DNA of 60,774 nt from an uncultured Cytophagaceae bacterium (GTDB lineage Bacteria; Bacteroidota; Bacteroidia; Cytophagales; Spirosomataceae). The position numbers and the translations under genes were made by a program. The stretch is from positions 1 to 60,774 of the forward strand of contig CAIZMB010000083.1 of assembly GCA_903933935.1 (NCBI GenBank), read 5' to 3'. Of the stretch, positions 1-60,774 are shown piece by piece. The stretch's first letter is position 1, and every line of letters starts with the position of its first letter. Under the pieces are notes generated by a model. That model was not told the DNA's origin and searched no databases. It saw only the letters and a list, made by a program, of their open reading frames with translations.

Positions 1-1
1 A

Positions 2-1267
2 ATGAATAAAATCTTACTACTCATAGCGCTACCCTTACTGGCTCAGGCGCAAAAAATTGACAAAATTATTACGCGCGCAGAAACGGAGCGTATCGAAACC
101 TATTTAGCCTCAGATGAGTTGGCCGGCAGAAAACCCTTTACACCGGGCATAGAAAAGGCCGCGAATTTCATTGCAGAAGAATTCAAAAAAGCAAAACTGC
201 AAAAGACCAACGGAACGTATTTACAAACTTTCCCCATGTTTAAGTCTTCGCTAATTTCCGCTAACATACGCGTGGATGAAAAATCGTTAGAGGCAAACCA
301 AATCGCGATTATTTCCAAAGAGTCTTCAGTTGAACTCGACGAAAAATCGGGTTACGAAGTGGCAAGCATTCAAGAGGGAGCTAATTTTGGCCAAAATGCT
401 TACAAGATTATGAATGCCCAAAAACCCACCATCGCTTTCTTGCACGAGAGCTTTGCGAAATACATTCCTCGCCTGTCGGGCAGAGGTCCGCTCAGAGAAT
501 CGCAGGCCAACATAATTTTCGTGATTGCCAATACCATACCTACCAAGTTTAAAATCACCGCGGCCCAAAAAGTCGAACGTCTCGAATTAGCTAACGTCGT
601 GGGGATCCTTCCGGGCAAATCTCGTCCAAACGAATACGTTATTTTCTCAGGTCATTATGATCACCTAGGGATCGGGAAAGCTGTGCAAGGAGATTCAATC
701 TACAATGGGGCGAATGACGATGCTGCTGGAACGACCGCTGTAATGATGCTAGCAAAATACTACGCTAAAAAGCGTGATAACGAACGGACACTCATTTTTG
801 CAGCCTTTACAGCCGAGGAAAGCGGGGGCCACGGAAGTTCTTATTTCTCAAAACAATTCAATCCAGACCAAGTGATGGCCATGTTTAATTTGGAGATGAT
901 TGGCACAGAAAGTAAGTGGGGAAAAAATAGCGCCTACATCACAGGCTATGAGAAATCTTCAATGGGGGAAATTTTAAAAAAGAATCTTACAGGATCTCCA
1001 TTTACCTTTTATCCAGATCCATACCCAGATCAAAACTTATTTTACCGTTCAGACAATGCGACGTTAGCAGAATTAGGCGTTCCAGCACATACCATTTCTA
1101 CCTCAAAAATGGACAGTGAACCTAATTACCACAAAGCAAGTGATGAAGTACAGACTTTGGACTTAGCTAATATGACTGAGATTATTAAGGCGATCGCTAA
1201 GAGTGCGACGAGTATCATTTCAGGTCAAGATACCCCTAGCCGAGTAGATACGACCCAACTGAAATAA
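2..1267 (+). CDS. Exported M28-family metallopeptidase
   Basis: Secreted zinc aminopeptidase-like enzyme of 421 aa. The first 16 residues form a signal peptide ending in an AQAQ-type site. The co-catalytic zinc motifs are visible: HYDHLG (His218, Asp220), NGANDDAAG (Asp239) and AEESGG (catalytic Glu272 and ligand Glu273). The residue usually Asp in NLDM is Glu298 here, which the family tolerates. A late His lies in NYHKASDE. Residues 20-200 precede the peptidase core and resemble the usual N-terminal/PA-like portion. The ATG sits at base 2, so the promoter is outside the window. The signal peptide supports it as the true start. The exact substrate (peptides or cell-wall-linked) cannot be read. 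Confidence 0.9.
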   Translation: MNKILLLIALPLLAQAQKIDKIITRAETERIETYLASDELAGRKPFTPGIEKAANFIAEEFKKAKLQKTNGTYLQTFPMFKSSLISANIRVDEKSLEANQIAIISKESSVELDEKSGYEVASIQEGANFGQNAYKIMNAQKPTIAFLHESFAKYIPRLSGRGPLRESQANIIFVIANTIPTKFKITAAQKVERLELANVVGILPGKSRPNEYVIFSGHYDHLGIGKAVQGDSIYNGANDDAAGTTAVMMLAKYYAKKRDNERTLIFAAFTAEESGGHGSSYFSKQFNPDQVMAMFNLEMIGTESKWGKNSAYITGYEKSSMGEILKKNLTGSPFTFYPDPYPDQNLFYRSDNATLAELGVPAHTISTSKMDSEPNYHKASDEVQTLDLANMTEIIKAIAKSATSIISGQDTPSRVDTTQLK

Positions 1268-1592
1268 AAAATCTTTCCATTAACAAGCAAAAAGACTAGG
1301 AAGTAATTTCAACCAGCTCAAATTGAATAAGTCAAATCAATGGGAATAGATTAAACTGGATACGCTGTTGGCCTAATTGAAAATCATAAGCAAACTTCCC
1401 AGACTAAACATTCGAGCACTTCAGAAATGTTCTCAAAAAGGTTATTCGTTTTTTAAAAGAGGTAATTTTGACTTACATCATCCGTTTGATAATTTCAATA
1501 ATTCCATGAGGTAAAACAGACTTATGTTTGATACCCATGCAGATTGAAAAGGTCCATTTAGACAAAAGACAAATAAGCGATTTTCATACAAA
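1268..1592. other. Intergenic stretch with no recognised gene
   Basis: About 325 bases between the M28 peptidase and the terminator of the SusCD operon. Both strands carry only short frames. The longest piece I read on the minus strand near 1465-1560 is about 20 codons and matches nothing I recognise. It may be decayed coding DNA, but I see no support for a gene. Confidence 0.5.
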
Positions 1593-1627
1593 AAAAAGCA
1601 CCTTTCATTAAATGAAAGGTGCTTTTT
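1593..1627 (-). terminator. Terminator of the susCD operon
   Basis: Near-perfect palindrome with arms at 1593-1609 and 1611-1627, built around GCACCTTTCAT/ATGAAAGGTGC. On the minus strand the stem is followed by seven T, so it fits an intrinsic terminator 25 bases after the susD stop. It could also stop plus-strand readthrough from the peptidase gene, though its T tract there is shorter (five). Confidence 0.85.
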
Positions 1628-1652
1628 GCAAAGAGATATGTATTAAACGAAA

Positions 1653-3227
1653 TTAAAAATTTGACTTAACACCTGTGTCAAAGTATAAGCGAGTCGCTAT
1701 ATCATCCTTTGCACCAGATCCCATTTTAGATACTGCGTCAGCTACGCCAGCCGCGTTACCTGTTCTTTCAGCATTGATGAATGGCATTCTCTTAATAAAC
1801 TCACCCACAGGAATAATACCCCAGTCTGGACTAGAATCATTTTTAGCTACAGGAGGAATCTTTGGATAACCAGTTCTTCTAAAATCAACCCATGCTTCCA
1901 AAGTATTGGTAAATGTATTAAGATATTTTTGAGTAATGATTTTCTCTAATTTTAATTCAAGATTATCAGACTCATTCCATGCAACTGTAATAGTAGAAGC
2001 TGCTTTATTACTGTTTCTTGGATCTTTAGGATCAACGTAATCAATTGGCTTGCTCGTGGCATCTGCTAAATAAGCATCTACTCCTCCAGCACCCCAATCT
2101 TCAAAAGATAATTTAACCCCATTTCTGTAGTTTGCTTCAGCAGAACCTGCTCCAGCCCAGCCTCTTAATGCAGCCTCAGCCTTTAAGAATGCAACCTCAG
2201 ATGCAGTAAATCCACGTCTCGTTTGTGCACTATTAAAATCATTAGATACTTTCGAATAAGGTACTTTATCAGCTTTAGCTACACAGTATGCACCGTTACG
2301 AATTCCTTTATAAGGATAAGCAGGATGATCAGCAGCTAGTGAAACATCAGACACAGGTGTGAAATATTTTGAAATACGATTATCTTTCAAACCCACTAAA
2401 AAAGACTCAATTGGACCACCCATACGAGTATCATCCCATTGCCAGCAAATTTGTGCCACAGGCATAATATTGCCATTTAAAGAAACTAGAAAATTTTCTG
2501 AATTCGTATTAATTAATCCAGCAGGATCTGCCATCGCTTTTTCACCTTGTGCTTTAGCTAGTGCAGGATTTACTTTCGATAAACGCATTGCCAATCTTAG
2601 TCGCATAGAGTTTACTAGCTTCATCCAAGCAGGGATACTTCCTTTATAGCTAGGGTCAAATTTAGTGAAACCTGTATACGCTTTATTAGCTGCAAAATCA
2701 GATTGAATTTCATCCAGTTGTTTAAAAAATTGATCGTACAAATCAGATTCTTTATCGTAATTGATTGTAGGCGTAGTCGCGCCATAATTTGAATAAATTA
2801 CTGGCCCATGATAAGCAGATAATTTAGAAATTGACATGATGCGAATTAATTTTGCCCAAGTAGCAAACAATGGCAATTTGTTTTCTTCTGCCAATCTAAT
2901 TACCTGCTTGGAAGGAGACATCACGTTATTATATGTACGACCCCAGAAAGAGTTCCAACGAATATAATATGTGGTGTTATTAACATTACCCACAAAATCA
3001 GTAGGAGTATTCATATAGCCCATCCAAGAATCATGTAAAAGGTCCTCTTCTATTTGACCACCGAAAAGGTTCAATAACATCCCTGAAAAAGGAGAACCTA
3101 CCAGGTTAAAGTCTTGCTTTAATAATTGATCAGAAATTTGATTAGGGTTTTGATTTATTTTCTCAAATTCTTCGGTGCAAGATACTAGCGCAATCAAAAA
3201 TAGTGACGCAAATAATATTTTTTTCAT
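1653..3227 (-). CDS. SusD/RagB-family glycan-binding lipoprotein (SusD-like 2 type)
   Basis: Surface lipoprotein that captures oligosaccharides (or peptides) and lids the SusC transporter. The N-terminus has a lipobox (ALVSC, Cys17) followed by EEFEKINQNPNQ, typical of SusD lipoproteins. The body is helix-rich with the usual TPR-like spacing, and the C-terminal part carries RRTGYPKIPP, a common SusD signature. The length, 524 aa, is normal. It lies 22 bases downstream of susC and ends just before a strong terminator, so it is the last gene of the two-gene operon. The ligand cannot be told from sequence. Nearby hydrolases suggest glycan. Confidence 0.92.
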   Translation of the reverse strand: MKKILFASLFLIALVSCTEEFEKINQNPNQISDQLLKQDFNLVGSPFSGMLLNLFGGQIEEDLLHDSWMGYMNTPTDFVGNVNNTTYYIRWNSFWGRTYNNVMSPSKQVIRLAEENKLPLFATWAKLIRIMSISKLSAYHGPVIYSNYGATTPTINYDKESDLYDQFFKQLDEIQSDFAANKAYTGFTKFDPSYKGSIPAWMKLVNSMRLRLAMRLSKVNPALAKAQGEKAMADPAGLINTNSENFLVSLNGNIMPVAQICWQWDDTRMGGPIESFLVGLKDNRISKYFTPVSDVSLAADHPAYPYKGIRNGAYCVAKADKVPYSKVSNDFNSAQTRRGFTASEVAFLKAEAALRGWAGAGSAEANYRNGVKLSFEDWGAGGVDAYLADATSKPIDYVDPKDPRNSNKAASTITVAWNESDNLELKLEKIITQKYLNTFTNTLEAWVDFRRTGYPKIPPVAKNDSSPDWGIIPVGEFIKRMPFINAERTGNAAGVADAVSKMGSGAKDDIATRLYFDTGVKSNF

Positions 3228-3249
3228 AACAATTGATTTTAATTTTTAA

Positions 3250-6200
3250 TTAAAAAGTTAATTTGACATTAAAGCCCACTGATCTAGTAGAAGGCATACT
3301 AAATACATCATTTGACTGCATTCCATTGGCAGTACTCATAGATTGTTCAGGATCAAATGGTGCTTCTTTGTAGAAGAAAAATAAGTTTCTAGCTACTAAA
3401 GAGAAAGAAGCGTCTTTGATTAGGAAAGAAGCCTTATTGATTTTTAAGTTGTATCCAAAAGCTAATTGACCTAAACGTACATTTGTTCTAGAAAAAACAT
3501 AAGGTTCCATGATTTTATTTCTGTCACCAATAGATGAGTAGTAAAGGACTGGATCAATGGAAGTGACCGCCGTACCAGTACTCGACACTGCGTTAATTGG
3601 AATAGTTGCATTTAATCTAGCATCCGCAGATCTTTGGCTTGCACCATAAGAATCTAAGAAAGCTTCTGTTTTAGAAAAGGCAACACCCCCAAATTTTCCA
3701 TTGATAAGAACGCTAGCAAAGAAATTTTTGTAGGTAAGATTATGATTCCAACCTGCAATTAAATCAGGATTTACGTTACCAACTTTTACTTGCGTAGCAG
3801 CTTTTGTCGGAACACCAGCAGGACTTAAAATAATTTGACCCGCACTGTTTCTGTTGAATTTAAATATGTACAAATCTTGGAATGATCCACCTGCTTTAAT
3901 AATCGAAGCAAAACCTTCATCATCACCACCTACTTGATAGTTTGGATTAGAAGCAATTAATTCCACTATTTCGTTTTGGTTTCTTGATAAGTTGATATTC
4001 GTGCTCCAAGCAAAATTATCAGTTCTAAAAGGCTGTGCGTCAATCGTTAATTCAAAACCCTTATTCACAATTTTACCAGCGTTTACAAAATAGGAAGAAT
4101 ATCCTGATCCAGAAGGTGCTGCTAAAGAGAGAAATTGATTCGTACTAACAGAATTATAGTAAGTGAAATCAAAGCCTAATCGACCATTAAAGAATTTAAT
4201 ATCAGTACCTAATTCATTACTTGTAATGATCTCAGGGTTCAAATTTGTAAATGGAACCTGACTATTTCGGTTTATACCCCCAATTCCGCTTGGTCCACCA
4301 GCACCGCCAATGGAATTCCAAGGATTAACCACATTAAATGGAACCTCATTACCCGTCTGTGAATTAGACGCTCTAACCTTTAAATACGATATCGCTTCAG
4401 GTAATTGAATCATTTGACTTATTACGGCAGATAAACCAAAGGCAGGATATAAATAAGATTGATTTCCCGTTAATGCCAAAGTTGAAGCCCAGTCATTACG
4501 TGCTGAAACGTCTAAAAATAGTACTTCCTTGTAACCAATGTTAGCACTTGCAAATACACCTTGCTTAACCGTTTTACTTATTGTCGAGTTAAAAATGACA
4601 TTGTATGGCATATTTGAGAAAGAGAAGAAATTAGGATACTGTAATGAAACTGTACCATTCGCCACATTCATACCATCGTTGAACGTATTATTTTGATAAC
4701 TAGCACCTAATAAACCCGTTACACTTAAGTTACCAAAATTGTTGTTATAACTTAAAATACCATCTGCATAAACAGCTTGATCCTTGTATTTGGTGTATGA
4801 CCAAGACCCATTAGGACTTACACTCACGGAGTTACCACCAGCAGCATATCGATTATCATACAATACATCATTGTAGTCAATATTGGCTCTTGTTTCAAAC
4901 TTCACGTGATTCATAATATCATAAGACAATTTCAAATTCGCTATAACACGGTTGTTCGTTGCCAATTTTGAGTTATTGTTTAATTCAAAATAGGGATTAT
5001 TTTGAAACTCGTATGTGGAATACCAAGATTGTTTGTAAAGGTTTCTACCTTGATCGAAAACCTGATAATTTTCTTTGTAAGAAGCAAAATCCTTGTCACG
5101 CGCAAAAGTATACAAACCAGTCAGAGGGTTATTGTAATAACCTGCACCAGGACGATTGTATGATTTTTCGTTAGCAAAAATAACATTTGAACTTAAGGTA
5201 ATTTTGTCATTAAATAATTTTGTAGATTGATTTAATGTGATCGTATTTTTACCATACGTATTTGTTGGCATCGCACCTTTTGAAGTAATATTAGAGTATG
5301 AAAAATAAGCAGTAGTCTGATTATTTCCTCCACTCACATTGATGGAATTCGTTGCGATTGTACCTGTTTGAAAGAAATCATTCACATAATTCTTTTGATA
5401 ATTTCCTTTCGTTTTTGACCAGTTCAAATCTCCACCTACAGTACCGTAATCAAACTGAAGATCAGGGATACCGGTTACTTGTTCAAAAACCGTACTAGAA
5501 TTAAAATCAACGACTGTTTTACCCGCTTTTCCTTTTTTAGTGGTGATCAAAATAACACCATTCGCACCTTGGCTACCATATAAAATGGATGCATTCGCAC
5601 CTCTTAATACGTTAACTGTTTCGATATCAGCCGGATTAATAGAAGACAAACCATCCCCGCGGTCATTTCCACCGTAAGAACCTGGCTGAGCTCCTTTGTT
5701 GTTTACCATAGGCACACCATCAATCACATAAAGAGCCTCACTTGTTCCTGAAAGTGATCTAGCACCTCTTAAAACTGCTTTTGTTGATCCTCCAACACCT
5801 GAAGCACTTACTTTAATGTCAATTCCAGCAACTTTACCACTTAAGGCTTCCATGAAGTTTGGACCAGCCGCCCTTCTGATTTCCTCACCTGCAAGTTGTT
5901 GAGAGGCATAGGTCAACGACTTCTTTTCACGTTTAATCCCCAACGCAGTAACAACGACTTCATTTAAGTCAGTCGATTGCTCAGCCAAAGAAACGTTTAC
6001 GATAGATTGAGAAGCGCTTACCGCGACTTCTTTGGATTCATATCCAATAGAAGAGACTTGTAACACAAAACTTCCATTAGGAGCTTTCAAACTAAATGTT
6101 CCATCAGCATTCGTAATGGTAGCTAGGTTACTAGCCTTAACCTTGATAGATGCAGATGCAACTACCTGATTATTGACACCGGTTACTTTACCGGTAACTT

Positions 6201-6270
6201 GTCTTGTCTGTGCAAATGTGGCAGAGAACATGCACATTGCACTACAAAAAATAAAAAGCATACTTTTCAT
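3250..6270 (-). CDS. SusC/RagA-family TonB-dependent transporter
   Basis: Outer-membrane TonB-dependent receptor of 1006 aa that imports ligand handed over by SusD. In order: signal peptide (about 1-20), carboxypeptidase-regulatory-like domain (about 22-105, VTGVNNQVVASASIKVK), a TonB-box-like segment DLNEVVVTALGIKREKKS, a plug domain with LRGARSLSG and ALYVIDGVPM (about 115-240), and a beta-barrel ending in the terminal aromatic NVKLTF. The length is normal for the family. It is the first gene of the susCD operon and diverges from a putative glycosidase at 6665. No sigma/anti-sigma pair or SusR-type sensor is adjacent, so control is unknown. Confidence 0.95.
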   Translation of the reverse strand: MKSMLFIFCSAMCMFSATFAQTRQVTGKVTGVNNQVVASASIKVKASNLATITNADGTFSLKAPNGSFVLQVSSIGYESKEVAVSASQSIVNVSLAEQSTDLNEVVVTALGIKREKKSLTYASQQLAGEEIRRAAGPNFMEALSGKVAGIDIKVSASGVGGSTKAVLRGARSLSGTSEALYVIDGVPMVNNKGAQPGSYGGNDRGDGLSSINPADIETVNVLRGANASILYGSQGANGVILITTKKGKAGKTVVDFNSSTVFEQVTGIPDLQFDYGTVGGDLNWSKTKGNYQKNYVNDFFQTGTIATNSINVSGGNNQTTAYFSYSNITSKGAMPTNTYGKNTITLNQSTKLFNDKITLSSNVIFANEKSYNRPGAGYYNNPLTGLYTFARDKDFASYKENYQVFDQGRNLYKQSWYSTYEFQNNPYFELNNNSKLATNNRVIANLKLSYDIMNHVKFETRANIDYNDVLYDNRYAAGGNSVSVSPNGSWSYTKYKDQAVYADGILSYNNNFGNLSVTGLLGASYQNNTFNDGMNVANGTVSLQYPNFFSFSNMPYNVIFNSTISKTVKQGVFASANIGYKEVLFLDVSARNDWASTLALTGNQSYLYPAFGLSAVISQMIQLPEAISYLKVRASNSQTGNEVPFNVVNPWNSIGGAGGPSGIGGINRNSQVPFTNLNPEIITSNELGTDIKFFNGRLGFDFTYYNSVSTNQFLSLAAPSGSGYSSYFVNAGKIVNKGFELTIDAQPFRTDNFAWSTNINLSRNQNEIVELIASNPNYQVGGDDEGFASIIKAGGSFQDLYIFKFNRNSAGQIILSPAGVPTKAATQVKVGNVNPDLIAGWNHNLTYKNFFASVLINGKFGGVAFSKTEAFLDSYGASQRSADARLNATIPINAVSSTGTAVTSIDPVLYYSSIGDRNKIMEPYVFSRTNVRLGQLAFGYNLKINKASFLIKDASFSLVARNLFFFYKEAPFDPEQSMSTANGMQSNDVFSMPSTRSVGFNVKLTF

Positions 6271-6664
6271 GTGAAAAATGTTTGTTTTGATTAATTAGTA
6301 TAATTTTTGAGAACTGTTTATTTTCAAAAAATAAACTACACTAATTAAAATTTGAGAAAATAATTTAGGGTAGGTTGTTTTAGGGGAAACAAAATTTGCT
6401 TTTAAAAAAAAAGAAAAATTAGTTTGTAAACCACAAAACAATTCAGCGAAATTATGAAAAAAAAGTATTTTTCAAATTTATGCTCTTCATTTATTTGATA
6501 AATTCGACCAAATTAAATTTGAAATGGTTCTGCCCTAAATAAACTTTTTAAGTAAACATCCTAAACTTTAGCTTTTTGTAAATTTAATTAAACTTCAATA
6601 TGGGTCGCTATTCATTATAAAAGAGCTAGTTCTCAGCAAATTTTGAATCTATAACGTAAAGATT
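6271..6664. promoter_or_regulatory. Divergent promoter region between susC and the 6665 hydrolase
   Basis: A very AT-rich 394-bp gap that must hold the outward promoters for both the susCD operon (minus) and the hydrolase (plus). Several TTTG and A-tract elements are present. I could not find a clean TAnnTTTG -7 element with a correctly spaced TTTG on either strand. No small gene is visible. Confidence 0.5.
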
Positions 6665-7768
6665 ATGCTAAAAATAAAATCATTGTGTGTATTTAAATTG
6701 GCCTTGACCATTTTAGTGATTTTTAACGCCGCGGGACAAACAGTAGTCGAAATCAAGGGCAATCAATTTTATATTAATGGTAGCCCCACTTATCCGAATC
6801 GGTATTGGAAAAATTTAAAAATAGAGGGCTTGTTAATGAACTCTCGTATGGTTCAAGGCATTTTTGATGATTTAAATCCTGAAACCGCTCAGACATTTGC
6901 CTATCCTGACACAAAAAAATGGGATGCTAAAAGAAATAATCAAGAATTTGTATCGAATATGTCCCTTTGGAATTCTTACGGATTAAACTGTTTTACGATT
7001 AATATGCAGGGGGGTAGCCCAACGGGCTATGGAAATTCGAAATGCATTAATTCCGGATTTAATCAAGATGGATCATTAAACGCTGACTACCTGGACCGTT
7101 TAGATAAAGTTTTGAAAGAAGCCGATCGTTTAAAAATGGTGGTCATACTGGGATTATTCTATTTTGGCCAAGATCAATATTTACATGATGAAAAAGCCGT
7201 TATAAACGCTACTAATCAAATGGTCGATTGGCTATTTAAAAAGAAATACCGAAATGTACTCCTCGAAATTGCCAATGAAACGAGTGAAAATGGATCTTAT
7301 AACCATCCAATTTTGTACCCAAACAGAATTCATGAACTCATTAATTTAGTCAAAGAGAAAAAAAAGAATGGATACCGTTATTTTGTAGGAACGAGTTTTC
7401 GCGGCCTTATTGTGCCAACCTCCAATGTTGTAAAAACCTCTGATTTTGTATTAATTCATGGAAATGGAGGTTCAAAAACCGAACAAATTCAGGATTTAAT
7501 TAACAAAACGATGGAAGTGGATGGTTTCCGTGTTATGCCCATCATCAACAATGAAGATGATCACTTCGATTTTGAAAAAGAGACCAATAACTTGACCACC
7601 TCATTAAAAAATTATGTTTCCTGGGGATATTTCGATTATCGCCTCCGCGGGGAAACCAACATAACTGAAGGCTACCAAACAGTCCCCGTAGATTGGGGTA
7701 TTAATTCTCAAAGGAAAAAAGCATTTTTTGAAAAAATAAAAGAAATAACAGGCGGATTCCGGAAATAA
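6665..7768 (+). CDS. Putative secreted glycoside hydrolase, GH-A TIM-barrel fold
   Basis: Exported 367-aa protein (hydrophobic 8-24, then AAGQ). Residues 28-365 look like a (beta/alpha)8 barrel of clan GH-A (GH5-like): LLEIANET places the acid/base at Glu205 after Asn204 at the end of strand 4, and PIINNEDDH places a nucleophile candidate at Glu297. MVVILGLFYFG resembles strand 3. The opening VVEIKGNQFYINGSPTYP is typical of glycosidases that begin with a small beta hairpin. It stands alone, divergent from susC, so a shared substrate with the SusCD pair is plausible. The family number and linkage specificity are not certain. Confidence 0.65.
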   Translation: MLKIKSLCVFKLALTILVIFNAAGQTVVEIKGNQFYINGSPTYPNRYWKNLKIEGLLMNSRMVQGIFDDLNPETAQTFAYPDTKKWDAKRNNQEFVSNMSLWNSYGLNCFTINMQGGSPTGYGNSKCINSGFNQDGSLNADYLDRLDKVLKEADRLKMVVILGLFYFGQDQYLHDEKAVINATNQMVDWLFKKKYRNVLLEIANETSENGSYNHPILYPNRIHELINLVKEKKKNGYRYFVGTSFRGLIVPTSNVVKTSDFVLIHGNGGSKTEQIQDLINKTMEVDGFRVMPIINNEDDHFDFEKETNNLTTSLKNYVSWGYFDYRLRGETNITEGYQTVPVDWGINSQRKKAFFEKIKEITGGFRK

Positions 7769-8215
7769 ATCAATCGCTGCGGCAACTATTCGATAGAAAA
7801 TTCTTATTGAAGAATAGAGATGCTTCAATGTTCCATCCACAAAATAATAGACGATTGAAATTCAAGTCTTTGGGCAAATCGAACTTGGATCTCAATCTTT
7901 ACATTAAGACTTTTGGAAATACTAAAATGCATCTATAATGGACGTATTATTTTATTTTACGGGTATGGCAGCCACTCGGATAACACGAAATAGGGCAATC
8001 GAAATAAGCGTTTTTGAAAAATTGGAAATCCAGAAATAACGTCTATCAGTCTAATTATTTTACGCCTAATAAATAAGTTTTAAATACATATTAACATACA
8101 AATTCGTTACCTATATTTGAGTTTAATTAATGATTTTTCATACTTTAATAAGTAGATTTAAAAAGTCAGAAAACGGATTATTTTTTTGGGTAATTAATTT
8201 TATTGCATCCATATA
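7769..8215. other. Intergenic region upstream of the 8216 gene
   Basis: 447 bp with no frame I can support on either strand. It holds a short TTCTT-ATTG-AAGAA hairpin shortly after the hydrolase stop and, near 8112, a candidate -7 element for the next gene. Confidence 0.5.
8112..8119 (+). promoter_or_regulatory. Candidate Bacteroidota -7 element
   Basis: TATATTTG matches the Bacteroidota consensus TAnnTTTG. It lies about 97 bases before the start codon at 8216. No convincing TTTG -33 element is seen at the expected spacing, so this is tentative. Confidence 0.3.
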
Positions 8216-9511
8216 ATGAAAACTACGCTACACTTTTATTTTCGAGGAATCATTGGATTATTCTTCATCATTCTTTCTCAGATGCAATCAGAGGCCCGTT
8301 TCTCAGCCTATCACACGACGGATTCTAGTTCGTTCAAACAATTCAAAGGATCTATTTTGGACAGTAAAACAAAGAATGAACTAATCTTTGCAAGTATCAC
8401 CGTTTCCGGAACAACAATCTCAACCATTAGTAATAGTGAAGGAAAATTCTCCATTAAAATCCCAACAGAAAAGCAGAATTCAAGCCTTGTTATTTCATTT
8501 TTAGGATATAAAAACAAAGTGGTTCCAATCAAAGAATTGAAGCAAGAAAAAAATGTATTGTATTTGGAACCCAGCAATACGATTCTCGAGGAAGTAGTCG
8601 TAAAAGTGATGGATGCAAAAAATATATTTTTAGGGGTATTAAATAGTCGATTACGAAACTATGGAAATGAACCCATTCAAATGACTGGTTTTTATCGAGA
8701 AACCATTCGAAAACGGCGTTCCTATGTCTCCCTTTCTGAATCCATCGTTAATATTCAAAAGCAGCCCTTTTCAGTAAGTTCACAAGACGAAATCAATCTA
8801 TTCAAGGGTAGAAAAAATGCAGATTACGCCAAATTAGATACGGTCAATTTCAAACTACAAGGAGGTCCTTATTCCTCTTTATTCATTGATTTAGTTAAAT
8901 ATCCCAATTTTTTATTTTCAGATAAGGCATTCGAATTATATGATTTTAGTTTAGAGGAAATTACCCAAATAAATGACAACCAAGTGTTGGTTTTAGCGTT
9001 CAAACAAAAGCCAACAACCGACGATCCGCTCTACTATGGAAAATTGTACATCGATGCGAAAAGTCTTGCTGTTATAAGCGCTACATTCCAACTTAATGTA
9101 GAAGACAAAATCAAGTCAGGGCTTCAATTTACGCGCAAAAAACCTGTTGGCGTTAACATTTATCCTACCGAAGTCCGCTATCAAATCAACTACCGACAAC
9201 AAAATGGCCAATGGATTTATGCCTATTCCCGTGGGGATTTAACGTTTAAATTAAATTGGGACAGAAAGATATTCAACACGATCTATAGTAGCACGTTTGA
9301 AATGGCCGTCACCGATTGGAAAAAACAAGACATCAAAGAGAATCAAAATACTCAAAAACTGAACTCGAATGTAATTATGTCAGACAAAGTTTTAAGTTTA
9401 GGTGACCCAGATTTTTGGGGAGAATACAATATCATAGAACCTGAAAAATCCATTGAGTCAGCCATCCGAAAAATTCAAAGAAAAGCATTAAATGAGCTTT
9501 CAAACGACTAA
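8216..9511 (+). CDS. Carboxypeptidase-regulatory-like domain surface protein
   Basis: 431-aa exported protein. A signal segment (about 10-27) is followed by a carboxypeptidase-D regulatory-like beta-sandwich (about 43-120; FKGSILDSKTKNELIFASI, then ISNSEGKFSIKIP and SFLGYKNKVV) and the TILEEVVVK linker seen before plugs in TonB receptors. There is no plug or barrel. The remaining 300 aa form a beta-rich domain with GFYRETIRKRRSYVSLSES, a pattern found in uncharacterised Bacteroidota outer-membrane-associated proteins. Function is unknown; a role at the cell surface is likely from the export signal and domain type. A hairpin terminator follows 66 bases after the stop. Confidence 0.75.
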   Translation: MKTTLHFYFRGIIGLFFIILSQMQSEARFSAYHTTDSSSFKQFKGSILDSKTKNELIFASITVSGTTISTISNSEGKFSIKIPTEKQNSSLVISFLGYKNKVVPIKELKQEKNVLYLEPSNTILEEVVVKVMDAKNIFLGVLNSRLRNYGNEPIQMTGFYRETIRKRRSYVSLSESIVNIQKQPFSVSSQDEINLFKGRKNADYAKLDTVNFKLQGGPYSSLFIDLVKYPNFLFSDKAFELYDFSLEEITQINDNQVLVLAFKQKPTTDDPLYYGKLYIDAKSLAVISATFQLNVEDKIKSGLQFTRKKPVGVNIYPTEVRYQINYRQQNGQWIYAYSRGDLTFKLNWDRKIFNTIYSSTFEMAVTDWKKQDIKENQNTQKLNSNVIMSDKVLSLGDPDFWGEYNIIEPEKSIESAIRKIQRKALNELSND

Positions 9512-9577
9512 AAGATAGTTTTAAAGAGCAGCAATCAACTCGTAAAATTGTATCTAAGGCTCCGATAATTTTATAGT

Positions 9578-9601
9578 GGACAGGGCGCCTGTCCGGTTTT
9601 T
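9578..9601 (+). terminator. Intrinsic terminator after the 8216 gene
   Basis: The GGACAGG/CCTGTCC stem (9578-9584 with 9588-9594) has a GCG loop and is followed by GG and five T. It is well placed to end the transcript of the regulatory-domain protein before the acylase gene at 9633. Confidence 0.75.
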
Positions 9602-9632
9602 ATTCCTATTTTTATAAAATTATCCACAAATC

Positions 9633-11753
9633 ATGCAGAAATTATTTACACTTATTTTGCTGTTTTTCTCATTAACCAGCCTAGCTAAAACCTATGATCC
9701 ATATAAGATCCAGGCGAAAAGAGTGACCATCCACCGCGATGAATGGGGAATTCCACATATATACGGGAAGACCGATGCCGATGCTGTATTTGGCCTGATG
9801 TTTGCCCAATGTGAGGATGATTTTGCCCGAGTAGAAATGAATTACATTGAAAAATTGGGTCGAATGTCTGAGGTCAAAGGAGAAAATGAGTTGGCCTATG
9901 ACCTATATATCAAATTGATCATTGACGAAAATGAGGCTAAAGAAGAATACAAAACAAGCCCTCTTTGGCTAAAAAAACTTTTGAATGCCTATGCAGGCGG
10001 GATCAATTACTTTTTAAAGACGCATCCTGAAATTAAACCGAGGTTAATCACCCATTTTGAGCCTTGGTTTCCTTTATTATGGACCGATGGTTCCATTGGC
10101 GCTATATCAACAGGTGACATAACGGAAAAAGAAACGGCCCTTTTTTATGGTTTACCAAAGCAAACGGCCCAAGTAAAATACCAAAACCCAGATGAAAAAT
10201 TAACTGGTTCAAATGGTTTTGCGGTGGGACCTTCTCTTTCGTCCACGGGGAATTCACTCTTGTACATTAACCCGCACGTAACTTTTTATTTTAGACCTGA
10301 GGTGCATGTCAATAGCGAAGAAGGATTATCCGTGTACGGGGCCGTAACTTGGGGGCAATTCTTTGTCTATCAAGGATTTAATGCTTTTAATGGGTGGATG
10401 CATACCTCATCCCAAGTAGATGTAGCAGATGCCTATTTTGAAACGACAAGAAATAACAAAGGAATCATGGAATACCTCCTAGATGGAAATTGGATTCCAT
10501 TGAAGACGAAATGGATTTCAGTCGGCAAACGTAGAATCAAAACTTATTACAACCACCGAGGTCCCATTTTAGCCGCTAGAAATGGAAAATGGATTTCCGT
10601 TCGCTCATATAATCGGGCCAGAAAAAGTCTGATTCAAAGTTGGCTCAGAACGAAATCAACTGGTTTTGCCGACTTTAAACGCATTATGGAAATGCGTGCA
10701 AATACCTCCAATAACACCGTTTATGCCGACAATAAAGGAAATATAGCTTATTGGCACGGGAATTTTGTACCTCGAAGAGAGCCCTCTCTCGATTGGGGCA
10801 TCCCCCAAGATGGGTCTACCTCTAAGAACGACTGGAAAGGAATGCACCCTTTGGAAGAAATTGTGCACAGCTATAATCCCAAAACGGCTTGGATTCAAAA
10901 CTGTAACTCCACCCCTTTTACTGTTTCAGGTGCATCTAGTCCAAAAAGAGCCAATTACCCGGTTTACATGGCACCTGATGGAGAAAACTTTCGCGATCGC
11001 AATGCGGTTCGTTTATTTTCCCAAACCAATAAATTGGACTTGAATTCTTTAATCAGTCTAGGGTACGACCGACGGTTAACTGCTTTTGAGGTATTGATTC
11101 CATCCCTTATACAAGCGGCTTCTAAAGAATTGGATTTGACTGAGATCGTGAAAGAATTAAAAAATTGGGATTTCAAAGCCTCTACATCTTCCATAGCTCA
11201 AACATTAGCCGTTCGTTGGGGTCAAAAAATCATGCCTAAAATCCCTAAAACCAAACTATTTGGAGGTGAAACGGATGTTGTTCAAGACATTGAAAAATAT
11301 GCCCGCTCAGGTTCAAAGCAGGAAATGGTCCAAGCGCTAAGAGAAGTGATGGCTGACCTACAAAAAGATTTTGGGACATGGCGCTTGACTTGGGGCGAAT
11401 TGAATCGTTTCCAACGGATTGCCAACAAAGATGTCAATCAAATGGATGATGAAAAGCCGAGTATTGCGGTACCCTTTACTTCCTCCGCCTGGGGCCAACT
11501 TCCCTCCTACACAAGTCGCTCCATTCAAGGATCGAAAAAATGGTATGGTGTAAATGGAAATAGTTTTATTGCTGCTGTGGAATTTGGCCCAAAAATAAAG
11601 GCTTATTCTTTATTAGCCGGGGGAGAAAATGGAAATCCTAATTCCCCTCATTTTTTCGATCAAGGCCAAATGTATGCGGAAGGAAAATTCAAGGAGGTCT
11701 ATTTTTATCGGACTGACGTATTAAAACATACGGTTACCTCCTATCATCCCTAA
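9633..11753 (+). CDS. Penicillin-acylase-family (S45, Ntn-hydrolase) amidase
   Basis: 706-aa periplasmic N-terminal-nucleophile amidohydrolase that cleaves amide-linked acyl groups. It has a signal peptide (1-18), then the alpha region with VTIHRDEWGIPHIYG and DADAVFGLMFAQCEDDF, diagnostic of the family. The autoprocessing site is KLTGSNGFAVG, making Ser193 the predicted nucleophile at the start of the beta chain. NPHVTFYFRPEVH follows. The length fits the aculeacin/acyl-homoserine-lactone acylase group better than classical penicillin G acylase (about 850 aa). The gene stands alone after a terminator and converges on the hydrolase at 11795. The natural substrate is unknown: N-acyl amino acids, N-acyl-homoserine lactones and beta-lactams are all possible. 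Confidence 0.88.
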   Translation: MQKLFTLILLFFSLTSLAKTYDPYKIQAKRVTIHRDEWGIPHIYGKTDADAVFGLMFAQCEDDFARVEMNYIEKLGRMSEVKGENELAYDLYIKLIIDENEAKEEYKTSPLWLKKLLNAYAGGINYFLKTHPEIKPRLITHFEPWFPLLWTDGSIGAISTGDITEKETALFYGLPKQTAQVKYQNPDEKLTGSNGFAVGPSLSSTGNSLLYINPHVTFYFRPEVHVNSEEGLSVYGAVTWGQFFVYQGFNAFNGWMHTSSQVDVADAYFETTRNNKGIMEYLLDGNWIPLKTKWISVGKRRIKTYYNHRGPILAARNGKWISVRSYNRARKSLIQSWLRTKSTGFADFKRIMEMRANTSNNTVYADNKGNIAYWHGNFVPRREPSLDWGIPQDGSTSKNDWKGMHPLEEIVHSYNPKTAWIQNCNSTPFTVSGASSPKRANYPVYMAPDGENFRDRNAVRLFSQTNKLDLNSLISLGYDRRLTAFEVLIPSLIQAASKELDLTEIVKELKNWDFKASTSSIAQTLAVRWGQKIMPKIPKTKLFGGETDVVQDIEKYARSGSKQEMVQALREVMADLQKDFGTWRLTWGELNRFQRIANKDVNQMDDEKPSIAVPFTSSAWGQLPSYTSRSIQGSKKWYGVNGNSFIAAVEFGPKIKAYSLLAGGENGNPNSPHFFDQGQMYAEGKFKEVYFYRTDVLKHTVTSYHP

Positions 11754-11794
11754 GGTTTAATGGTTGAATTTTATTTAATAACTAAATCGACAAC

Positions 11795-12514
11795 TTATTT
11801 AGAAGAATTTGTTATCCAAGAATGTATCGCATCGACGTATTTTTGACAATCACTTTCTAACATTAAATCATGGGATCCTCCTTCCAATAAGGAAAGTTTA
11901 GCTCCATATTTTTTAGCCGTTTGTTCAAATTCGCTGACGGAAATTAGTTGGTCCTCCGTGCCCCCCATCACTAGCATGGGCATTCGTTTCTTCAATCGGC
12001 CGATAGGAATTAGCAATTGCAGATAGGCCCAAAAAGATTCCGAGCACATCTTGTTGGCATAGTACGCAGACCTAACATTTATAGAAAACATTAAATGAGG
12101 ATACCTTTTGAAAACACCCAATAAATTCGCTTGGAACAAGTATTTGAATGCGCCGGGATGATTGATTAATACACGAAGACTAGGCAAAAGCACACCTGAT
12201 GGCGGTACCGATGACATTAATATTGCTTTTTTACATCTTCCTTTGGCCAAAAATTTTTGTAGAATCATCCCTCCCATCGAATGGCCGACGATGATGGGAT
12301 CTTCCTCCAACCTATCCACGATGTCTGCAAGTGCATTCACATAATCATCCAATGATAAATGAATCGCTTTTGTGCTTCCTTGTTGAGCATGTCCCGGAAG
12401 GTCAAAGGCGATGCAATGATAACCTAGCTGCTCAAAATAAGGAATAAAATACTCCTCCCAGCACCAAGCCCCATGACACATTCCATGAACAAAAACGATT
12501 GTTTCCTTCATCAA
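11795..12514 (-). CDS. Alpha/beta hydrolase
   Basis: 239-aa cytoplasmic alpha/beta-hydrolase. The oxyanion strand is VFVHGMCHGAWCW, the nucleophile elbow VGHSMGG (Ser79), the acid Asp188 (GGTEDQLI) and the base His215 (GGSHDLML). No signal peptide is seen. The start overlaps the stop of the upstream monooxygenase by 4 bases (ATGA), so the two are translationally coupled. With an FMO/Baeyer-Villiger-like partner, a reasonable inference is that it hydrolyses an ester or lactone made by that enzyme. The sequence alone does not separate esterase from lactonase or C-C hydrolase. Confidence 0.88.
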   Translation of the reverse strand: MMKETIVFVHGMCHGAWCWEEYFIPYFEQLGYHCIAFDLPGHAQQGSTKAIHLSLDDYVNALADIVDRLEEDPIIVGHSMGGMILQKFLAKGRCKKAILMSSVPPSGVLLPSLRVLINHPGAFKYLFQANLLGVFKRYPHLMFSINVRSAYYANKMCSESFWAYLQLLIPIGRLKKRMPMLVMGGTEDQLISVSEFEQTAKKYGAKLSLLEGGSHDLMLESDCQKYVDAIHSWITNSSK

Positions 12515-13815
12515 GCAGGTGATTTACTCACATAATTTTTAGGCAAGTGTTTTTTGAGTTGTTTGATAAATAGATGAAAGTCAACAGTTATCGTATGTCG
12601 CGGCGTTTTTATCTGATTTAAATGAGGATGAGTAACTTCTTTTTGACATAAATCCGCAATATTTTCAGGGCGTTTCCAAAGGCCTTTGATGGCTCTTGCG
12701 GCAATTTTACTCTGTAATTCCGCGGCAGGCCAAATGCATCCCAATGGTTGAAACATCCCCACAAAAAAGAGATTTTCATATTTTTCATGCAGCATTTTTA
12801 AGTATAGAGGAACATCTCCTTCGCTATAATTTAAAAAGTCTTTTCGAAAAAAAGGATGCTCTAAAATATACCCTGTGCATGCGATGATGGTATCAAATTC
12901 CTCCACAGATCCATCCTTAAAGTGTACATTTTGGCCATCAAAGCGTTCAATGTCAACTTTAGGAAATACCTTCCCATGCCTTATTTTATACAAAAGCTCT
13001 TCGTTGATTGTCGGATGAGTTCCTGTAATCGAATGCTCAGGTTCTGGCAAGCCATAATTTTTATTGGATCCTGAAAAAATCTTAACCGATAATTCAGATA
13101 AGAAAAACTTTAAACCCGTAGGTAAAAAAGCAAAGCGTGAAGCCACGATATCACTCGGTTTTCCAAATAAAAATTTAGGGACGATTCGGTATCCTCGACG
13201 CCAACTAATCATCGTTTTGCTACTGACCCGACTTGTTTCTACCGCTACATCGCAGGCTGAATTTCCACCTCCAATGACTAAAATTCGCTGTCCTGCAAAT
13301 GGTTTTGCATGCTTAAATTCGTGCGAATGCATAAATTTACCTGTGAAATTTCCGGGATATTGAGGTAGTCTGGGTTTCCAATGGTGGCCATTGCAAACGA
13401 CTAGATGCGAAAATATTTCTGTCTTTTCAGTGCCCCCATTGATCGTTTTGACCACCCATTGGTTTGAATGGTCTAGTTCACAAGATTGAACGAGGGTATT
13501 AAACTCAATCCGCGGATATAAATTAAATTTCGCCGCATAAGCCTGAAAATAACATCGCAGTTGGTCATGAGAAGGATAATCAGGAATACCCAATTCAAAC
13601 TCATCAAAGGTGAAATCTTCGTATTCCGAAAGCGTTTTTGAACTGATGATATGCGTTGTTTCAAATACACTTGAATGACCAATTTTTTCATTATAAATCC
13701 AATTACCCCCAACATCAGAATTAAAATCATAACAAACGACATCTAAGCCTTGGTCCATTATATTTTTCAGAGCGGTAATTCCGGATGGCCCAGCACCTAT
13801 CACACAAACTTTCAT
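12511..13815 (-). CDS. Flavin-containing monooxygenase (FMO type)
   Basis: 434-aa FAD/NADPH monooxygenase that inserts one oxygen atom into a soft nucleophile or ketone. The FAD-binding GAGPSG lies at 7-12, the NADPH-binding GGGNSA at 182-187, and the FMO fingerprint FTGKFMHSHEF at 157-167 fits F-x-G-x3-H-x3-(Y/F). A classical Baeyer-Villiger enzyme would end this motif in Trp or Pro, so an FMO class is favoured. A late TG motif (ACTGYILEHPFF) is also present. It is the first gene of a two-gene operon with the alpha/beta hydrolase. The substrate is unknown. Confidence 0.9.
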   Translation of the reverse strand: MKVCVIGAGPSGITALKNIMDQGLDVVCYDFNSDVGGNWIYNEKIGHSSVFETTHIISSKTLSEYEDFTFDEFELGIPDYPSHDQLRCYFQAYAAKFNLYPRIEFNTLVQSCELDHSNQWVVKTINGGTEKTEIFSHLVVCNGHHWKPRLPQYPGNFTGKFMHSHEFKHAKPFAGQRILVIGGGNSACDVAVETSRVSSKTMISWRRGYRIVPKFLFGKPSDIVASRFAFLPTGLKFFLSELSVKIFSGSNKNYGLPEPEHSITGTHPTINEELLYKIRHGKVFPKVDIERFDGQNVHFKDGSVEEFDTIIACTGYILEHPFFRKDFLNYSEGDVPLYLKMLHEKYENLFFVGMFQPLGCIWPAAELQSKIAARAIKGLWKRPENIADLCQKEVTHPHLNQIKTPRHTITVDFHLFIKQLKKHLPKNYVSKSPA

Positions 13816-14158
13816 AGAGAATGATTAATTTTTACTACCTAGCTTTAAATAGGCTTTAGCGTTTTTTTAACAAATTACTGGTTTATCAAAAACTTTACAA
13901 GCCTTCCAATAAATTCGATATAAAACTTAAATGCAATTCCTCGGACTTTTAGATCAGATAGCCCTATCCTGGCATGTCAGTAAGATTTCCAATTAACTAT
14001 TAAAGTCAAACCCTTCGAAAAATAGACCCAACTCAAGTCAATTAGCGCCCCTTCAATTCATCTCAATGGGGTAACTTGTCCAATTTGACACAAGTAAAAT
14101 TCATCAAAAACGATAATTACAATTTTCTCATTATATTTATCTACCTAAACCTCATTGC
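13816..14158. promoter_or_regulatory. Divergent intergenic region (FMO operon / DUF3500 cluster)
   Basis: 343 bp between two outward-facing transcription units, so promoters for both should be here. Just upstream of 14159 a TATATTTA string resembles a -7 element (TAnnTTTG with one mismatch). No gene or strong hairpin is visible. Confidence 0.45.
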
Positions 14159-15229
14159 ATGAAGATCAAAGTCATTAGTCTAATTATCATTCTTTTACCC
14201 ATTTATTTAAAGACAAAGGCGCAAACACCGGCCAACTTATTTAAAGTGGCCACAAGATTCATCAACACACTTTCTAGCGCGGAACAAAAATTAGCTATAT
14301 ACTCCTTTGATGATAAAAAAAGAGTTCTTTGGACAAATTTGCCCGTGGGCCAAGCGCCCCGTCCGGGCATTCGATATGGCGATTTATCAGATTCGAGTAG
14401 ACTCGTATTTCACCGCGTCTTGAGTGAAACGTTAAGTTCGCAGGGCTATTTGAAAACTACTTCCATCATGCAATTAGATGATATTTTGAATGTTTTATAT
14501 CAAAAAGCTTTTGACGATGGAAAAATAAAAAAAGAATTACTGACCATGACTCAAAATCTTAAATGGGATCATGGCAATTATTATATTTCATTTTTTGGTA
14601 TGCCGACCATGAATGGAAATTGGAGTTTTAACCTAGGCGGTCATCACATTGCATTATCCATGACGACGGATGGCAAAAAAATTAGTGTATCTCCGTATTT
14701 TATTGGCACAGACCCAGCCGAAGTTAAGTCGGGAAAATATGCTGGATTGCGCGTATTGAGCAAAGAGGAAGACTATGGATTTTTGTTGGTGCACTCACTG
14801 AGCGACAAGCAAAAAGCAAAAGCCATCTTATCCCGAAGTATCCCCAAGGATATCATTACGAACCCCAAAAGTAGCCAACGAATTGATACGTATGATGGCA
14901 TCTCAGTCGCGGAATTCAATGAGGTCCAAAAAGCCTATTTGAAATTCACAATCCAGGAATATGTCCACAATTTTGAACATGAAAAGGCGCATGAAATTTT
15001 AGAAAAAATGGAAAAGTCAGGATATAAAAACATGTACTTTGCATGGATAGGCAGTTTAGAAAATGACAAACCCCATTATTACATGATTCACAGCCCTGAA
15101 TTCTTGATTGAATACGATAATGTGGGTTTTCAAAACGATGGCAATCATATTCATGCCATTTTCAGAGAAACGGGAAATGATTTTGGTGAAGATATTCTCA
15201 AGCAACATTACAACGAATCACATAAATAG
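14159..15229 (+). CDS. DUF3500-family exported protein
   Basis: 356 aa with a signal peptide (about 1-21, ending KAQT). The body matches DUF3500: an N-terminal helical part with FINTLSSAEQKLAIY, the conserved LPVGQAPRPGIRYGDLSDSS, and the core NGNWSFNLGGHHIALSMT with two His, then YDGISVAEF and YYMIHSPEFLIEYDN. The conserved His/Glu residues suggest an enzyme, but no DUF3500 reaction is known to me. It is the first gene of a same-strand set with a DUF1080 protein 35 bases downstream and a large cytochrome c protein, suggesting a part in extracytoplasmic sugar oxidation or degradation. Confidence 0.82.
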   Translation: MKIKVISLIIILLPIYLKTKAQTPANLFKVATRFINTLSSAEQKLAIYSFDDKKRVLWTNLPVGQAPRPGIRYGDLSDSSRLVFHRVLSETLSSQGYLKTTSIMQLDDILNVLYQKAFDDGKIKKELLTMTQNLKWDHGNYYISFFGMPTMNGNWSFNLGGHHIALSMTTDGKKISVSPYFIGTDPAEVKSGKYAGLRVLSKEEDYGFLLVHSLSDKQKAKAILSRSIPKDIITNPKSSQRIDTYDGISVAEFNEVQKAYLKFTIQEYVHNFEHEKAHEILEKMEKSGYKNMYFAWIGSLENDKPHYYMIHSPEFLIEYDNVGFQNDGNHIHAIFRETGNDFGEDILKQHYNESHK

Positions 15230-15264
15230 ATTGTACAAATACATCAACCCCAATAAATAAAATT

Positions 15265-15957
15265 ATGAGCGTACATAGGACTAGAATTCTGCACATAGAT
15301 AGCTTATCAAAATTGTTTTTTAACCTTTCGGTTTTTTTATTCATTCTAATTTTAAGTTCACTAAACGTATCTGGCCAGTCGACCGTCAAATCCTTATCTC
15401 TTTTTGATGGAAAAACCCTCAAGGGATGGAAAACGGTAGATCCAACGCATGAAAAGCTATGGTTTGTGAGCGATAGCGTGATTAGAAGTGGAGATGGCAT
15501 CCATAAAATACCGGCCAACACCTACCTGCATACCACTCGGGAATATGGTGACTTTGAATTCCGCTGTCTTTTCCGCTTATCGGGTGACCCCAAGACAGGA
15601 TTGATCAATAGCGGTATTCAATATCGTTCGGTTATAGAAGGAGGAAAAATGGTCGGATATCAAGCAGATATTGGAAATGGCTATTGGGGAGATATTTATG
15701 ATGAACATCGCCGTGGTAAATTGGTCGGCGGAGATCTTAGCACGCTCAAACATCTTCTCAAGGAAGATGGTTGGAATAGTTATATCATCCGTTGCAAAGG
15801 CAATCTTCATGAACTTTACATTAATGGGGTAAAAACTTGCGAGTATATTGAAAGAGACTCAAAAATACCTCAAAAGGGGGTTATTGCAGTTCAAATTCAT
15901 AGTGGAGGTGTTGCCCAAGTTGAATTTAGGGATTTGACTATTTCTGAAATTCCCTGA
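15265..15957 (+). CDS. DUF1080 (3-keto-disaccharide hydrolase family) protein
   Basis: 230 aa. A hydrophobic N-terminus (about 18-33) is followed by one DUF1080 concanavalin-like beta-sandwich: SLFDGKTLKGWKTVD, YGDFEFRCLFRL, NSGIQYRSV, GYQADIGNGYWGDIYDE, and a final strand GVIAVQIHSGGVAQVEFRDL. Some characterised members of this family hydrolyse 3-keto-glycosides after a sugar dehydrogenase has oxidised C3. It lies 35 bases after the DUF3500 gene and about 100 bases before a cytochrome-linked propeller protein, which fits that role. The exact substrate is not known. The chosen ATG keeps the hydrophobic export segment. Confidence 0.87.
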   Translation: MSVHRTRILHIDSLSKLFFNLSVFLFILILSSLNVSGQSTVKSLSLFDGKTLKGWKTVDPTHEKLWFVSDSVIRSGDGIHKIPANTYLHTTREYGDFEFRCLFRLSGDPKTGLINSGIQYRSVIEGGKMVGYQADIGNGYWGDIYDEHRRGKLVGGDLSTLKHLLKEDGWNSYIIRCKGNLHELYINGVKTCEYIERDSKIPQKGVIAVQIHSGGVAQVEFRDLTISEIP

Positions 15958-16060
15958 TATGTAAAGTTCGAATTCTTTTGATTTTATTTGTTAAGCCTAT
16001 TTTGAAATGCCTGAACCGAAAAATTTATGCGCTGTTTTTGATACTCTTTTAAGAAAAATT

Positions 16061-19000
16061 ATGAAGCATTTCCTTGTATTTATTTCAATCTTACTTGTCA
16101 CGAGCCTTAATCCAAAAGCATTTGCTCAATCAAAAAAAACTCAATCAGTACGCACCAAGGTTTATACACCCGAGCAGGAGCTTGCTGGATTTAAAGTACC
16201 TGAAGGTTTTGTTATTGAATTGGTAGCGAGTGAAAAAGATGGATTGATTAATCCAATCGACCTTACTTTCGATGATGCGGGCAGGCTCTGGACTCAGACC
16301 GCAACGATGTACCCTTTGGACCCGATCGCCGACATCCAATGGAATGATTTGCTGAAACTCATGGATGATCCAGAAGCGCAGAAAAATCACCCGAACTTTA
16401 AACGGATATTGGATCTTTATCAAGGCAAAACAAAAGGTGTCGACAAAATTCTTGTGTTCTCTGACCTATATGGCAAGAATCCCGTCAAAACCAATATTTG
16501 GGCAGATGGGCTGACGATTCCCATGAGTATTTTACCCTACAAGCATGGAGCTTATGTGGTGCAAGGTTCTGAATTATTTTTTATGAATGATGCAGATCGG
16601 GATGGGAAAGCCGATCAGCGAACTCCCCTACTCACAGGTTTTGGCTTTACGGATACCCACACGATGGCGCATGTGCTCATCCGAGGTCCCGGCGACTGGA
16701 TTCATTTTAGCCAAGGAGCCCTAAATAAAAGTGGCGTTTCCTCTTTAAAAAGTGATGTAAAACTGAAGATCGATTACAGCAAGATTGCCCGTTTTTCCTT
16801 GGACGCAAAAAAACTGGAACTGGTCAGTTCTGGACTTAATAATATTTGGGGCTTTCAGCTTCGTGGCAATGGTCAGTGGTATGGTTCTGAAGCGAATGAT
16901 TTAGGTTATTCGGTTGCACCCATGGAACCCGGTACGGGTTTTCCAGGTATTGGCAATGAACGGCTTAGTCCTTACCAGCCTTTCATGCCTACGCTTCACG
17001 AGTTCCGTGTAGGCGGAACCGGAATATCAGGAACGGCATTCGCTGATGATGCCTCTGGATCCTTTCCCGAGGAATATAAAAATGTAGCGTTCCTCGCAAA
17101 TCCGATTACCAGTTCGATTAATGCGGTTCGGATCGTTCGTAATCCAGATGGTACCGTTACTGCTAAACATTTACCCGACATACTGACTTCCGAGGACGAC
17201 TGGTTTCGCCCGGTTAATATGGAGTTTGGACCAGATGGAAGCCTCTATATTGCGGATTGGTACAACAAGATTATTTCCCACAATGAACTACCGACTACAC
17301 ACCCGGATCGAGATAAGTCGCATGGACGTATCTGGCGTATCCGTCATGTAAGTCAAAAACCACGCGTGATCCTTGATTTCAATCAGGTGAAAACAGAAGA
17401 ACTGGTCAATTACCTCAAATCACCTTCTCTTTGGGAAAAACGTGCTGCCTGGCATCAGATTTCAGATCGCCCTATATCAGAAACCAAGGACTTAGCGATG
17501 AGTCTTAAGGCTCTGGCATCCGATGAATCTCAGGATGAGGTCACAAGAATACATGCCCTATGGTCATTGGAAGGAATTAAACACTATGATGCGACACTCC
17601 TTTCATTCCTTTTAAAATCCCCTCTGCAGGATCTTAGAAGGGAAGCTGTTCGTTCGCTGGCAAGCTTTTCACTGAAGCCGGGGGAAGTTGCCAGCTCAGT
17701 AAAAGAGCTCATGGAAGATAAGAATCCAACCGTTCGCTCTCAGGTCCTTCGTACGCTGTCGGAAATCAGCGGAGCCGACCAATCTACTATCGACATTCTG
17801 GTTCGTGCAAGTAAGCCTGAAATCCCTGGGAATGCGATGGGTGGGGCTTATGAAAGAAAATTTGAACGCTTTCTGGCGCGCAGGGCGCTCGAGCAATATG
17901 CTGGAGAATTACAAAAGTACCTTAATGTTCCATTGGCCACAGATATTGCTGCAGCAAATATATTGTGGGCTATCCAAGCATTGCCAGTTAAACAAAAGGA
18001 GACTGCTTTTCTGAAATTTTGGCCAACATCCCATATCACGACACTCGACGAATCTGCTTTTATCGGCATCGCGGAAATGCTAAGCAATAAAGAGATTTTC
18101 GAGGCTGTAAAGCCGGTGTTCCAAAATCCAGTTCATGCCGCCGCATATACCCAATTCGCCCTGCAAAATCAAGCACGAGTACAATCACCCAAGCTGACCG
18201 ATATGCTTTTGGTTCCGATTAGTACCTTACTTAAAAGTAATTCTCAGCCGAATATTGACCTGGCATTGGATGCCATTGGACGATTTAAAATGGATAAATT
18301 AAGAGAAGCCATTATCTCGTTAGTCAATGATCAAACCCCAGATAACACTCTAAAACTTACTTTGAAAGCTTTGGAGATTAATCCCAAAGCCAGTCAAGAA
18401 GTTTTTAGGCAGATCGTTCAGAATAAAAAATTGAGTTTTGAGGTGCGTGCAGCCGCACTGAATAGCCTTTCAAAAGCGAGTCCAACGGAGGGAGAAATGG
18501 CTTTATTGAAATGGATACCGGAACTGAAAGCAACTGAAAAAGCTGAAATGGTTAGCATTTTAGCGGGCTCTAACCAAAGTGCTACTGTATTAATGAATGT
18601 ATTTGGGCAAAAAGGATTGGATTTGTCGGCCTTCAATCTTTCTGCCGCAGAACGCATCGTCAATGCAAATCGCAGTGATCCTCGTGGTCAGGCCATTATG
18701 GAAGGAGTGAAAAAGCGGGAAGAGGAAAAAAAGAAGGCATTTGACGGGGAACTTAAAAGGTACATGGTGATCGCTAACAAGAACGGAGGGAACCCCAATG
18801 AAGGAAAAAAGCTTTTTCAGACTTGCCTGTTGTGTCACCAAGTTGGTAACAAAGGGCAGAATATTGCCCCGGCCTTAGACGGCTCTGCTTCCCGCGAATA
18901 CGAAGCACTCCTTACGGCTATTCTTAATCCTGATGCAGCAGTAGAATCCAGTTATGCGATTTACCGGGTGAAGAAAAAAGATGGTCAAAGTTTAGAAGGT

Positions 19001-19192
19001 TATTTGGTCAACAAAGATGCCCGGGGAACTACTCTTGCTTTTATGGGAGGTAGTCGAATATTTATTGAAACGGCCAACATCCAAAGCCAAGGTTTTCTAG
19101 GAGGTCGCTCGTTCATGACAAAAGGCTTGATCGATAATTATACAGATAAACAAGTGGCCGATTTGCTATCCTATATACGGACCTTAAAATAA
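16061..19192 (+). CDS. PVC-type propeller/HEAT/cytochrome c protein
   Basis: 1043-aa exported protein, probably a periplasmic sugar or alcohol dehydrogenase linked to respiration. In order: signal peptide (KHFLVFISILLVTS to AFAQ), a six-bladed propeller of the sorbosone-dehydrogenase type (about 40-430; GLNNIWGFQLRGNGQWYGS, GPDGSLYIADWYNKII), HEAT-like alpha repeats (about 440-850), and a C-terminal cytochrome c domain with CLLCH (Cys922, Cys925, His926). In-frame codons continue upstream to 16007, but only the ATG at 16061 starts directly on a signal peptide, so I use it. It follows DUF3500 and DUF1080 on the same strand and is closed by a hairpin. The cofactor of the propeller is not evident. 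Confidence 0.88.
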   Translation: MKHFLVFISILLVTSLNPKAFAQSKKTQSVRTKVYTPEQELAGFKVPEGFVIELVASEKDGLINPIDLTFDDAGRLWTQTATMYPLDPIADIQWNDLLKLMDDPEAQKNHPNFKRILDLYQGKTKGVDKILVFSDLYGKNPVKTNIWADGLTIPMSILPYKHGAYVVQGSELFFMNDADRDGKADQRTPLLTGFGFTDTHTMAHVLIRGPGDWIHFSQGALNKSGVSSLKSDVKLKIDYSKIARFSLDAKKLELVSSGLNNIWGFQLRGNGQWYGSEANDLGYSVAPMEPGTGFPGIGNERLSPYQPFMPTLHEFRVGGTGISGTAFADDASGSFPEEYKNVAFLANPITSSINAVRIVRNPDGTVTAKHLPDILTSEDDWFRPVNMEFGPDGSLYIADWYNKIISHNELPTTHPDRDKSHGRIWRIRHVSQKPRVILDFNQVKTEELVNYLKSPSLWEKRAAWHQISDRPISETKDLAMSLKALASDESQDEVTRIHALWSLEGIKHYDATLLSFLLKSPLQDLRREAVRSLASFSLKPGEVASSVKELMEDKNPTVRSQVLRTLSEISGADQSTIDILVRASKPEIPGNAMGGAYERKFERFLARRALEQYAGELQKYLNVPLATDIAAANILWAIQALPVKQKETAFLKFWPTSHITTLDESAFIGIAEMLSNKEIFEAVKPVFQNPVHAAAYTQFALQNQARVQSPKLTDMLLVPISTLLKSNSQPNIDLALDAIGRFKMDKLREAIISLVNDQTPDNTLKLTLKALEINPKASQEVFRQIVQNKKLSFEVRAAALNSLSKASPTEGEMALLKWIPELKATEKAEMVSILAGSNQSATVLMNVFGQKGLDLSAFNLSAAERIVNANRSDPRGQAIMEGVKKREEEKKKAFDGELKRYMVIANKNGGNPNEGKKLFQTCLLCHQVGNKGQNIAPALDGSASREYEALLTAILNPDAAVESSYAIYRVKKKDGQSLEGYLVNKDARGTTLAFMGGSRIFIETANIQSQGFLGGRSFMTKGLIDNYTDKQVADLLSYIRTLK

Positions 19193-19214
19193 TCTTCTGA
19201 AGCTATTTGTGACT

Positions 19215-19246
19215 AACAAAATCCACCCTTTAAGGTGATTTTTGTT
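19215..19246. terminator. Bidirectional terminator between the cytochrome gene and the TA module
   Basis: Imperfect hairpin whose core is CACC/GGTG, with A-rich and T-rich flanks that pair in part (arms 19215-19227 and 19234-19246). It sits between convergent genes and has T tracts on both strands, so it probably ends both transcripts. Confidence 0.65.
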
Positions 19247-19260
19247 ATGGAAGTAATAGA

Positions 19261-19554
19261 CTAGGCCATTTCTTGTACAACAGGATTAATTTGGATTTGT
19301 CCTCCGATGGCTCTTAAAACTTTCATAATAGTCTCAAATTGAGGCTTTGAACCATCAGATAATGCTTTGTACAAGCTCGGTCGACTCAATCCCGTTTCAT
19401 TAGCAATTTTTGTCATGCCTATTGACTTGGCAATATGTCCAATCGCTATAATCATATCAGAATCGTTTCCTTCAGCCAATACAGAATTAAGGTATTCCGC
19501 AATCATTTCATTACTATCTAAATAGTCTGCTATGTCAAATTTCGAAGTTTCCAT
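19261..19554 (-). CDS. HigA-type antitoxin (addiction module antidote protein)
   Basis: 97-aa DNA-binding antitoxin. It starts with FDIADYLDSNEMIAEYLN, the usual opening of the antidote family. A helix-turn-helix follows (MTKIANETGLSRPSLYKALS) and then FETIMKVLRAIGGQI. The gene is intact and normal in length. It starts two bases after the stop of the toxin gene, in the toxin-first order usual for this family, and probably represses its own promoter. Its toxin partner is frameshifted as written here. Confidence 0.9.
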   Translation of the reverse strand: METSKFDIADYLDSNEMIAEYLNSVLAEGNDSDMIIAIGHIAKSIGMTKIANETGLSRPSLYKALSDGSKPQFETIMKVLRAIGGQIQINPVVQEMA

Positions 19555-19556
19555 TT

Positions 19557-19857
19557 TTATTGCTTTATTCTATTTAAAATCTCTTTTGCCTTTTCTCTAT
19601 CTTTCTGTTGGGTTGACTTATCTCCACCCGCCAGGAGGATTATAATTTTACCCGCAAATTCTTTGAAATACACTCTATATCCCTTAGCATAGTCAATTTT
19701 TATTTCACGAATTCCTTCACCTACAGGCTCACATTCACCAAAGTGTTCATTATTTTCAATTTTTTTGAATCCGAACCAATATTTTCGCCTTGGCCCTAAG
19801 ATCATTTAGTTTTCTAAACCATTTATCAAATTCGTCTGTTTTTTCAATTAGATACAT
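19557..19857 (-). pseudogene. RelE/ParE-superfamily toxin with a +1 frameshift
   Basis: Two overlapping frames together spell one complete addiction-module killer protein. The ATG at 19857 opens MYLIEKTDEFDKWFRKLNDL and runs to LVRI, then shifts frame at an A7 run (T at 19760-19766 on the plus strand). The second frame continues KKIENNEHFGECEPVGEG, YRVYFKEF, ILLAGGDKSTQQKDREKAK to the stop at 19557. The span is 301 nt, exactly one base more than a 99-codon protein plus stop, so one extra base near the A run breaks it. The second frame alone (from an ATG at 19805) would be an 82-aa protein lacking the native N-terminus. The cause may be a real inactivation, an assembly error, or slippage on the A run. 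Confidence 0.85.
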
Positions 19858-20064
19858 TTGATAAATTGTCTTCTAGTGGATACAAATATAGCTAATCAAT
19901 CTATAAAAACAGTCCATCCAAAATAGAATTTAAAAACATCTTGACAATTAGGTCAAAATAATAAATCATAATCCAGCAATCGCCATATCTACTCACTTAG
20001 TACAATTGGGATTTTCAAATCAACATGCGGGTTAGTTCAATATTAAGCAAGCATTGAAAAATGG

Positions 20065-21333
20065 TTACAAAAATTTTTTGACACTAACCGTTGTATTTTT
20101 ATAAATACTGGCAACATTATCCATCCTCGATTTCAGCTTTAGCTTGGCTTTTCCATAATCTTTCCACACTTCACGCAATCGTTCAGCAATTTGTTTTCCG
20201 GTTGTTTGATCCATTTCAAAAACCCAATCATTGAAACCTAAATCATAATACATTTGGCCTTTGATGGTATCTTCTGGTTGGCGCAAATAAAAGCAGGGTG
20301 TTCCGTTGGCCGCTGCAATAATCGGAGAATGGCATTCAAAACTTAAAATCGTATGTGCTTTTGAATAAATAGAAGCCGCTTCATCCGGCAGCCAGTAGCC
20401 ACGTTTTACGATAAACGGCTTCACATCTTCAGGAAGAGGATGGATAAGCAAGTCATTCATTATATCTACTTCATAGGTCATTTCGGGGCAAATCAAGACC
20501 TTGTTTCCAGTTTCTCGTACCCAAGCAATCATGGCTTCTCTGAGCTTTGCGTGGTCAATTTCTTTGTACTTTTCGTTGGTTTCTTCTACTTGTTTTATTT
20601 TTTCGGCGGACCAACCATTATTATTGGCATTAAATTTATGGTAAGGTGTATACCGTAACCGAGGAACAACACAAATGAATTTTTTATCAGTCAATCCATT
20701 AGCTTCCAAAAATGCAAAGCCTTTTTTATCATCTCGAATATTCATAAAAAACGTAGCATCTGGGGCAAACTGAATGTGTTCACCATTAATTCCCACCTTT
20801 TTCAAATGTTCGATCGACTTGGTCTCACGCGTATAAATAAAAGACGCTTTTTGTAAAATATCTTGATGGTATTTAGTTGGGTTTTCGAGCGTAGTCCCAA
20901 AGACCCCAAAAGGCTTGTTGGTATGTTTGATCCAACTCGCTAAATTGTCGCCGCCTACCAAACTAGGCCCCGAGCCATGTATCATCAAATCAGCTTTCTT
21001 AAAAGCCTCCATGATTTCAGGATTCTCTACGTCTTTTTCTTGGTTTACCCCACCGTATATAATGGTTACTTTAGGAAAATTCTTATTAAGTAATTTTTTC
21101 ACCTCTTCTCCGCGACTTCTTTTCCAAAGAATGATGGTCGCTTTGGGTATAAATGTTTCCAAGATATGCAGTAAACCAGGAGTATGTGCAATGTCACCAA
21201 TGTTCACATCTTGCCAGCCCGATACGAGTAAAATGGTCGGATTAGTTTTATGGTTGACAAGAGATGTTATGGGAGCAAGGTAAATACCTGCTGAAAGCAA
21301 ATTCGTTTGATAGATAAAATCTCTTCTATTCAT
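20065..21333 (-). CDS. Polysaccharide pyruvyl transferase family protein with an export signal
   Basis: 422 aa. Residues about 30-400 match the pyruvyl transferase fold: VSGWQDVNIGDIAHTPGLLH, ADLMIHGSGPSLVGGDN, KPFGVFGTTLENP, ASFIYTRETKSIEHLKK, FAPDATFF, and SFECHSPIIAAANGTPCFYLR. The N-terminus NRRDFIYQTNLLSAGIY has an RRxF Tat-like motif plus a hydrophobic stretch, which is odd because pyruvyl transfer from PEP is normally cytoplasmic. It stands alone on the minus strand, about 200 bases from the toxin gene. Either it acts on extracytoplasmic material by another reaction, or the N-terminus is a membrane anchor. The donor and acceptor are unknown. Confidence 0.82.
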   Translation of the reverse strand: MNRRDFIYQTNLLSAGIYLAPITSLVNHKTNPTILLVSGWQDVNIGDIAHTPGLLHILETFIPKATIILWKRSRGEEVKKLLNKNFPKVTIIYGGVNQEKDVENPEIMEAFKKADLMIHGSGPSLVGGDNLASWIKHTNKPFGVFGTTLENPTKYHQDILQKASFIYTRETKSIEHLKKVGINGEHIQFAPDATFFMNIRDDKKGFAFLEANGLTDKKFICVVPRLRYTPYHKFNANNNGWSAEKIKQVEETNEKYKEIDHAKLREAMIAWVRETGNKVLICPEMTYEVDIMNDLLIHPLPEDVKPFIVKRGYWLPDEAASIYSKAHTILSFECHSPIIAAANGTPCFYLRQPEDTIKGQMYYDLGFNDWVFEMDQTTGKQIAERLREVWKDYGKAKLKLKSRMDNVASIYKNTTVSVKKFL

Positions 21334-21592
21334 TTTATTTTTTTATGGTACAAAGTATATGAATCAATTTTGTTTTTAGGAGTTGAAGTATATCGCTCCG
21401 AAATTAACTATTAATTCAATTTACATAAAGAACTTTAAGGTCTAAAGTTTATATAATTTTCTTGCTGCATCAGCATTTAATCTAAAAAAATCAAGTCATA
21501 TCTAGATAGAATTGTAAAAGAAAAATTGCAATATTTTAACTTTATTTATTAATTTGGAAGAGACTCTATGCAAAATTATTTATTCAAACTTT

Positions 21593-22261
21593 ATGAATCT
21601 TACTAGGCAATCCCTATTTTTTCTGGTGTGCATCTTGGGCCAATTTCAATATTTATCAGCCCAAGTACCTGATAAGGAAAATACGATGGTCGTGGAGGTC
21701 AAATCAAAAACAGGTAGGATTTGGATGGATCGAAATTTAGGAGCATCAGAAGTGGCTAAATCAAGTTTGCAGTCCAGCTCATTTGGATATTTATATCAAT
21801 GGGGACGCTTTTCAGATGGGCATCAATTGAGAAGATCAAGAACAACTAAAAAATTATCTTCCAAAAGTTCACCAGGTAATTCAGGATTTATTCTTTCTAC
21901 AAAAAGCCCTAATGATTGGATAAAGGTACAAAATGACCAATTGTGGCAAGGTGCCAAGGGAATCAATAATCCTTGTCCGGTAGGTTTTAGGTTACCGACA
22001 TCCAATGAATTTGACGAGGAAATCGCTACTTGGATCAGCAAAGATGCTAGAGGAGCCATTTTATCAGCCCTTAAACTTCCTTTATCGGGGTACCGGAGTA
22101 ATGGTGATGGGGAAGTGACTGATAGTGGAATTAGTGGGGATTATTGGTCGAGTACCGTGGAGGATAAAAATGCGCGAGGACTTTATTTCGATACAAAAAG
22201 TGGAGGTACGGATATAGGTGGAAGGGCCGTCGGCGTTTCTGTCCGATGCATCAAAAATTAA
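21593..22261 (+). CDS. Exported FISUMP-domain (Fibrobacter major paralogous domain) protein
   Basis: 222 aa from the ATG at 21593, which begins directly on a signal peptide (NLTRQSLFFLVCILGQF to LSAQ). A TTG at 21554 would add 13 residues ahead of it and is less likely. The rest is one FISUMP domain: GRIWMDRNLGASEVAKS, FGYLYQWGRFSDGHQ, NNPCPVGFRLPTSNEFD, LPLSGYRS, GDYWSSTV and GVSVRCIKN. These domains are found in secreted or surface proteins of Fibrobacteres and Bacteroidota. No enzymatic role is established. It is monocistronic and converges on the Rieske gene. Confidence 0.82.
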   Translation: MNLTRQSLFFLVCILGQFQYLSAQVPDKENTMVVEVKSKTGRIWMDRNLGASEVAKSSLQSSSFGYLYQWGRFSDGHQLRRSRTTKKLSSKSSPGNSGFILSTKSPNDWIKVQNDQLWQGAKGINNPCPVGFRLPTSNEFDEEIATWISKDARGAILSALKLPLSGYRSNGDGEVTDSGISGDYWSSTVEDKNARGLYFDTKSGGTDIGGRAVGVSVRCIKN

Positions 22262-22295
22262 TTTTTGGAAGGATCAATAACATTTCCTACAAATG

Positions 22296-22745
22296 CTACT
22301 TAACGGTCAAAGTCGTTCCTGAAATTTCAACGATCAATTTCGTAAGTCCTTTAGTCGCAGGCCCAGAAACCAAAGATCCATCTGAACCAAATACTGACCC
22401 ATGAGCCGCACATGAAAACGAGGATTTTGTATTATTATAATCAACGGTCGCGCCTGCATGAGGACAAACTGAGGATACAGCTAAGAAACTTGAAGCGATG
22501 TTTCCAGCGGCTATTCGAATCAAAATGATCCCGTTTTTAGAAATAAAATCATTCACGGCTCTAAGCTCAGAATCCAACTTAACCGTAAACGCATTTGAAC
22601 CTGGATTCGCTGCAGGATTTGTGCTGGGAGTTGTTGAAGAAACAGGAGCAGGTGCCTCATCTTTTGAACAGGCAGCTGCTAAACAAGATACACATACAGC
22701 AGCTAAACCACCTGAGACCGAATGTAAAAACTTTGACCGTTTCAT
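22296..22745 (-). CDS. Rieske [2Fe-2S] lipoprotein
   Basis: 149-aa small Rieske protein on the periplasmic face. The lipobox LAAAC places the lipid on Cys26, followed by a Pro/Ser/Thr linker. The cluster ligands are CPHAG (Cys94, His96) and CAAHGS (Cys112, His115), the normal C-x-H and C-x2-H pair. GSLVSGPATKGLTKL is the usual end of the cluster-binding loop. It is an isolated single gene rather than part of a bc1 or dioxygenase operon, so it is probably a stand-alone electron carrier. The partner is unknown. Confidence 0.88.
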   Translation of the reverse strand: MKRSKFLHSVSGGLAAVCVSCLAAACSKDEAPAPVSSTTPSTNPAANPGSNAFTVKLDSELRAVNDFISKNGIILIRIAAGNIASSFLAVSSVCPHAGATVDYNNTKSSFSCAAHGSVFGSDGSLVSGPATKGLTKLIVEISGTTLTVK

Positions 22746-22935
22746 TGAATTTTATTTTGATAAACCGATTAAATCAAAATTTGTTTTACAAAATAATTCA
22801 TCGGAATGCTCTAGGTTACAGAATTAGAATGATTAATTCTTCTTCTTAAATTCTATTCGAATTGGTCCATGCTTGTTATTAGAAATGCGTGGGCAGTGTT
22901 TGGAAAGCCTCTTAATCATCGATTGTTAGGCTGAA

Positions 22936-23427
22936 TTATTTTTTAGCCTTAAGCTTATCGTATTCTCTTTGTTCTAAGGAATCCACTTCGAACATATAGG
23001 CGTTCAAATATTGAATTCCGAGTCCTAATCCCCAGCCTAACATGGGCCAAATAGGCCACGGAAACCGCTCATAACGGGATAATTCTGGCATCCTTAAATA
23101 CCAAACGATCCAAAGAAACGAGATCACGAGCACATAGGCACTCAGACTTCTTTTAAATTTCGCACGCCTTTTGGCGACTAACCACAATTGTTGGTCTACA
23201 CTTTCCATGATATTGAGTTTTTCGGTTTCGAAATCAGGAGCAAACAACAAAGCCAAATTCACACCGAGCACCTCGCCTATTGCATTCAAGGAATACAGGC
23301 TCGGCTTTCCTTCATTGCGCTCCATGCGCTGAACAGTTCTGAGCGCGATTCCGCTCTTTTCCGAAAGCTCGATTTGAGTTAAACCTTTCGAGCTACGGAT
23401 TTCCTTTAATTGTTCTCCAAAATTCAT
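22936..23427 (-). CDS. XRE-type regulator fused to a 2TM membrane domain
   Basis: 163 aa. Residues 1-62 form a Cro/C1-type helix-turn-helix (FGEQLKEIRSSKGLTQIELS, GIALRTVQRMERNEGKPS). Residues about 85-155 are a 2TM domain: RRAKFKRSLSAYVLVISFLW, then WPMLGWGLGLGIQYLNAY. Such fusions place a DNA-binding domain at the inner membrane, so the signal may come from the membrane. It diverges from the DUF2256-DUF2805-photolyase operon, and ACGTCAT repeats lie in the shared upstream region, making that operon a candidate target. Confidence 0.85.
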   Translation of the reverse strand: MNFGEQLKEIRSSKGLTQIELSEKSGIALRTVQRMERNEGKPSLYSLNAIGEVLGVNLALLFAPDFETEKLNIMESVDQQLWLVAKRRAKFKRSLSAYVLVISFLWIVWYLRMPELSRYERFPWPIWPMLGWGLGLGIQYLNAYMFEVDSLEQREYDKLKAKK

Positions 23428-23461
23428 ATGTCAAAATTGGAATTAAATTACCAAGAAACAA

Positions 23462-23490
23462 ACGTCATTTTGATGACTTGTTTACGTCAT
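23462..23490. promoter_or_regulatory. Candidate operator repeats upstream of the photolyase operon
   Basis: Two ACGTCATT copies start at 23462 and 23484, 22 bases apart (two helical turns). The first is half of a GTCAT-TTTG-ATGAC palindrome (23464-23477), and a weaker TGCGTCAC copy lies at 23521. The site is 35 bases from the start of the divergent XRE-2TM regulator, so that protein may bind here. Confidence 0.35.
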
Positions 23491-23586
23491 TGGTTAACAT
23501 TTGAATTTCAATCATATTGTTGCGTCACTTTACAAAACATTTTGAATTGAATCTGGGTTTATCCTTTCAAACGGAAATTCTCGTTT

Positions 23587-23724
23587 ATGCAAGGCGTAAA
23601 AAAACAACATTTACCATCCAAAACCTGTCCAGTTTGTAACCGTCCATTCGCCTGGCGTAAGAAATGGGAGAAAAATTGGGATCAAATCATCTATTGTAGT
23701 GAAAAGTGTAGACGCAGCAAATAA
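23587..23724 (+). CDS. DUF2256 small zinc-ribbon-like protein
   Basis: 45-aa protein starting [20 protein letters not shown], with four Cys in CPVC and YCSEKC, a zinc-ribbon-like arrangement typical of DUF2256. Aromatic and basic residues lie between the Cys pairs ([10 protein letters not shown]). It is too short for ordinary gene-size cut-offs, but the match is clear. The 3' end overlaps the next gene by 26 bases, so the two are translationally coupled. In other bacteria DUF2256 genes sit beside cryptochrome/photolyase genes, as here. The molecular role is unknown. Confidence 0.88.
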
Positions 23725-23992
23725 GTTCACCGACGAAGATATTGATCGAATCATTCAAATGGCTTGGGAAGATCGTACGCCTTTTGAGGCAATTAAATTC
23801 CAATTTGGACTGCAAGAAAAAGAAGTGATTGAATTTATGCGGGCCAATAGTAAATTATCAAGTTTTCAGAGGTGGCGCAAACGGATGTCAGGCAGGAACA
23901 CGAAACATTTACAAAAGCGTATTTTTTCTGATCCGCGTTTTAAATGCACGCTCCAACGAAGCATCAGCATGAACAAAATCAGTAAAAGATAG
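23699..23992 (+). CDS. DUF2805/TIGR03643-family protein
   Basis: 97 aa, starting at a GTG inside the DUF2256 gene. [20 protein letters not shown] is the signature opening of this family, followed by a small helix-turn-helix-like region ([19 protein letters not shown]) and a basic tail ([15 protein letters not shown]). No ATG lies between the GTG and the conserved part, so the GTG start is forced. Its stop (TAG) shares a base with the GTG of the photolyase-like gene. It may bind DNA or partner the flavoprotein; both are inferences. Confidence 0.88.
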
Positions 23993-25071
23993 TGGATTTC
24001 CCAACGAATCTCAGTGATGTCTACGAACGAATCGATGCCTTCGACCCCGAACAGTATGTGCGAACCCGGAACTTTTTGAACGGAGGAGTTTCTTACCTTT
24101 CTCCCTATTTATCCCGTGGATTTATCACAGTACCCCAAGTGGTGGAGCGGTTAAAGAATCGGGGAATCGGGATGCAACAAGCAGAAAAATTCATTCAAGA
24201 ATTAGCCTGGCGCGAATTTTATACCCGGACGTGGTTTCAGAAAGGGGATCAGATTTTCGAAGACATTCGCCACCCGCAAAAAGGTGTGGAAAACCAAGGA
24301 ATTCCTGAGGCTATACTCAAAGCAAACACAGGAATTCATGCGATAGATTCCCATTTAAGTCATTTCTGGGAGACAGGCTATCTGCACAATCACTTGCGAA
24401 TGTACTTGGCCGCCATCATCTGCAACATGGGAAAATACCATTGGCGTGAACCTGCCGATTGGCTTTACTACCATTTATTGGACGGCGACTTGGCAAGCAA
24501 TGCGCTTAGTTGGCAATGGTGTGCAGGCACCTTCAGCAACCAACCCTATTTTGTGAACCAGGCAAACATCAATACCTATTCGGGAACGAAGCAAAACGGT
24601 ACTTTTTTAGATTTTGACTATGAGGTTTTACCCGCAAATGCAGTTCCAGACCTATTAAAAAAATCAGAGAAATTAAACCTAGTTTTTACCCCTCCTGCAA
24701 CAAAAGCCCTCGACTTACAAGAAAACATACCCACTTTCATTTATACACATTATACCCTTGATCCTACCTTTCACATCGGTGAGGAGGGAAATCGGATATT
24801 GGTCTTAGAACCGAGTCACTTCAAAAAGCATGCGATTTCACAAAAGACTTTGAACTTCATCTTAACTCTTGGGGAAAATATTCCTGGCCTACAAGTGTAT
24901 TATGGAGAATATTCAGATTTATCCCTTCAAGGAATTTTTAGAGATCATCCCATCAATGCCCACTTCAAAGGAATTAGGGAAAAACATCCCTCCCTGGCTC
25001 CAGATCTTGTGGGTGAATTCCCTAGCTTTTTTTCGTTTTGGAATAAGCTAAGTAAACATTTGGGCAAATAA
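23992..25071 (+). CDS. Cryptochrome/photolyase-like FAD-binding protein with a rearranged domain order
   Basis: 359 aa. The FAD-binding helical domain of photolyases begins almost at once: SYLSPYLSRGFIT (34-46), ELAWREFY (70-77), TGYLHNHLRMYLA (128-140), and the flavin-site LLDGDLASNALSWQWCAGTF (162-181). The N-terminal alpha/beta antenna domain normally found before this (about 200 aa) is absent. Instead residues 230-359 form an alpha/beta-looking tail (RILVLEPSHFKKH, LTLGENIPGLQVYYGEY) that resembles part of such a domain placed at the other end. It starts at GTG overlapping the upstream stop. It may repair pyrimidine dimers or act as a blue-light sensor. Upstream there is no other start that would add an antenna domain. 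Confidence 0.85.
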   Translation: MDFPTNLSDVYERIDAFDPEQYVRTRNFLNGGVSYLSPYLSRGFITVPQVVERLKNRGIGMQQAEKFIQELAWREFYTRTWFQKGDQIFEDIRHPQKGVENQGIPEAILKANTGIHAIDSHLSHFWETGYLHNHLRMYLAAIICNMGKYHWREPADWLYYHLLDGDLASNALSWQWCAGTFSNQPYFVNQANINTYSGTKQNGTFLDFDYEVLPANAVPDLLKKSEKLNLVFTPPATKALDLQENIPTFIYTHYTLDPTFHIGEEGNRILVLEPSHFKKHAISQKTLNFILTLGENIPGLQVYYGEYSDLSLQGIFRDHPINAHFKGIREKHPSLAPDLVGEFPSFFSFWNKLSKHLGK

Positions 25072-25083
25072 TCCTAAAGAATT

Positions 25084-25608
25084 TTACCATCCATTGCTTT
25101 CGCGTAAATTTTTAATATGAGCCACATGGTGTTTGCCATGCCATGCATAAACTGCAAACAAGTCCCATAAAGTTATTTCCACTTGATGTGTGGGATGGAA
25201 AAATTTTCTTTGCCAGTCTGCATCTGAAAGGCTTGTTAACAAATTAACCCACCTTTCATGCAAGGGATAAAGTAATTGAATAGATAGAGATATGGGCGTA
25301 TTTAAAACATCTGATGTATTGGACCAGTCATTTTCACTATAATCTTTGATAGTCGGCAAATCCTCCGTTAATGTCAATTTAAAGTACATAAAACTATTCA
25401 TGTGACTGTCCGCCAAATGATGTACTACTTGTTGGACCGTCCAGCCACCATCTCTATATGGAGTATCTAATTGGTCTCTTTTAAAATTTTCAACAACATT
25501 TTCTAGATCCGACGGCAAGTTTTTAAAGTCAGCTAACCATTGATTTTTTGTCGATTCATCGAACGGCTTTAATTCAAAATTGCCAATGGGGTAACGTAAA
25601 TCTTTCAT
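25084..25608 (-). CDS. DinB/YfiT-family metal-dependent thiol transferase-like protein
   Basis: 174 aa, starting LRYPIGNFE as YfiT (bacillithiol transferase) proteins do. It is a four-helix DinB fold with the metal triad in VVHHLADSH (His64 region) and HGKHHVAHI (His160, His164), matching the three His of YfiT. The middle segment (DYSENDW) is also typical. Members add a low-molecular-weight thiol to electrophiles or hydrolyse them. The gene is monocistronic, convergent with the photolyase-like gene only 12 bases away. The actual thiol used by this organism is unknown. Confidence 0.87.
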   Translation of the reverse strand: MKDLRYPIGNFELKPFDESTKNQWLADFKNLPSDLENVVENFKRDQLDTPYRDGGWTVQQVVHHLADSHMNSFMYFKLTLTEDLPTIKDYSENDWSNTSDVLNTPISLSIQLLYPLHERWVNLLTSLSDADWQRKFFHPTHQVEITLWDLFAVYAWHGKHHVAHIKNLRESNGW

Positions 25609-25753
25609 GTTAAATATACATTAAGGTTTAAATGATTTACAAATAAACGAATAATTAGTATATTTTTGATATCAAAATGATTCAATAATATGAATCCTCT
25701 AGGAAGCAAATAATGATTGATATATGAAAGAAAATGCGACCATTGTGGACGAA

Positions 25754-26350
25754 CTACTCTTTCCAGTCAATAGGAATAACCACTTCATTTCTTCTACTCC
25801 AAAATTGAAAGGGTGCATTATAGCCTAAAAAAGTATAGTCTCCGGTCACCTTAATGCCCTTTTTTTGAATTATTTTTAATAATAAATCTCGCTTCTCTTT
25901 GATCGTTTCATCGTCCGCATAGCCACCAAAACTAATAACAGCCACATATTGAGGATTTGATTTCACAATATGGACACTTGAATCTTTGGGCTTAGGCAAA
26001 TCAGATTCTTTGTATTTTTCTGGCATCACAAAACTCATGGTAGATCCTTTCTCGCTCATTTCCATTCGGACAGGTGCCGTCATGGAAATACTTTTCCCTT
26101 GGTCATTGCCCCCAAAGATATACCCGGCTAATTTCCTGAAGCCACTACTGGATACCGACTTATAATCGGTACCTGAACTATAAATTTTAGCAAATGTAGC
26201 GGAAGGATAAAACCTGATTTCAAATTGGGCATCCTTTAGGATAAGCCTATATTTTTGGTTTTCCGTTTTTAGATTATTGCTCAGTAATTTATACGATTGT
26301 ATCATGAGGAACAAAAAGCCAATGCTAGCAATGATGTAAAATGTTTTCAT
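25754..26350 (-). CDS. SOUL-family haem-binding protein
   Basis: 198 aa with an N-terminal membrane/signal segment (about 3-22). The SOUL domain spans residues 40-196: FEIRFYPSATFAKIY, FRKLAGYIFGGNDQGKSISM, TAPVRMEM, MSFVMPEKY, and a final strand FLGYNAPFQFWSRRNEVVIP. These hallmark segments are all present, and the length is usual. SOUL proteins bind haem or tetrapyrroles; in bacteria the role is mostly untested. It stands alone on the minus strand and diverges from the outer-membrane receptor gene at 26616. Confidence 0.88.
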   Translation of the reverse strand: MKTFYIIASIGFLFLMIQSYKLLSNNLKTENQKYRLILKDAQFEIRFYPSATFAKIYSSGTDYKSVSSSGFRKLAGYIFGGNDQGKSISMTAPVRMEMSEKGSTMSFVMPEKYKESDLPKPKDSSVHIVKSNPQYVAVISFGGYADDETIKEKRDLLLKIIQKKGIKVTGDYTFLGYNAPFQFWSRRNEVVIPIDWKE

Positions 26351-26577
26351 CTCAAAATATTTTATAGGATCCGTTTTATTGAAAACTAAATTTAGATTTT
26401 ATCCCATAGAAATAATCAAAATAAGAAATAATATTTCATTTTATTAAAACAAGCTCAAATGGAAACACCATAATTAAGCACCTGGGCCAACCAATCCATG
26501 AATATAATTGAAGTATAAAATACTATTCAATTAACTTGAATCAGGTTTTAAAGTTATAAATCACCACTTATCACAAT

Positions 26578-26610
26578 CATTTCGGTAGTTTTCAACATTT
26601 CGGTAATTTT
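26578..26610 (+). repeat. Tandem 18-bp-period direct repeat next to the 26616 start
   Basis: CATTTCGGTAgTTTT (26578-26592) and CATTTCGGTAaTTTT (26596-26610) match at 14 of 15 positions. The second copy includes TAATTTTG, a perfect TAnnTTTG -7 element only five bases from the ATG, and the first includes a near match. They may be a repeated operator or alternative promoters. Confidence 0.5.
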
Positions 26611-26615
26611 GCCGA

Positions 26616-29045
26616 ATGAAATTAATTGCTTTACTAGTTCTATGTTCCTTTGCAACATTTGGCCAAAACACCTTACATCTTCGTCTTCAAAATTCCAGTA
26701 AAGAAGCCCTCCCATTTGCAACCGTTTTATTAAAAAAAGCCACCGATTCTAGTTTGGTCAAAGGCATGAATACAGATGAAAATGGAGAATTAAAGGTATC
26801 TAAATTGCCATTAGGATTATTTAGTTTAACCTTACAATCCACGGGGTTCATCCCAACAAAAATCAACCTAGTAGAAATCACATTAGATTCTAAAATCGAC
26901 TTAGGCACTATCACCTTATTGCCTTTAAGCATTGAATTAGCCGAAGTGAAAGTGACAGCGACAAAACCATTCATCGAAAAAAGATTGGATAAAACGATTG
27001 TCAACGTAGAGAATTCTGCGATGGCGGCAGGAAATACGACCATGGAAGTTCTTGAGCGCGCGCCAGGTGTGATTGTCGACAAAGACGGCAATATTTCCTT
27101 GCGTGGAAAATCAGGTGCCAGAATTATGATTGACGGAAAAATCTCCTATTTAACAGGGGCAGATTTGGCCAATTATTTAAAGAATTTACCAGCAGACCAA
27201 ATTTCTCAATTGGAGATTATGGCTAATCCTTCCTCTCGCTATGACGCAGCAGGAACCGGTGGAATCATCAACATTAAGCTCAAGAAGAATTCGAATATAG
27301 GCTTAAATGGTTCAGCTAATGCCACATTAGCGCAAGGAATCTATTTGCGGGAAAGTATGGGAGTTAATTTAAACTATCGAAAGAATGGTTGGAATTGGTT
27401 TGGAAACGGATCCGTCGTTGACATAACTAAATTAGAACGCAATAATTTAACCAGAAATTTCAGGGCGCAAAATGAAGTGTGGGAAAATGGATTTGCGTTT
27501 AAAAATGAAAACCAAACGACCCAACTAAAAGGAGGAGGGGATTGGTACTATTCAAAAAAGACTACCTTCGGGATTTTGGCTTCCGGAAATATCAATCAAT
27601 ACACCCTTGAAAATGGCTTAAATCAAACGATTCAGTACAATGGTTCCAGGATGGCTTTAACCCGTTTAAATACCTATAACCATGTGGAAAATCCAAGTCA
27701 CAATTATGCGTTAAACTTAAATTACAAACATACATTTGATAGCACGGGGCGGGAATTAACGGTCGACTTTGATTATGCTCGGTTCGTAGATAAAAGCGGA
27801 TCTAATTTACGTTCTCAATTTCAAAAAGGTGACTTCAGCCCCTTGAAAGCGGATTCATTATTATTGAATAACGCTAAATCATTTGTAGATCAATATTCTT
27901 TCAAATTAGACTATTTACTCCCATCCTTTCTGCATTCAAAATGGGGTGCTGGACTCAAATCTTCGTATGTAAAAACAGATAATGATTTAAGATTTCAAGG
28001 GAAAAACGACGGTGCTCCCACATTTACTTTTTTAACTGGCCAAAGCAACCATTTCGTCTACTCTGAACAGATTCACGCAGCTTACCTTAATGCGGAACGC
28101 GCGATCGGGAAATTCAGTTATCAAATCGGCTTAAGGACAGAATGGACCCTTGCAGATGGATTGTCTCAAGCTTACACCGCAAATTCGAAAGATTCCACTT
28201 TCCACCGAGATTATGCGCAATTATTTCCAAGCGCTTTTTTTCAGTATGATGTTTCCAAAAACCACAGCCTTGGATTAAATTTTTCACGTCGCATCGACCG
28301 GCCAAGTTATGGTGACTTAAACCCATTTGTATTCTTTTTGGACAATTATACCTTTAAAGTGGGTAATCCCATGTTAACCCCGCAAATAACAAACTCATTG
28401 GAATTAAGTCACACATTTATGGGAGCATTCAGTACGACCTTGGGATATAGCCACACAACTAATGTCATTACCGAAATTTTAAAACAAGATACGCAGGCTC
28501 GAAAATCCTATCAGACAACCGCCAATATGGCTGAGAGAACTAATTACAGCCTAGGCTTTTCTTTACCCATTCCGATCGCAAAATGGTGGACGAGTAACAC
28601 TGATATCTATGTCAACCGTGCAGAGCTCGTAGGAAAAGTAGAAAATGTAGCCTTAAGCCCATCCCAAAACATGTTCTATTTTAATACGAACCATATCTTT
28701 ACATTGCCTAAAGATTATCGACTAGAAGTGGGTGGTCAATACTTCTCGGGTGGTTTAGAAAGTGCCTTTATTTTTGGGGCTGGAGGGTCGCTTAATTTAG
28801 GCGTCCAAAAGATAGTTCTTAATAAACGAGGTGTCATCCGCCTAAATGCACAAGATATCTTATTTACGTCTAACCCTGACGTGTACATTAAATATGGCGA
28901 CTTGGACATCTTTGTCCAACCACGACAAGATTCCCGCGTGGTGCGATTAAATTTCTCCTATCGTTTTGGCAGTATGTCCATCAAAGGGGCAAGAGAAAGA
29001 GCTACAGGCCTTGATCCAGAGAAGGCGAGAGTTAAAACAAAATAA
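26616..29045 (+). CDS. Outer-membrane beta-barrel receptor (OMP_b-brl_3 type, TonB-dependent-like)
   Basis: 809 aa. A signal peptide (1-16, ATFGQ) is followed by a carboxypeptidase-regulatory-like domain (about 20-105), a plug (about 115-225; MEVLERAPGVIVDKDGNISL, GKSGARIMIDGK, ADQISQLEIMANPSSRYD, TGGIINIKLKK) and a large beta-barrel ending RLNFSYRFGSMSIKG. It is the Bacteroidota family of outer-membrane receptors that import unknown ligands without a SusD partner. It is a single gene. A tandem repeat with a -7-like element sits immediately upstream of the ATG. Confidence 0.92.
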   Translation: MKLIALLVLCSFATFGQNTLHLRLQNSSKEALPFATVLLKKATDSSLVKGMNTDENGELKVSKLPLGLFSLTLQSTGFIPTKINLVEITLDSKIDLGTITLLPLSIELAEVKVTATKPFIEKRLDKTIVNVENSAMAAGNTTMEVLERAPGVIVDKDGNISLRGKSGARIMIDGKISYLTGADLANYLKNLPADQISQLEIMANPSSRYDAAGTGGIINIKLKKNSNIGLNGSANATLAQGIYLRESMGVNLNYRKNGWNWFGNGSVVDITKLERNNLTRNFRAQNEVWENGFAFKNENQTTQLKGGGDWYYSKKTTFGILASGNINQYTLENGLNQTIQYNGSRMALTRLNTYNHVENPSHNYALNLNYKHTFDSTGRELTVDFDYARFVDKSGSNLRSQFQKGDFSPLKADSLLLNNAKSFVDQYSFKLDYLLPSFLHSKWGAGLKSSYVKTDNDLRFQGKNDGAPTFTFLTGQSNHFVYSEQIHAAYLNAERAIGKFSYQIGLRTEWTLADGLSQAYTANSKDSTFHRDYAQLFPSAFFQYDVSKNHSLGLNFSRRIDRPSYGDLNPFVFFLDNYTFKVGNPMLTPQITNSLELSHTFMGAFSTTLGYSHTTNVITEILKQDTQARKSYQTTANMAERTNYSLGFSLPIPIAKWWTSNTDIYVNRAELVGKVENVALSPSQNMFYFNTNHIFTLPKDYRLEVGGQYFSGGLESAFIFGAGGSLNLGVQKIVLNKRGVIRLNAQDILFTSNPDVYIKYGDLDIFVQPRQDSRVVRLNFSYRFGSMSIKGARERATGLDPEKARVKTK

Positions 29046-29088
29046 TTATTCAATTAATAGCGGACCACCTTTTGGGGCTAATAAATAA

Positions 29089-30228
29089 TTAAAGTTCTCT
29101 GGAAGGAATAAGCGTAAACCGGTTCTTCAATTTCAAAAAAGGCTTCTCGAAAAAATGATACGATACGTTGGCCAATGTAAACGTAATTAAAAATGCGGCC
29201 ACCAAACCCACCTCATTTTTCCAATCTATCAACCCCAATGGATCACTAATTAACCCAAGTTCATTTTTGAAGATGTTGTAAATGAGCCAATAAATAGTAA
29301 TGTGAAAAATGTACATTCCAAAAGAAATTCGACCTAAATAAATGAGTGGAGATGGCATGTATTTTGATGAAATCCCGAATAAGGAAAAAAACATAAGCAT
29401 GACCCCTGATAGAATTAACATCCAACCGGATACCGATTGAGTAATGGTAGCCATATGTGGAGCATCTGCGTTAATTTCACAAAGAATAGAAGCCGCTAAC
29501 CAACAAAAAATACCCGTCACAAAAAATGCAATCCTTGCCAACAAATTCCATTGAGGTTGGTGACCATTTAGAAAAACAGAACATAAAATTCCTGCCGCAA
29601 AAAACTGAAATTGGACAAAGCTATTGGTCCATTGCCCACTAAAACCTTTGGTGGGATTTGAGGCATAATAGATGATCGTTAGGTAGGAAACGACCAAAAC
29701 GACATAAGAAAAAATCTTTAATCCGCGCTTCCCTGAATAATAAACAATCAAAGGTAAAATGATGTAAAGCTGTTCTTCCACCGACACACTCCACAACGGA
29801 TTGATGCAATAAGATTGCCATTGGTTAAACGTAATATTCCAATTGCCCGAAAAAAACGTAAACGCAATTTGAGTCCCTGCCGGTATATTACTTCCAAAAT
29901 AATCGGTCGTTGAGGTCAAGAAAACCATTAAAAAAAAGAACGTAAAATAGAGCGGCCATATCCGCAAAATTCTTCTTACATAAAACGATTTAATATTTAT
30001 TTTCCCAAAAACATGCTCCTCTCTAGTTAGCAATTCAGTGATTAAAAATGCACTCAGAAAAAAGAATAAGGGTACCCCATAATTCCCCAAAAGACTTAAA
30101 TGAAATGCCCAATAATATTCTTTCCCATCGATGGGCGCTAAGTCTAATCGGTGTACGAAAAATACAAACAGAAATGCAAAAAACCGGAGGACATCTAACT
30201 CAGGTTTATAATATCGTTGGGCGTTCAT
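29089..30228 (-). CDS. Acyltransferase family 3 (OafA/YrhL-like) membrane protein
   Basis: 379-aa integral membrane acyltransferase that O-acylates surface polysaccharides or lipids. It opens with YKPELDVLRFFAFLFVFFVH (His26 equals the family's conserved His), then has about ten hydrophobic helices. Family landmarks include YVRRILRIWPLYF, NPLWSVSVEEQLYIILPL and YLGRISFGMYIFH. No SGNH domain is fused. It is a single gene convergent with the receptor at 26616. The acceptor is unknown. Confidence 0.9.
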   Translation of the reverse strand: MNAQRYYKPELDVLRFFAFLFVFFVHRLDLAPIDGKEYYWAFHLSLLGNYGVPLFFFLSAFLITELLTREEHVFGKINIKSFYVRRILRIWPLYFTFFFLMVFLTSTTDYFGSNIPAGTQIAFTFFSGNWNITFNQWQSYCINPLWSVSVEEQLYIILPLIVYYSGKRGLKIFSYVVLVVSYLTIIYYASNPTKGFSGQWTNSFVQFQFFAAGILCSVFLNGHQPQWNLLARIAFFVTGIFCWLAASILCEINADAPHMATITQSVSGWMLILSGVMLMFFSLFGISSKYMPSPLIYLGRISFGMYIFHITIYWLIYNIFKNELGLISDPLGLIDWKNEVGLVAAFLITFTLANVSYHFFEKPFLKLKNRFTLIPSREL

Positions 30229-30315
30229 TTTTGATTATAATTTGATCATCTAATTAATAATGGTCTCTAAACTCATCCGAAATTTATACCAGCCGAATAG
30301 CGGGTAATTATTTGT

Positions 30316-32787
30316 TTACTGATAGGTTAACCAAGTAGTCGCATCACAATTTTTGTTAGCCGAAAAACGAATCCAACGGGCTTGAAAATCAGGCGAAAAG
30401 GTATATTCAAACGTTTCGTTTGGCTTAACATCTACTTCTTTGTATAGCATCCAAGGGCCATGACCGATCGGTTCAATCTCGATTTTAAAGGTGACGGTCT
30501 GATTAGATTTATGCGAAATTTTCAAGCTTTTTTTATCATAAAAACCAATTAAATAAGGATCCGATTTTGCGTTTGCAACCACTGAACTGTTTTTCCAAGG
30601 TCCGCCTTGGCCTTTTGGCTTACCCAATTTCCAAAGATCATCAATTGTACCCGCCCATACTTTTGCTTTGCCATCCGAGGAAGTAATGATATGTTCATTG
30701 GCTCCCGAATTTTTATCAAGCCCCGTCATCACTAATAAGCCGCGATAAGAAGCATAATCATGAATCGATAATGTATGGGAAGCTACGGGTCTAATTTTGG
30801 CATAGCCATCGGCATTTTCAGCTGGGAGTTCATAAAAGGTTCCATGCACATTCATTAAATCCCGCTCGGTCGCCACTTCCCGATCAATGCGCATCGATCC
30901 CGATTGAATCTTATTTGTGAAGTTCTCGTTCCCCTTGGGCAAACGCCACCTTCTTCCCGCATCGTCAATGACTAAAACTGAGGCGTCGTCAACTATAATC
31001 GCATCTTTGGAAATTTCAAATTTTGAACGAATAAAATCAGCCATTTTCGGATCCTCTCTTCTGGTCAAATTCATGGCACTATCTAATTCATAATACCCCA
31101 CTTCATTAAATTTCCCTTTGGAAAAATCACTCGCTAAAATAGCTAATTTGCGACGCTTATCTCCAAGCGCATATAATAGACCGCCTGATAACTGATCTCC
31201 ACCAATGGCTGATAATCCCTTAAAAATTTTGTCTGATTCGTTGACGTACCGAGTATCATCTGTGTAATTAAAATTAACCGTGGCCGTCGTATTCTTATTT
31301 GACTTCACCTTGATCCACTCGCCTATTTCAGCAGGTAAGAAAGAAATATTTTTCGATTGGCCTGCACTAAGCAACACAGTGCGAAGTTTTTTCCAAGTAC
31401 CATTTCCTTGTCGATCCACCTCAAAAGTAAAGGTAACATCCTCTTTTCCTGCATTCTGAATCCAAGCCATCCGCTTTTTCCAACCTGCAAACAGGAAGGC
31501 CTCCGAACTGACATTCGCTTCAATTTTCTCTGAAAGCCAAACCGCTCCCTGTGCTGTATTGGGGCCCAATTGGTCAGGCTTTTCCACCGACGTAAACCAC
31601 AAATTCGAATTAGATTGTCCTGGTCCTTCGATGTTTCCTTTTGCTTTTCGCTTGTTCAAGAATTCTTTTTGGGCTGAATCATCGCAACCAAAAACCAATC
31701 CATCTTGCCAGCGGGTGAAATCACCGATCACTTTTAAGTAGGCCGATCGAGGACGAATTCCCGCCGTATTGAATGAGGTAAAGGATGCTGGAAAATGCCA
31801 AAACATACCGTGCATCGTCATCAAATAATCGGGCTTTTCAGGAGTTCCCACATCTCGAATGCGTGGCCATTCTGTATTCCAACCGTGAGCTCCGTCGTAA
31901 CTATGACTGGCCTTAGGCATTCTGAAAAAGGACCATTTGCCTGAATCTCGTACACCTAAAATGACTGATTTATGATCCCAACCTGTCACCCAAATCGCAT
32001 CGGTCGCGGGGTTCTTATTGCCATAAATTCCACCGGGGCCCGTTACTTCCACAAATTGATTTCTTCGAATCACCTTCCAGTCTTTCCCATTCCATTCAGC
32101 TAAAACTCCGGATTCGATATCAAACTGCTTTAATGCTTTATCGCCGGATTCACCATTATTGGAATACACCATCACGCCTTGGCCCGAATAAAGTCCTTTT
32201 CCATGCGCACCGGGCAACAAAGAACCGCTCGTGTTATTAGAAACATCATTCGTCTTCTTTACTTTTAAATTACCATCCTCGTAGAGCGATTTGGTCGTCA
32301 AATTGTTGACATCCAGGTCATAAAAACCCTCCTCCATAGTTGCCAGAAGTAGCTTATTGGTTGGGTTATCGAGTGATCTCGCTAATCCTGTAAAGCGGCC
32401 AGGTGCCTGCGTATAAGGAATCGTGCGGACATTGCCCTGAGAATTAATGGCATAGGGCCCAATAAACAATTGATTGCTTTCCGGGTGAATCATCCGATTC
32501 GCTGGAGTTCCACCGATACTTTCGGGTCTTATAATTCTATTTAAAGAAGGACTTATTTCATATAGCTTATCGGACGAACCAAAAGGTAAATGTGGGCCAT
32601 ATGTCACCACCCAAAGACGATTTGCCCAGGGAACCACTGCCCCAGTACCACATTCGCCTTCATTGTTGTAATACGCCAAATGTGGGTAAATACCACTGAA
32701 TTGAGGGTAAACAGATTTAATTTGTGCTTGTAAAGTAATGCACGTGAAGAGTAAAATAACTGTTACTGCCGTGTTAAAATATTTCAT
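30316..32787 (-). CDS. Unrecognised 823-aa secreted beta-rich protein
   Basis: I do not recognise a family. It has a signal peptide (MKYFNTAVTVILLFTCITLQAQ region), then a long beta-rich body with repeated WVTGWDHKSV- and GDFTRWQDGLVFG-type strands, consistent with a propeller over residues 25-450. Two similar modules follow: VTFTFEVDRQGNGTWKKLRT (about 475) and VTFKIEIEPIGHGPWMLYKE near the C-terminus. Both precede an IRFSANKNCDATTWLTY-like strand, suggesting an internal duplication of a beta-sandwich. It is the last gene of the PQQ-dehydrogenase run, 32 bases after the GATase-like gene. Function is unknown; export and context suggest work in the periplasm or at the surface. Confidence 0.7.
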   Translation of the reverse strand: MKYFNTAVTVILLFTCITLQAQIKSVYPQFSGIYPHLAYYNNEGECGTGAVVPWANRLWVVTYGPHLPFGSSDKLYEISPSLNRIIRPESIGGTPANRMIHPESNQLFIGPYAINSQGNVRTIPYTQAPGRFTGLARSLDNPTNKLLLATMEEGFYDLDVNNLTTKSLYEDGNLKVKKTNDVSNNTSGSLLPGAHGKGLYSGQGVMVYSNNGESGDKALKQFDIESGVLAEWNGKDWKVIRRNQFVEVTGPGGIYGNKNPATDAIWVTGWDHKSVILGVRDSGKWSFFRMPKASHSYDGAHGWNTEWPRIRDVGTPEKPDYLMTMHGMFWHFPASFTSFNTAGIRPRSAYLKVIGDFTRWQDGLVFGCDDSAQKEFLNKRKAKGNIEGPGQSNSNLWFTSVEKPDQLGPNTAQGAVWLSEKIEANVSSEAFLFAGWKKRMAWIQNAGKEDVTFTFEVDRQGNGTWKKLRTVLLSAGQSKNISFLPAEIGEWIKVKSNKNTTATVNFNYTDDTRYVNESDKIFKGLSAIGGDQLSGGLLYALGDKRRKLAILASDFSKGKFNEVGYYELDSAMNLTRREDPKMADFIRSKFEISKDAIIVDDASVLVIDDAGRRWRLPKGNENFTNKIQSGSMRIDREVATERDLMNVHGTFYELPAENADGYAKIRPVASHTLSIHDYASYRGLLVMTGLDKNSGANEHIITSSDGKAKVWAGTIDDLWKLGKPKGQGGPWKNSSVVANAKSDPYLIGFYDKKSLKISHKSNQTVTFKIEIEPIGHGPWMLYKEVDVKPNETFEYTFSPDFQARWIRFSANKNCDATTWLTYQ

Positions 32788-32819
32788 TCCCGAAGATACT
32801 ATTTTTCATGGATTGGGCA

Positions 32820-33719
32820 TTATTTCGAAAGCCAATGTAAGCTATTCAGAACGAATTGCTTCCAATCATAGGGCTTGACCTGCATACCTGCATACACTTT
32901 TTTCTCCTTGCCCATGTACATCGATGTAAATCCATTGCAATCTGAGAGGGCAATTAATTTGCCTTGGCCGACAGGCCCAGCCAAACCTTGTGAATTTCCT
33001 TGGTCTAAAGGACCTAAACCTACCCATTTGCCAACTTTGGCCGTTGGGGATAATGGAAGAAGATTCACATAACCATCCCCTTTTATCGAACTGCCACCAA
33101 AAGTAGCCAATTTTTTAATTTTCTCAGTGGAATTTGTTCCATCCAAAATAGGATGTTTTGCCATCAAAGAGCCATTTTCTTCGGTATGTTGGACTACATA
33201 TTTTAGCCCATACGAGGTATCATAATGCAAGGAATCCGACACCATTCCCACACTCGAAGATATCCCAAACTTATTCAACAAAGGGGTCATCGCTGCGTCA
33301 ATCGGCGGATGTTCACTTAACATAATTAATGATCCGCCCGTACTCACCCAGGCATGCAACTGATCTATTTCATCTTGTGTGAATGTAATCAAATTGCCTA
33401 CTTCCCTTTTTGTCCCAAAAACAAATGGCAAAGCGGGTGTAATGAGAATGATATCAAATTTGGACAAATAGTTTTTTGTAAAGGGCAATGAATCCATCAC
33501 GGGTTTATATCCGTCTGACGTCGATAGGTCAATAAAGGGTTGGATTAATCCCCATTTGGCAATAAAATTGTTGTGCCCGGCATCGATTAAAATTCTCGGG
33601 CCTTTATTTTTTTTATACGCTGGGCGTAAAACTTTTGAATCAAAAGTCGTGTCATTAAACATTTGCGCTTGAAGGCAAAGGCTTGACAATAGGAAACATA
33701 AAAGGAATAGTTTTTTCAT
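32820..33719 (-). CDS. Exported GATase1-like (DUF4350-type) protein
   Basis: 299 aa from the ATG at 33719, which starts on a signal peptide (KKLFLLCFLLSSLCLQAQ). In-frame codons continue to 33749 but would put ten residues before it. The body looks like a class I glutamine-amidotransferase fold: PRILIDAGHNNFIAKWG, LSKFDIILITPA, FTQDEIDQLHAWVSTGGSLI, MLSEHPPIDAAMTPLLN, and GKLIALSDCNGFTSMYMG. There is no Cys in the usual nucleophile-elbow context I can identify. It is fourth in the minus-strand run, 69 bases after the metallo-hydrolase and 32 before the 823-aa protein. Reaction unknown. A ThuA-like assignment is a less likely alternative. Confidence 0.7.
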   Translation of the reverse strand: MKKLFLLCFLLSSLCLQAQMFNDTTFDSKVLRPAYKKNKGPRILIDAGHNNFIAKWGLIQPFIDLSTSDGYKPVMDSLPFTKNYLSKFDIILITPALPFVFGTKREVGNLITFTQDEIDQLHAWVSTGGSLIMLSEHPPIDAAMTPLLNKFGISSSVGMVSDSLHYDTSYGLKYVVQHTEENGSLMAKHPILDGTNSTEKIKKLATFGGSSIKGDGYVNLLPLSPTAKVGKWVGLGPLDQGNSQGLAGPVGQGKLIALSDCNGFTSMYMGKEKKVYAGMQVKPYDWKQFVLNSLHWLSK

Positions 33720-33788
33720 ACTGATCAAGTCTTCATTTATTTGAAACATCTATCTACGATTTTTTCTAGCATTTCAACGAATAAAAAT

Positions 33789-34709
33789 CTAGCGGCCTCC
33801 TTGAATCATTTTATAGACCGTTGAGGTCATGAATAATCCATTCCACCATTTGATATCCTTCAGGGGGTTATTTTGTTCGATTTGCCCAACCGTTAAGTTC
33901 TTAGCTATGCCATCTTTAATTCGGTCGACAATCAATTGCAGATTATTTCGATAGGTAATCAGATCCTTCCGACTTGAAATAGGTCCATGTCCAGGAATGA
34001 TTTTACTCGAATCATTTGTTCTGTCAATCAAATCATTTACGGCTTTGATGATCCCTAGAATATTCCCTCCATTATTGTTATCAATAAAAGGAAATCCGTA
34101 GCGAACGAAAACGTCTCCAGTATGGAACACATTTTCATTTTGGAATTGAATAAATGAATCTGTATCGGTGTGAGCATTTAATACATGAAATATTTTAATC
34201 GCCTCCTTTTCTTCATGCAACGTTAGAGAGTCACTAAAAGTAATGCTGGGAAGGGCGTTGAAGGGATAGGCTTTTTGATACACATCGGAAGGTGGCGCAA
34301 CATGTTGTTCCGTCAAAAGTCTTTTCCTCAGGTTATCATGGGCAATAATCTTAATCCCTTGTTTACCAAAAGCCATATTACCATCCGTGTGATCGAAATG
34401 GAAATGGGTATTTAGAACATATAAGACAGGTTTGTTCGAAATAGACTTTAACATTTTATCTATTGTAGGCTTAACATCTTCCCATTGATCATCCACCAAG
34501 ATAAATCCGTCTTTGCCTTCATAAATCAATATATTTCCAGCTCCTCCTTTTGCAATGATCGCATAGGTATGATTTGAAATTTTGATTAAGGAATCCTGGA
34601 CCGTATTAATGATATTGAATTTGCTCTTTTCGTAATTGTCATTTTTTTGCGCCGACAAGTAGGTGAAACTCGATAAAAAGACGAAAAGAGATAAGTGGAT
34701 TTTTTTCAT
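33789..34709 (-). CDS. Exported metallo-beta-lactamase-fold hydrolase
   Basis: 306 aa with a signal peptide (1-20, TYLSAQ). The two-zinc site is complete: NTHFHFDHTDGN (His102, His104, Asp106, His107), NAHTDTDSF (His180), HTGDVF (Asp199) and PGHGPIS (His241). The overall spacing resembles cyclase-like and quinoprotein-associated zinc hydrolases rather than a true lactamase. It starts nine bases after the NTF2-like gene, so co-transcription is nearly certain. Beside a PQQ dehydrogenase it may process a product such as a lactone or ester, or serve redox relay as proposed for other PQQ-linked MBL proteins. That is an inference. Confidence 0.88.
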   Translation of the reverse strand: MKKIHLSLFVFLSSFTYLSAQKNDNYEKSKFNIINTVQDSLIKISNHTYAIIAKGGAGNILIYEGKDGFILVDDQWEDVKPTIDKMLKSISNKPVLYVLNTHFHFDHTDGNMAFGKQGIKIIAHDNLRKRLLTEQHVAPPSDVYQKAYPFNALPSITFSDSLTLHEEKEAIKIFHVLNAHTDTDSFIQFQNENVFHTGDVFVRYGFPFIDNNNGGNILGIIKAVNDLIDRTNDSSKIIPGHGPISSRKDLITYRNNLQLIVDRIKDGIAKNLTVGQIEQNNPLKDIKWWNGLFMTSTVYKMIQGGR

Positions 34710-34718
34710 TTTAGGTGT

Positions 34719-35138
34719 TTATTGTTTACCTGCAAAGGTTTGACGTAAAATTTTACCCCCTTGAATAATAAAACTATCAGTCGCATAGGTATATTCTACT
34801 ACAGGTGTCTTCGCTGACCAAACAATATAAAACAGATCATCTTTAACAGCTGTTTTGATTACCTTAAATGTGGATCCATTGGTAGGAAAAATCTTTATTA
34901 ATGCTTCAAAAGCCTTTCTGATTTCTTTCAATCCACTAAAGGTCCCATCTGGAGTAATCACAATGGACTCTTCTGTATAGTCAGAGAGTATGGCATCAAT
35001 ATCATTTTCACCCAAAGCTTTACTATGATGCTGAAAGGTGGCAAGGGTAGTGGCCTCATCAATTTTTTTTGTGTTATTCTGTGCAAAAACAGCCATTGAA
35101 CTGCATGTAAATAAGGCAATAAATACTAAATTTTTCAT
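34719..35138 (-). CDS. Exported NTF2-like (SnoaL/DUF4440-type) protein
   Basis: 139 aa from the ATG at 35138, which opens on a signal peptide (KNLVFIALFTCSSMAVFAQ). A longer frame to 35243 would overlap the upstream dehydrogenase and is rejected. The domain is a cone-like NTF2 fold: HHSKALGENDIDAILSDYTE, SIVITPDGTFSGLKEIRKAF, and terminal strands DLFYIVWSAK and DSFIIQGGKILRQ. Such proteins isomerise, hydrolyse or only bind small molecules. It lies 34 bases after the PQQ dehydrogenase and nine before the metallo-hydrolase, in the same transcript. The ligand is unknown. Confidence 0.85.
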   Translation of the reverse strand: MKNLVFIALFTCSSMAVFAQNNTKKIDEATTLATFQHHSKALGENDIDAILSDYTEESIVITPDGTFSGLKEIRKAFEALIKIFPTNGSTFKVIKTAVKDDLFYIVWSAKTPVVEYTYATDSFIIQGGKILRQTFAGKQ

Positions 35139-35172
35139 ATGTTTTAATTTTAAATTACGTGTATAAAGATAA

Positions 35173-37266
35173 TTATTTGCTCTCCCTATTTTTCTTCGCA
35201 CTAGAAAGAATATAGCCTTTGATGTTCGAAATATCTTCGTCACTTAAACGACCTTTGAATTTAGGCATCCCTTTGGGTAGGAAAATTCCATCTCGAACAA
35301 TTTGATGAAAAGCTCCCATGATATCTGGGTGAGAATAGGTTAGATTAGGGATGTTACCTCCAGGATTATTCGCGTTAAGCGTATGACAAGGACCACAATT
35401 TTTACCAAATAAGCTGGCTCCTTTGGCTATTTGTGCATCAGTCGCCTCAACGGCCAAAGTCAAATATTCCTTTTTAGCTTCCTTTTCATACACTGGCATC
35501 GCTACATTTTTTCCAATAGCAAATGTGTAAACCGTACCTGGGTTAATCTGTTCTGTATTTCTGTTAGAAATTCCCGTTACACCGCCCCAACCAACAGCAA
35601 TGGTAACATATTGAACTCCATCCACTAAATAGGTAATCGGAGGCGCGACAATCCCAGTACCCAAATTTTTAGACCATAGGACCTGACCCGTTTTAGCATC
35701 CAATGCATTGAAATCTCCTTCCGCATTTCCTTGGAAAACTAGATCTGAAGTAGTTAAGACGCCTGAATTCCAGGTAGTTTTCTCAATCTTGCTCCAAACT
35801 TCTTTGTTTTGCACAGGATCCCAAGCGATTAATTTACCGAAAGATTTAGGCCATTTAGAATCCTTGTTCGTTGGATTAGCTGGATTACTAGTAATCCCTA
35901 CACTCCAATGATCTTTATCATAAACGAAATCCTGCTGATTTCCATACATAAATGATTGTTCTCTAGCGGGAATATAAACCAATTTGGTTTTTGGATTAAA
36001 GGCCATAGGTTGCCAATTATGTCCCCCAAAAGGGCCCGGATATATTTGCTCATTACTCGTCAAATAACGTGCATTAGGCGTCTCGACTGGCCTTCCAGTT
36101 TTCATGTCCACTTTCGAGGCCCAGTTGACATACACATAAGGCTCCGCCGACAACAACTCGCCTGTATTACGATCCAACACATAGAAAAAACCATTTTTAG
36201 GGGCTTGCATTAATACCTGACGTTTTTTCCCTTTTATTTCCAACTCGGTCAGCATGATTTGTTGGACCGCCGTAAAATCCCAAGACTCTCCCGGTGTCGT
36301 TTGATAATGCCATTTCAATTTTCCAGTTTCTGCGTGAATAGCCAAAATAGATGAAAGGTAAAGATTATCTCCGCCGCCTGGACTTCTAATTTCTCGATTC
36401 CAAGGGGACCCATTTCCCGTACCTACATAAATCAATTTTAGTTTAGGATCGTAGGCAAAAGCGTCCCAAGCCGTTCCGCCTCCGCCGTATTTCCACCATT
36501 CCCCTTTCCATGTTTTGGCTGCAACTTCCATTTCAGGATGTTCAAAACCTTTCGCCGGATTTCCAGGAACCGTATAAAATCGCCAAATCTTCTTTCCTGT
36601 CATCGCATCATAAGCAGTTACATAGCCTCTAACCCCATATTCAGCTCCACTATTTCCGATCAACACTTTTCCATCCATCACCCTAGGCGCACCAGTTATG
36701 GTATAAGAACGATCATGCGATACAGATAAAACTTCCCACTTCTTTTTTCCCGTCGATGCATTAATGGAAACTAAGCGTCCATCCAAAGTCCCCACAAAAA
36801 TATTTCCTTTATACATGGCTACTCCGCGATTTACGACATCGCAACAAGCTTTTTCGCCAAATTCCTTAGGCACCTGAGGATCATAAGTCCATAACAATTT
36901 CCCTTTTCTAGTATCAATGGCATACACCACACTCCATGGTCCACTCAAAAACATGATTCCATCCACAACCAACGGCGTAGCTTCTATCCCGCGCTTCGTA
37001 CCTAAGTTCAAACTCCACGCAAGCCCCAATTGGCCCACGTTTTCCTTGGTAATTTGGCCCAGAGGACTGTAACGTTCCTCGCCGTAATTTCGCCCATAGG
37101 TAAGCCAATCACCTGAATTATCTTCTATTGTAGAAATTTGTTTATCCTGAACGGCACCTACCACTTTGGCAATGTGCAAGGGACTTCCTGGTTTAGATTT
37201 TTCAACAAAAGCGATGCTTAATAGAACTAGGATAATGGCAGAAAAATAGAGTACAGCTTTTTTCAT
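35173..37266 (-). CDS. PQQ-dependent quinohaemoprotein alcohol dehydrogenase
   Basis: 697-aa periplasmic type II-like alcohol dehydrogenase that oxidises alcohols to aldehydes and passes electrons to its own cytochrome c. A signal anchor (about 5-21) is followed by an eight-bladed PQQ propeller with WLTYGRNYGEERYSPLGQI, the vicinal disulfide Cys141-Cys142 (KACCDVVNRG) and the catalytic Asp330 in ESWDFTAV. The residue two after the Asp is Thr332 rather than the Asp of lanthanide enzymes, so a calcium-type site is likely. A C-terminal cytochrome c has CGPCH (Cys624, Cys627, His628) and axial Met667 (KGMPKF). It is the first gene of a five-gene minus-strand run. No PQQ synthesis genes are in the window. 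Confidence 0.93.
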   Translation of the reverse strand: MKKAVLYFSAIILVLLSIAFVEKSKPGSPLHIAKVVGAVQDKQISTIEDNSGDWLTYGRNYGEERYSPLGQITKENVGQLGLAWSLNLGTKRGIEATPLVVDGIMFLSGPWSVVYAIDTRKGKLLWTYDPQVPKEFGEKACCDVVNRGVAMYKGNIFVGTLDGRLVSINASTGKKKWEVLSVSHDRSYTITGAPRVMDGKVLIGNSGAEYGVRGYVTAYDAMTGKKIWRFYTVPGNPAKGFEHPEMEVAAKTWKGEWWKYGGGGTAWDAFAYDPKLKLIYVGTGNGSPWNREIRSPGGGDNLYLSSILAIHAETGKLKWHYQTTPGESWDFTAVQQIMLTELEIKGKKRQVLMQAPKNGFFYVLDRNTGELLSAEPYVYVNWASKVDMKTGRPVETPNARYLTSNEQIYPGPFGGHNWQPMAFNPKTKLVYIPAREQSFMYGNQQDFVYDKDHWSVGITSNPANPTNKDSKWPKSFGKLIAWDPVQNKEVWSKIEKTTWNSGVLTTSDLVFQGNAEGDFNALDAKTGQVLWSKNLGTGIVAPPITYLVDGVQYVTIAVGWGGVTGISNRNTEQINPGTVYTFAIGKNVAMPVYEKEAKKEYLTLAVEATDAQIAKGASLFGKNCGPCHTLNANNPGGNIPNLTYSHPDIMGAFHQIVRDGIFLPKGMPKFKGRLSDEDISNIKGYILSSAKKNRESK

Positions 37267-37600
37267 TTCGTTAATTTTTATAGAGTTTTATATTTTTTAG
37301 AAAATTCAAGGAGTCAATAGTTAAACCTAATTTGGTTAGTTTTTAAAGACAAATTTCATTTTACCTTCACAAACTATTTTAAATATCGGTATCTAATTTA
37401 TACTAAAATAATATTTATCCTTGGAAAATAAAAAAATCATCCATTAAAAATTGATTAAATCACTTACTTAAATTCCATTTTAGAGCGCACGTAATACAAA
37501 TCCAATGAACAGCATTGATCAAATAAATGATGCTAGCATTTGAATGGTTTCACAGCTAAATGGGTGGTTTAAAAAGGAAAAACTCTTTGAAAATGAATTT
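37267..37600. promoter_or_regulatory. Upstream region of the PQQ-dehydrogenase operon
   Basis: A 334-bp AT-rich gap that should hold the promoter of the dehydrogenase run and the 3' end of the sulfatase transcript. A short palindrome ATGCTAGCAT lies at 37530. No gene, clear terminator or consensus promoter is seen. Confidence 0.4.
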
Positions 37601-39358
37601 TTAATCCACTTTTTCAATCTCAACACTGAATGGCAATATCATTTTACCCTTAATCAAATAGTAAGGAATCAATTCGCCCTTTATTTCTGGAAGAGAAATA
37701 TTTTTCATCTCAATCACATCCGTAATCTGATCATTCTTCATTTGATTGATAATCGTATTAGTTTCCAAATACATGTCACCATTGGCAGCCATCGGTTTAA
37801 TGAACTTAAACCTAAAATCATATCGTCCTTTTAGAATATTAACATTCCATTTTCCAAATATGGCTTCTTGATCCCATAATCCACGGGAACCATCCGCATC
37901 ATTTCGATTCAAGGTCAAAGGGTTTTCCTTTTTTGATCCAACAATAATTTTGGGTGGAATTATCAGATTTTTTGACCGAATTAAATCCTGGTAAATAAGA
38001 TCTAATTCCGTTTTCAGCTTCCCTGCGATTTCTTTATTTTCCTTAACAATATTGTAAAGTTCTTCGGGGTCATTTTTCAAATTGTACAATTCGAAATCTT
38101 CGATGGAAGCGTTATAATTGGTTTGCCCAACTAACTTATACCCCGACTTCTGAATGGCCATGCTGTTGTAAAGTTCAGGATACTTTCTCGTCCAGTAACT
38201 AAACATGGCTCGATCTGACCAATCAACCTTTTTGCCCTTGATCAGAGGCACAAGGCTTTTACCGTCAATTTTACGATCCTTGGGCAAATCTGCATGACAC
38301 AATTCCGAGAGCGTAGGAAGTACGTCAAAATGGGCCGACATCGTTTCAATCACTTTACTTTCCTTCGTCAAGGCTGGATATTTCATAAAGAAGGGAACTC
38401 GGGTCCCTCCATGATAAACCGACCCTTTTTTATCTCGCATGCCCGCCGTAAAACGTAATTGCTGCGGGCCGTTGTCCGTCATAAATATCACAATGGTATT
38501 TTCTTCAATTCCCAAATCCTTGATTTTCAGAAGCAATTTGCCAATGTTATCGTCTATGTTGCTGACCATGCCATATACTTTTCGAGCATCTTCTTTGTCT
38601 TGTTCGCTCATTTTAAGGTGCATTGGATTTTTTCTTTCAAACTCGATAGACGGGTCTGTATTTTTGTACATCTGATAATAAGAATCAGGCACTTGTAAAG
38701 GCGTATGTGGGGCATTAAATGAGAGGTAACAGAAGAATGGATTGCTTTTGTTTTTTTCAATAAATCGGATGGCATTCGCTGCGAAAATATCCGAACAATA
38801 CCCCTTAAATGACTCCTTTTGGCCATTTTTCCAAAGAACCGGATTGAAATAACTACTATCTTTTTGAAAATAAGTCGTTACATCACCAACTTGGCCCATC
38901 CCTCCCGAAAGGTGCATTAAGGTCTCATCAAATCCCTGGTCCATAGGCCGACTAGGAAAATTATCCCCCAAATGCCATTTACCAAACAACCCAGTAGTAT
39001 ATCCTGCCTGCTTCAAAATTTCCGCAATCGTAATTTCATTCGGAGCCATAATGGCTCCCCCATTATAGGTATCTCGTATGCCGGTTCGCAAAGAGTAGCG
39101 ACCCGTCATTAAACTTGACCGAGTAGGCGCACAAACGGGTGAAACATGGAAATCGTTAAATCGTAAACTCTGTTTGGCAAAGCGGTCAATGATCGGCGTC
39201 TTGATGATTGAATTCCCGTTAATTCCCAAGTCGCCATATCCTTGGTCATCGGTAATAATTAAAATAACGTTGGGGTGTATATTTTTTTGGGCTATGCTCG
39301 CAAAGGAAACTCCGCAGGCTAGTATAATCAAAAGGAATTTGCAAGTATTCATCAGCAT
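37601..39358 (-). CDS. Exported sulfatase (formylglycine type)
   Basis: 585-aa sulfatase that removes sulfate esters from glycans or small molecules. The N-terminus is hydrophobic with either a signal-peptidase I site (SFASIAQ) or a lipobox-like ILAC (Cys15). The metal site has ITDDQGYGDLG (Asp37, Asp38), and the formylglycine motif is PVCAPTRSSLMTGR with Cys76 as the modified residue (C-x-P-x-R). Later landmarks are GKWHLG, MTDNGPQ, and HGGTRVPFF. A second Met two codons in could be the start. It follows a GH43/117-like gene on the same strand by 213 bases, suggesting a shared sulfated glycan. No formylglycine-generating enzyme is in the window. Confidence 0.93.
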   Translation of the reverse strand: MLMNTCKFLLIILACGVSFASIAQKNIHPNVILIITDDQGYGDLGINGNSIIKTPIIDRFAKQSLRFNDFHVSPVCAPTRSSLMTGRYSLRTGIRDTYNGGAIMAPNEITIAEILKQAGYTTGLFGKWHLGDNFPSRPMDQGFDETLMHLSGGMGQVGDVTTYFQKDSSYFNPVLWKNGQKESFKGYCSDIFAANAIRFIEKNKSNPFFCYLSFNAPHTPLQVPDSYYQMYKNTDPSIEFERKNPMHLKMSEQDKEDARKVYGMVSNIDDNIGKLLLKIKDLGIEENTIVIFMTDNGPQQLRFTAGMRDKKGSVYHGGTRVPFFMKYPALTKESKVIETMSAHFDVLPTLSELCHADLPKDRKIDGKSLVPLIKGKKVDWSDRAMFSYWTRKYPELYNSMAIQKSGYKLVGQTNYNASIEDFELYNLKNDPEELYNIVKENKEIAGKLKTELDLIYQDLIRSKNLIIPPKIIVGSKKENPLTLNRNDADGSRGLWDQEAIFGKWNVNILKGRYDFRFKFIKPMAANGDMYLETNTIINQMKNDQITDVIEMKNISLPEIKGELIPYYLIKGKMILPFSVEIEKVD

Positions 39359-39571
39359 GGTTCAGGTCTTCAATAAATAGGATTTTTCGCAATGAGTTAA
39401 TCGAATATAGCAATTAATTCATTTTAAATAAAAAAATTACCTTATATGAAAAACAAATTGAGGACTGGATAAAGTCCTGATTTACGCCCAACTATATCAT
39501 ATATATGGGTAAAAAATCTGATTGAAATTTATGGGTAATGAACCGGTATAGACCTCTAGTGAACTCATTCA

Positions 39572-40567
39572 CTATTTCAAAAAGGGTCCCTTTTTATTCC
39601 AGCCAACTTCCACATTTGAAATCCACCAAGCTTTCCCTTGATCCTTATTTCCCTGATAAAACAAATAACTTTTATTACCTAAATCGAGTATATCTGGATG
39701 GCCTGACTCACTGTAATTCCACTCTCCAGATTTGCCATTTTCCAAAAATGGTTTTTTGAAAAGCCGTTGCCACGAATAACCATCGTGACTAGTCGCTACC
39801 CCTATTTGCTGTGGGGAATTATCATAAGATCCTGCATAAAACATATACAAAATACCATTTCGTTTGATAATAGAAGCCGCCTCAATGCAATCACCTTCCC
39901 ACTTTTCTTCAGGTTTTAGGATTGGGGCTAATTTGGATTGATGCGTCCATTCGCCTCGGTTGAAATTTGTATTTGCGGGGGCTGTCGCTACTCCGAGCAT
40001 TTGAATTTTAAAATCGGGATCCCTTGTAGCATAATACATGTAATATTTGCCTTTGAACAGAAACACTTCCGCATCGATGGCCCTGCCACAATTCCATGCC
40101 CCGTCTGGACGAAAGATCGGATTGGTGGTGTTTCTAATAAAATTATTTATTCCATCCTCGGATATGGCATGGCAAATGGCATCTTTTTTTCCATTTCCAT
40201 AAGTCTGATAAAAAATGTGGACTTTGCCTTTGATCACTAAGGCACAAGGAGCACTGATTCCATTTTTTTCGTAAGGCTCTTGGATTGTTAAAAAACCGAC
40301 ATTCTTCCAATGAATCAAATCAAAACTTTCTGTGATTTCAATTTCCCTGGATTGACTCCCCCTCACGGGCAAAACGGAAGAGTACATTAAATACCTTCCT
40401 TTAAATCGGATTACATATGGGTTTTTTGAAAATGGCTTACCCGTTCTACTGGAATCTGCATACATCATTTTCGAGGCCTTCCCGTGCAATTGCCCCACTG
40501 AAATTTCGTTGTCTAATAATAAAATGGCAATGCTTAAAACAAGGAAGGGTTTGAAATTAAACTTCAT
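39572..40567 (-). CDS. GH43/GH117-like five-bladed propeller glycosidase
   Basis: 331 aa with a signal-like N-terminus (about 8-25). The blades carry FSKNPYVIRFKGRYLMYSSV, EKNGISAPCALVIKGKVHIF, GRAIDAEVFLFKGKYYMYYA, EGDCIEAASIIKRNGILYMF and ESGHPDILDLGNKSYLFYQG, a regular pattern of five propeller blades in the clan that holds GH43, GH62, GH117 and related enzymes. Acidic residues in DAEVF, CIEAAS and GHPD fit the usual acid triad, but I cannot assign them or fix the family. It sits upstream of the sulfatase, so a desulfation/hydrolysis pair is likely. Confidence 0.78.
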   Translation of the reverse strand: MKFNFKPFLVLSIAILLLDNEISVGQLHGKASKMMYADSSRTGKPFSKNPYVIRFKGRYLMYSSVLPVRGSQSREIEITESFDLIHWKNVGFLTIQEPYEKNGISAPCALVIKGKVHIFYQTYGNGKKDAICHAISEDGINNFIRNTTNPIFRPDGAWNCGRAIDAEVFLFKGKYYMYYATRDPDFKIQMLGVATAPANTNFNRGEWTHQSKLAPILKPEEKWEGDCIEAASIIKRNGILYMFYAGSYDNSPQQIGVATSHDGYSWQRLFKKPFLENGKSGEWNYSESGHPDILDLGNKSYLFYQGNKDQGKAWWISNVEVGWNKKGPFLK

Positions 40568-41206
40568 GAGGTTAAGTTATTTATGAATATAAAATTGAAT
40601 CTTAGACAGATTCGAATATAGCAAATCTTTCATTTTTAATAAGCTACTTTAACACCAAACGGCTATTATATTTTAGTAAATAATCATACTTTATTTGGGC
40701 GAAAAAGCATGGTAGAACGACCGAGAAAAATTACTTTTTATCCTATTATATTCAAAAGAAAGATTCCTGTACATGATTGGTAAAAATTAAACACAATTAG
40801 TTTTAAGCCTAATTTTCCAAATAAATAAAAACAATATATTGCGCTTTCTGAATAAGAAAACTCATAAATTTCACCTATTACGGCTAAATTACTAGCTTTA
40901 ACTTTTCATTTTGACGCGGATAAAATGTTGCGCAAGTGATAAAGTATACGCTTAACCCCTATTTGTTTAGGGTGTAATAGACTGTTTTTAAAGAGAATAC
41001 GAGATTCAAAGGATTTTTACCGAAGAATATAAAATCAGAAAAACCACCTTGCAATTTAAATTGAGGGATCGATTTGAAGGCCAAAAATCCTAAAATCAAA
41101 ACCTTTCCTTTTCAAAATTTTTATTATTTTTATCCTTCCATAAAATCGATTACTTCGGAACAACAGAGGTAATTGATTTGATTAAACAACCTATTTAAAT
41201 CAACAT
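40568..41206. other. Longest gene-free stretch, divergent promoters
   Basis: 639 bp between the GH43-like gene (minus) and the Gfo/Idh/MocA gene (plus). It is AT-rich with a weak CCCTA/TAGGG hairpin near 40957-40974 and a 24-codon frame at 40709-40783 that I cannot support as a gene. Promoters for both flanking genes must lie here. I see no tRNA, repeat array or riboswitch-like structure. Confidence 0.45.
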
Positions 41207-42553
41207 ATGCGTAACAATCGTAGAAAATTTATTCAACAAGTAGCCTTAGGTGCTGCAGGAATCAGCCTAGGAAACATCAATTCCGCTTTTAGTGCCAAGA
41301 GTTATGCTCGGATCATCGGAGCAAACGACCGACTAAACGTCGCACTGATGGGATGTGGCCGCCGAGTAAGTGCGTATTATGCTGCACTAAAAAATAAAAA
41401 CAACAATGTAGATGTAGCCTATATCTGCGATGTAATGAAAAAACAACGCGAAAAGGTAGGTCGTGATTTGCAAGGAAAAGTAACAGGAAATGCGAAATTA
41501 GTGAATGACATTCACGATGTTTGGAATGATAAAACCGTTGATGCCATCTTTAATGCAACTCCAGATCATTGGCACGCACCAGGTACTTGGATGGCGATGC
41601 AAGCAGGCAAACACGTGTACATTGAAAAACCATGTAGTCAAAATCCACGCGAAGGTGAATTATTAGTTGCCTTTCAAAAAAAATACGGCAAAGTGGTCCA
41701 AATGGGGAACCAACAGCGTTCAGCCAAGGAATCACAGGATATCATTTCTGAAATTCATAAAGGGGTTATCGGCGATGTATACAAAGCGGTCGCTTTTTAT
41801 TCGAACGAGAGAGGTGAAGTGCCTATTGAAAAAAAGGCTCCTATCCCAGAGGGATTAGATTGGAATCTATGGCAGGGTCCTGCACCCCACAAAGAATACA
41901 CCGCAGACACCTGGGATTACAATTGGCACTGGTATGGCTGGCACTGGGGAACGGGCGAAACAGGTAACAATGCCACGCATGAATTAGACGTTGCTCGCTG
42001 GGCGCTCCAAGTTAAATATCCGGAACATGTGTATGTGGAAGCAGCCAAAAGACATTTCAAAAATGACGGTTGGGTCATGTATGACACCATGGATGCCACT
42101 TTCCAATTCCCTGACAATAAAGTTATCCAATGGGATGGAAAGAGTCGTTCAGGCTATAAAACCTACGGAAGCGATCGTGGAACGATCATTTTCGGAAGTG
42201 AGGGTAGCGTTTTTGTCAATCGAGAAGGTTACACGCTTTTCGACCGAGCAGGAAAGAAAATCAAGGATAGCAAATCATCTGGTTCTGAGGCAGGAAATAC
42301 CTTAGGCGGCGGTGGCGACATGACCGACACACACGTAGCAAACTTTTTCAACGTGATTCGTGGCAAGGAAACCAAATTAAACTCGCCTATTGAAGAAGGT
42401 GCGATCAGCCAAATGATGTGCCATTATGCTAATATTTCCTACCGAATAAATAAGTCATTCAAAATAGACACGGCCAATGGCCATATCTTGGACAAGGATG
42501 GAATGAAGCTTTGGGGACGTGAATACGAAAAAGGCTGGGAGCCAAAATTGTAA
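41207..42553 (+). CDS. Tat-exported Gfo/Idh/MocA-family oxidoreductase
   Basis: 448-aa NAD(P)-dependent sugar dehydrogenase/isomerase-like protein. The Tat motif NRRKFIQQ (Arg5-Arg6) and hydrophobic stretch imply export of the folded, cofactor-loaded protein. The Rossmann domain has LNVALMGCGRR, FNATPDHWHA and the signature YIEKPCS (Glu140-Lys141-Pro142). The C-terminal part includes WNLWQGPAPHKEY and GTGETGNNATHELDVARWAL, common in Bacteroidota secreted members. It ends 11 bases before a perfect hairpin terminator and stands alone. Exported members are known in glycan-processing loci and may oxidise C3 of sugars or hydrolyse glycosides by an oxidation-elimination route. The substrate is unknown. 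Confidence 0.92.
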   Translation: MRNNRRKFIQQVALGAAGISLGNINSAFSAKSYARIIGANDRLNVALMGCGRRVSAYYAALKNKNNNVDVAYICDVMKKQREKVGRDLQGKVTGNAKLVNDIHDVWNDKTVDAIFNATPDHWHAPGTWMAMQAGKHVYIEKPCSQNPREGELLVAFQKKYGKVVQMGNQQRSAKESQDIISEIHKGVIGDVYKAVAFYSNERGEVPIEKKAPIPEGLDWNLWQGPAPHKEYTADTWDYNWHWYGWHWGTGETGNNATHELDVARWALQVKYPEHVYVEAAKRHFKNDGWVMYDTMDATFQFPDNKVIQWDGKSRSGYKTYGSDRGTIIFGSEGSVFVNREGYTLFDRAGKKIKDSKSSGSEAGNTLGGGGDMTDTHVANFFNVIRGKETKLNSPIEEGAISQMMCHYANISYRINKSFKIDTANGHILDKDGMKLWGREYEKGWEPKL

Positions 42554-42564
42554 AGAATTCATTG

Positions 42565-42603
42565 AGAACGTTTAGGCAAATTATCGAACTGCCTAAACGT
42601 TCT
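42565..42603 (+). terminator. Intrinsic terminator of the Gfo/Idh/MocA gene
   Basis: A 14-bp perfect stem pairs AGAACGTTTAGGCA (42565-42578) with TGCCTAAACGTTCT (42590-42603), with an 11-base loop and a T-rich run (TTAATTTTT) after it. It is the strongest hairpin I found in the window. Confidence 0.85.
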
Positions 42604-42753
42604 TAATTTTTATGGATTAGCATCCATTTGATTCAAATAGTCTCGCGAATTTCACTTGATTGATCAGCCAACATGGATCTATCTGTGTTCCTTGATTCCA
42701 CATCAATCTTTATATTTGGGAACAATGAAAAATAAGTCCATTGACCCTGCACA

Positions 42754-43035
42754 ATGATGAAAAGCAAAAGCTATTCAAACGGCCAAAAAACATTTGAACT
42801 ATTGGGAGACCAATTAACTTACTATTTCAAGAATGGAAAAGTAAAAGCCAAAGGACGATCCGTAAATGAGGTGATGGAAGGAGAATGGATATTTTACCGT
42901 GAAACAGGCCAACTATGGCAAGTCGGCAATTTTAAAGGCGGACAGAAACACGGCCCTTGGATCCGATATGACAAACAAGATGTCTTAGAGTACGAAGAAG
43001 TTTTTGATCAAGGGGTACAGCAAAAAAAAATGTAA
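42754..43035 (+). CDS. MORN-repeat-variant (YwqK-like) protein
   Basis: 93-aa cytosolic protein made of MORN-variant repeats: LTYYFKNGKVKAKGRSVNEV, MEGEWIFYRETGQLWQVGNF, KGGQKHGPWIRYDKQ. Related proteins are called YwqK-family antitoxins, but no toxin gene is adjacent and the label says little about function. The first two codons are both ATG. It is a single gene that converges on the Fic gene at 43086. Confidence 0.75.
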   Translation: MMKSKSYSNGQKTFELLGDQLTYYFKNGKVKAKGRSVNEVMEGEWIFYRETGQLWQVGNFKGGQKHGPWIRYDKQDVLEYEEVFDQGVQQKKM

Positions 43036-43085
43036 TCAAGTCGATTTATTAGCAAGGTAGAATCTAAAAATCGTTCAAATGGATT

Positions 43086-43682
43086 TCACGATCTAGCAAA
43101 ATTCAGCAATAATCTATAATCACCTCTATCAGCCGTTTTAATTGCTTTTAGATAAGCTGCCCGAGTGTCATTAGTATTGGCATTTTTGGACGCACCCCAA
43201 CTAAACACATCAAGCTTATATATCTTTTCGATAATAATATCAGCCATTAATCGGCTATGCCGACCGTTGCCGTTTGGAAAGCAATGTATACTAACAAGTC
43301 GGTGCTTGAACCTTAACGCAATTTCATCTGGGAGGTAGGTTTTGTTTTCGTGCCAATATATAATATCATCTAGTAAATTTTTAAGCTGAGTAGGTATTTG
43401 GAATTTGTCAATTCCCAAATTTTTGTTGGCTTTACGAAACTCCCCAGCCCAAATCCACACATCAGCATACATTTTTCGATGCACCTTACGAATAAAATCT
43501 TCAGCGAATATTAAGTCTGGCCTAAAGTTACGGCCCATGGTCCATTGCACAGCTTGTTCAATATTTTTTTGTTCAAATTCATCCAACTCGCCACGAGTTG
43601 TCATCGTTGGAATGAGTAAACCATCCATTTCTTCTTCGCTTAAAGGAGTTTGGCCAACGAGGTAATCTAAAATTAATCCCAT
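43086..43682 (-). CDS. Fic-domain protein (mobile mystery protein B)
   Basis: 198-aa Fic-fold AMP-transferase-like protein. The start MGLILDYLVGQTPLSEEE and the core match mobile mystery protein B. The Fic motif HCFPNGNGR (His133, Phe135, Gly138, Asn139, Gly140, Arg141) keeps the catalytic His and the phosphate-binding loop, so AMP or UMP transfer is plausible. An inhibitory-helix motif is not obvious. The start overlaps the upstream XRE gene by 10 bases, so the two are coupled. The pair behaves like a toxin-antitoxin or small mobile module; the target is unknown. Confidence 0.9.
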   Translation of the reverse strand: MGLILDYLVGQTPLSEEEMDGLLIPTMTTRGELDEFEQKNIEQAVQWTMGRNFRPDLIFAEDFIRKVHRKMYADVWIWAGEFRKANKNLGIDKFQIPTQLKNLLDDIIYWHENKTYLPDEIALRFKHRLVSIHCFPNGNGRHSRLMADIIIEKIYKLDVFSWGASKNANTNDTRAAYLKAIKTADRGDYRLLLNFARS

Positions 43683-44131
43683 AATATTTTAGGCATCTCC
43701 TTTTTAATCTCTTCAGCTCGTTCTTTAATAGCATTTTTGATACGCTGTTGACTTATACCTTGATCTTCGAGCTTCATGGTATGATAGGTACGAAGCACAA
43801 TTTTAGTAGCGAGTTCAGTCGCCCTTTTTTCAATTAAAAGATCTAATGAACCATCATTAGGAACTAGCCCATAGACCAATTGCATATCCATCACCTGAGC
43901 TATTTCTTTCAAGGACTTAATGGTGATAGATCCATTTTGTTCTCGCTTTTCTATATCCAAAATGGCCTGTTTTGATATATCTAATTTATTACCTAATTGT
44001 TGCATAGACATACCAAAAGAAGTACGTATCGCTTTTACCCACCCAGTAGGTGGAATGGCAACTTGCTTAAGCACACCAAAATCTAACATTTTATTATTCA
44101 ATTGCTGAAACTGCAGAGATTTATTTTTCAT
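43673..44131 (-). CDS. XRE regulator (mobile mystery protein A)
   Basis: 152 aa. A Cro/C1-type helix-turn-helix occupies residues about 30-90: GWVKAIRTSFGMSMQQLGNK, ISKQAILDIEKREQNGSIT, LKEIAQVMDMQLVYGLVPND. The tail (IEKRATELATKIVLRTYHTM) matches mobile mystery protein A. It precedes and overlaps the Fic gene, so it probably represses the operon and may act as antidote. The pair recurs scattered across genomes, which suggests horizontal movement, though no transposase or att site is visible here. Confidence 0.9.
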   Translation of the reverse strand: MKNKSLQFQQLNNKMLDFGVLKQVAIPPTGWVKAIRTSFGMSMQQLGNKLDISKQAILDIEKREQNGSITIKSLKEIAQVMDMQLVYGLVPNDGSLDLLIEKRATELATKIVLRTYHTMKLEDQGISQQRIKNAIKERAEEIKKEMPKILWD

Positions 44132-44288
44132 AAAGTAAAGCTATATTTTGACTTTTAAAATTCAAAAGTAAACATATAACTTGACATTTACTAACCTATT
44201 TAATTCATCTCATTTAGATTCAACTTCAATAAAAACCCCATAATTTTAAGGATGTCTTATCATCAATGTCTAAATATTTGAAGATAAT

Positions 44289-45695
44289 TTATTGAACAGG
44301 CTGCGTGATTATTTCCGACAAATGCCTCATTAACTCAAAGGTATATTCCCCCATATTAGGCCCAAACCACCCCATCGTTTTAGGTTCATACGAATCAAGA
44401 TAAAAGTATTTCCCTGGAATAATATAGCCCACATAACTTCCGTTAAAACTAGTCACATTGGCATTAAACCCTTTTGTCGCCAACGCGTCTTTTAATTGGC
44501 GCGCAAACTCCCCACTGAAATCACATGGTGTGGTAAACCAAATTAAATTTCCGATTTTAATGACTTGCAAGTATACATTTTCTGGCAAAGGCATTAATTT
44601 TTTACTAAGCCAAGTAGAGAAATGCATGTTGGTCGTCAAGCGAATGTTATAATCCGGCAAGTCCATTTTTAAACTCATCGCCGACAAATCAATTTTATCC
44701 TTAAGCTCAACCTTACCTAAATAAATCTCAAGGCTATCGGCCAGCGACTCTCCTATTTTTTTAGGCTTTTCAAAGCCTTTGCCTTCACCCGAGGGACTTT
44801 GACTGCCCACAGAGCCTCCACAGAAAATAGCTAGGTCAACAGACCCGCGTTCCATTTTTCGTTGCCAATAACCAGGGTAATCAGCACTGAATTGCATGTT
44901 ATCTGCGCCGATGGTCGTGGCATGCGCTCCAAAAGAACCAATTACGGCCTTTCGACCTCCTTTTTGCTGAATGGAAATAAAATTGAAATCGTTGTTTTTG
45001 GTTCCCAGCTCGCCAACAAGCCTATTCCGGGTGTAAGGAGCCGCATTAAAATAACCGTTGCCAATCCGAGCGGGCTTAAGATCGGAGATCGCAAGCGTTA
45101 CGGATTGAGCGATTTGGCGCACCAGCCATTGATTGATCCGTGGATTTGCTGGACCAGCAAATTGTTCGCCGATGAATCCTGGGCCCCAAGCCCCAATACT
45201 AGAATGCGTATGCGAAGCCGAATAAAAAACTTGGCTCCGCTGAATGCCTTTTTTTGCAAGTAATAATGTGACATCGTCAATAATATTAGGTGGCATAATT
45301 AATATATCAGCTCCTACAATGACCACCAACTGAGTACCTACTTTTATCGCCGCCGCTTTTACAAAAATACTATCATGAGTTCCTGTGGCACTTTTTCCCT
45401 TGCGTGCACCAAAACCTGCTAAGGGCGCTTCTTTAAATTGGCCCACCTCGATGCTATCCTTAACATTACCTACACTAGGCGTTATGCTGACTTTAGAAAA
45501 TCCCGCTTCGACGAAATCGTTAATTAGGATACGTTTTTTCTTTAGGCTGTCCAACCTAGAAGATGTATTTTGATAATAAGTTGAATTAAAATAAGGAGTA
45601 TGATCAACCCGACAAGAAATTAAAAAAAATAGCGCAATAAAGAGGCTACCTAATATGCTTGCAAAAACAAGCGTAATTTTTCTACTTTTATTCAT
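44289..45695 (-). CDS. Neutral ceramidase-family protein, membrane-anchored
   Basis: 468 aa with an N-terminal anchor (about 8-28; a lipobox-like FFLISC places a possible lipid at Cys28). The catalytic domain matches the neutral/alkaline ceramidase N-terminal fold: EAGFSKVSITPS, PLAGFGARKGKSATGTHDSI, YSASHTHSSIGAWGPG (zinc-type His), GSFGAHATTIG, YPGYW, and GGSVGSQSPSGEG at the nucleophile position. No C-terminal ceramidase beta domain follows, so it is shorter than full ceramidases (about 650 aa). It may hydrolyse sphingolipid or other N-acyl amides. It is a single gene. Confidence 0.85.
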   Translation of the reverse strand: MNKSRKITLVFASILGSLFIALFFLISCRVDHTPYFNSTYYQNTSSRLDSLKKKRILINDFVEAGFSKVSITPSVGNVKDSIEVGQFKEAPLAGFGARKGKSATGTHDSIFVKAAAIKVGTQLVVIVGADILIMPPNIIDDVTLLLAKKGIQRSQVFYSASHTHSSIGAWGPGFIGEQFAGPANPRINQWLVRQIAQSVTLAISDLKPARIGNGYFNAAPYTRNRLVGELGTKNNDFNFISIQQKGGRKAVIGSFGAHATTIGADNMQFSADYPGYWQRKMERGSVDLAIFCGGSVGSQSPSGEGKGFEKPKKIGESLADSLEIYLGKVELKDKIDLSAMSLKMDLPDYNIRLTTNMHFSTWLSKKLMPLPENVYLQVIKIGNLIWFTTPCDFSGEFARQLKDALATKGFNANVTSFNGSYVGYIIPGKYFYLDSYEPKTMGWFGPNMGEYTFELMRHLSEIITQPVQ

Positions 45696-45772
45696 AGTAA
45701 AATTTGAATTTGAACCGATTTTGAAATCGGTGTCTGATGTACCTTTAATCTTTTACTCGCGGAAAAGACCAA

Positions 45773-45973
45773 TCAATTTTTATACCGAACAGAGTCAATC
45801 ACGCAGCATAAGCCTGCTTGGAATACGATGAGAGCACCTGTTCCATACCAAAACCATTCCCCACCTTGCATTTTCGTAATTCCCGCATCAATAGCTAAAG
45901 ACAAACCAGCACCCGTTAAAATCAAACCTCCCGCCGATTGAAGTAACCACCTTAATTTAGTATTTTTTTTCAT
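45773..45973 (-). CDS. Small two-helix membrane protein
   Basis: 66 aa from the ATG at 45973. A longer frame from 46003 adds ten residues of little quality. Two hydrophobic helices (LQSAGGLILTGAGLSLAIDA; FWYGTGALIVFQAGLCCVID) are joined by a short charged loop with KMQGGEW. No family is recognised. It diverges from the first GH28 gene, 134 bases away, so its promoter and that of the GH28 operon share the gap. Confidence 0.6.
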   Translation of the reverse strand: MKKNTKLRWLLQSAGGLILTGAGLSLAIDAGITKMQGGEWFWYGTGALIVFQAGLCCVIDSVRYKN

Positions 45974-46012
45974 ATCAAAAATTGAATATGCTAATTTATA
46001 CAAACCTCAATT

Positions 46013-46044
46013 ATTGCAGAGCATTAAAAGAATATTTATATTTG
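46013..46044 (+). promoter_or_regulatory. Candidate promoter of the GH28 operon
   Basis: TATATTTG at 46037-46044 fits the Bacteroidota -7 element TAnnTTTG, and ATTG at 46013, 20 bases upstream, fits the -33 TTTG with one mismatch. The -7 element is 63 bases ahead of the first GH28 start codon, so the position is sensible. Confidence 0.4.
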
Positions 46045-46107
46045 AAAATATGAAGCTAAAGAATTGTTTGAATCAATTTTGCGCTTCGCTCTAAAACCTA
46101 ACATTCT

Positions 46108-47592
46108 ATGATTAAAAATCTATTAATAGTCATTCCTTTGACTATTTTCATATGCTTTCATGCGCAAGCAGAAGATTACAAGGCTTCCATGTTTGGAATA
46201 AAATCCAATGGGACGACAATGAATACCACCTCGATTCAAAAAGCCATCGATTTTATTCATGAAAAAGGCGGGGGCCGACTCGTATTTTATGTAGGAAGGT
46301 ATTTAACAGGAACCATCCAACTAAAATCCAATGTAACCATTCATTTAGAGGAAGGGGCTACGATTGTCGGATCTACCAACATATATGATTATAATATTAA
46401 TGGCCCTCATTTCTCATCGCTAATTTCCGCCTACAAAGCAGAAAATATCGGATTAACTGGCAAAGGGGTGATCGACGGCCAAGGCCGAGATTTAGCATAC
46501 ACTCTATTAGATCAAGTTCAAAAGGGAATACTTAAAGATGAACTAGCCAACGACCGACCTGCGCTTCGTAGGCCAAAAGGCATTTACTTGCGCGAATGTA
46601 AAAACGTGGAAGTTTCAGGCATCATGGTTAAAAATGCGGCAGAATGGGTCGTTGTGTTTGATCAATGTGAGAATTTGAAAATTGACAAAATCACGGTCGA
46701 CAGCAAGGCTTTTTGGAACAACGATGGAATCGATATTGTCGATTGTAAAAATGTGGTCCTAAGCAATTCGTTTATTGACGCAAGTGATGATGCCATCTGT
46801 TTTAAATCACATGATCCCACAAAACTTTGTGAAAATGTAGAAGTTCGAAATAATGTGGCTAGATCTAGCGCGAATGGCATAAAATTCGGAACGGTAACCT
46901 CAGGTGGATATAAGAATTTCAAGATTGTCAACAATAAAGTATATGATACATTTCGTTCTGCGATTACCATCGCCACTCCCGATGGTGGGGTGATTGACAA
47001 TATTTTTGTCGACAGTTTATATGCCTATAATACAGGAAACTCAATTTACTTGAGAATAGGTGCTCGTTGGAACAAAGGCCGAACAGGTTCCATGAATAAC
47101 ATTACGATTCAAAATATGTATTGCGAAATCCCTAATTCAAAACCAGATGCGGGAAGAGAATACGAGGGGCCCGTTGAAGATCTTCCACGTAACATTTCAC
47201 CTGCTAGCATCGTAGGTTTGCCGGGACAATACATTTCAAACGTGACCCTTCGCAATATCCAAATAGTTGTGCCAGGAAACAGCAACCCAACCTACGCCTA
47301 TCGAGGCATTAAACCCGCTGACCTAGATAGTATTCCAGAAATGCCAGCTGCTTATCCAGAATATTCTCAATTCAAGGAATTGCCAGCATGGGGATTTTAT
47401 GTCCGACATGTTAAAAATCTAACCATTGAAAATGTAACATTAACTGCGCAAGGAAAGGAATACCGACCGGCCATTGTCTTAGATGATGTGCAAGGAGCCA
47501 CTTTTTCTAAAATGAAGTACATCGAACCTGAAAGTAATAAGAAGAAACAAGTACATACGTATAAGTCTTCTGAAGTGTTGCTCAAGAAATAA
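46108..47592 (+). CDS. GH28-family polygalacturonase-like enzyme (paralogue 1)
   Basis: 494-aa secreted parallel beta-helix glycosidase. Signal peptide 1-21 (FHAQA). FGIKSNGTTMNTTSIQKAID is the normal GH28 opening. Catalytic acids are Asp206 in NNDGIDI and Asp227-Asp228 in ASDDAICFKS. The GHG motif of classical polygalacturonases is replaced by SSANGIKFGT, and RIK by YLRIGARW, as in a Bacteroidota subgroup acting on rhamnogalacturonan or other pectin branches. The C-terminal half has EGPVEDLPRNISPASIVGL and KELPAWGFYVRHVKNL, shared with the next gene. It is first in a three-gene run, 12 bases before paralogue 2. Confidence 0.9.
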   Translation: MIKNLLIVIPLTIFICFHAQAEDYKASMFGIKSNGTTMNTTSIQKAIDFIHEKGGGRLVFYVGRYLTGTIQLKSNVTIHLEEGATIVGSTNIYDYNINGPHFSSLISAYKAENIGLTGKGVIDGQGRDLAYTLLDQVQKGILKDELANDRPALRRPKGIYLRECKNVEVSGIMVKNAAEWVVVFDQCENLKIDKITVDSKAFWNNDGIDIVDCKNVVLSNSFIDASDDAICFKSHDPTKLCENVEVRNNVARSSANGIKFGTVTSGGYKNFKIVNNKVYDTFRSAITIATPDGGVIDNIFVDSLYAYNTGNSIYLRIGARWNKGRTGSMNNITIQNMYCEIPNSKPDAGREYEGPVEDLPRNISPASIVGLPGQYISNVTLRNIQIVVPGNSNPTYAYRGIKPADLDSIPEMPAAYPEYSQFKELPAWGFYVRHVKNLTIENVTLTAQGKEYRPAIVLDDVQGATFSKMKYIEPESNKKKQVHTYKSSEVLLKK

Positions 47593-47604
47593 CCGACCCA
47601 ACCT

Positions 47605-49092
47605 ATGATCTATAAAAATAAAATTACGCTATTCTTTTTCTTGCTTTTGGGTTTTCAGCTCTCAGCCAAAGATTATATTGCCACGGAATTTGGCGTTAAA
47701 AATGACGGCCTCACCCTCAATACATGTTCCATTCAAAAAGCCATTGATTTTATCCATGAGCATGGAGGTGGAAGGCTTGTGTTTGAATCTGGAAATTATG
47801 TGACTGGAAGTATTTATTTGAAATCGAATGTAACGCTCCAACTAGATTACGGCGCTACGATTTTGGGATCTACTAATCCATTTGATTACGTTAAGGATAA
47901 AAAGATCGGTTGGATGTCCATGATTTTTGCAGTCAATCAGGAAAATATAGGCATTACAGGGAAAGGGATCATCAACGGTCGTGGATTTACCACGGCAAAT
48001 AACATGGTTAATTACATCCACCGCGGTGTTTATGTCGATCCGTTGAAATATGATCGGCCCAACGAAACCAATCGGCCACAAAATATTTATTTCCGCGAAT
48101 GTACCAACATCAAAATCATAGACATCACGCTGAAAGATCCCGCCAGTTGGAACCAAACTTATGACCAATGTAAAAATCTGTACGTGGATCATATCACCGT
48201 AGACAGTAAATCCTATTGGAATAATGACGGAATCGATGTGGTGGACTGCGATGGGGTGGTGATCAAAAATTCCTATTTTGACGCGGCGGATGATGTGCTT
48301 TGTTTCAAATCACATTCAGCCCAACATATGTGTCAAAATGTGGTGGTGGATAATTGTGTCGGTCGGTCTAGTGCTAATGGACTGAAATTTGGCACCGTGT
48401 CGCGTGGAGGATTTAAAAATTTCAAGGTAACCAACTTGACCATTTATGATACATTCCGATCGGCCATAACCTTCGCAGCGGTCGATGGAGGTGAAATCGA
48501 AAATATTGTAATTGACGGTGTGCGTTCCATCAACACAGGGAATGTGATTTACTTGAGGATTGGCGATCGTTGGAGCAGTAGAAAGAAACCCTACATGAAA
48601 AACATAACTATTTCAAATGTATATGCAGAAGTACCCTTTGGTAAACCCGATGCAGGATATAATTTTGAAGGACCCATTGAAGACCTGCCACGCAATATCT
48701 CCCCAGCCAGTATAGTAGGTTTGGTTGAAAATAAAATCCAAAATGTAACGCTCAAAAACATTCAAATTGTATATCCTGGAAGTGGAAATCCTCTATATGC
48801 GAAACGAGGTTTAACACCTGCTGAACTCGATGGGATTCCTGAAATGCGAGAGGCTTATCCCGAATTTTCACAGTTCAAGGAACTTCCAGCATGGGGATTT
48901 TATGTACGTCACGCGGAAGGTATTACGTTTGAAAATGTCACATTCACCGCTCTTAAAAAGGATTATAGACCTAGCGTTGTCCTAGACGATGTCAAGAATG
49001 CCACTTTTTCAGGGCTGGTGGTGAATGAACCAGAAAGCGTTGGAAAACAACAAGTATTCCCGTATAAGACCAGTAACTTGATTATTAAATAA
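47605..49092 (+). CDS. GH28-family polygalacturonase-like enzyme (paralogue 2)
   Basis: 495 aa, highly similar along its whole length to the gene just upstream, so a tandem duplicate. Signal peptide 1-20 (QLSAK). The acids are kept: WNNDGIDVVDC and DAADDVLCFKSH. The same SSANGLKFGTV and YLRIGDRW replace the classical GHG and RIK motifs. Differences cluster in substrate-loop regions such as KDKKIGWMSMIFA and RWSSRKKPYMK, so the two copies may have different linkage specificities. It begins 12 bases after paralogue 1 and is followed after 55 bases by a shortened third copy, all likely on one transcript. Confidence 0.9.
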   Translation: MIYKNKITLFFFLLLGFQLSAKDYIATEFGVKNDGLTLNTCSIQKAIDFIHEHGGGRLVFESGNYVTGSIYLKSNVTLQLDYGATILGSTNPFDYVKDKKIGWMSMIFAVNQENIGITGKGIINGRGFTTANNMVNYIHRGVYVDPLKYDRPNETNRPQNIYFRECTNIKIIDITLKDPASWNQTYDQCKNLYVDHITVDSKSYWNNDGIDVVDCDGVVIKNSYFDAADDVLCFKSHSAQHMCQNVVVDNCVGRSSANGLKFGTVSRGGFKNFKVTNLTIYDTFRSAITFAAVDGGEIENIVIDGVRSINTGNVIYLRIGDRWSSRKKPYMKNITISNVYAEVPFGKPDAGYNFEGPIEDLPRNISPASIVGLVENKIQNVTLKNIQIVYPGSGNPLYAKRGLTPAELDGIPEMREAYPEFSQFKELPAWGFYVRHAEGITFENVTFTALKKDYRPSVVLDDVKNATFSGLVVNEPESVGKQQVFPYKTSNLIIK

Positions 49093-49147
49093 TTACAAAG
49101 TTTCATCGAATTAGACCTAAATCGACGAGCGAATAACATCAAAAAAT

Positions 49148-49900
49148 ATGCAAAAATTATTCTTAAAAATATGTTTAATCATCGTCATGAGCCAAGGGGC
49201 TTTATGCGCAAAAGACTACAATGCATCCCTATTTGGCATAAAATCGGATGGCGTAACCTTAAATACACCCTCCATTCAAAAGGCTATTGATTTCATTAGT
49301 GAAAAAGGCGGTGGTAAACTTAAATTTTATGTAGGTCGATATTTAACGGGCAGCATCCAATTGAAGTCAAATGTGACGATTGAATTAAATGAAGGTGCAG
49401 TGTTGGTTGGCACCTCATCCATTTATGATTATGTTGGGGCCAATGGAATTAAAGCTTTGATTGTTGCCGATGGCCAACAAAATATCGGAGTTTCAGGCAA
49501 GGGTGTTATTGAAGGACAGGGACCGACCGTATTAGAGCAAATCGCCAAGCAAATTCAAAAGGGATATTTACAAGAAACGATTTCACAGGCAAGTCCTGCT
49601 TTGATTGCCTTGAATAATTGTACGAGCATCAACATCGAAGGTTTTAATTTACAAAATGCATGTGGAAATGTCATTGCTTTGACGGCTTGCAAGCAAGTCC
49701 GTTTGGCTGGGCTTAAAATCAAAAGCACGACCAACAAGGAAACCAAAGGCTTAGTCTTTTCTAAAGTAGATGGAATCAAATTAGAAAATCTATTCATCGA
49801 AACGGTAGTATCCGAAATAAAATCAGATGGATTATCGACGAACATTTCACTGGTCAATTGCCAATATGCATCTGGAAAAAGCTTGATATTTAAAAATTAA
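49148..49900 (+). CDS. Shortened GH28-like protein lacking catalytic residues (paralogue 3)
   Basis: 250 aa. Signal peptide (LCAK) and the first 150 residues closely follow paralogues 1 and 2 (FGIKSDGVTLNTPSIQKAID, YLTGSIQLKSNVTIELNEGA). Where they carry NNDGID and the DD pair, this protein has STTNKETKGLVFSKVDGIKL, and it stops soon after (ASGKSLIFKN). There is no DD, no RIG motif and no C-terminal half, so hydrolysis is not expected. The frame is clean with a normal start and stop, and no remnants of the lost half follow, so it looks like a stable short protein rather than a recent pseudogene. It could bind substrate or another protein. Confidence 0.8.
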   Translation: MQKLFLKICLIIVMSQGALCAKDYNASLFGIKSDGVTLNTPSIQKAIDFISEKGGGKLKFYVGRYLTGSIQLKSNVTIELNEGAVLVGTSSIYDYVGANGIKALIVADGQQNIGVSGKGVIEGQGPTVLEQIAKQIQKGYLQETISQASPALIALNNCTSINIEGFNLQNACGNVIALTACKQVRLAGLKIKSTTNKETKGLVFSKVDGIKLENLFIETVVSEIKSDGLSTNISLVNCQYASGKSLIFKN

Positions 49901-49964
49901 TGTACCGACAAATTCTTTTGAATTAATTCGTTGTCGCGAATGTTAATTTCGGTCAAATAACCAT

Positions 49965-50825
49965 TTATTTCTTCTGGTAGACTCGAACATAATCCACTTC
50001 CATGCGGTTAGGAAATTCGGTTTGGGAGGGATCTCCGCCATTCATACCCCCCATGGCTAAATTTAATAACATATAATGGGGTTGCTTGAACGGATTGAAA
50101 CTGCTTCCATTTTTATTGACTAATTGATCTAAAGTTACTTTATTGAGAAATTGATTATCACAATATAAAGCGATGAATTCCTCTGTCCAATCCATGCGCC
50201 AAACATGAAATTGTTTCGACCAGTTTGTTCCCCCTAATGAATCCACTTGAAAGGTATTGCTAAACCATTCTGGTTTTTGGTCTGCACCTAAACAAGCGAT
50301 ATTGGCCAATAACTTACCGCGATAGTACTCCATGATATCGATTTCACCGTTTGCAGGCCAACCTTTTTCTACGCCTAACGTCCACCAAGCGGGCCACATT
50401 CCTGGACTAATATCGATTCTGGCTCTCAGCTCAAATCTACCGTATTGCCATGATTTTTTTCCTCTGGTCAACAAACATGATGAAGTATAATCGATGGTTT
50501 TTCTATTCCTGCGCCAGTCGCTACTACCTTCTTGATAGCGGGGATTTGGCTTTTGTTCTTTTCTTGCTTCGATGATGAGCAAACCATTTTTGCAACTTGC
50601 ATTTTCTGTTTGGTACCATTGCAACTCCTCATTGCGAACAAAACCACGCTCATAATTCCAATTTGTACTATCAGGTTTCCCCTCTTGATTAAACTCATCT
50701 GCCCAAGCTAAGGTGTAACCATCGCTTTTATTGATTTTGGCTTGATTGTACGTCAACTGACGACTGCAGGCTATAAAAACAATAAATCCTACAAATAAAA
50801 ATGGTATACTTCTTAAGTTATTCAT
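49965..50825 (-). CDS. GH16-family glucanase-like lipoprotein
   Basis: 286-aa surface or periplasmic lipoprotein (FIVFIAC, Cys20). The jelly-roll GH16 domain has YTLAWADEFNQEG, WQYGRFELRARIDISPGMWP, and the catalytic GEIDIMEYY: Glu161 nucleophile, Asp163, Glu166 acid/base in the E-x-D-x-x-E form used by laminarinases and lichenases. Ends GGMNGGDPSQTEFPNRMEVD with YVRVYQK, typical of GH16 subfamily 3. The polysaccharide is a beta-1,3- or beta-1,3/1,4-glucan, possibly another beta-glycan. It is the last gene after the rhamnosidase, 33 bases apart. Confidence 0.93.
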   Translation of the reverse strand: MNNLRSIPFLFVGFIVFIACSRQLTYNQAKINKSDGYTLAWADEFNQEGKPDSTNWNYERGFVRNEELQWYQTENASCKNGLLIIEARKEQKPNPRYQEGSSDWRRNRKTIDYTSSCLLTRGKKSWQYGRFELRARIDISPGMWPAWWTLGVEKGWPANGEIDIMEYYRGKLLANIACLGADQKPEWFSNTFQVDSLGGTNWSKQFHVWRMDWTEEFIALYCDNQFLNKVTLDQLVNKNGSSFNPFKQPHYMLLNLAMGGMNGGDPSQTEFPNRMEVDYVRVYQKK

Positions 50826-50858
50826 CTTGGAAAAACTTACAAAAATTTATAAAAAACC

Positions 50859-53800
50859 TTACTCAACCACCCAGTGATATGAACCTGAACCCAACTCTGT
50901 TTGGAATTCATTGGCTGAAGCAGTGAACTTTACGGGCTTCCCTCCTTCTGTAATTTTAGCTCCTTTAGGAATAAGTAACCTTACATGGGCACTGGTGTTA
51001 GCCGGAATTACAAAATCATACGTGACTTTATTACCTTCTTTTTTCCATTGACTACTAATTTTGCCATAAACTGTTTCAACAAATCCTTTGGCCGAATTAA
51101 TTTTTCCGGAAGGATCGGGAGTAGGCTGTAAATTGAAGTGTTTAAAACCAGGGGAATTTTCATCTCGTTGAATCCCTAAGGACCAGGTATACATCCAAGC
51201 AGCAACGGCTCCAAACGAATAATGGTTAAAAGAATTCATACTATTATTGCCACCAAAACCATTTTCCAGTGTATAAGAATTCAATCGCTCCCATATTGAG
51301 CTTGCTCCATTCGCCACAGAATACAACCAAGATGGATACGTTTTTTGAGTCAATAAACCATAGGCAACATCGTGTTGGCCATTCACTGACAAAGCCTCGC
51401 TAATGGATGCGGTGCCTATAAATCCAGTCATCAAGGAATAAGGAGGACGCGCTATGCCTTCGTCGTCTTTGTTGGAACGCTTCACCGTTTCGACCAAATT
51501 TTGGACAGCAAATGGAATGTTTTTTTGATCATAAATTCCCAGACCCAAAGGGATGGCATATGAGGCTTGAGTATCGACTATTTGGCCTTTATCGGAAACA
51601 GGAGGAGTGGCCGCAGGTGCTGGTGCTGCTCCTGGAGGACCCATACGTGCAGCACGGACACCCGACTTAACACTTTTATGGCTAACTGGATCAAGGTAAA
51701 TTTGATTAACAACTTTTTTCCTTGCCTCATATTGCTCCATATATTTAGTCTCATCGTTCTTAAATCCTAAAAATGCGGCTACTTTGGACATAATTTTTAG
51801 ATTATATGTCTGATAAGTCATCCAAAAAAGGGTGTTGTCGTTTTTATTATTTTCAGGGCTTAGCCAGTCACCCAAGGGACCTTCGTTCAAAATACCATTG
51901 GCTGGATCCACCTTTGTATCTAAAAAGCTCACATAGCGTTTCATTGCATCATAATGCTCGGCCAACATGGATTTGTCCCCATATTGCAAATAAGTTTCCC
52001 AGGGAATCACAATGCCCGCACTACCCCATAGCGTTCCACCAAATCCACCACCCATGGGCGCCACATCCGTAAATCGGCCATCAGCTCTTTGAACATCACG
52101 CATCCCTAATAAGTGTCGGCGCATAAAATTATTTACAGGCGCCATCATAGTGGCGGTTTTAGAAAAAACATTAATGTCTCCACTCCAACCCATTCGTTCA
52201 TTTCGAGCGGGAGTATCCGTAGGAATAGATAAAAAATTACTGCGCATAGACCACGTGATATTCTGCCATAATTTGTTGACCATAGGGTCAGAACTCACAT
52301 ATTCAGATCCAATGTGATCAATCGACGAAAGCACCAAACCAGCCACTTGAGTTAATGCAGGTGCCTGTTCGATTCCTGTTATTTCCAAAAACCGATAGCC
52401 ATGGAACGTAAATCGAGGCTGGATATACTCGTCACCGCCCTTCAAAATATATACATCCTGTGCCAGCGCCGCACGAATATTTTCCAACATAATCATACCC
52501 TTTTGTCCGGCATACTCAGCTAAATCTGGGTAAAGTACTTCCGCAAATCGAAGGGTAATTCGTTGGCCTGCTATTCCATTTTTAATGAAAATCTTTGGAA
52601 AACCCACCATGTTTTGACCCATATCATACACAAAAACACCCTTTCTAGGTTCAGTCATTAATTTGGCCTGTAGAACTTCGCGCACTTGGACGTGATCATC
52701 TAACTGACTTGCCAATTGCATTCCATCAAACTTAAGAGCATTAGGAACATTCCCTACAAAAGCCGTTCCTTCTAAAGAAATTTTTTGTGCAGGCTTCCAA
52801 GCGGAAGATTTGAAATTGGCCGTAGACCAACCAGCAATCGCGGCTTCTTTTTGAGCATCGTACACTTCGCCTTGGAAAAAACTTCCATAACGAATCGGGC
52901 CGTCATTAAAGTAGGTCCATTGATCAGGATTGGTGGTGATTATTTGTTCCGTGCCATCTGTATATTGAATGTGCAATTTGGCTAATAAGGATTGTCGATC
53001 ACCAAAGAAATTCCAACTATCTCCGCTAAAGGTGATATTTCCACTCCACCAGCCTTCGCTTAACCAGGCGCCCCAAGCATTTTCTCCATTTTTAACTAAT
53101 GCAGTAACGTCGAAAGTCTGATATTGATGTGTCTTATTGTATTGCGTTAATCCTGGGTTAAAATAATCCTTACCCACGCGAGATCCATTCAAATACAATT
53201 CGTAAATGCCTCTGGATGTGGCATAAATTCTTGCTTTTTTAATGGTCTTTGAGCTCGTGGAAAACTGTGTTCTTAACATAGGAGCGGCAAAACGACTGGG
53301 ATCCGCGGTAGCTAAAACACCATTTTGTAAGCCATCCACCTGAAACTGTTTGCCATTCCAAACAATTTGAGACTGAGTAAACAGAGAGGGGTTTTCCTTT
53401 GCTGAAAATAATGCATTTGAAGGGTGACGGAAATTTTTAATGATGACATCTGAGAAATTGGCTTTTTGGAGGGGGCCAACTTTAAATCCGATATGTGACA
53501 ACATAGGGAAACTGATGTAATTATTACCGCGACCTACGGGATTTAGGTTTAAACCAGATGATCCTCCTCGGCCAGTAGACCCTGCAGGAGCGCCATTAAT
53601 CTTATGTTCAGGATCCACTTGGTCTATATAAAAATCAAAAACCCCAAAATTACATTGTGCCAAAATAATATGCTTTTGATAAGCATTTGAAGGGTTTACT
53701 ATTTTTCGCGAAATTTTAAATTGGGCCAATGGCTTACGCGCATCATCCTTTTTATCATAACCTACCCGATAAACTTTTAAAAAAGCAGAACCAGTATCAC

Positions 53801-54440
53801 TCAATGAAACATTTGAAATATCGAATTCAAGACTTACATAGGAACCATTTTTACCTGATTCGACATCCATGATATTTTGGTTTTTTGTTTGCAAACGAGG
53901 GTCATTCGCACCAAAAATAAACGAGGCTTTCGTCGACTTGGAAGATTCGTCCAATTGAACCCCAAACTCAATTTTATACATAGACAAATAATGGGAATAT
54001 AGCGGTAAATCATTTCCACCAATCCATTCTGCATCGTTCCAAGCGTTGATTTGACCAGACATTAAGCCAGTCTCAAAACTAGACGAAGCTATATTTGATA
54101 ATTTATTTTGATTCCATACCTGAACTTTCCAAGTATATTTTTCCATGGCCTTAAGAGCTGATCCAGCATACTGAATGGCCAAAGAAATATCTGATGTAAT
54201 TTTTTGGCTATCCCAAACAATTTTTTTCTGACTATTCTCAACAATAATTCGATAGGCAGATTGCTTTTCGCCGCGAGCGGCTTTAACAGCCTCCATTTGC
54301 CATGAAAAACGTGGATGCCCTTCATCTAAACCTAAAGGCTCAGATTGGTATTCCACTTGGAGATTTTTGATTTTAAATTGGGCTTCTGCAACAAAAAGAG
54401 TTCCAAAAAGCAAGAACAATATCGATAGAAACGATTTCAT
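50859..54440 (-). CDS. GH78-family alpha-L-rhamnosidase with inserted modules
   Basis: 1193-aa secreted rhamnosidase. Signal peptide 1-20. The N-terminal domain opens LQVEYQSEPLGLDEGHPRFS, then a beta-sandwich insert (about 130-345, with a GAPAGSTGRGGSSGLN loop) makes it about 300 aa longer than usual. The GH78 core has SRVGKDYFNPGLTQYNKTHQ, PARNERMGWSGD (Glu748, proposed acid) and GASSIWERLNSYT (Glu1051, proposed base). A Pro/Ala-rich loop (GPPGAAPAPAATPPVSD) interrupts the helical barrel near residue 935-950. It hydrolyses terminal rhamnose from rhamnogalacturonan, gums or flavonoid glycosides. It is middle gene of an operon with the FAD oxidoreductase (101 bases upstream) and the GH16 gene. 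Confidence 0.93.
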   Translation of the reverse strand: MKSFLSILFLLFGTLFVAEAQFKIKNLQVEYQSEPLGLDEGHPRFSWQMEAVKAARGEKQSAYRIIVENSQKKIVWDSQKITSDISLAIQYAGSALKAMEKYTWKVQVWNQNKLSNIASSSFETGLMSGQINAWNDAEWIGGNDLPLYSHYLSMYKIEFGVQLDESSKSTKASFIFGANDPRLQTKNQNIMDVESGKNGSYVSLEFDISNVSLSDTGSAFLKVYRVGYDKKDDARKPLAQFKISRKIVNPSNAYQKHIILAQCNFGVFDFYIDQVDPEHKINGAPAGSTGRGGSSGLNLNPVGRGNNYISFPMLSHIGFKVGPLQKANFSDVIIKNFRHPSNALFSAKENPSLFTQSQIVWNGKQFQVDGLQNGVLATADPSRFAAPMLRTQFSTSSKTIKKARIYATSRGIYELYLNGSRVGKDYFNPGLTQYNKTHQYQTFDVTALVKNGENAWGAWLSEGWWSGNITFSGDSWNFFGDRQSLLAKLHIQYTDGTEQIITTNPDQWTYFNDGPIRYGSFFQGEVYDAQKEAAIAGWSTANFKSSAWKPAQKISLEGTAFVGNVPNALKFDGMQLASQLDDHVQVREVLQAKLMTEPRKGVFVYDMGQNMVGFPKIFIKNGIAGQRITLRFAEVLYPDLAEYAGQKGMIMLENIRAALAQDVYILKGGDEYIQPRFTFHGYRFLEITGIEQAPALTQVAGLVLSSIDHIGSEYVSSDPMVNKLWQNITWSMRSNFLSIPTDTPARNERMGWSGDINVFSKTATMMAPVNNFMRRHLLGMRDVQRADGRFTDVAPMGGGFGGTLWGSAGIVIPWETYLQYGDKSMLAEHYDAMKRYVSFLDTKVDPANGILNEGPLGDWLSPENNKNDNTLFWMTYQTYNLKIMSKVAAFLGFKNDETKYMEQYEARKKVVNQIYLDPVSHKSVKSGVRAARMGPPGAAPAPAATPPVSDKGQIVDTQASYAIPLGLGIYDQKNIPFAVQNLVETVKRSNKDDEGIARPPYSLMTGFIGTASISEALSVNGQHDVAYGLLTQKTYPSWLYSVANGASSIWERLNSYTLENGFGGNNSMNSFNHYSFGAVAAWMYTWSLGIQRDENSPGFKHFNLQPTPDPSGKINSAKGFVETVYGKISSQWKKEGNKVTYDFVIPANTSAHVRLLIPKGAKITEGGKPVKFTASANEFQTELGSGSYHWVVE

Positions 54441-54541
54441 TTTTTAGATTTTAAAATTAGGAATTCAAAAATCGAATATTATAATTTCAAAAATTAAAAT
54501 TTAGATGAAAGGGTTGATTTAAGCGATAAAATAAATTAAAC

Positions 54542-56473
54542 CTAAGCCCTAGCCGTTCCTGGTTTTTCCATCAATTGGTGTAATTCTTTTATATGGTTGG
54601 TATAAACGCCTCTTGGGTTCGTCGAATATTTAATGCAAATAGAAGCCGCCTTACCTACGATTTCACCCATCATTCCACAAGTTTTCATCACGCGCACAGG
54701 ACCGAGACCCGACTTAGAAACGCTAATGCAGCGACCTGCCATGAACAGATTTTTAATATTACGGCTGTATAATGTACGGTAAGGTGCCCAATATACTTCT
54801 CCATATTGGTATTCAACGCCACGTGTATAATCGGCTACAAATTCGTTGTTTTCGAAGCCGCTTTGAAATTCCTTTTTAGGGGAATGTAAGTCCACATGCC
54901 AAGAGCAAGGAAATGCAGGATCTTCAAATTTCCTTTGTTTTTTAAAGTCTTCCGCATCTAAAATAATATCCCCCATCAACCTGCGAGATTCTCTTTTTCC
55001 GGCGATAAAAGCAGACCAACCCAAACGGTGTTTAGGATACATTTTATCCACATTTTTAATCACATCCCAAGCGCCATACATCGCCCTAAAATTATGATCT
55101 CGAATCAATTCTATTTGGTTTACCTGATCCTTATCAAACCCACTTTCCCAATACCACATGTTGGCAAACGACTGCAATCCCTCTTTCCCAAAAGTCTTTA
55201 CTCCTTTTCTTCCTGGGAAAGGTTTATCTGATAAATCCAGGGCCCAAGGGCAACGTGGAAATGGTTGATTATAATCTCCAATATCACATTTAAGTGCTAA
55301 TGCGCTCTTGTCTTTACATTCACAGGCCAGCACCTCTTCTTTATTGGTCGTATCCAGCACATTAAATAAATTCGTACTACCCATTAAATTCTCAACCTTG
55401 TATTCATAATCGGCCCCCGCCTTAAACCCAATGGAAGCATCGCCGGTACAGTCGGCAAACAAAGTACCAGTCAAGCGAGATTGACGTGAAGTAAGCGTGC
55501 TTTGAATCAGAAGAGACTTAATCACATCGCCATCCGTTTCTACTTTAATCACTCGGTGATTAAGCAAAAGTGTAATGTTAGGTTCTGATTTAACAACTTG
55601 AATTTTACGCGCATCATCGTAATATTGAGCTCCTACGCCATTAAACACTTGCCCATTTCCCTTCTTGATAGGGGGCAGAATTTCATTAACGATATCCCCT
55701 ATATGTGGGAACAAATCTTTGTTGGTATGCCCCTCCGGCCAAACCCTTACTTCCGAACTTCCATTTCCGCCAAGTACTGGTCGGTCTTGAATTAGGGCCA
55801 CTTTAACCCCGTTTCGAGCCGCCGCGATAGCAGCACAAGTTCCAGCTAATCCTCCGCCAGAAACAATTAAATCAAACTGACCTCCATCTGCTGGATTTTC
55901 GGGCAAGCCTAATAATTGGCGACGGAATTTGGTCAACGCTGCTACGTCGTTGCTCGGCTTAAATGCTGGATCTTTGCAGAATAATATAGCTTCACACCGA
56001 CCTTCAAAACCGGTTAAATCGTGTAAGGCTAATTTTGCTTGGGTGCCTACTTTCACCATTCCGCCGTCATGCCAGTGCCAAGTAGCACTTTTAGTCCCGA
56101 ACGTTTCTTTGAGCGCTTTGCCATTGATTTTCAGCTGGAACTTTCCGGGCGCACCAGGTGCATTCCATGGGGCAACCCAATCTCTGGTTCGAACCCATAC
56201 TCGATAAGTCCCAGCGGTAGGAAATTTAATTTCTGTGGTGGCATCTTTAACAGGTATGCCTAATCCATGAGCTAATAAATAAGGAGAGCCCATTTGCTCC
56301 ATGGATTGTTGGTCTAATTCCCAACCCCCATGATTCGCAAATTGTTCCGCCTCCACAAAAACGAATTCTTGTGCAGCGGCTTTAGATTTAAATTGAGCTA
56401 ATGAGGAAAATTGGCTGGCCAATAAACAAAGGCTTGTGTTTCCAACAAAGCCCATAAATTCTCTCCTTTTCAT
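54542..56473 (-). CDS. CBM-linked FAD-dependent oxidoreductase
   Basis: 643 aa. The N-terminus KRREFMGFVGNTSLCLLAS has an RRxF Tat-like motif. Residues about 35-180 look like a carbohydrate-binding beta-sandwich (FVEAEQFANHGGWELDQQ, GTYRVWVRTRDWVAPW). The FAD domain follows: FDLIVSGGGLAGTCAAIAAA, VLGGNGSSEVRVWPEG, GTLFADCTGDASIGFKAGAD, and LFMAGRCISVSKSGLGPVRV. Export with a CBM implies oxidation of a glycan or sugar outside the cytoplasm. It heads the operon with GH78 and GH16. The exact reaction is unknown; I see no copper or haem site. Confidence 0.88.
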   Translation of the reverse strand: MKRREFMGFVGNTSLCLLASQFSSLAQFKSKAAAQEFVFVEAEQFANHGGWELDQQSMEQMGSPYLLAHGLGIPVKDATTEIKFPTAGTYRVWVRTRDWVAPWNAPGAPGKFQLKINGKALKETFGTKSATWHWHDGGMVKVGTQAKLALHDLTGFEGRCEAILFCKDPAFKPSNDVAALTKFRRQLLGLPENPADGGQFDLIVSGGGLAGTCAAIAAARNGVKVALIQDRPVLGGNGSSEVRVWPEGHTNKDLFPHIGDIVNEILPPIKKGNGQVFNGVGAQYYDDARKIQVVKSEPNITLLLNHRVIKVETDGDVIKSLLIQSTLTSRQSRLTGTLFADCTGDASIGFKAGADYEYKVENLMGSTNLFNVLDTTNKEEVLACECKDKSALALKCDIGDYNQPFPRCPWALDLSDKPFPGRKGVKTFGKEGLQSFANMWYWESGFDKDQVNQIELIRDHNFRAMYGAWDVIKNVDKMYPKHRLGWSAFIAGKRESRRLMGDIILDAEDFKKQRKFEDPAFPCSWHVDLHSPKKEFQSGFENNEFVADYTRGVEYQYGEVYWAPYRTLYSRNIKNLFMAGRCISVSKSGLGPVRVMKTCGMMGEIVGKAASICIKYSTNPRGVYTNHIKELHQLMEKPGTARA

Positions 56474-56774
56474 ACGATTGATCTAAATTTCCATTTTTAA
56501 AGCTACTCATGGTTACGTTCAAAAAGGTTTTAATTGTTCAGAACGCAAAGCAAACTTAGCATTCGAATTTAGCATTTATTTTAGTTAAAATAAAACAATT
56601 TTACTGCAAGTAAAAACCCATTGAATTTAATAAGGCATTTGAAAACATCCTTACATTAAAAAGGACTTGGAAATCAGAATTAACCTGATTGAAAATATAA
56701 AAAGTGATACATGTTGTAAGTCATATAATGCCCATGCATTTAAATTGACCTTTGTTAAACAAACAAAAAATATC

Positions 56775-57443
56775 ATGAAAAAAGTAGTCTTAACAATCAT
56801 TATTTTCTCATTTGCAATCATTACAATTGCTTGTCAAAAGGCCAATCCAGTTGAGAATGCCACCGTAAACATGACGGCAAGTTTAGCATCTATCCAACAA
56901 TCGGTAACCCTTTTACCGAAAGAACCCTTAGAAGAAGCCGAATTGGCACGTATACTTTTCATTCGAGAGGAAGAAAAATTGGCATACGATGTGTATAAAA
57001 CGATGTTCGACAAATATGGGGTAACTGTATTTCAAAATGTGCCAAACAGTGAATTGAGTCATATGGAATCCATGTTGACCATTATCAAGAAATATGATTT
57101 AGTCGATCCAATTGATGTTAACCCAAGGGGAATTTTCAAGAATTCTGCCTTACAAGAATTATATACAAAATTAATTGATCAAGGAAATATCAGTCTTTTA
57201 TCCGCATATCAAGTTGGCGCATTAATCGAAGAACTTGATATTAGTGATTTAAATAGCTCCCTCGCAGTGACCAATAACCAAGATGTTCGATTAGTATATG
57301 ATTTTTTAAATAAGGGTAGTCGGAACCACTTAAGGTCTTTCTTCAAAAACATTAAAATGTTGAATGGCACCTATATTCCTATTTACATTAGTCAGAGTGA
57401 ATTTGATTCCATTGTTAATTCTGCTAATGAAAGATTTTGGTAA
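56775..57443 (+). CDS. DUF2202 (ferritin-like) lipoprotein
   Basis: 222 aa from the ATG at 56775, which starts on a lipoprotein signal (KKVVLTIIIFSFAIITIAC). A longer frame from 56667 has no signal features and is less likely. DUF2202 core: LEEAELARILFIREEEKLAYDVY, FQNVPNSELSHMESM, IKKYDLVDPI, DVRLVYDFLNKGSRNHLRSF. The four-helix arrangement with acidic and His residues (REEEK, ELSHME, NHLRSF) fits a ferritin-like metal site; a role in metal binding is inferred. It is a single gene followed by a hairpin. Confidence 0.85.
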   Translation: MKKVVLTIIIFSFAIITIACQKANPVENATVNMTASLASIQQSVTLLPKEPLEEAELARILFIREEEKLAYDVYKTMFDKYGVTVFQNVPNSELSHMESMLTIIKKYDLVDPIDVNPRGIFKNSALQELYTKLIDQGNISLLSAYQVGALIEELDISDLNSSLAVTNNQDVRLVYDFLNKGSRNHLRSFFKNIKMLNGTYIPIYISQSEFDSIVNSANERFW

Positions 57444-57480
57444 AACTGATATTCCTTATAGGAAATCAAAAAGAATAAAA

Positions 57481-57519
57481 AAGCCTAAGCAAAAACTCAG
57501 AAAGTCAATGCTTAGGCTT
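57481..57519 (-). terminator. Terminator of the 57539 gene
   Basis: An 11-bp perfect stem pairs AAGCCTAAGCA (57481-57491) with TGCTTAGGCTT (57509-57519). On the minus strand a T run follows, so it ends the NTF2-like transcript; on the plus strand the T tract is poor. Confidence 0.75.
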
Positions 57520-57538
57520 AAAATTTAGACTAGGAAAT

Positions 57539-58447
57539 TTATTTTACGATAGGACGAGCATATTGCTCAGCCTTACTAATTTTTCCTTCTAAATTAAAAG
57601 TGAAAAATTCGATCATTTGCTTCTCCCAAACGGTTCCGTCTTTCAATACACGCTTTTCAGTAGAAGAAACCAAAATACCTGAAACAGGATCAGTATTCGT
57701 GATTTTAAAAGGAAGGATCATGTCTGGTTTCCATTCCAATGATTTGAACATAGCAAAATATGTAGGCCAATCACTCTTTTTTAACACAGCTTTTTTTCCT
57801 TCAAAATCGACCGTCTTTATTTCGTCAGCAACCACCTCATAAACTCCAGCTGCATCCATCGCGTTGTAAGCCTTCACCCATTTCTCTATGGCAGCAATTT
57901 CTCCACGGTTTGAAAATTGGAATGATCTACCATTATTTTCATCTGCTGGATTAGCGGTAATCATTTTACCACCGGACGTTTTACCAAATTCGTTTGTAGA
58001 AGGGATAGTTGAATATTGTTGGAAATCACTGATTTTCCCAGCTTTGTTTACTGTAAACAATTCAAACAAATTCATTTTTTGCTTAGACCCGTCATTAGCA
58101 ACTCGGTCCTCAACGGATTGTAACATCACAATTTCATCTGTAGAACCCTGAACTTTAATAGGAAGAATGGATATAGGCACATCATTTAATGATTTCATAG
58201 ATGAATGCCATTTACGGTTGAAGTCTCCGCCCATTTTCTGCATTTCTTCAGTCCACAAAGCCATCTCTGCTGCAGAACTATTTGAGTTATAAGCCTTAAC
58301 TGCATCCAATACAACTTGACTAGATTTTTCAGAACCTAATTGGAATGATTTCCCAGCACTTGGACCTGAAAATATCTTTCCAGCTGTTTGAGCCGAAAGC
58401 GTAAGGGTAGATGCAATGAATGCACCTAAAAGAATAATTTTTTTCAT
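57539..58447 (-). CDS. Exported protein with two NTF2-like domains
   Basis: 302 aa with a signal peptide (KKIILLGAFIASTLTLSAQ). Two similar halves are visible. Residues about 25-160 have DAVKAYNSNSSAAEMALW, GDFNRKWHSSMKSLND and LFELFTVNKAGKISDFQQYS. Residues about 170-302 have EKWVKAYNAMDAAGVYEVVA, DWPTYFAMFKSLEWKPDM and MIEFFTFNLEGKISKAEQYA. So one NTF2/SnoaL-like fold was duplicated. Each half ends with the same FxxxxxGKIxxxxQY strand. No catalytic residues can be named. It converges on the DUF2202 gene and diverges from another NTF2-like gene at 58628. Confidence 0.82.
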   Translation of the reverse strand: MKKIILLGAFIASTLTLSAQTAGKIFSGPSAGKSFQLGSEKSSQVVLDAVKAYNSNSSAAEMALWTEEMQKMGGDFNRKWHSSMKSLNDVPISILPIKVQGSTDEIVMLQSVEDRVANDGSKQKMNLFELFTVNKAGKISDFQQYSTIPSTNEFGKTSGGKMITANPADENNGRSFQFSNRGEIAAIEKWVKAYNAMDAAGVYEVVADEIKTVDFEGKKAVLKKSDWPTYFAMFKSLEWKPDMILPFKITNTDPVSGILVSSTEKRVLKDGTVWEKQMIEFFTFNLEGKISKAEQYARPIVK

Positions 58448-58627
58448 GGAATGATATTTTGATTAATTTTTAGAATGAGCAACAAATTAGGAAAAAGCCC
58501 TAGGGAATATCATAAAACGTATTTCCAAGTTGTTCCTTTTTATGCTTTTGGGAACATTTTTGTAGGTTTTGAACTTTGATCGAATAGCCATGTTTTGATA
58601 GATTTGGCAAACTTAATATATTATACA

Positions 58628-59122
58628 ATGATCAAAAAATCCATTCTTACCGTTTTATTCGCTGCAAGTGTTTTGGCTTGCACCAGCGAAAGTGACAAGA
58701 ATGCCGCCAAAGGCAAAGAGAATATTACTTACTATTCTCGTGTTTGGGAAGTGGCCATTAATGAAGGTCGGACGAATATCCTTGACTCCGCATATACAGA
58801 CGATGCGATTCTTCACACGGTGCCTGAAACTAAAGGCAAGGCTAATGCTAAAGCCTATTATGAAAACTATGTTACCGGATTTTCAGAGCGCCAATTTATC
58901 ATAAAAGAAATTTTTGCTGATGGTGATAAATTAGTAAAATACTGGCAATTCAAAGGTAAACATACGGGAACATTCTTTGGTATTCCTGCTACTGGAAAAT
59001 CAGTTGACGTAATCGGAACGACCATCGTTAAAATGAAAGATGGCAAGATCGCAGAGGAGCAAGACTTCATGGACAACATGGTGTTTATGCAACAATTAGG
59101 TTTATTACCTGCCGCCAAATAA
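58628..59122 (+). CDS. SnoaL/ester-cyclase-like NTF2 lipoprotein
   Basis: 164 aa from the ATG at 58628, which opens on a lipoprotein signal (KKSILTVLFAASVLAC, Cys17). A TTG at 58595 would place 11 residues before it. The domain has VWEVAINEGRTNILDSAYTD, DAILHTVPETKGKANAKAY, KYWQFKGKHTGTFFGIPATG and TTIVKMKDGKIAEEQDFMDN, the SnoaL-like polyketide cyclase/ester cyclase pattern. Lipid anchoring is unusual for a catabolic SnoaL protein and suggests a binding or periplasmic role. It is a single gene ending in a hairpin shared with the AraC gene. Confidence 0.85.
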   Translation: MIKKSILTVLFAASVLACTSESDKNAAKGKENITYYSRVWEVAINEGRTNILDSAYTDDAILHTVPETKGKANAKAYYENYVTGFSERQFIIKEIFADGDKLVKYWQFKGKHTGTFFGIPATGKSVDVIGTTIVKMKDGKIAEEQDFMDNMVFMQQLGLLPAAK

Positions 59123-59126
59123 AACC

Positions 59127-59157
59127 TTTTGACTGGGGCTAATCGCCTCAGTCAAAA
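59127..59157. terminator. Shared terminator of convergent genes
   Basis: TTTTGACTGGGGC (59127-59139) pairs with GCCTCAGTCAAAA (59145-59157) apart from one G-T wobble, with a five-base loop. It overlaps the stop codon of the AraC gene (59148) and follows the SnoaL stop by four bases, so it probably ends both transcripts. Confidence 0.75.
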
Positions 59158-60338
59158 TTGTTTTCCTTTATATAAACAGACGGAGTCACTCCCTTGCGGG
59201 CTTTGAAAGCGTCTATAAACTTAGATCTAGACACAAAACCGGAAAGATTAGAAATCGCTTCTATGGTTAGTTTCTTAGCGTTTCCATCGTGTATCAACTG
59301 GCTTGCATATTCAATCCTTAAATCATTTTTCCACTCACCAAAAGTTTTTTCCAATTCCTTATTGAAGTAATTGGATAATACACGTTCTGGAATTTTAAGG
59401 TCAAAGGACATTTGAGACAGCGTAAAATCTTTTTTTACAAAAGGTGATTCGGCTAGATAGGGCAAAATCAATGAATTAAAATCAATTTCACCCTGTACAC
59501 TTTTCAGAGGTTTAGAAAGACTTAATTTTATTTTTCTAAAATTTGTTTCATCCTCCATCCCTTCCCTATACGAGATATTTCCGTATAATATTTTAGGAAA
59601 TAGAAACAAAAAGAAATTTTGCACAAAGAAGCCACCGCCACAAATTCTAAAAAAATGACTTTCGCTAAAAAGCGCAATGGAAGAAATACCTAAAAAAGAA
59701 AATGGTTTTGTGTACAGGGTAATCATGTGCCCTAAGCTCATGCTGGCAATTAATACCTGTAAAAACGCTAAGGTGAAAAACCAACGCTTGATCACATAGT
59801 GATTGGATGGAATCATTCCATATTTTTTAATCAATAATTTTTTGTTCCAAAAGAAGTAAATCACGCTTGATAAGGAATAAATAATCAAATGAATCGAGCG
59901 TCCATATAAAATTTCCTCAAAGGTTACCCAATTAAAATTCAAGCGATAATCCTCCGTAATATTGACAATTTCGTGGGCCATTTTTGTTTTAACGTCAAAG
60001 GGCAAACTCGTGAAGGGCCAACAAGCAATCACGATAAAAGCCGCTGGAAGTAGATGCAATGCATCTATTCGTCGGAACTCCTTATGTTCTGAAACGGAGT
60101 ACTTGACATAGAAAAATAATAAGGGACCTAGCAGAAAGGAAAGCGGCAAAAAGTGAACAAAACAAACACCCTCCCAAAACTCAACTTTGCTGTAATGTAG
60201 TCCAAAATAGACTAATACAACCAAGTTGCAACAAAGGAAAAAGAGCGCTAAAAAAACATTGGATCTGTTCAATGAACTCAAATAATACAACAGAATGAAA
60301 GAAGTAAATATGCCAAATACAGGCGCTAAAATTTCCAA
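59148..60338 (-). CDS. Membrane-embedded AraC-family regulator
   Basis: 396 aa. The N-terminal 240 residues are about seven hydrophobic helices (for example IFTSFILLYYLSSLNRSNVF, VLIASMSLGHMITLYT, FRICGGGFFVQNFFLFLF). The C-terminal 100 residues are an AraC DNA-binding domain with two helix-turn-helix units: FTLSQMSFDLKIPERVLSNY and LTIEAISNLSGFVSRSKF, then FKARKGVTPSVYIK. This arrangement makes it a one-component membrane sensor-regulator. The stop lies inside a shared hairpin. No clear target is adjacent apart from the NTF2-like genes. Confidence 0.88.
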   Translation of the reverse strand: MEILAPVFGIFTSFILLYYLSSLNRSNVFLALFFLCCNLVVLVYFGLHYSKVEFWEGVCFVHFLPLSFLLGPLLFFYVKYSVSEHKEFRRIDALHLLPAAFIVIACWPFTSLPFDVKTKMAHEIVNITEDYRLNFNWVTFEEILYGRSIHLIIYSLSSVIYFFWNKKLLIKKYGMIPSNHYVIKRWFFTLAFLQVLIASMSLGHMITLYTKPFSFLGISSIALFSESHFFRICGGGFFVQNFFLFLFPKILYGNISYREGMEDETNFRKIKLSLSKPLKSVQGEIDFNSLILPYLAESPFVKKDFTLSQMSFDLKIPERVLSNYFNKELEKTFGEWKNDLRIEYASQLIHDGNAKKLTIEAISNLSGFVSRSKFIDAFKARKGVTPSVYIKENNFD

Positions 60339-60606
60339 ATCAATAATTTTTTACGACAATTTAGTTAAATTAAAATAAATCTAAATCATTATTACATCAT
60401 CATAAGAACCCAAAGAAAATCGAATCGAGCGTCAACGACCAACGAACCATGAAAAGATGCTATAAGTTCTACCCACCTATTCCTCCTATATTAAATGCAA
60501 ATAGGCTATGAAATGATTTTTTTAACTAGATCTTTAGAGCTGAGACATAATTAAGAATTTTATATTGGCTTAAATTCGGATTTTATTCAAAAATTTTAGA
60601 GGAGTC

Positions 60607-60774
60607 CTACCTTACAATAAGTAGTCCAATTTGTTCAGCCCACTTTTTATAGGCCATCGCCGAAGGATGCAGACCATCCTTAGCAATCCATGAAGGATTT
60701 GATTTAGCCTCTCTCCCTAAAACTGTGATGTCTAGGTATTGGCATTTGAAGTCTTTAGCTACTTTTTTATTTAA
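60607..60774 (-). CDS. SGNH/GDSL hydrolase, C-terminal fragment (truncated by the window edge)
   Basis: The last 55 codons of a gene that continues beyond the window. The reading ends DGLHPSAMAYKKWAEQIG and LLIVR, where Asp-x-x-His in KDGLHPS is the catalytic block V of SGNH esterases. FKCQYLDITVLGREA precedes it. This is enough to name the family, not the substrate, since the GDS block is outside. The gene lies upstream of the AraC gene in the same orientation, 268 bases away. Confidence 0.78.
   Translation of the reverse strand, partial: LNKKVAKDFKCQYLDITVLGREAKSNPSWIAKDGLHPSAMAYKKWAEQIGLLIVR

Follow-up and report, generated by a model that had tools for sequence, protein, structure and literature searches.

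The five genes analysed here form a patchwork of exported enzymes, put together locally in the genome of a freshwater bacterium, and not one dedicated pathway. Most probably the assembly is recent and lineage-specific, two modules of different history having been joined in a variable stretch. The variable stretch would belong to a carbohydrate-degradation region of Aquirufa that is flanked by a sulfatase/GH43 pair. The first module, common in the genus, would consist of a periplasmic PQQ-dependent alcohol dehydrogenase (ADH), an NTF2-like protein and, as an exchangeable part, an exported hydrolase of the ester/lactone type, here a zinc enzyme of the metallo-beta-lactamase fold (MBL). ADH would oxidise an alcohol, the electrons leaving via its own c-type haem, and the hydrolase most likely either releases this alcohol from an ester or cleaves an ester or lactone that the oxidation has produced. 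The second module would be P823, a secreted and partly duplicated protein whose gene elsewhere follows SusC-SusD in polysaccharide utilisation loci (PULs). A GIFT-like protein (GAT), which may bind sugar, would link ADH to P823 in some relatives.

Cluster layout and gene order in relatives

All five reverse-strand open reading frames were verified in the window, the whole stretch of 60,774 nt that was analysed (Table 1). The window lies on contig C83 of a genome of 2.9 Mb and 98.9% completeness, whose best matches (Aquirufa and Cytophagaceae MAGs) suggested its assignment to the genus Aquirufa, Spirosomataceae. An earlier note on this DNA had described five consecutive reading frames with gaps of 34, 9, 69 and 32 bases, all of them exported. 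The spacing was exactly as described, and a signal-peptide-like start was seen on each of the five proteins when inspected by eye. The 174-aa GTG frame of the NTF2-like gene and the 309-aa frame of GAT in the ORF list were over-extensions, and the versions of 139 and 299 aa were kept. Against close relatives, dN/dS was 0.04-0.12 for ADH, NTF2, GAT and P823, which are therefore under purifying selection; MBL lacks a close orthologue for such a comparison. No terminator-like site was found inside the cluster on the coding strand, so read-through is plausible, and with this and the spacing of 9-69 bases the five genes could be co-regulated at present, whatever their history. A possible Bacteroidota-type promoter lies upstream of ADH, and junction sequences revealed the same arrangement before ADH in G010. 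This promoter pattern occurred 9 times in the window compared with 5.8 expected, a count near chance, and the matches of a sigma-70 promoter scan were no better than those in shuffled sequence.

Table 1. Features of the window (positions in the 60,774-nt stretch).
Feature	Position	Strand	Remarks
P823	30316..32787	-	823 aa; exported, predicted beta-propeller + beta-sandwich protein with internal duplication
GAT	32820..33719	-	299 aa; exported GIFT/GATase1-like protein
MBL	33789..34709	-	306 aa; exported metallo-beta-lactamase-fold hydrolase, interchangeable "slot" gene
44-nt recombination edge	34666..34709	-	blastn break at 34666; junction sequences
NTF2/SnoaL-like exported protein	34719..35138	-	139 aa
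ADH	35173..37266	-	697 aa; type II quinohaemoprotein (PQQ + c-haem) alcohol dehydrogenase
Candidate Bacteroidota-type promoter	37322..37353	-	TTTG-N20-TANNTTTA; pattern match, upstream of ADH
Sulfatase	37601..39358	-	PF00884; conserved upstream flank
GH43-like glycosidase	39572..40567	-	PF04616; conserved flank, same place in G010, G017, G027, G029
FAD-dependent oxidoreductase	54542..56473	-	643 aa; PF12831; frequent P823 companion in other genomes

P823 was searched in 99 genomes and MBL, GAT and ADH in 149 each, and 32 regions were read for neighbourhood. The complete order ADH-NTF2-MBL-GAT-P823 was present in the source genome only, among 38 Aquirufa genomes. The order was thus not conserved in relatives, which carried subsets or substitutes; this is the outcome that the earlier note had named as refuting its reading. 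Between the same flanks (GH43 plus the sulfatase at one end and either a SOUL-type gene or an acyltransferase at the other), P823 stood alone behind the sulfatase in G017; G010 and G009 had sulfatase-ADH-GAT, G029 had sulfatase-ADH-GAT-P823, and G027 had sulfatase-ADH-NTF2-GDSL lipase-GAT-P823, with the contig split inside ADH. The sulfatase adjoined the variable segment in G010, G009, G014, G017, G027 and G029. Several of the relatives are draft genomes, and single absences may be assembly gaps. When the window was compared with G010, G009 and G029, DNA homology stopped no more than 2 bases from the ADH stop codon and resumed at the GAT start codon. Among the papers listed on PQQ-ADHs, no title or abstract described the five-gene set. 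Elsewhere in the window, positions 16007-19192 encode a 1061-aa protein that combines DUF7133 and HEAT repeats with a cytochrome c domain.

The alcohol dehydrogenase and its exchangeable hydrolase

ADH scored 663.7 bits against TIGR03075, above the curated cut-off of 480.05 for the PQQ methanol/ethanol-type propeller. The closest solved structure was 1kv9 (E 5.5e-214), nearly full length and collinear. Vicinal cysteines were found at residues 141-142, WDFT at 329-332, a CGPCH haem site at 624 and the Met of a GMP motif at 666-668, and the fused C-terminal cytochrome c matched Cytochrome_CBB3 at 611-686. The family score, the 1kv9 match and the haem motif bore out the call of a quinohaemoprotein alcohol dehydrogenase in the earlier note, and as judged from its sequence ADH would be a PQQ-dependent alcohol oxidiser. 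It shares the PQQ propeller, the C-terminal c-type cytochrome, the vicinal cysteines and the WDFT and haem motifs with the type II quinohaemoprotein ADHs 1kv9, 1kb0 and 1yiq. Unlike these, it occurs in a Bacteroidota genome in which PQQ synthesis was not detected, and among other gene neighbours. Lanthanide-type PQQ dehydrogenases carry Asp two residues past the catalytic Asp; ADH, like 1kv9, has WDFT, which puts Thr in the diagnostic position, and a lanthanide-type identity was rejected. In G036, G026 and G019 (L197, L198 and L199, respectively) a PQQ-ADH of 62% identity adjoined relatives of the GH28 genes at 46108-49092 of the window.

PqqC had no match in the source genome, and the same search was also silent in 14 control genomes. 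Across 198 genomes of the phylum the matches were weak and none was above the cut-off. PQQ synthesis genes are absent from Bacteroidota carrying the importer PqqU, where scavenging was inferred (PMC12124388). Since the 14 control genomes also gave no match, we take the absence of PqqC from the phylum search and from that paper. Because no PQQ synthesis gene was found, PQQ for ADH is probably scavenged or imported.

The second protein matched PF12680 (SnoaL_2) with 30.6 bits, above the cut-off of 27, in agreement with its earlier description as NTF2-like. Its gene directly followed ADH in G027 (98%) and in G030, G002 and G007 (75-76%). In the outgroup loci of the ADH tree (G030, G007, G002 and G022) an NTF2-like gene lay immediately behind ADH, indicating that the ADH-NTF2 pair is probably ancestral and that NTF2 was lost from G009, G010 and G029.

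Across Aquirufa, exported hydrolases recurred beside a quinohaemoprotein ADH of type II, behind which an NTF2-like gene usually lay. The folds of these hydrolases were unrelated (MBL, GDSL, two alpha/beta families and a serine beta-lactamase fold), and by family they would share a broad class of chemistry. Loci with an ADH of 88-90% identity adjoined Abhydrolase_3, Abhydrolase_1 or serine beta-lactamase-fold hydrolases and/or an NTF2-like gene. Of the 33 genes no more than two positions away from ADH, 13 encoded hydrolases, against about 5 of 61 farther off (Fisher p 0.0006); this enrichment is indicative only, with about 11 related, non-independent loci and a control count of families among the matches listed. 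It had been proposed that an alcohol is oxidised and its product processed by the zinc hydrolase. The recurrence in Aquirufa of ADH with neighbouring exported hydrolases partly supported this proposal; however, other folds occupied the place of MBL, showing that the zinc enzyme is not essential. It is reasonable that an alcohol is oxidised and that the same compound is the target of a hydrolase, whose step may precede or follow the oxidation. In polyvinyl-alcohol (PVA) degradation a periplasmic PQQ-type PVA dehydrogenase is paired with an oxidised-PVA hydrolase. The likeness, set by description, is in concept only (a PQQ dehydrogenase with a hydrolase of the oxidised product); unlike in the PVA genes, the hydrolase here is MBL and varies between relatives.

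The fold assigned earlier to MBL was confirmed by a match of 51 bits to PF00753 (Lactamase_B) and by its metal ligands. An HxHxDH motif with a further His, Asp and His completed the seven ligands of the glyoxalase/lactonase type, and all of these (H102, H104, D106, H107, H180, D199 and H241) were invariant in 10 sequences. Subclass B1/B2 metallo-beta-lactamases have Cys at the second zinc site; MBL has Asp199 there, within an HTGD motif, and it scored 63.8 against a cut-off of 200 and 48.7 against 240, so membership of these subclasses was rejected.

A GDSL lipase sat in the MBL slot in G027. DNA homology between the window and G027 covered NTF2 and the first 44 nt of MBL, broke off there and resumed 94 nt before the MBL stop codon. 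The 44-nt stretch, comprising the MBL start codon and signal peptide, was common to the unrelated lipase gene. Behind the lipase lay a frameshifted remnant of the MBL 3' end, 94 nt long and identical at 83 of them (L188, G027:C150, about 1383-1692). The persistence of this 3' remnant downstream of the lipase demonstrated that MBL was older in the slot and that the lipase took over its body in G027. MBL is an exchangeable part, because the lipase fills its slot, reuses its signal peptide and trails its remnant. The signal peptide of the G002 Abhydrolase_1 resembled that of the neighbouring G030 Abhydrolase_3 (L190 10451-12282 and L195 7690-8520), which suggests that here, too, the signal peptide was kept while the sequence behind it was swapped or deleted.

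The P823 family and the GIFT-like protein

P823 had no Pfam or NCBIfam family match and only chance matches to PDB sequences, and it was listed as "hypothetical protein" in one annotated record. The earlier description of an unrecognised beta-rich protein was right as to the missing family entry and the beta folds, but the family is widespread, with relatives encoded in 468 genome stretches. The best 80 of these 468 were 64-95% identical over almost the full length and were spread across Bacteroidota. The predicted model (pLDDT 89.7) comprised a propeller (residues 30-403), a beta-sandwich and then a second partial copy. When residues 30-403 were compared with propellers in VIA-align, Z was 18-20 and WDR33, YncE and virginiamycin B lyase were tied; a specific function was dropped, the three-way tie pointing to the general propeller group only. 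Foldseek with the whole protein returned scattered beta-propeller matches; their TM-scores were low, and none pointed to a specific relative. An internal repeat aligned residues 262-508 with 593-822 (score 196), and the sandwich pair scored 114 by itself, where shuffled sequences reached 50 at most. There are also shorter paralogues (about 483 aa, 32-43%), which aligned with the N-terminal as well as the C-terminal part and look like a single unit of P823. The family diverged slowly and retained invariant His, Glu, Asp and Trp residues, so that an enzymatic role is conceivable.

SusC and SusD genes lay upstream of P823 in 57 of the 68 loci that had at least 5 kb of upstream sequence; 35 also had FecR and 19 also an ECF sigma factor. 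P823 elsewhere thus ends the order ECF sigma-FecR-SusC-SusD, as in Bacteroidota PULs under ECF sigma/FecR control. By contrast, the window P823 stood without SusCD: no SusCD adjoined it in the window, and a cognate SusD of the P823 type was absent from the source genome. The best SusD match in the genome was only 34%, indicating that the cognate SusCD is missing here. P823 is a PUL-associated family that is displaced here from its usual SusCD partners, and it probably binds or processes a glycan. In other genomes (71 scanned) its neighbours included FAD oxidoreductases (14), GH29 (7), GH2 (5), sulfatases (5), GH95 (2) and GH78 (2). The FAD oxidoreductase cluster c5 was found in 26 of 80 P823 loci, and the FAD oxidoreductase of the window was 98% identical to the copy adjoining P823 in L033. 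In G033 (Aquirufa ecclesiirivi; L034, L200) P823 and the FAD oxidoreductase adjoined another PQQ-ADH of 61%, with one internal stop. A stop-interrupted fragment of the P823 C-terminus (60% identity) was located at G000:C30:24633-24761 (L002), about 4.5 kb from a GAT paralogue, and similar fragments were present in G009:C7 and G017:C36.

GAT had no match above cut-off in the family scan, with weak GATase1, DUF4350 and GIFT-like matches only; the Pfam matches to IFT52_GIFT and ABC_transp_aux were both under the cut-off. Its AlphaFold2 model (pLDDT 83.9) was compared in VIA-align with the GIFT domain of IFT52 (Z 21.1; 2.6-3.0 A over 210-214 residues), with OST48 (Z 18-20.6) and with ThuA-like/GATase1 chains (Z about 12-15.5). 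No conserved Cys was found in 18 aligned sequences, indicating that amidotransferase activity is unlikely. The earlier label "GATase1-like" thus concerns a protein without the conserved nucleophilic Cys of class 1 glutamine amidotransferases, whose model is structurally closest to the GIFT domains of IFT52 and OST48, ahead of GATase1 chains. In its predicted fold GAT may be related to the GIFT domains (GldG, IFT52, OST48/Wbp1), its model aligning to IFT52 and OST48 at Z 18-21; unlike these, it is a stand-alone exported protein. Sugar binding was proposed for GIFT domains (PMC7226087), and by analogy GAT may bind sugar. A paralogue (52%) was encoded on contig C30 of the source genome. The GAT-P823 gap of 32 bases was preserved in G027 and G029, so GAT and P823 may work as a pair.

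Alternative readings and significance

ADH and its exchangeable hydrolase may possibly be accessory to polysaccharide breakdown, glycan esters being cleaved and the released small alcohols oxidised. We hold this to be rather unlikely, and it is as much a refinement of the two-module assembly as a rival to it. Both modules would then share one plant or algal material as their target. Genes for GH28, GH78, GH16, a sulfatase and GH43 are also present in the window. An ADH of a second type (61-62%) lies by GH28 in G036, G026 and G019 and by P823 with an FAD oxidoreductase in G033, and the predicted folds of P823 and GAT suggest glycan contact. However, type II quinohaemoprotein ADHs are known for acting on small alcohols, and ADH in other Aquirufa loci was not consistently near glycosidases. 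Rather unlikely, too, is a joint proposal in which P823 would be an undescribed glycan-active enzyme family, more than a binding protein, with a duplicated propeller-sandwich unit and a spread over much of the Bacteroidota, and in which Aquirufa PQQ-ADH loci would evolve by exchanging the bodies of secreted hydrolases while the signal peptide stays.

The earlier note had read the five genes as one dedicated periplasmic pathway in which MBL processes the ADH product; NTF2, GAT and P823 would then have specific helper roles. Close spacing on one strand, export of all five proteins, the adjacency of ADH and GAT in G009, G010 and G029 and the constant GAT-P823 gap agree with this reading. Nevertheless, it is improbable: a single Aquirufa genome held the set, MBL, NTF2, GAT and P823 were each absent or replaced in relatives that kept ADH, and P823 is usually a SusCD partner, historically found in SusCD-type loci. 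A smaller unit of ADH, NTF2 and an exchangeable hydrolase was supported instead.

The pairing of ADH with an MBL-fold hydrolase is not new as such, since SoxH-like zinc hydrolases accompany PQQ-ADHs with adjacent cysteines in Proteobacteria, and a PQQ-ADH likewise lies near an exported MBL-fold hydrolase in the ped cluster/quinoprotein relay system (PMC12997753). It is very improbable that MBL is such a SoxH-like relay zinc metallohydrolase serving ADH, as with PP_2677/PP_2678 of the Pseudomonas ped cluster: TIGR04559 was its best NCBIfam match (E 3.5e-23) and ADH has the vicinal cysteines, but MBL scored 82.4 against a cut-off of 280 (and 42.2 against 300 for TIGR04558), no SoxYZ-like carrier or rhodanese partner was found in the cluster or the immediate neighbours scanned, and a GDSL lipase (G027) or alpha/beta or serine hydrolases took its place elsewhere while ADH remained conserved.

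The five-gene pathway is not a conserved system, and effort on it can be saved. P823 represents an exported family of about 823 aa that is Bacteroidota-wide, linked to SusCD and in neither Pfam nor NCBIfam. The hydrolase swap, in which the signal peptide stayed in place and a remnant records the direction, is a clear natural example of secreted-enzyme exchange.
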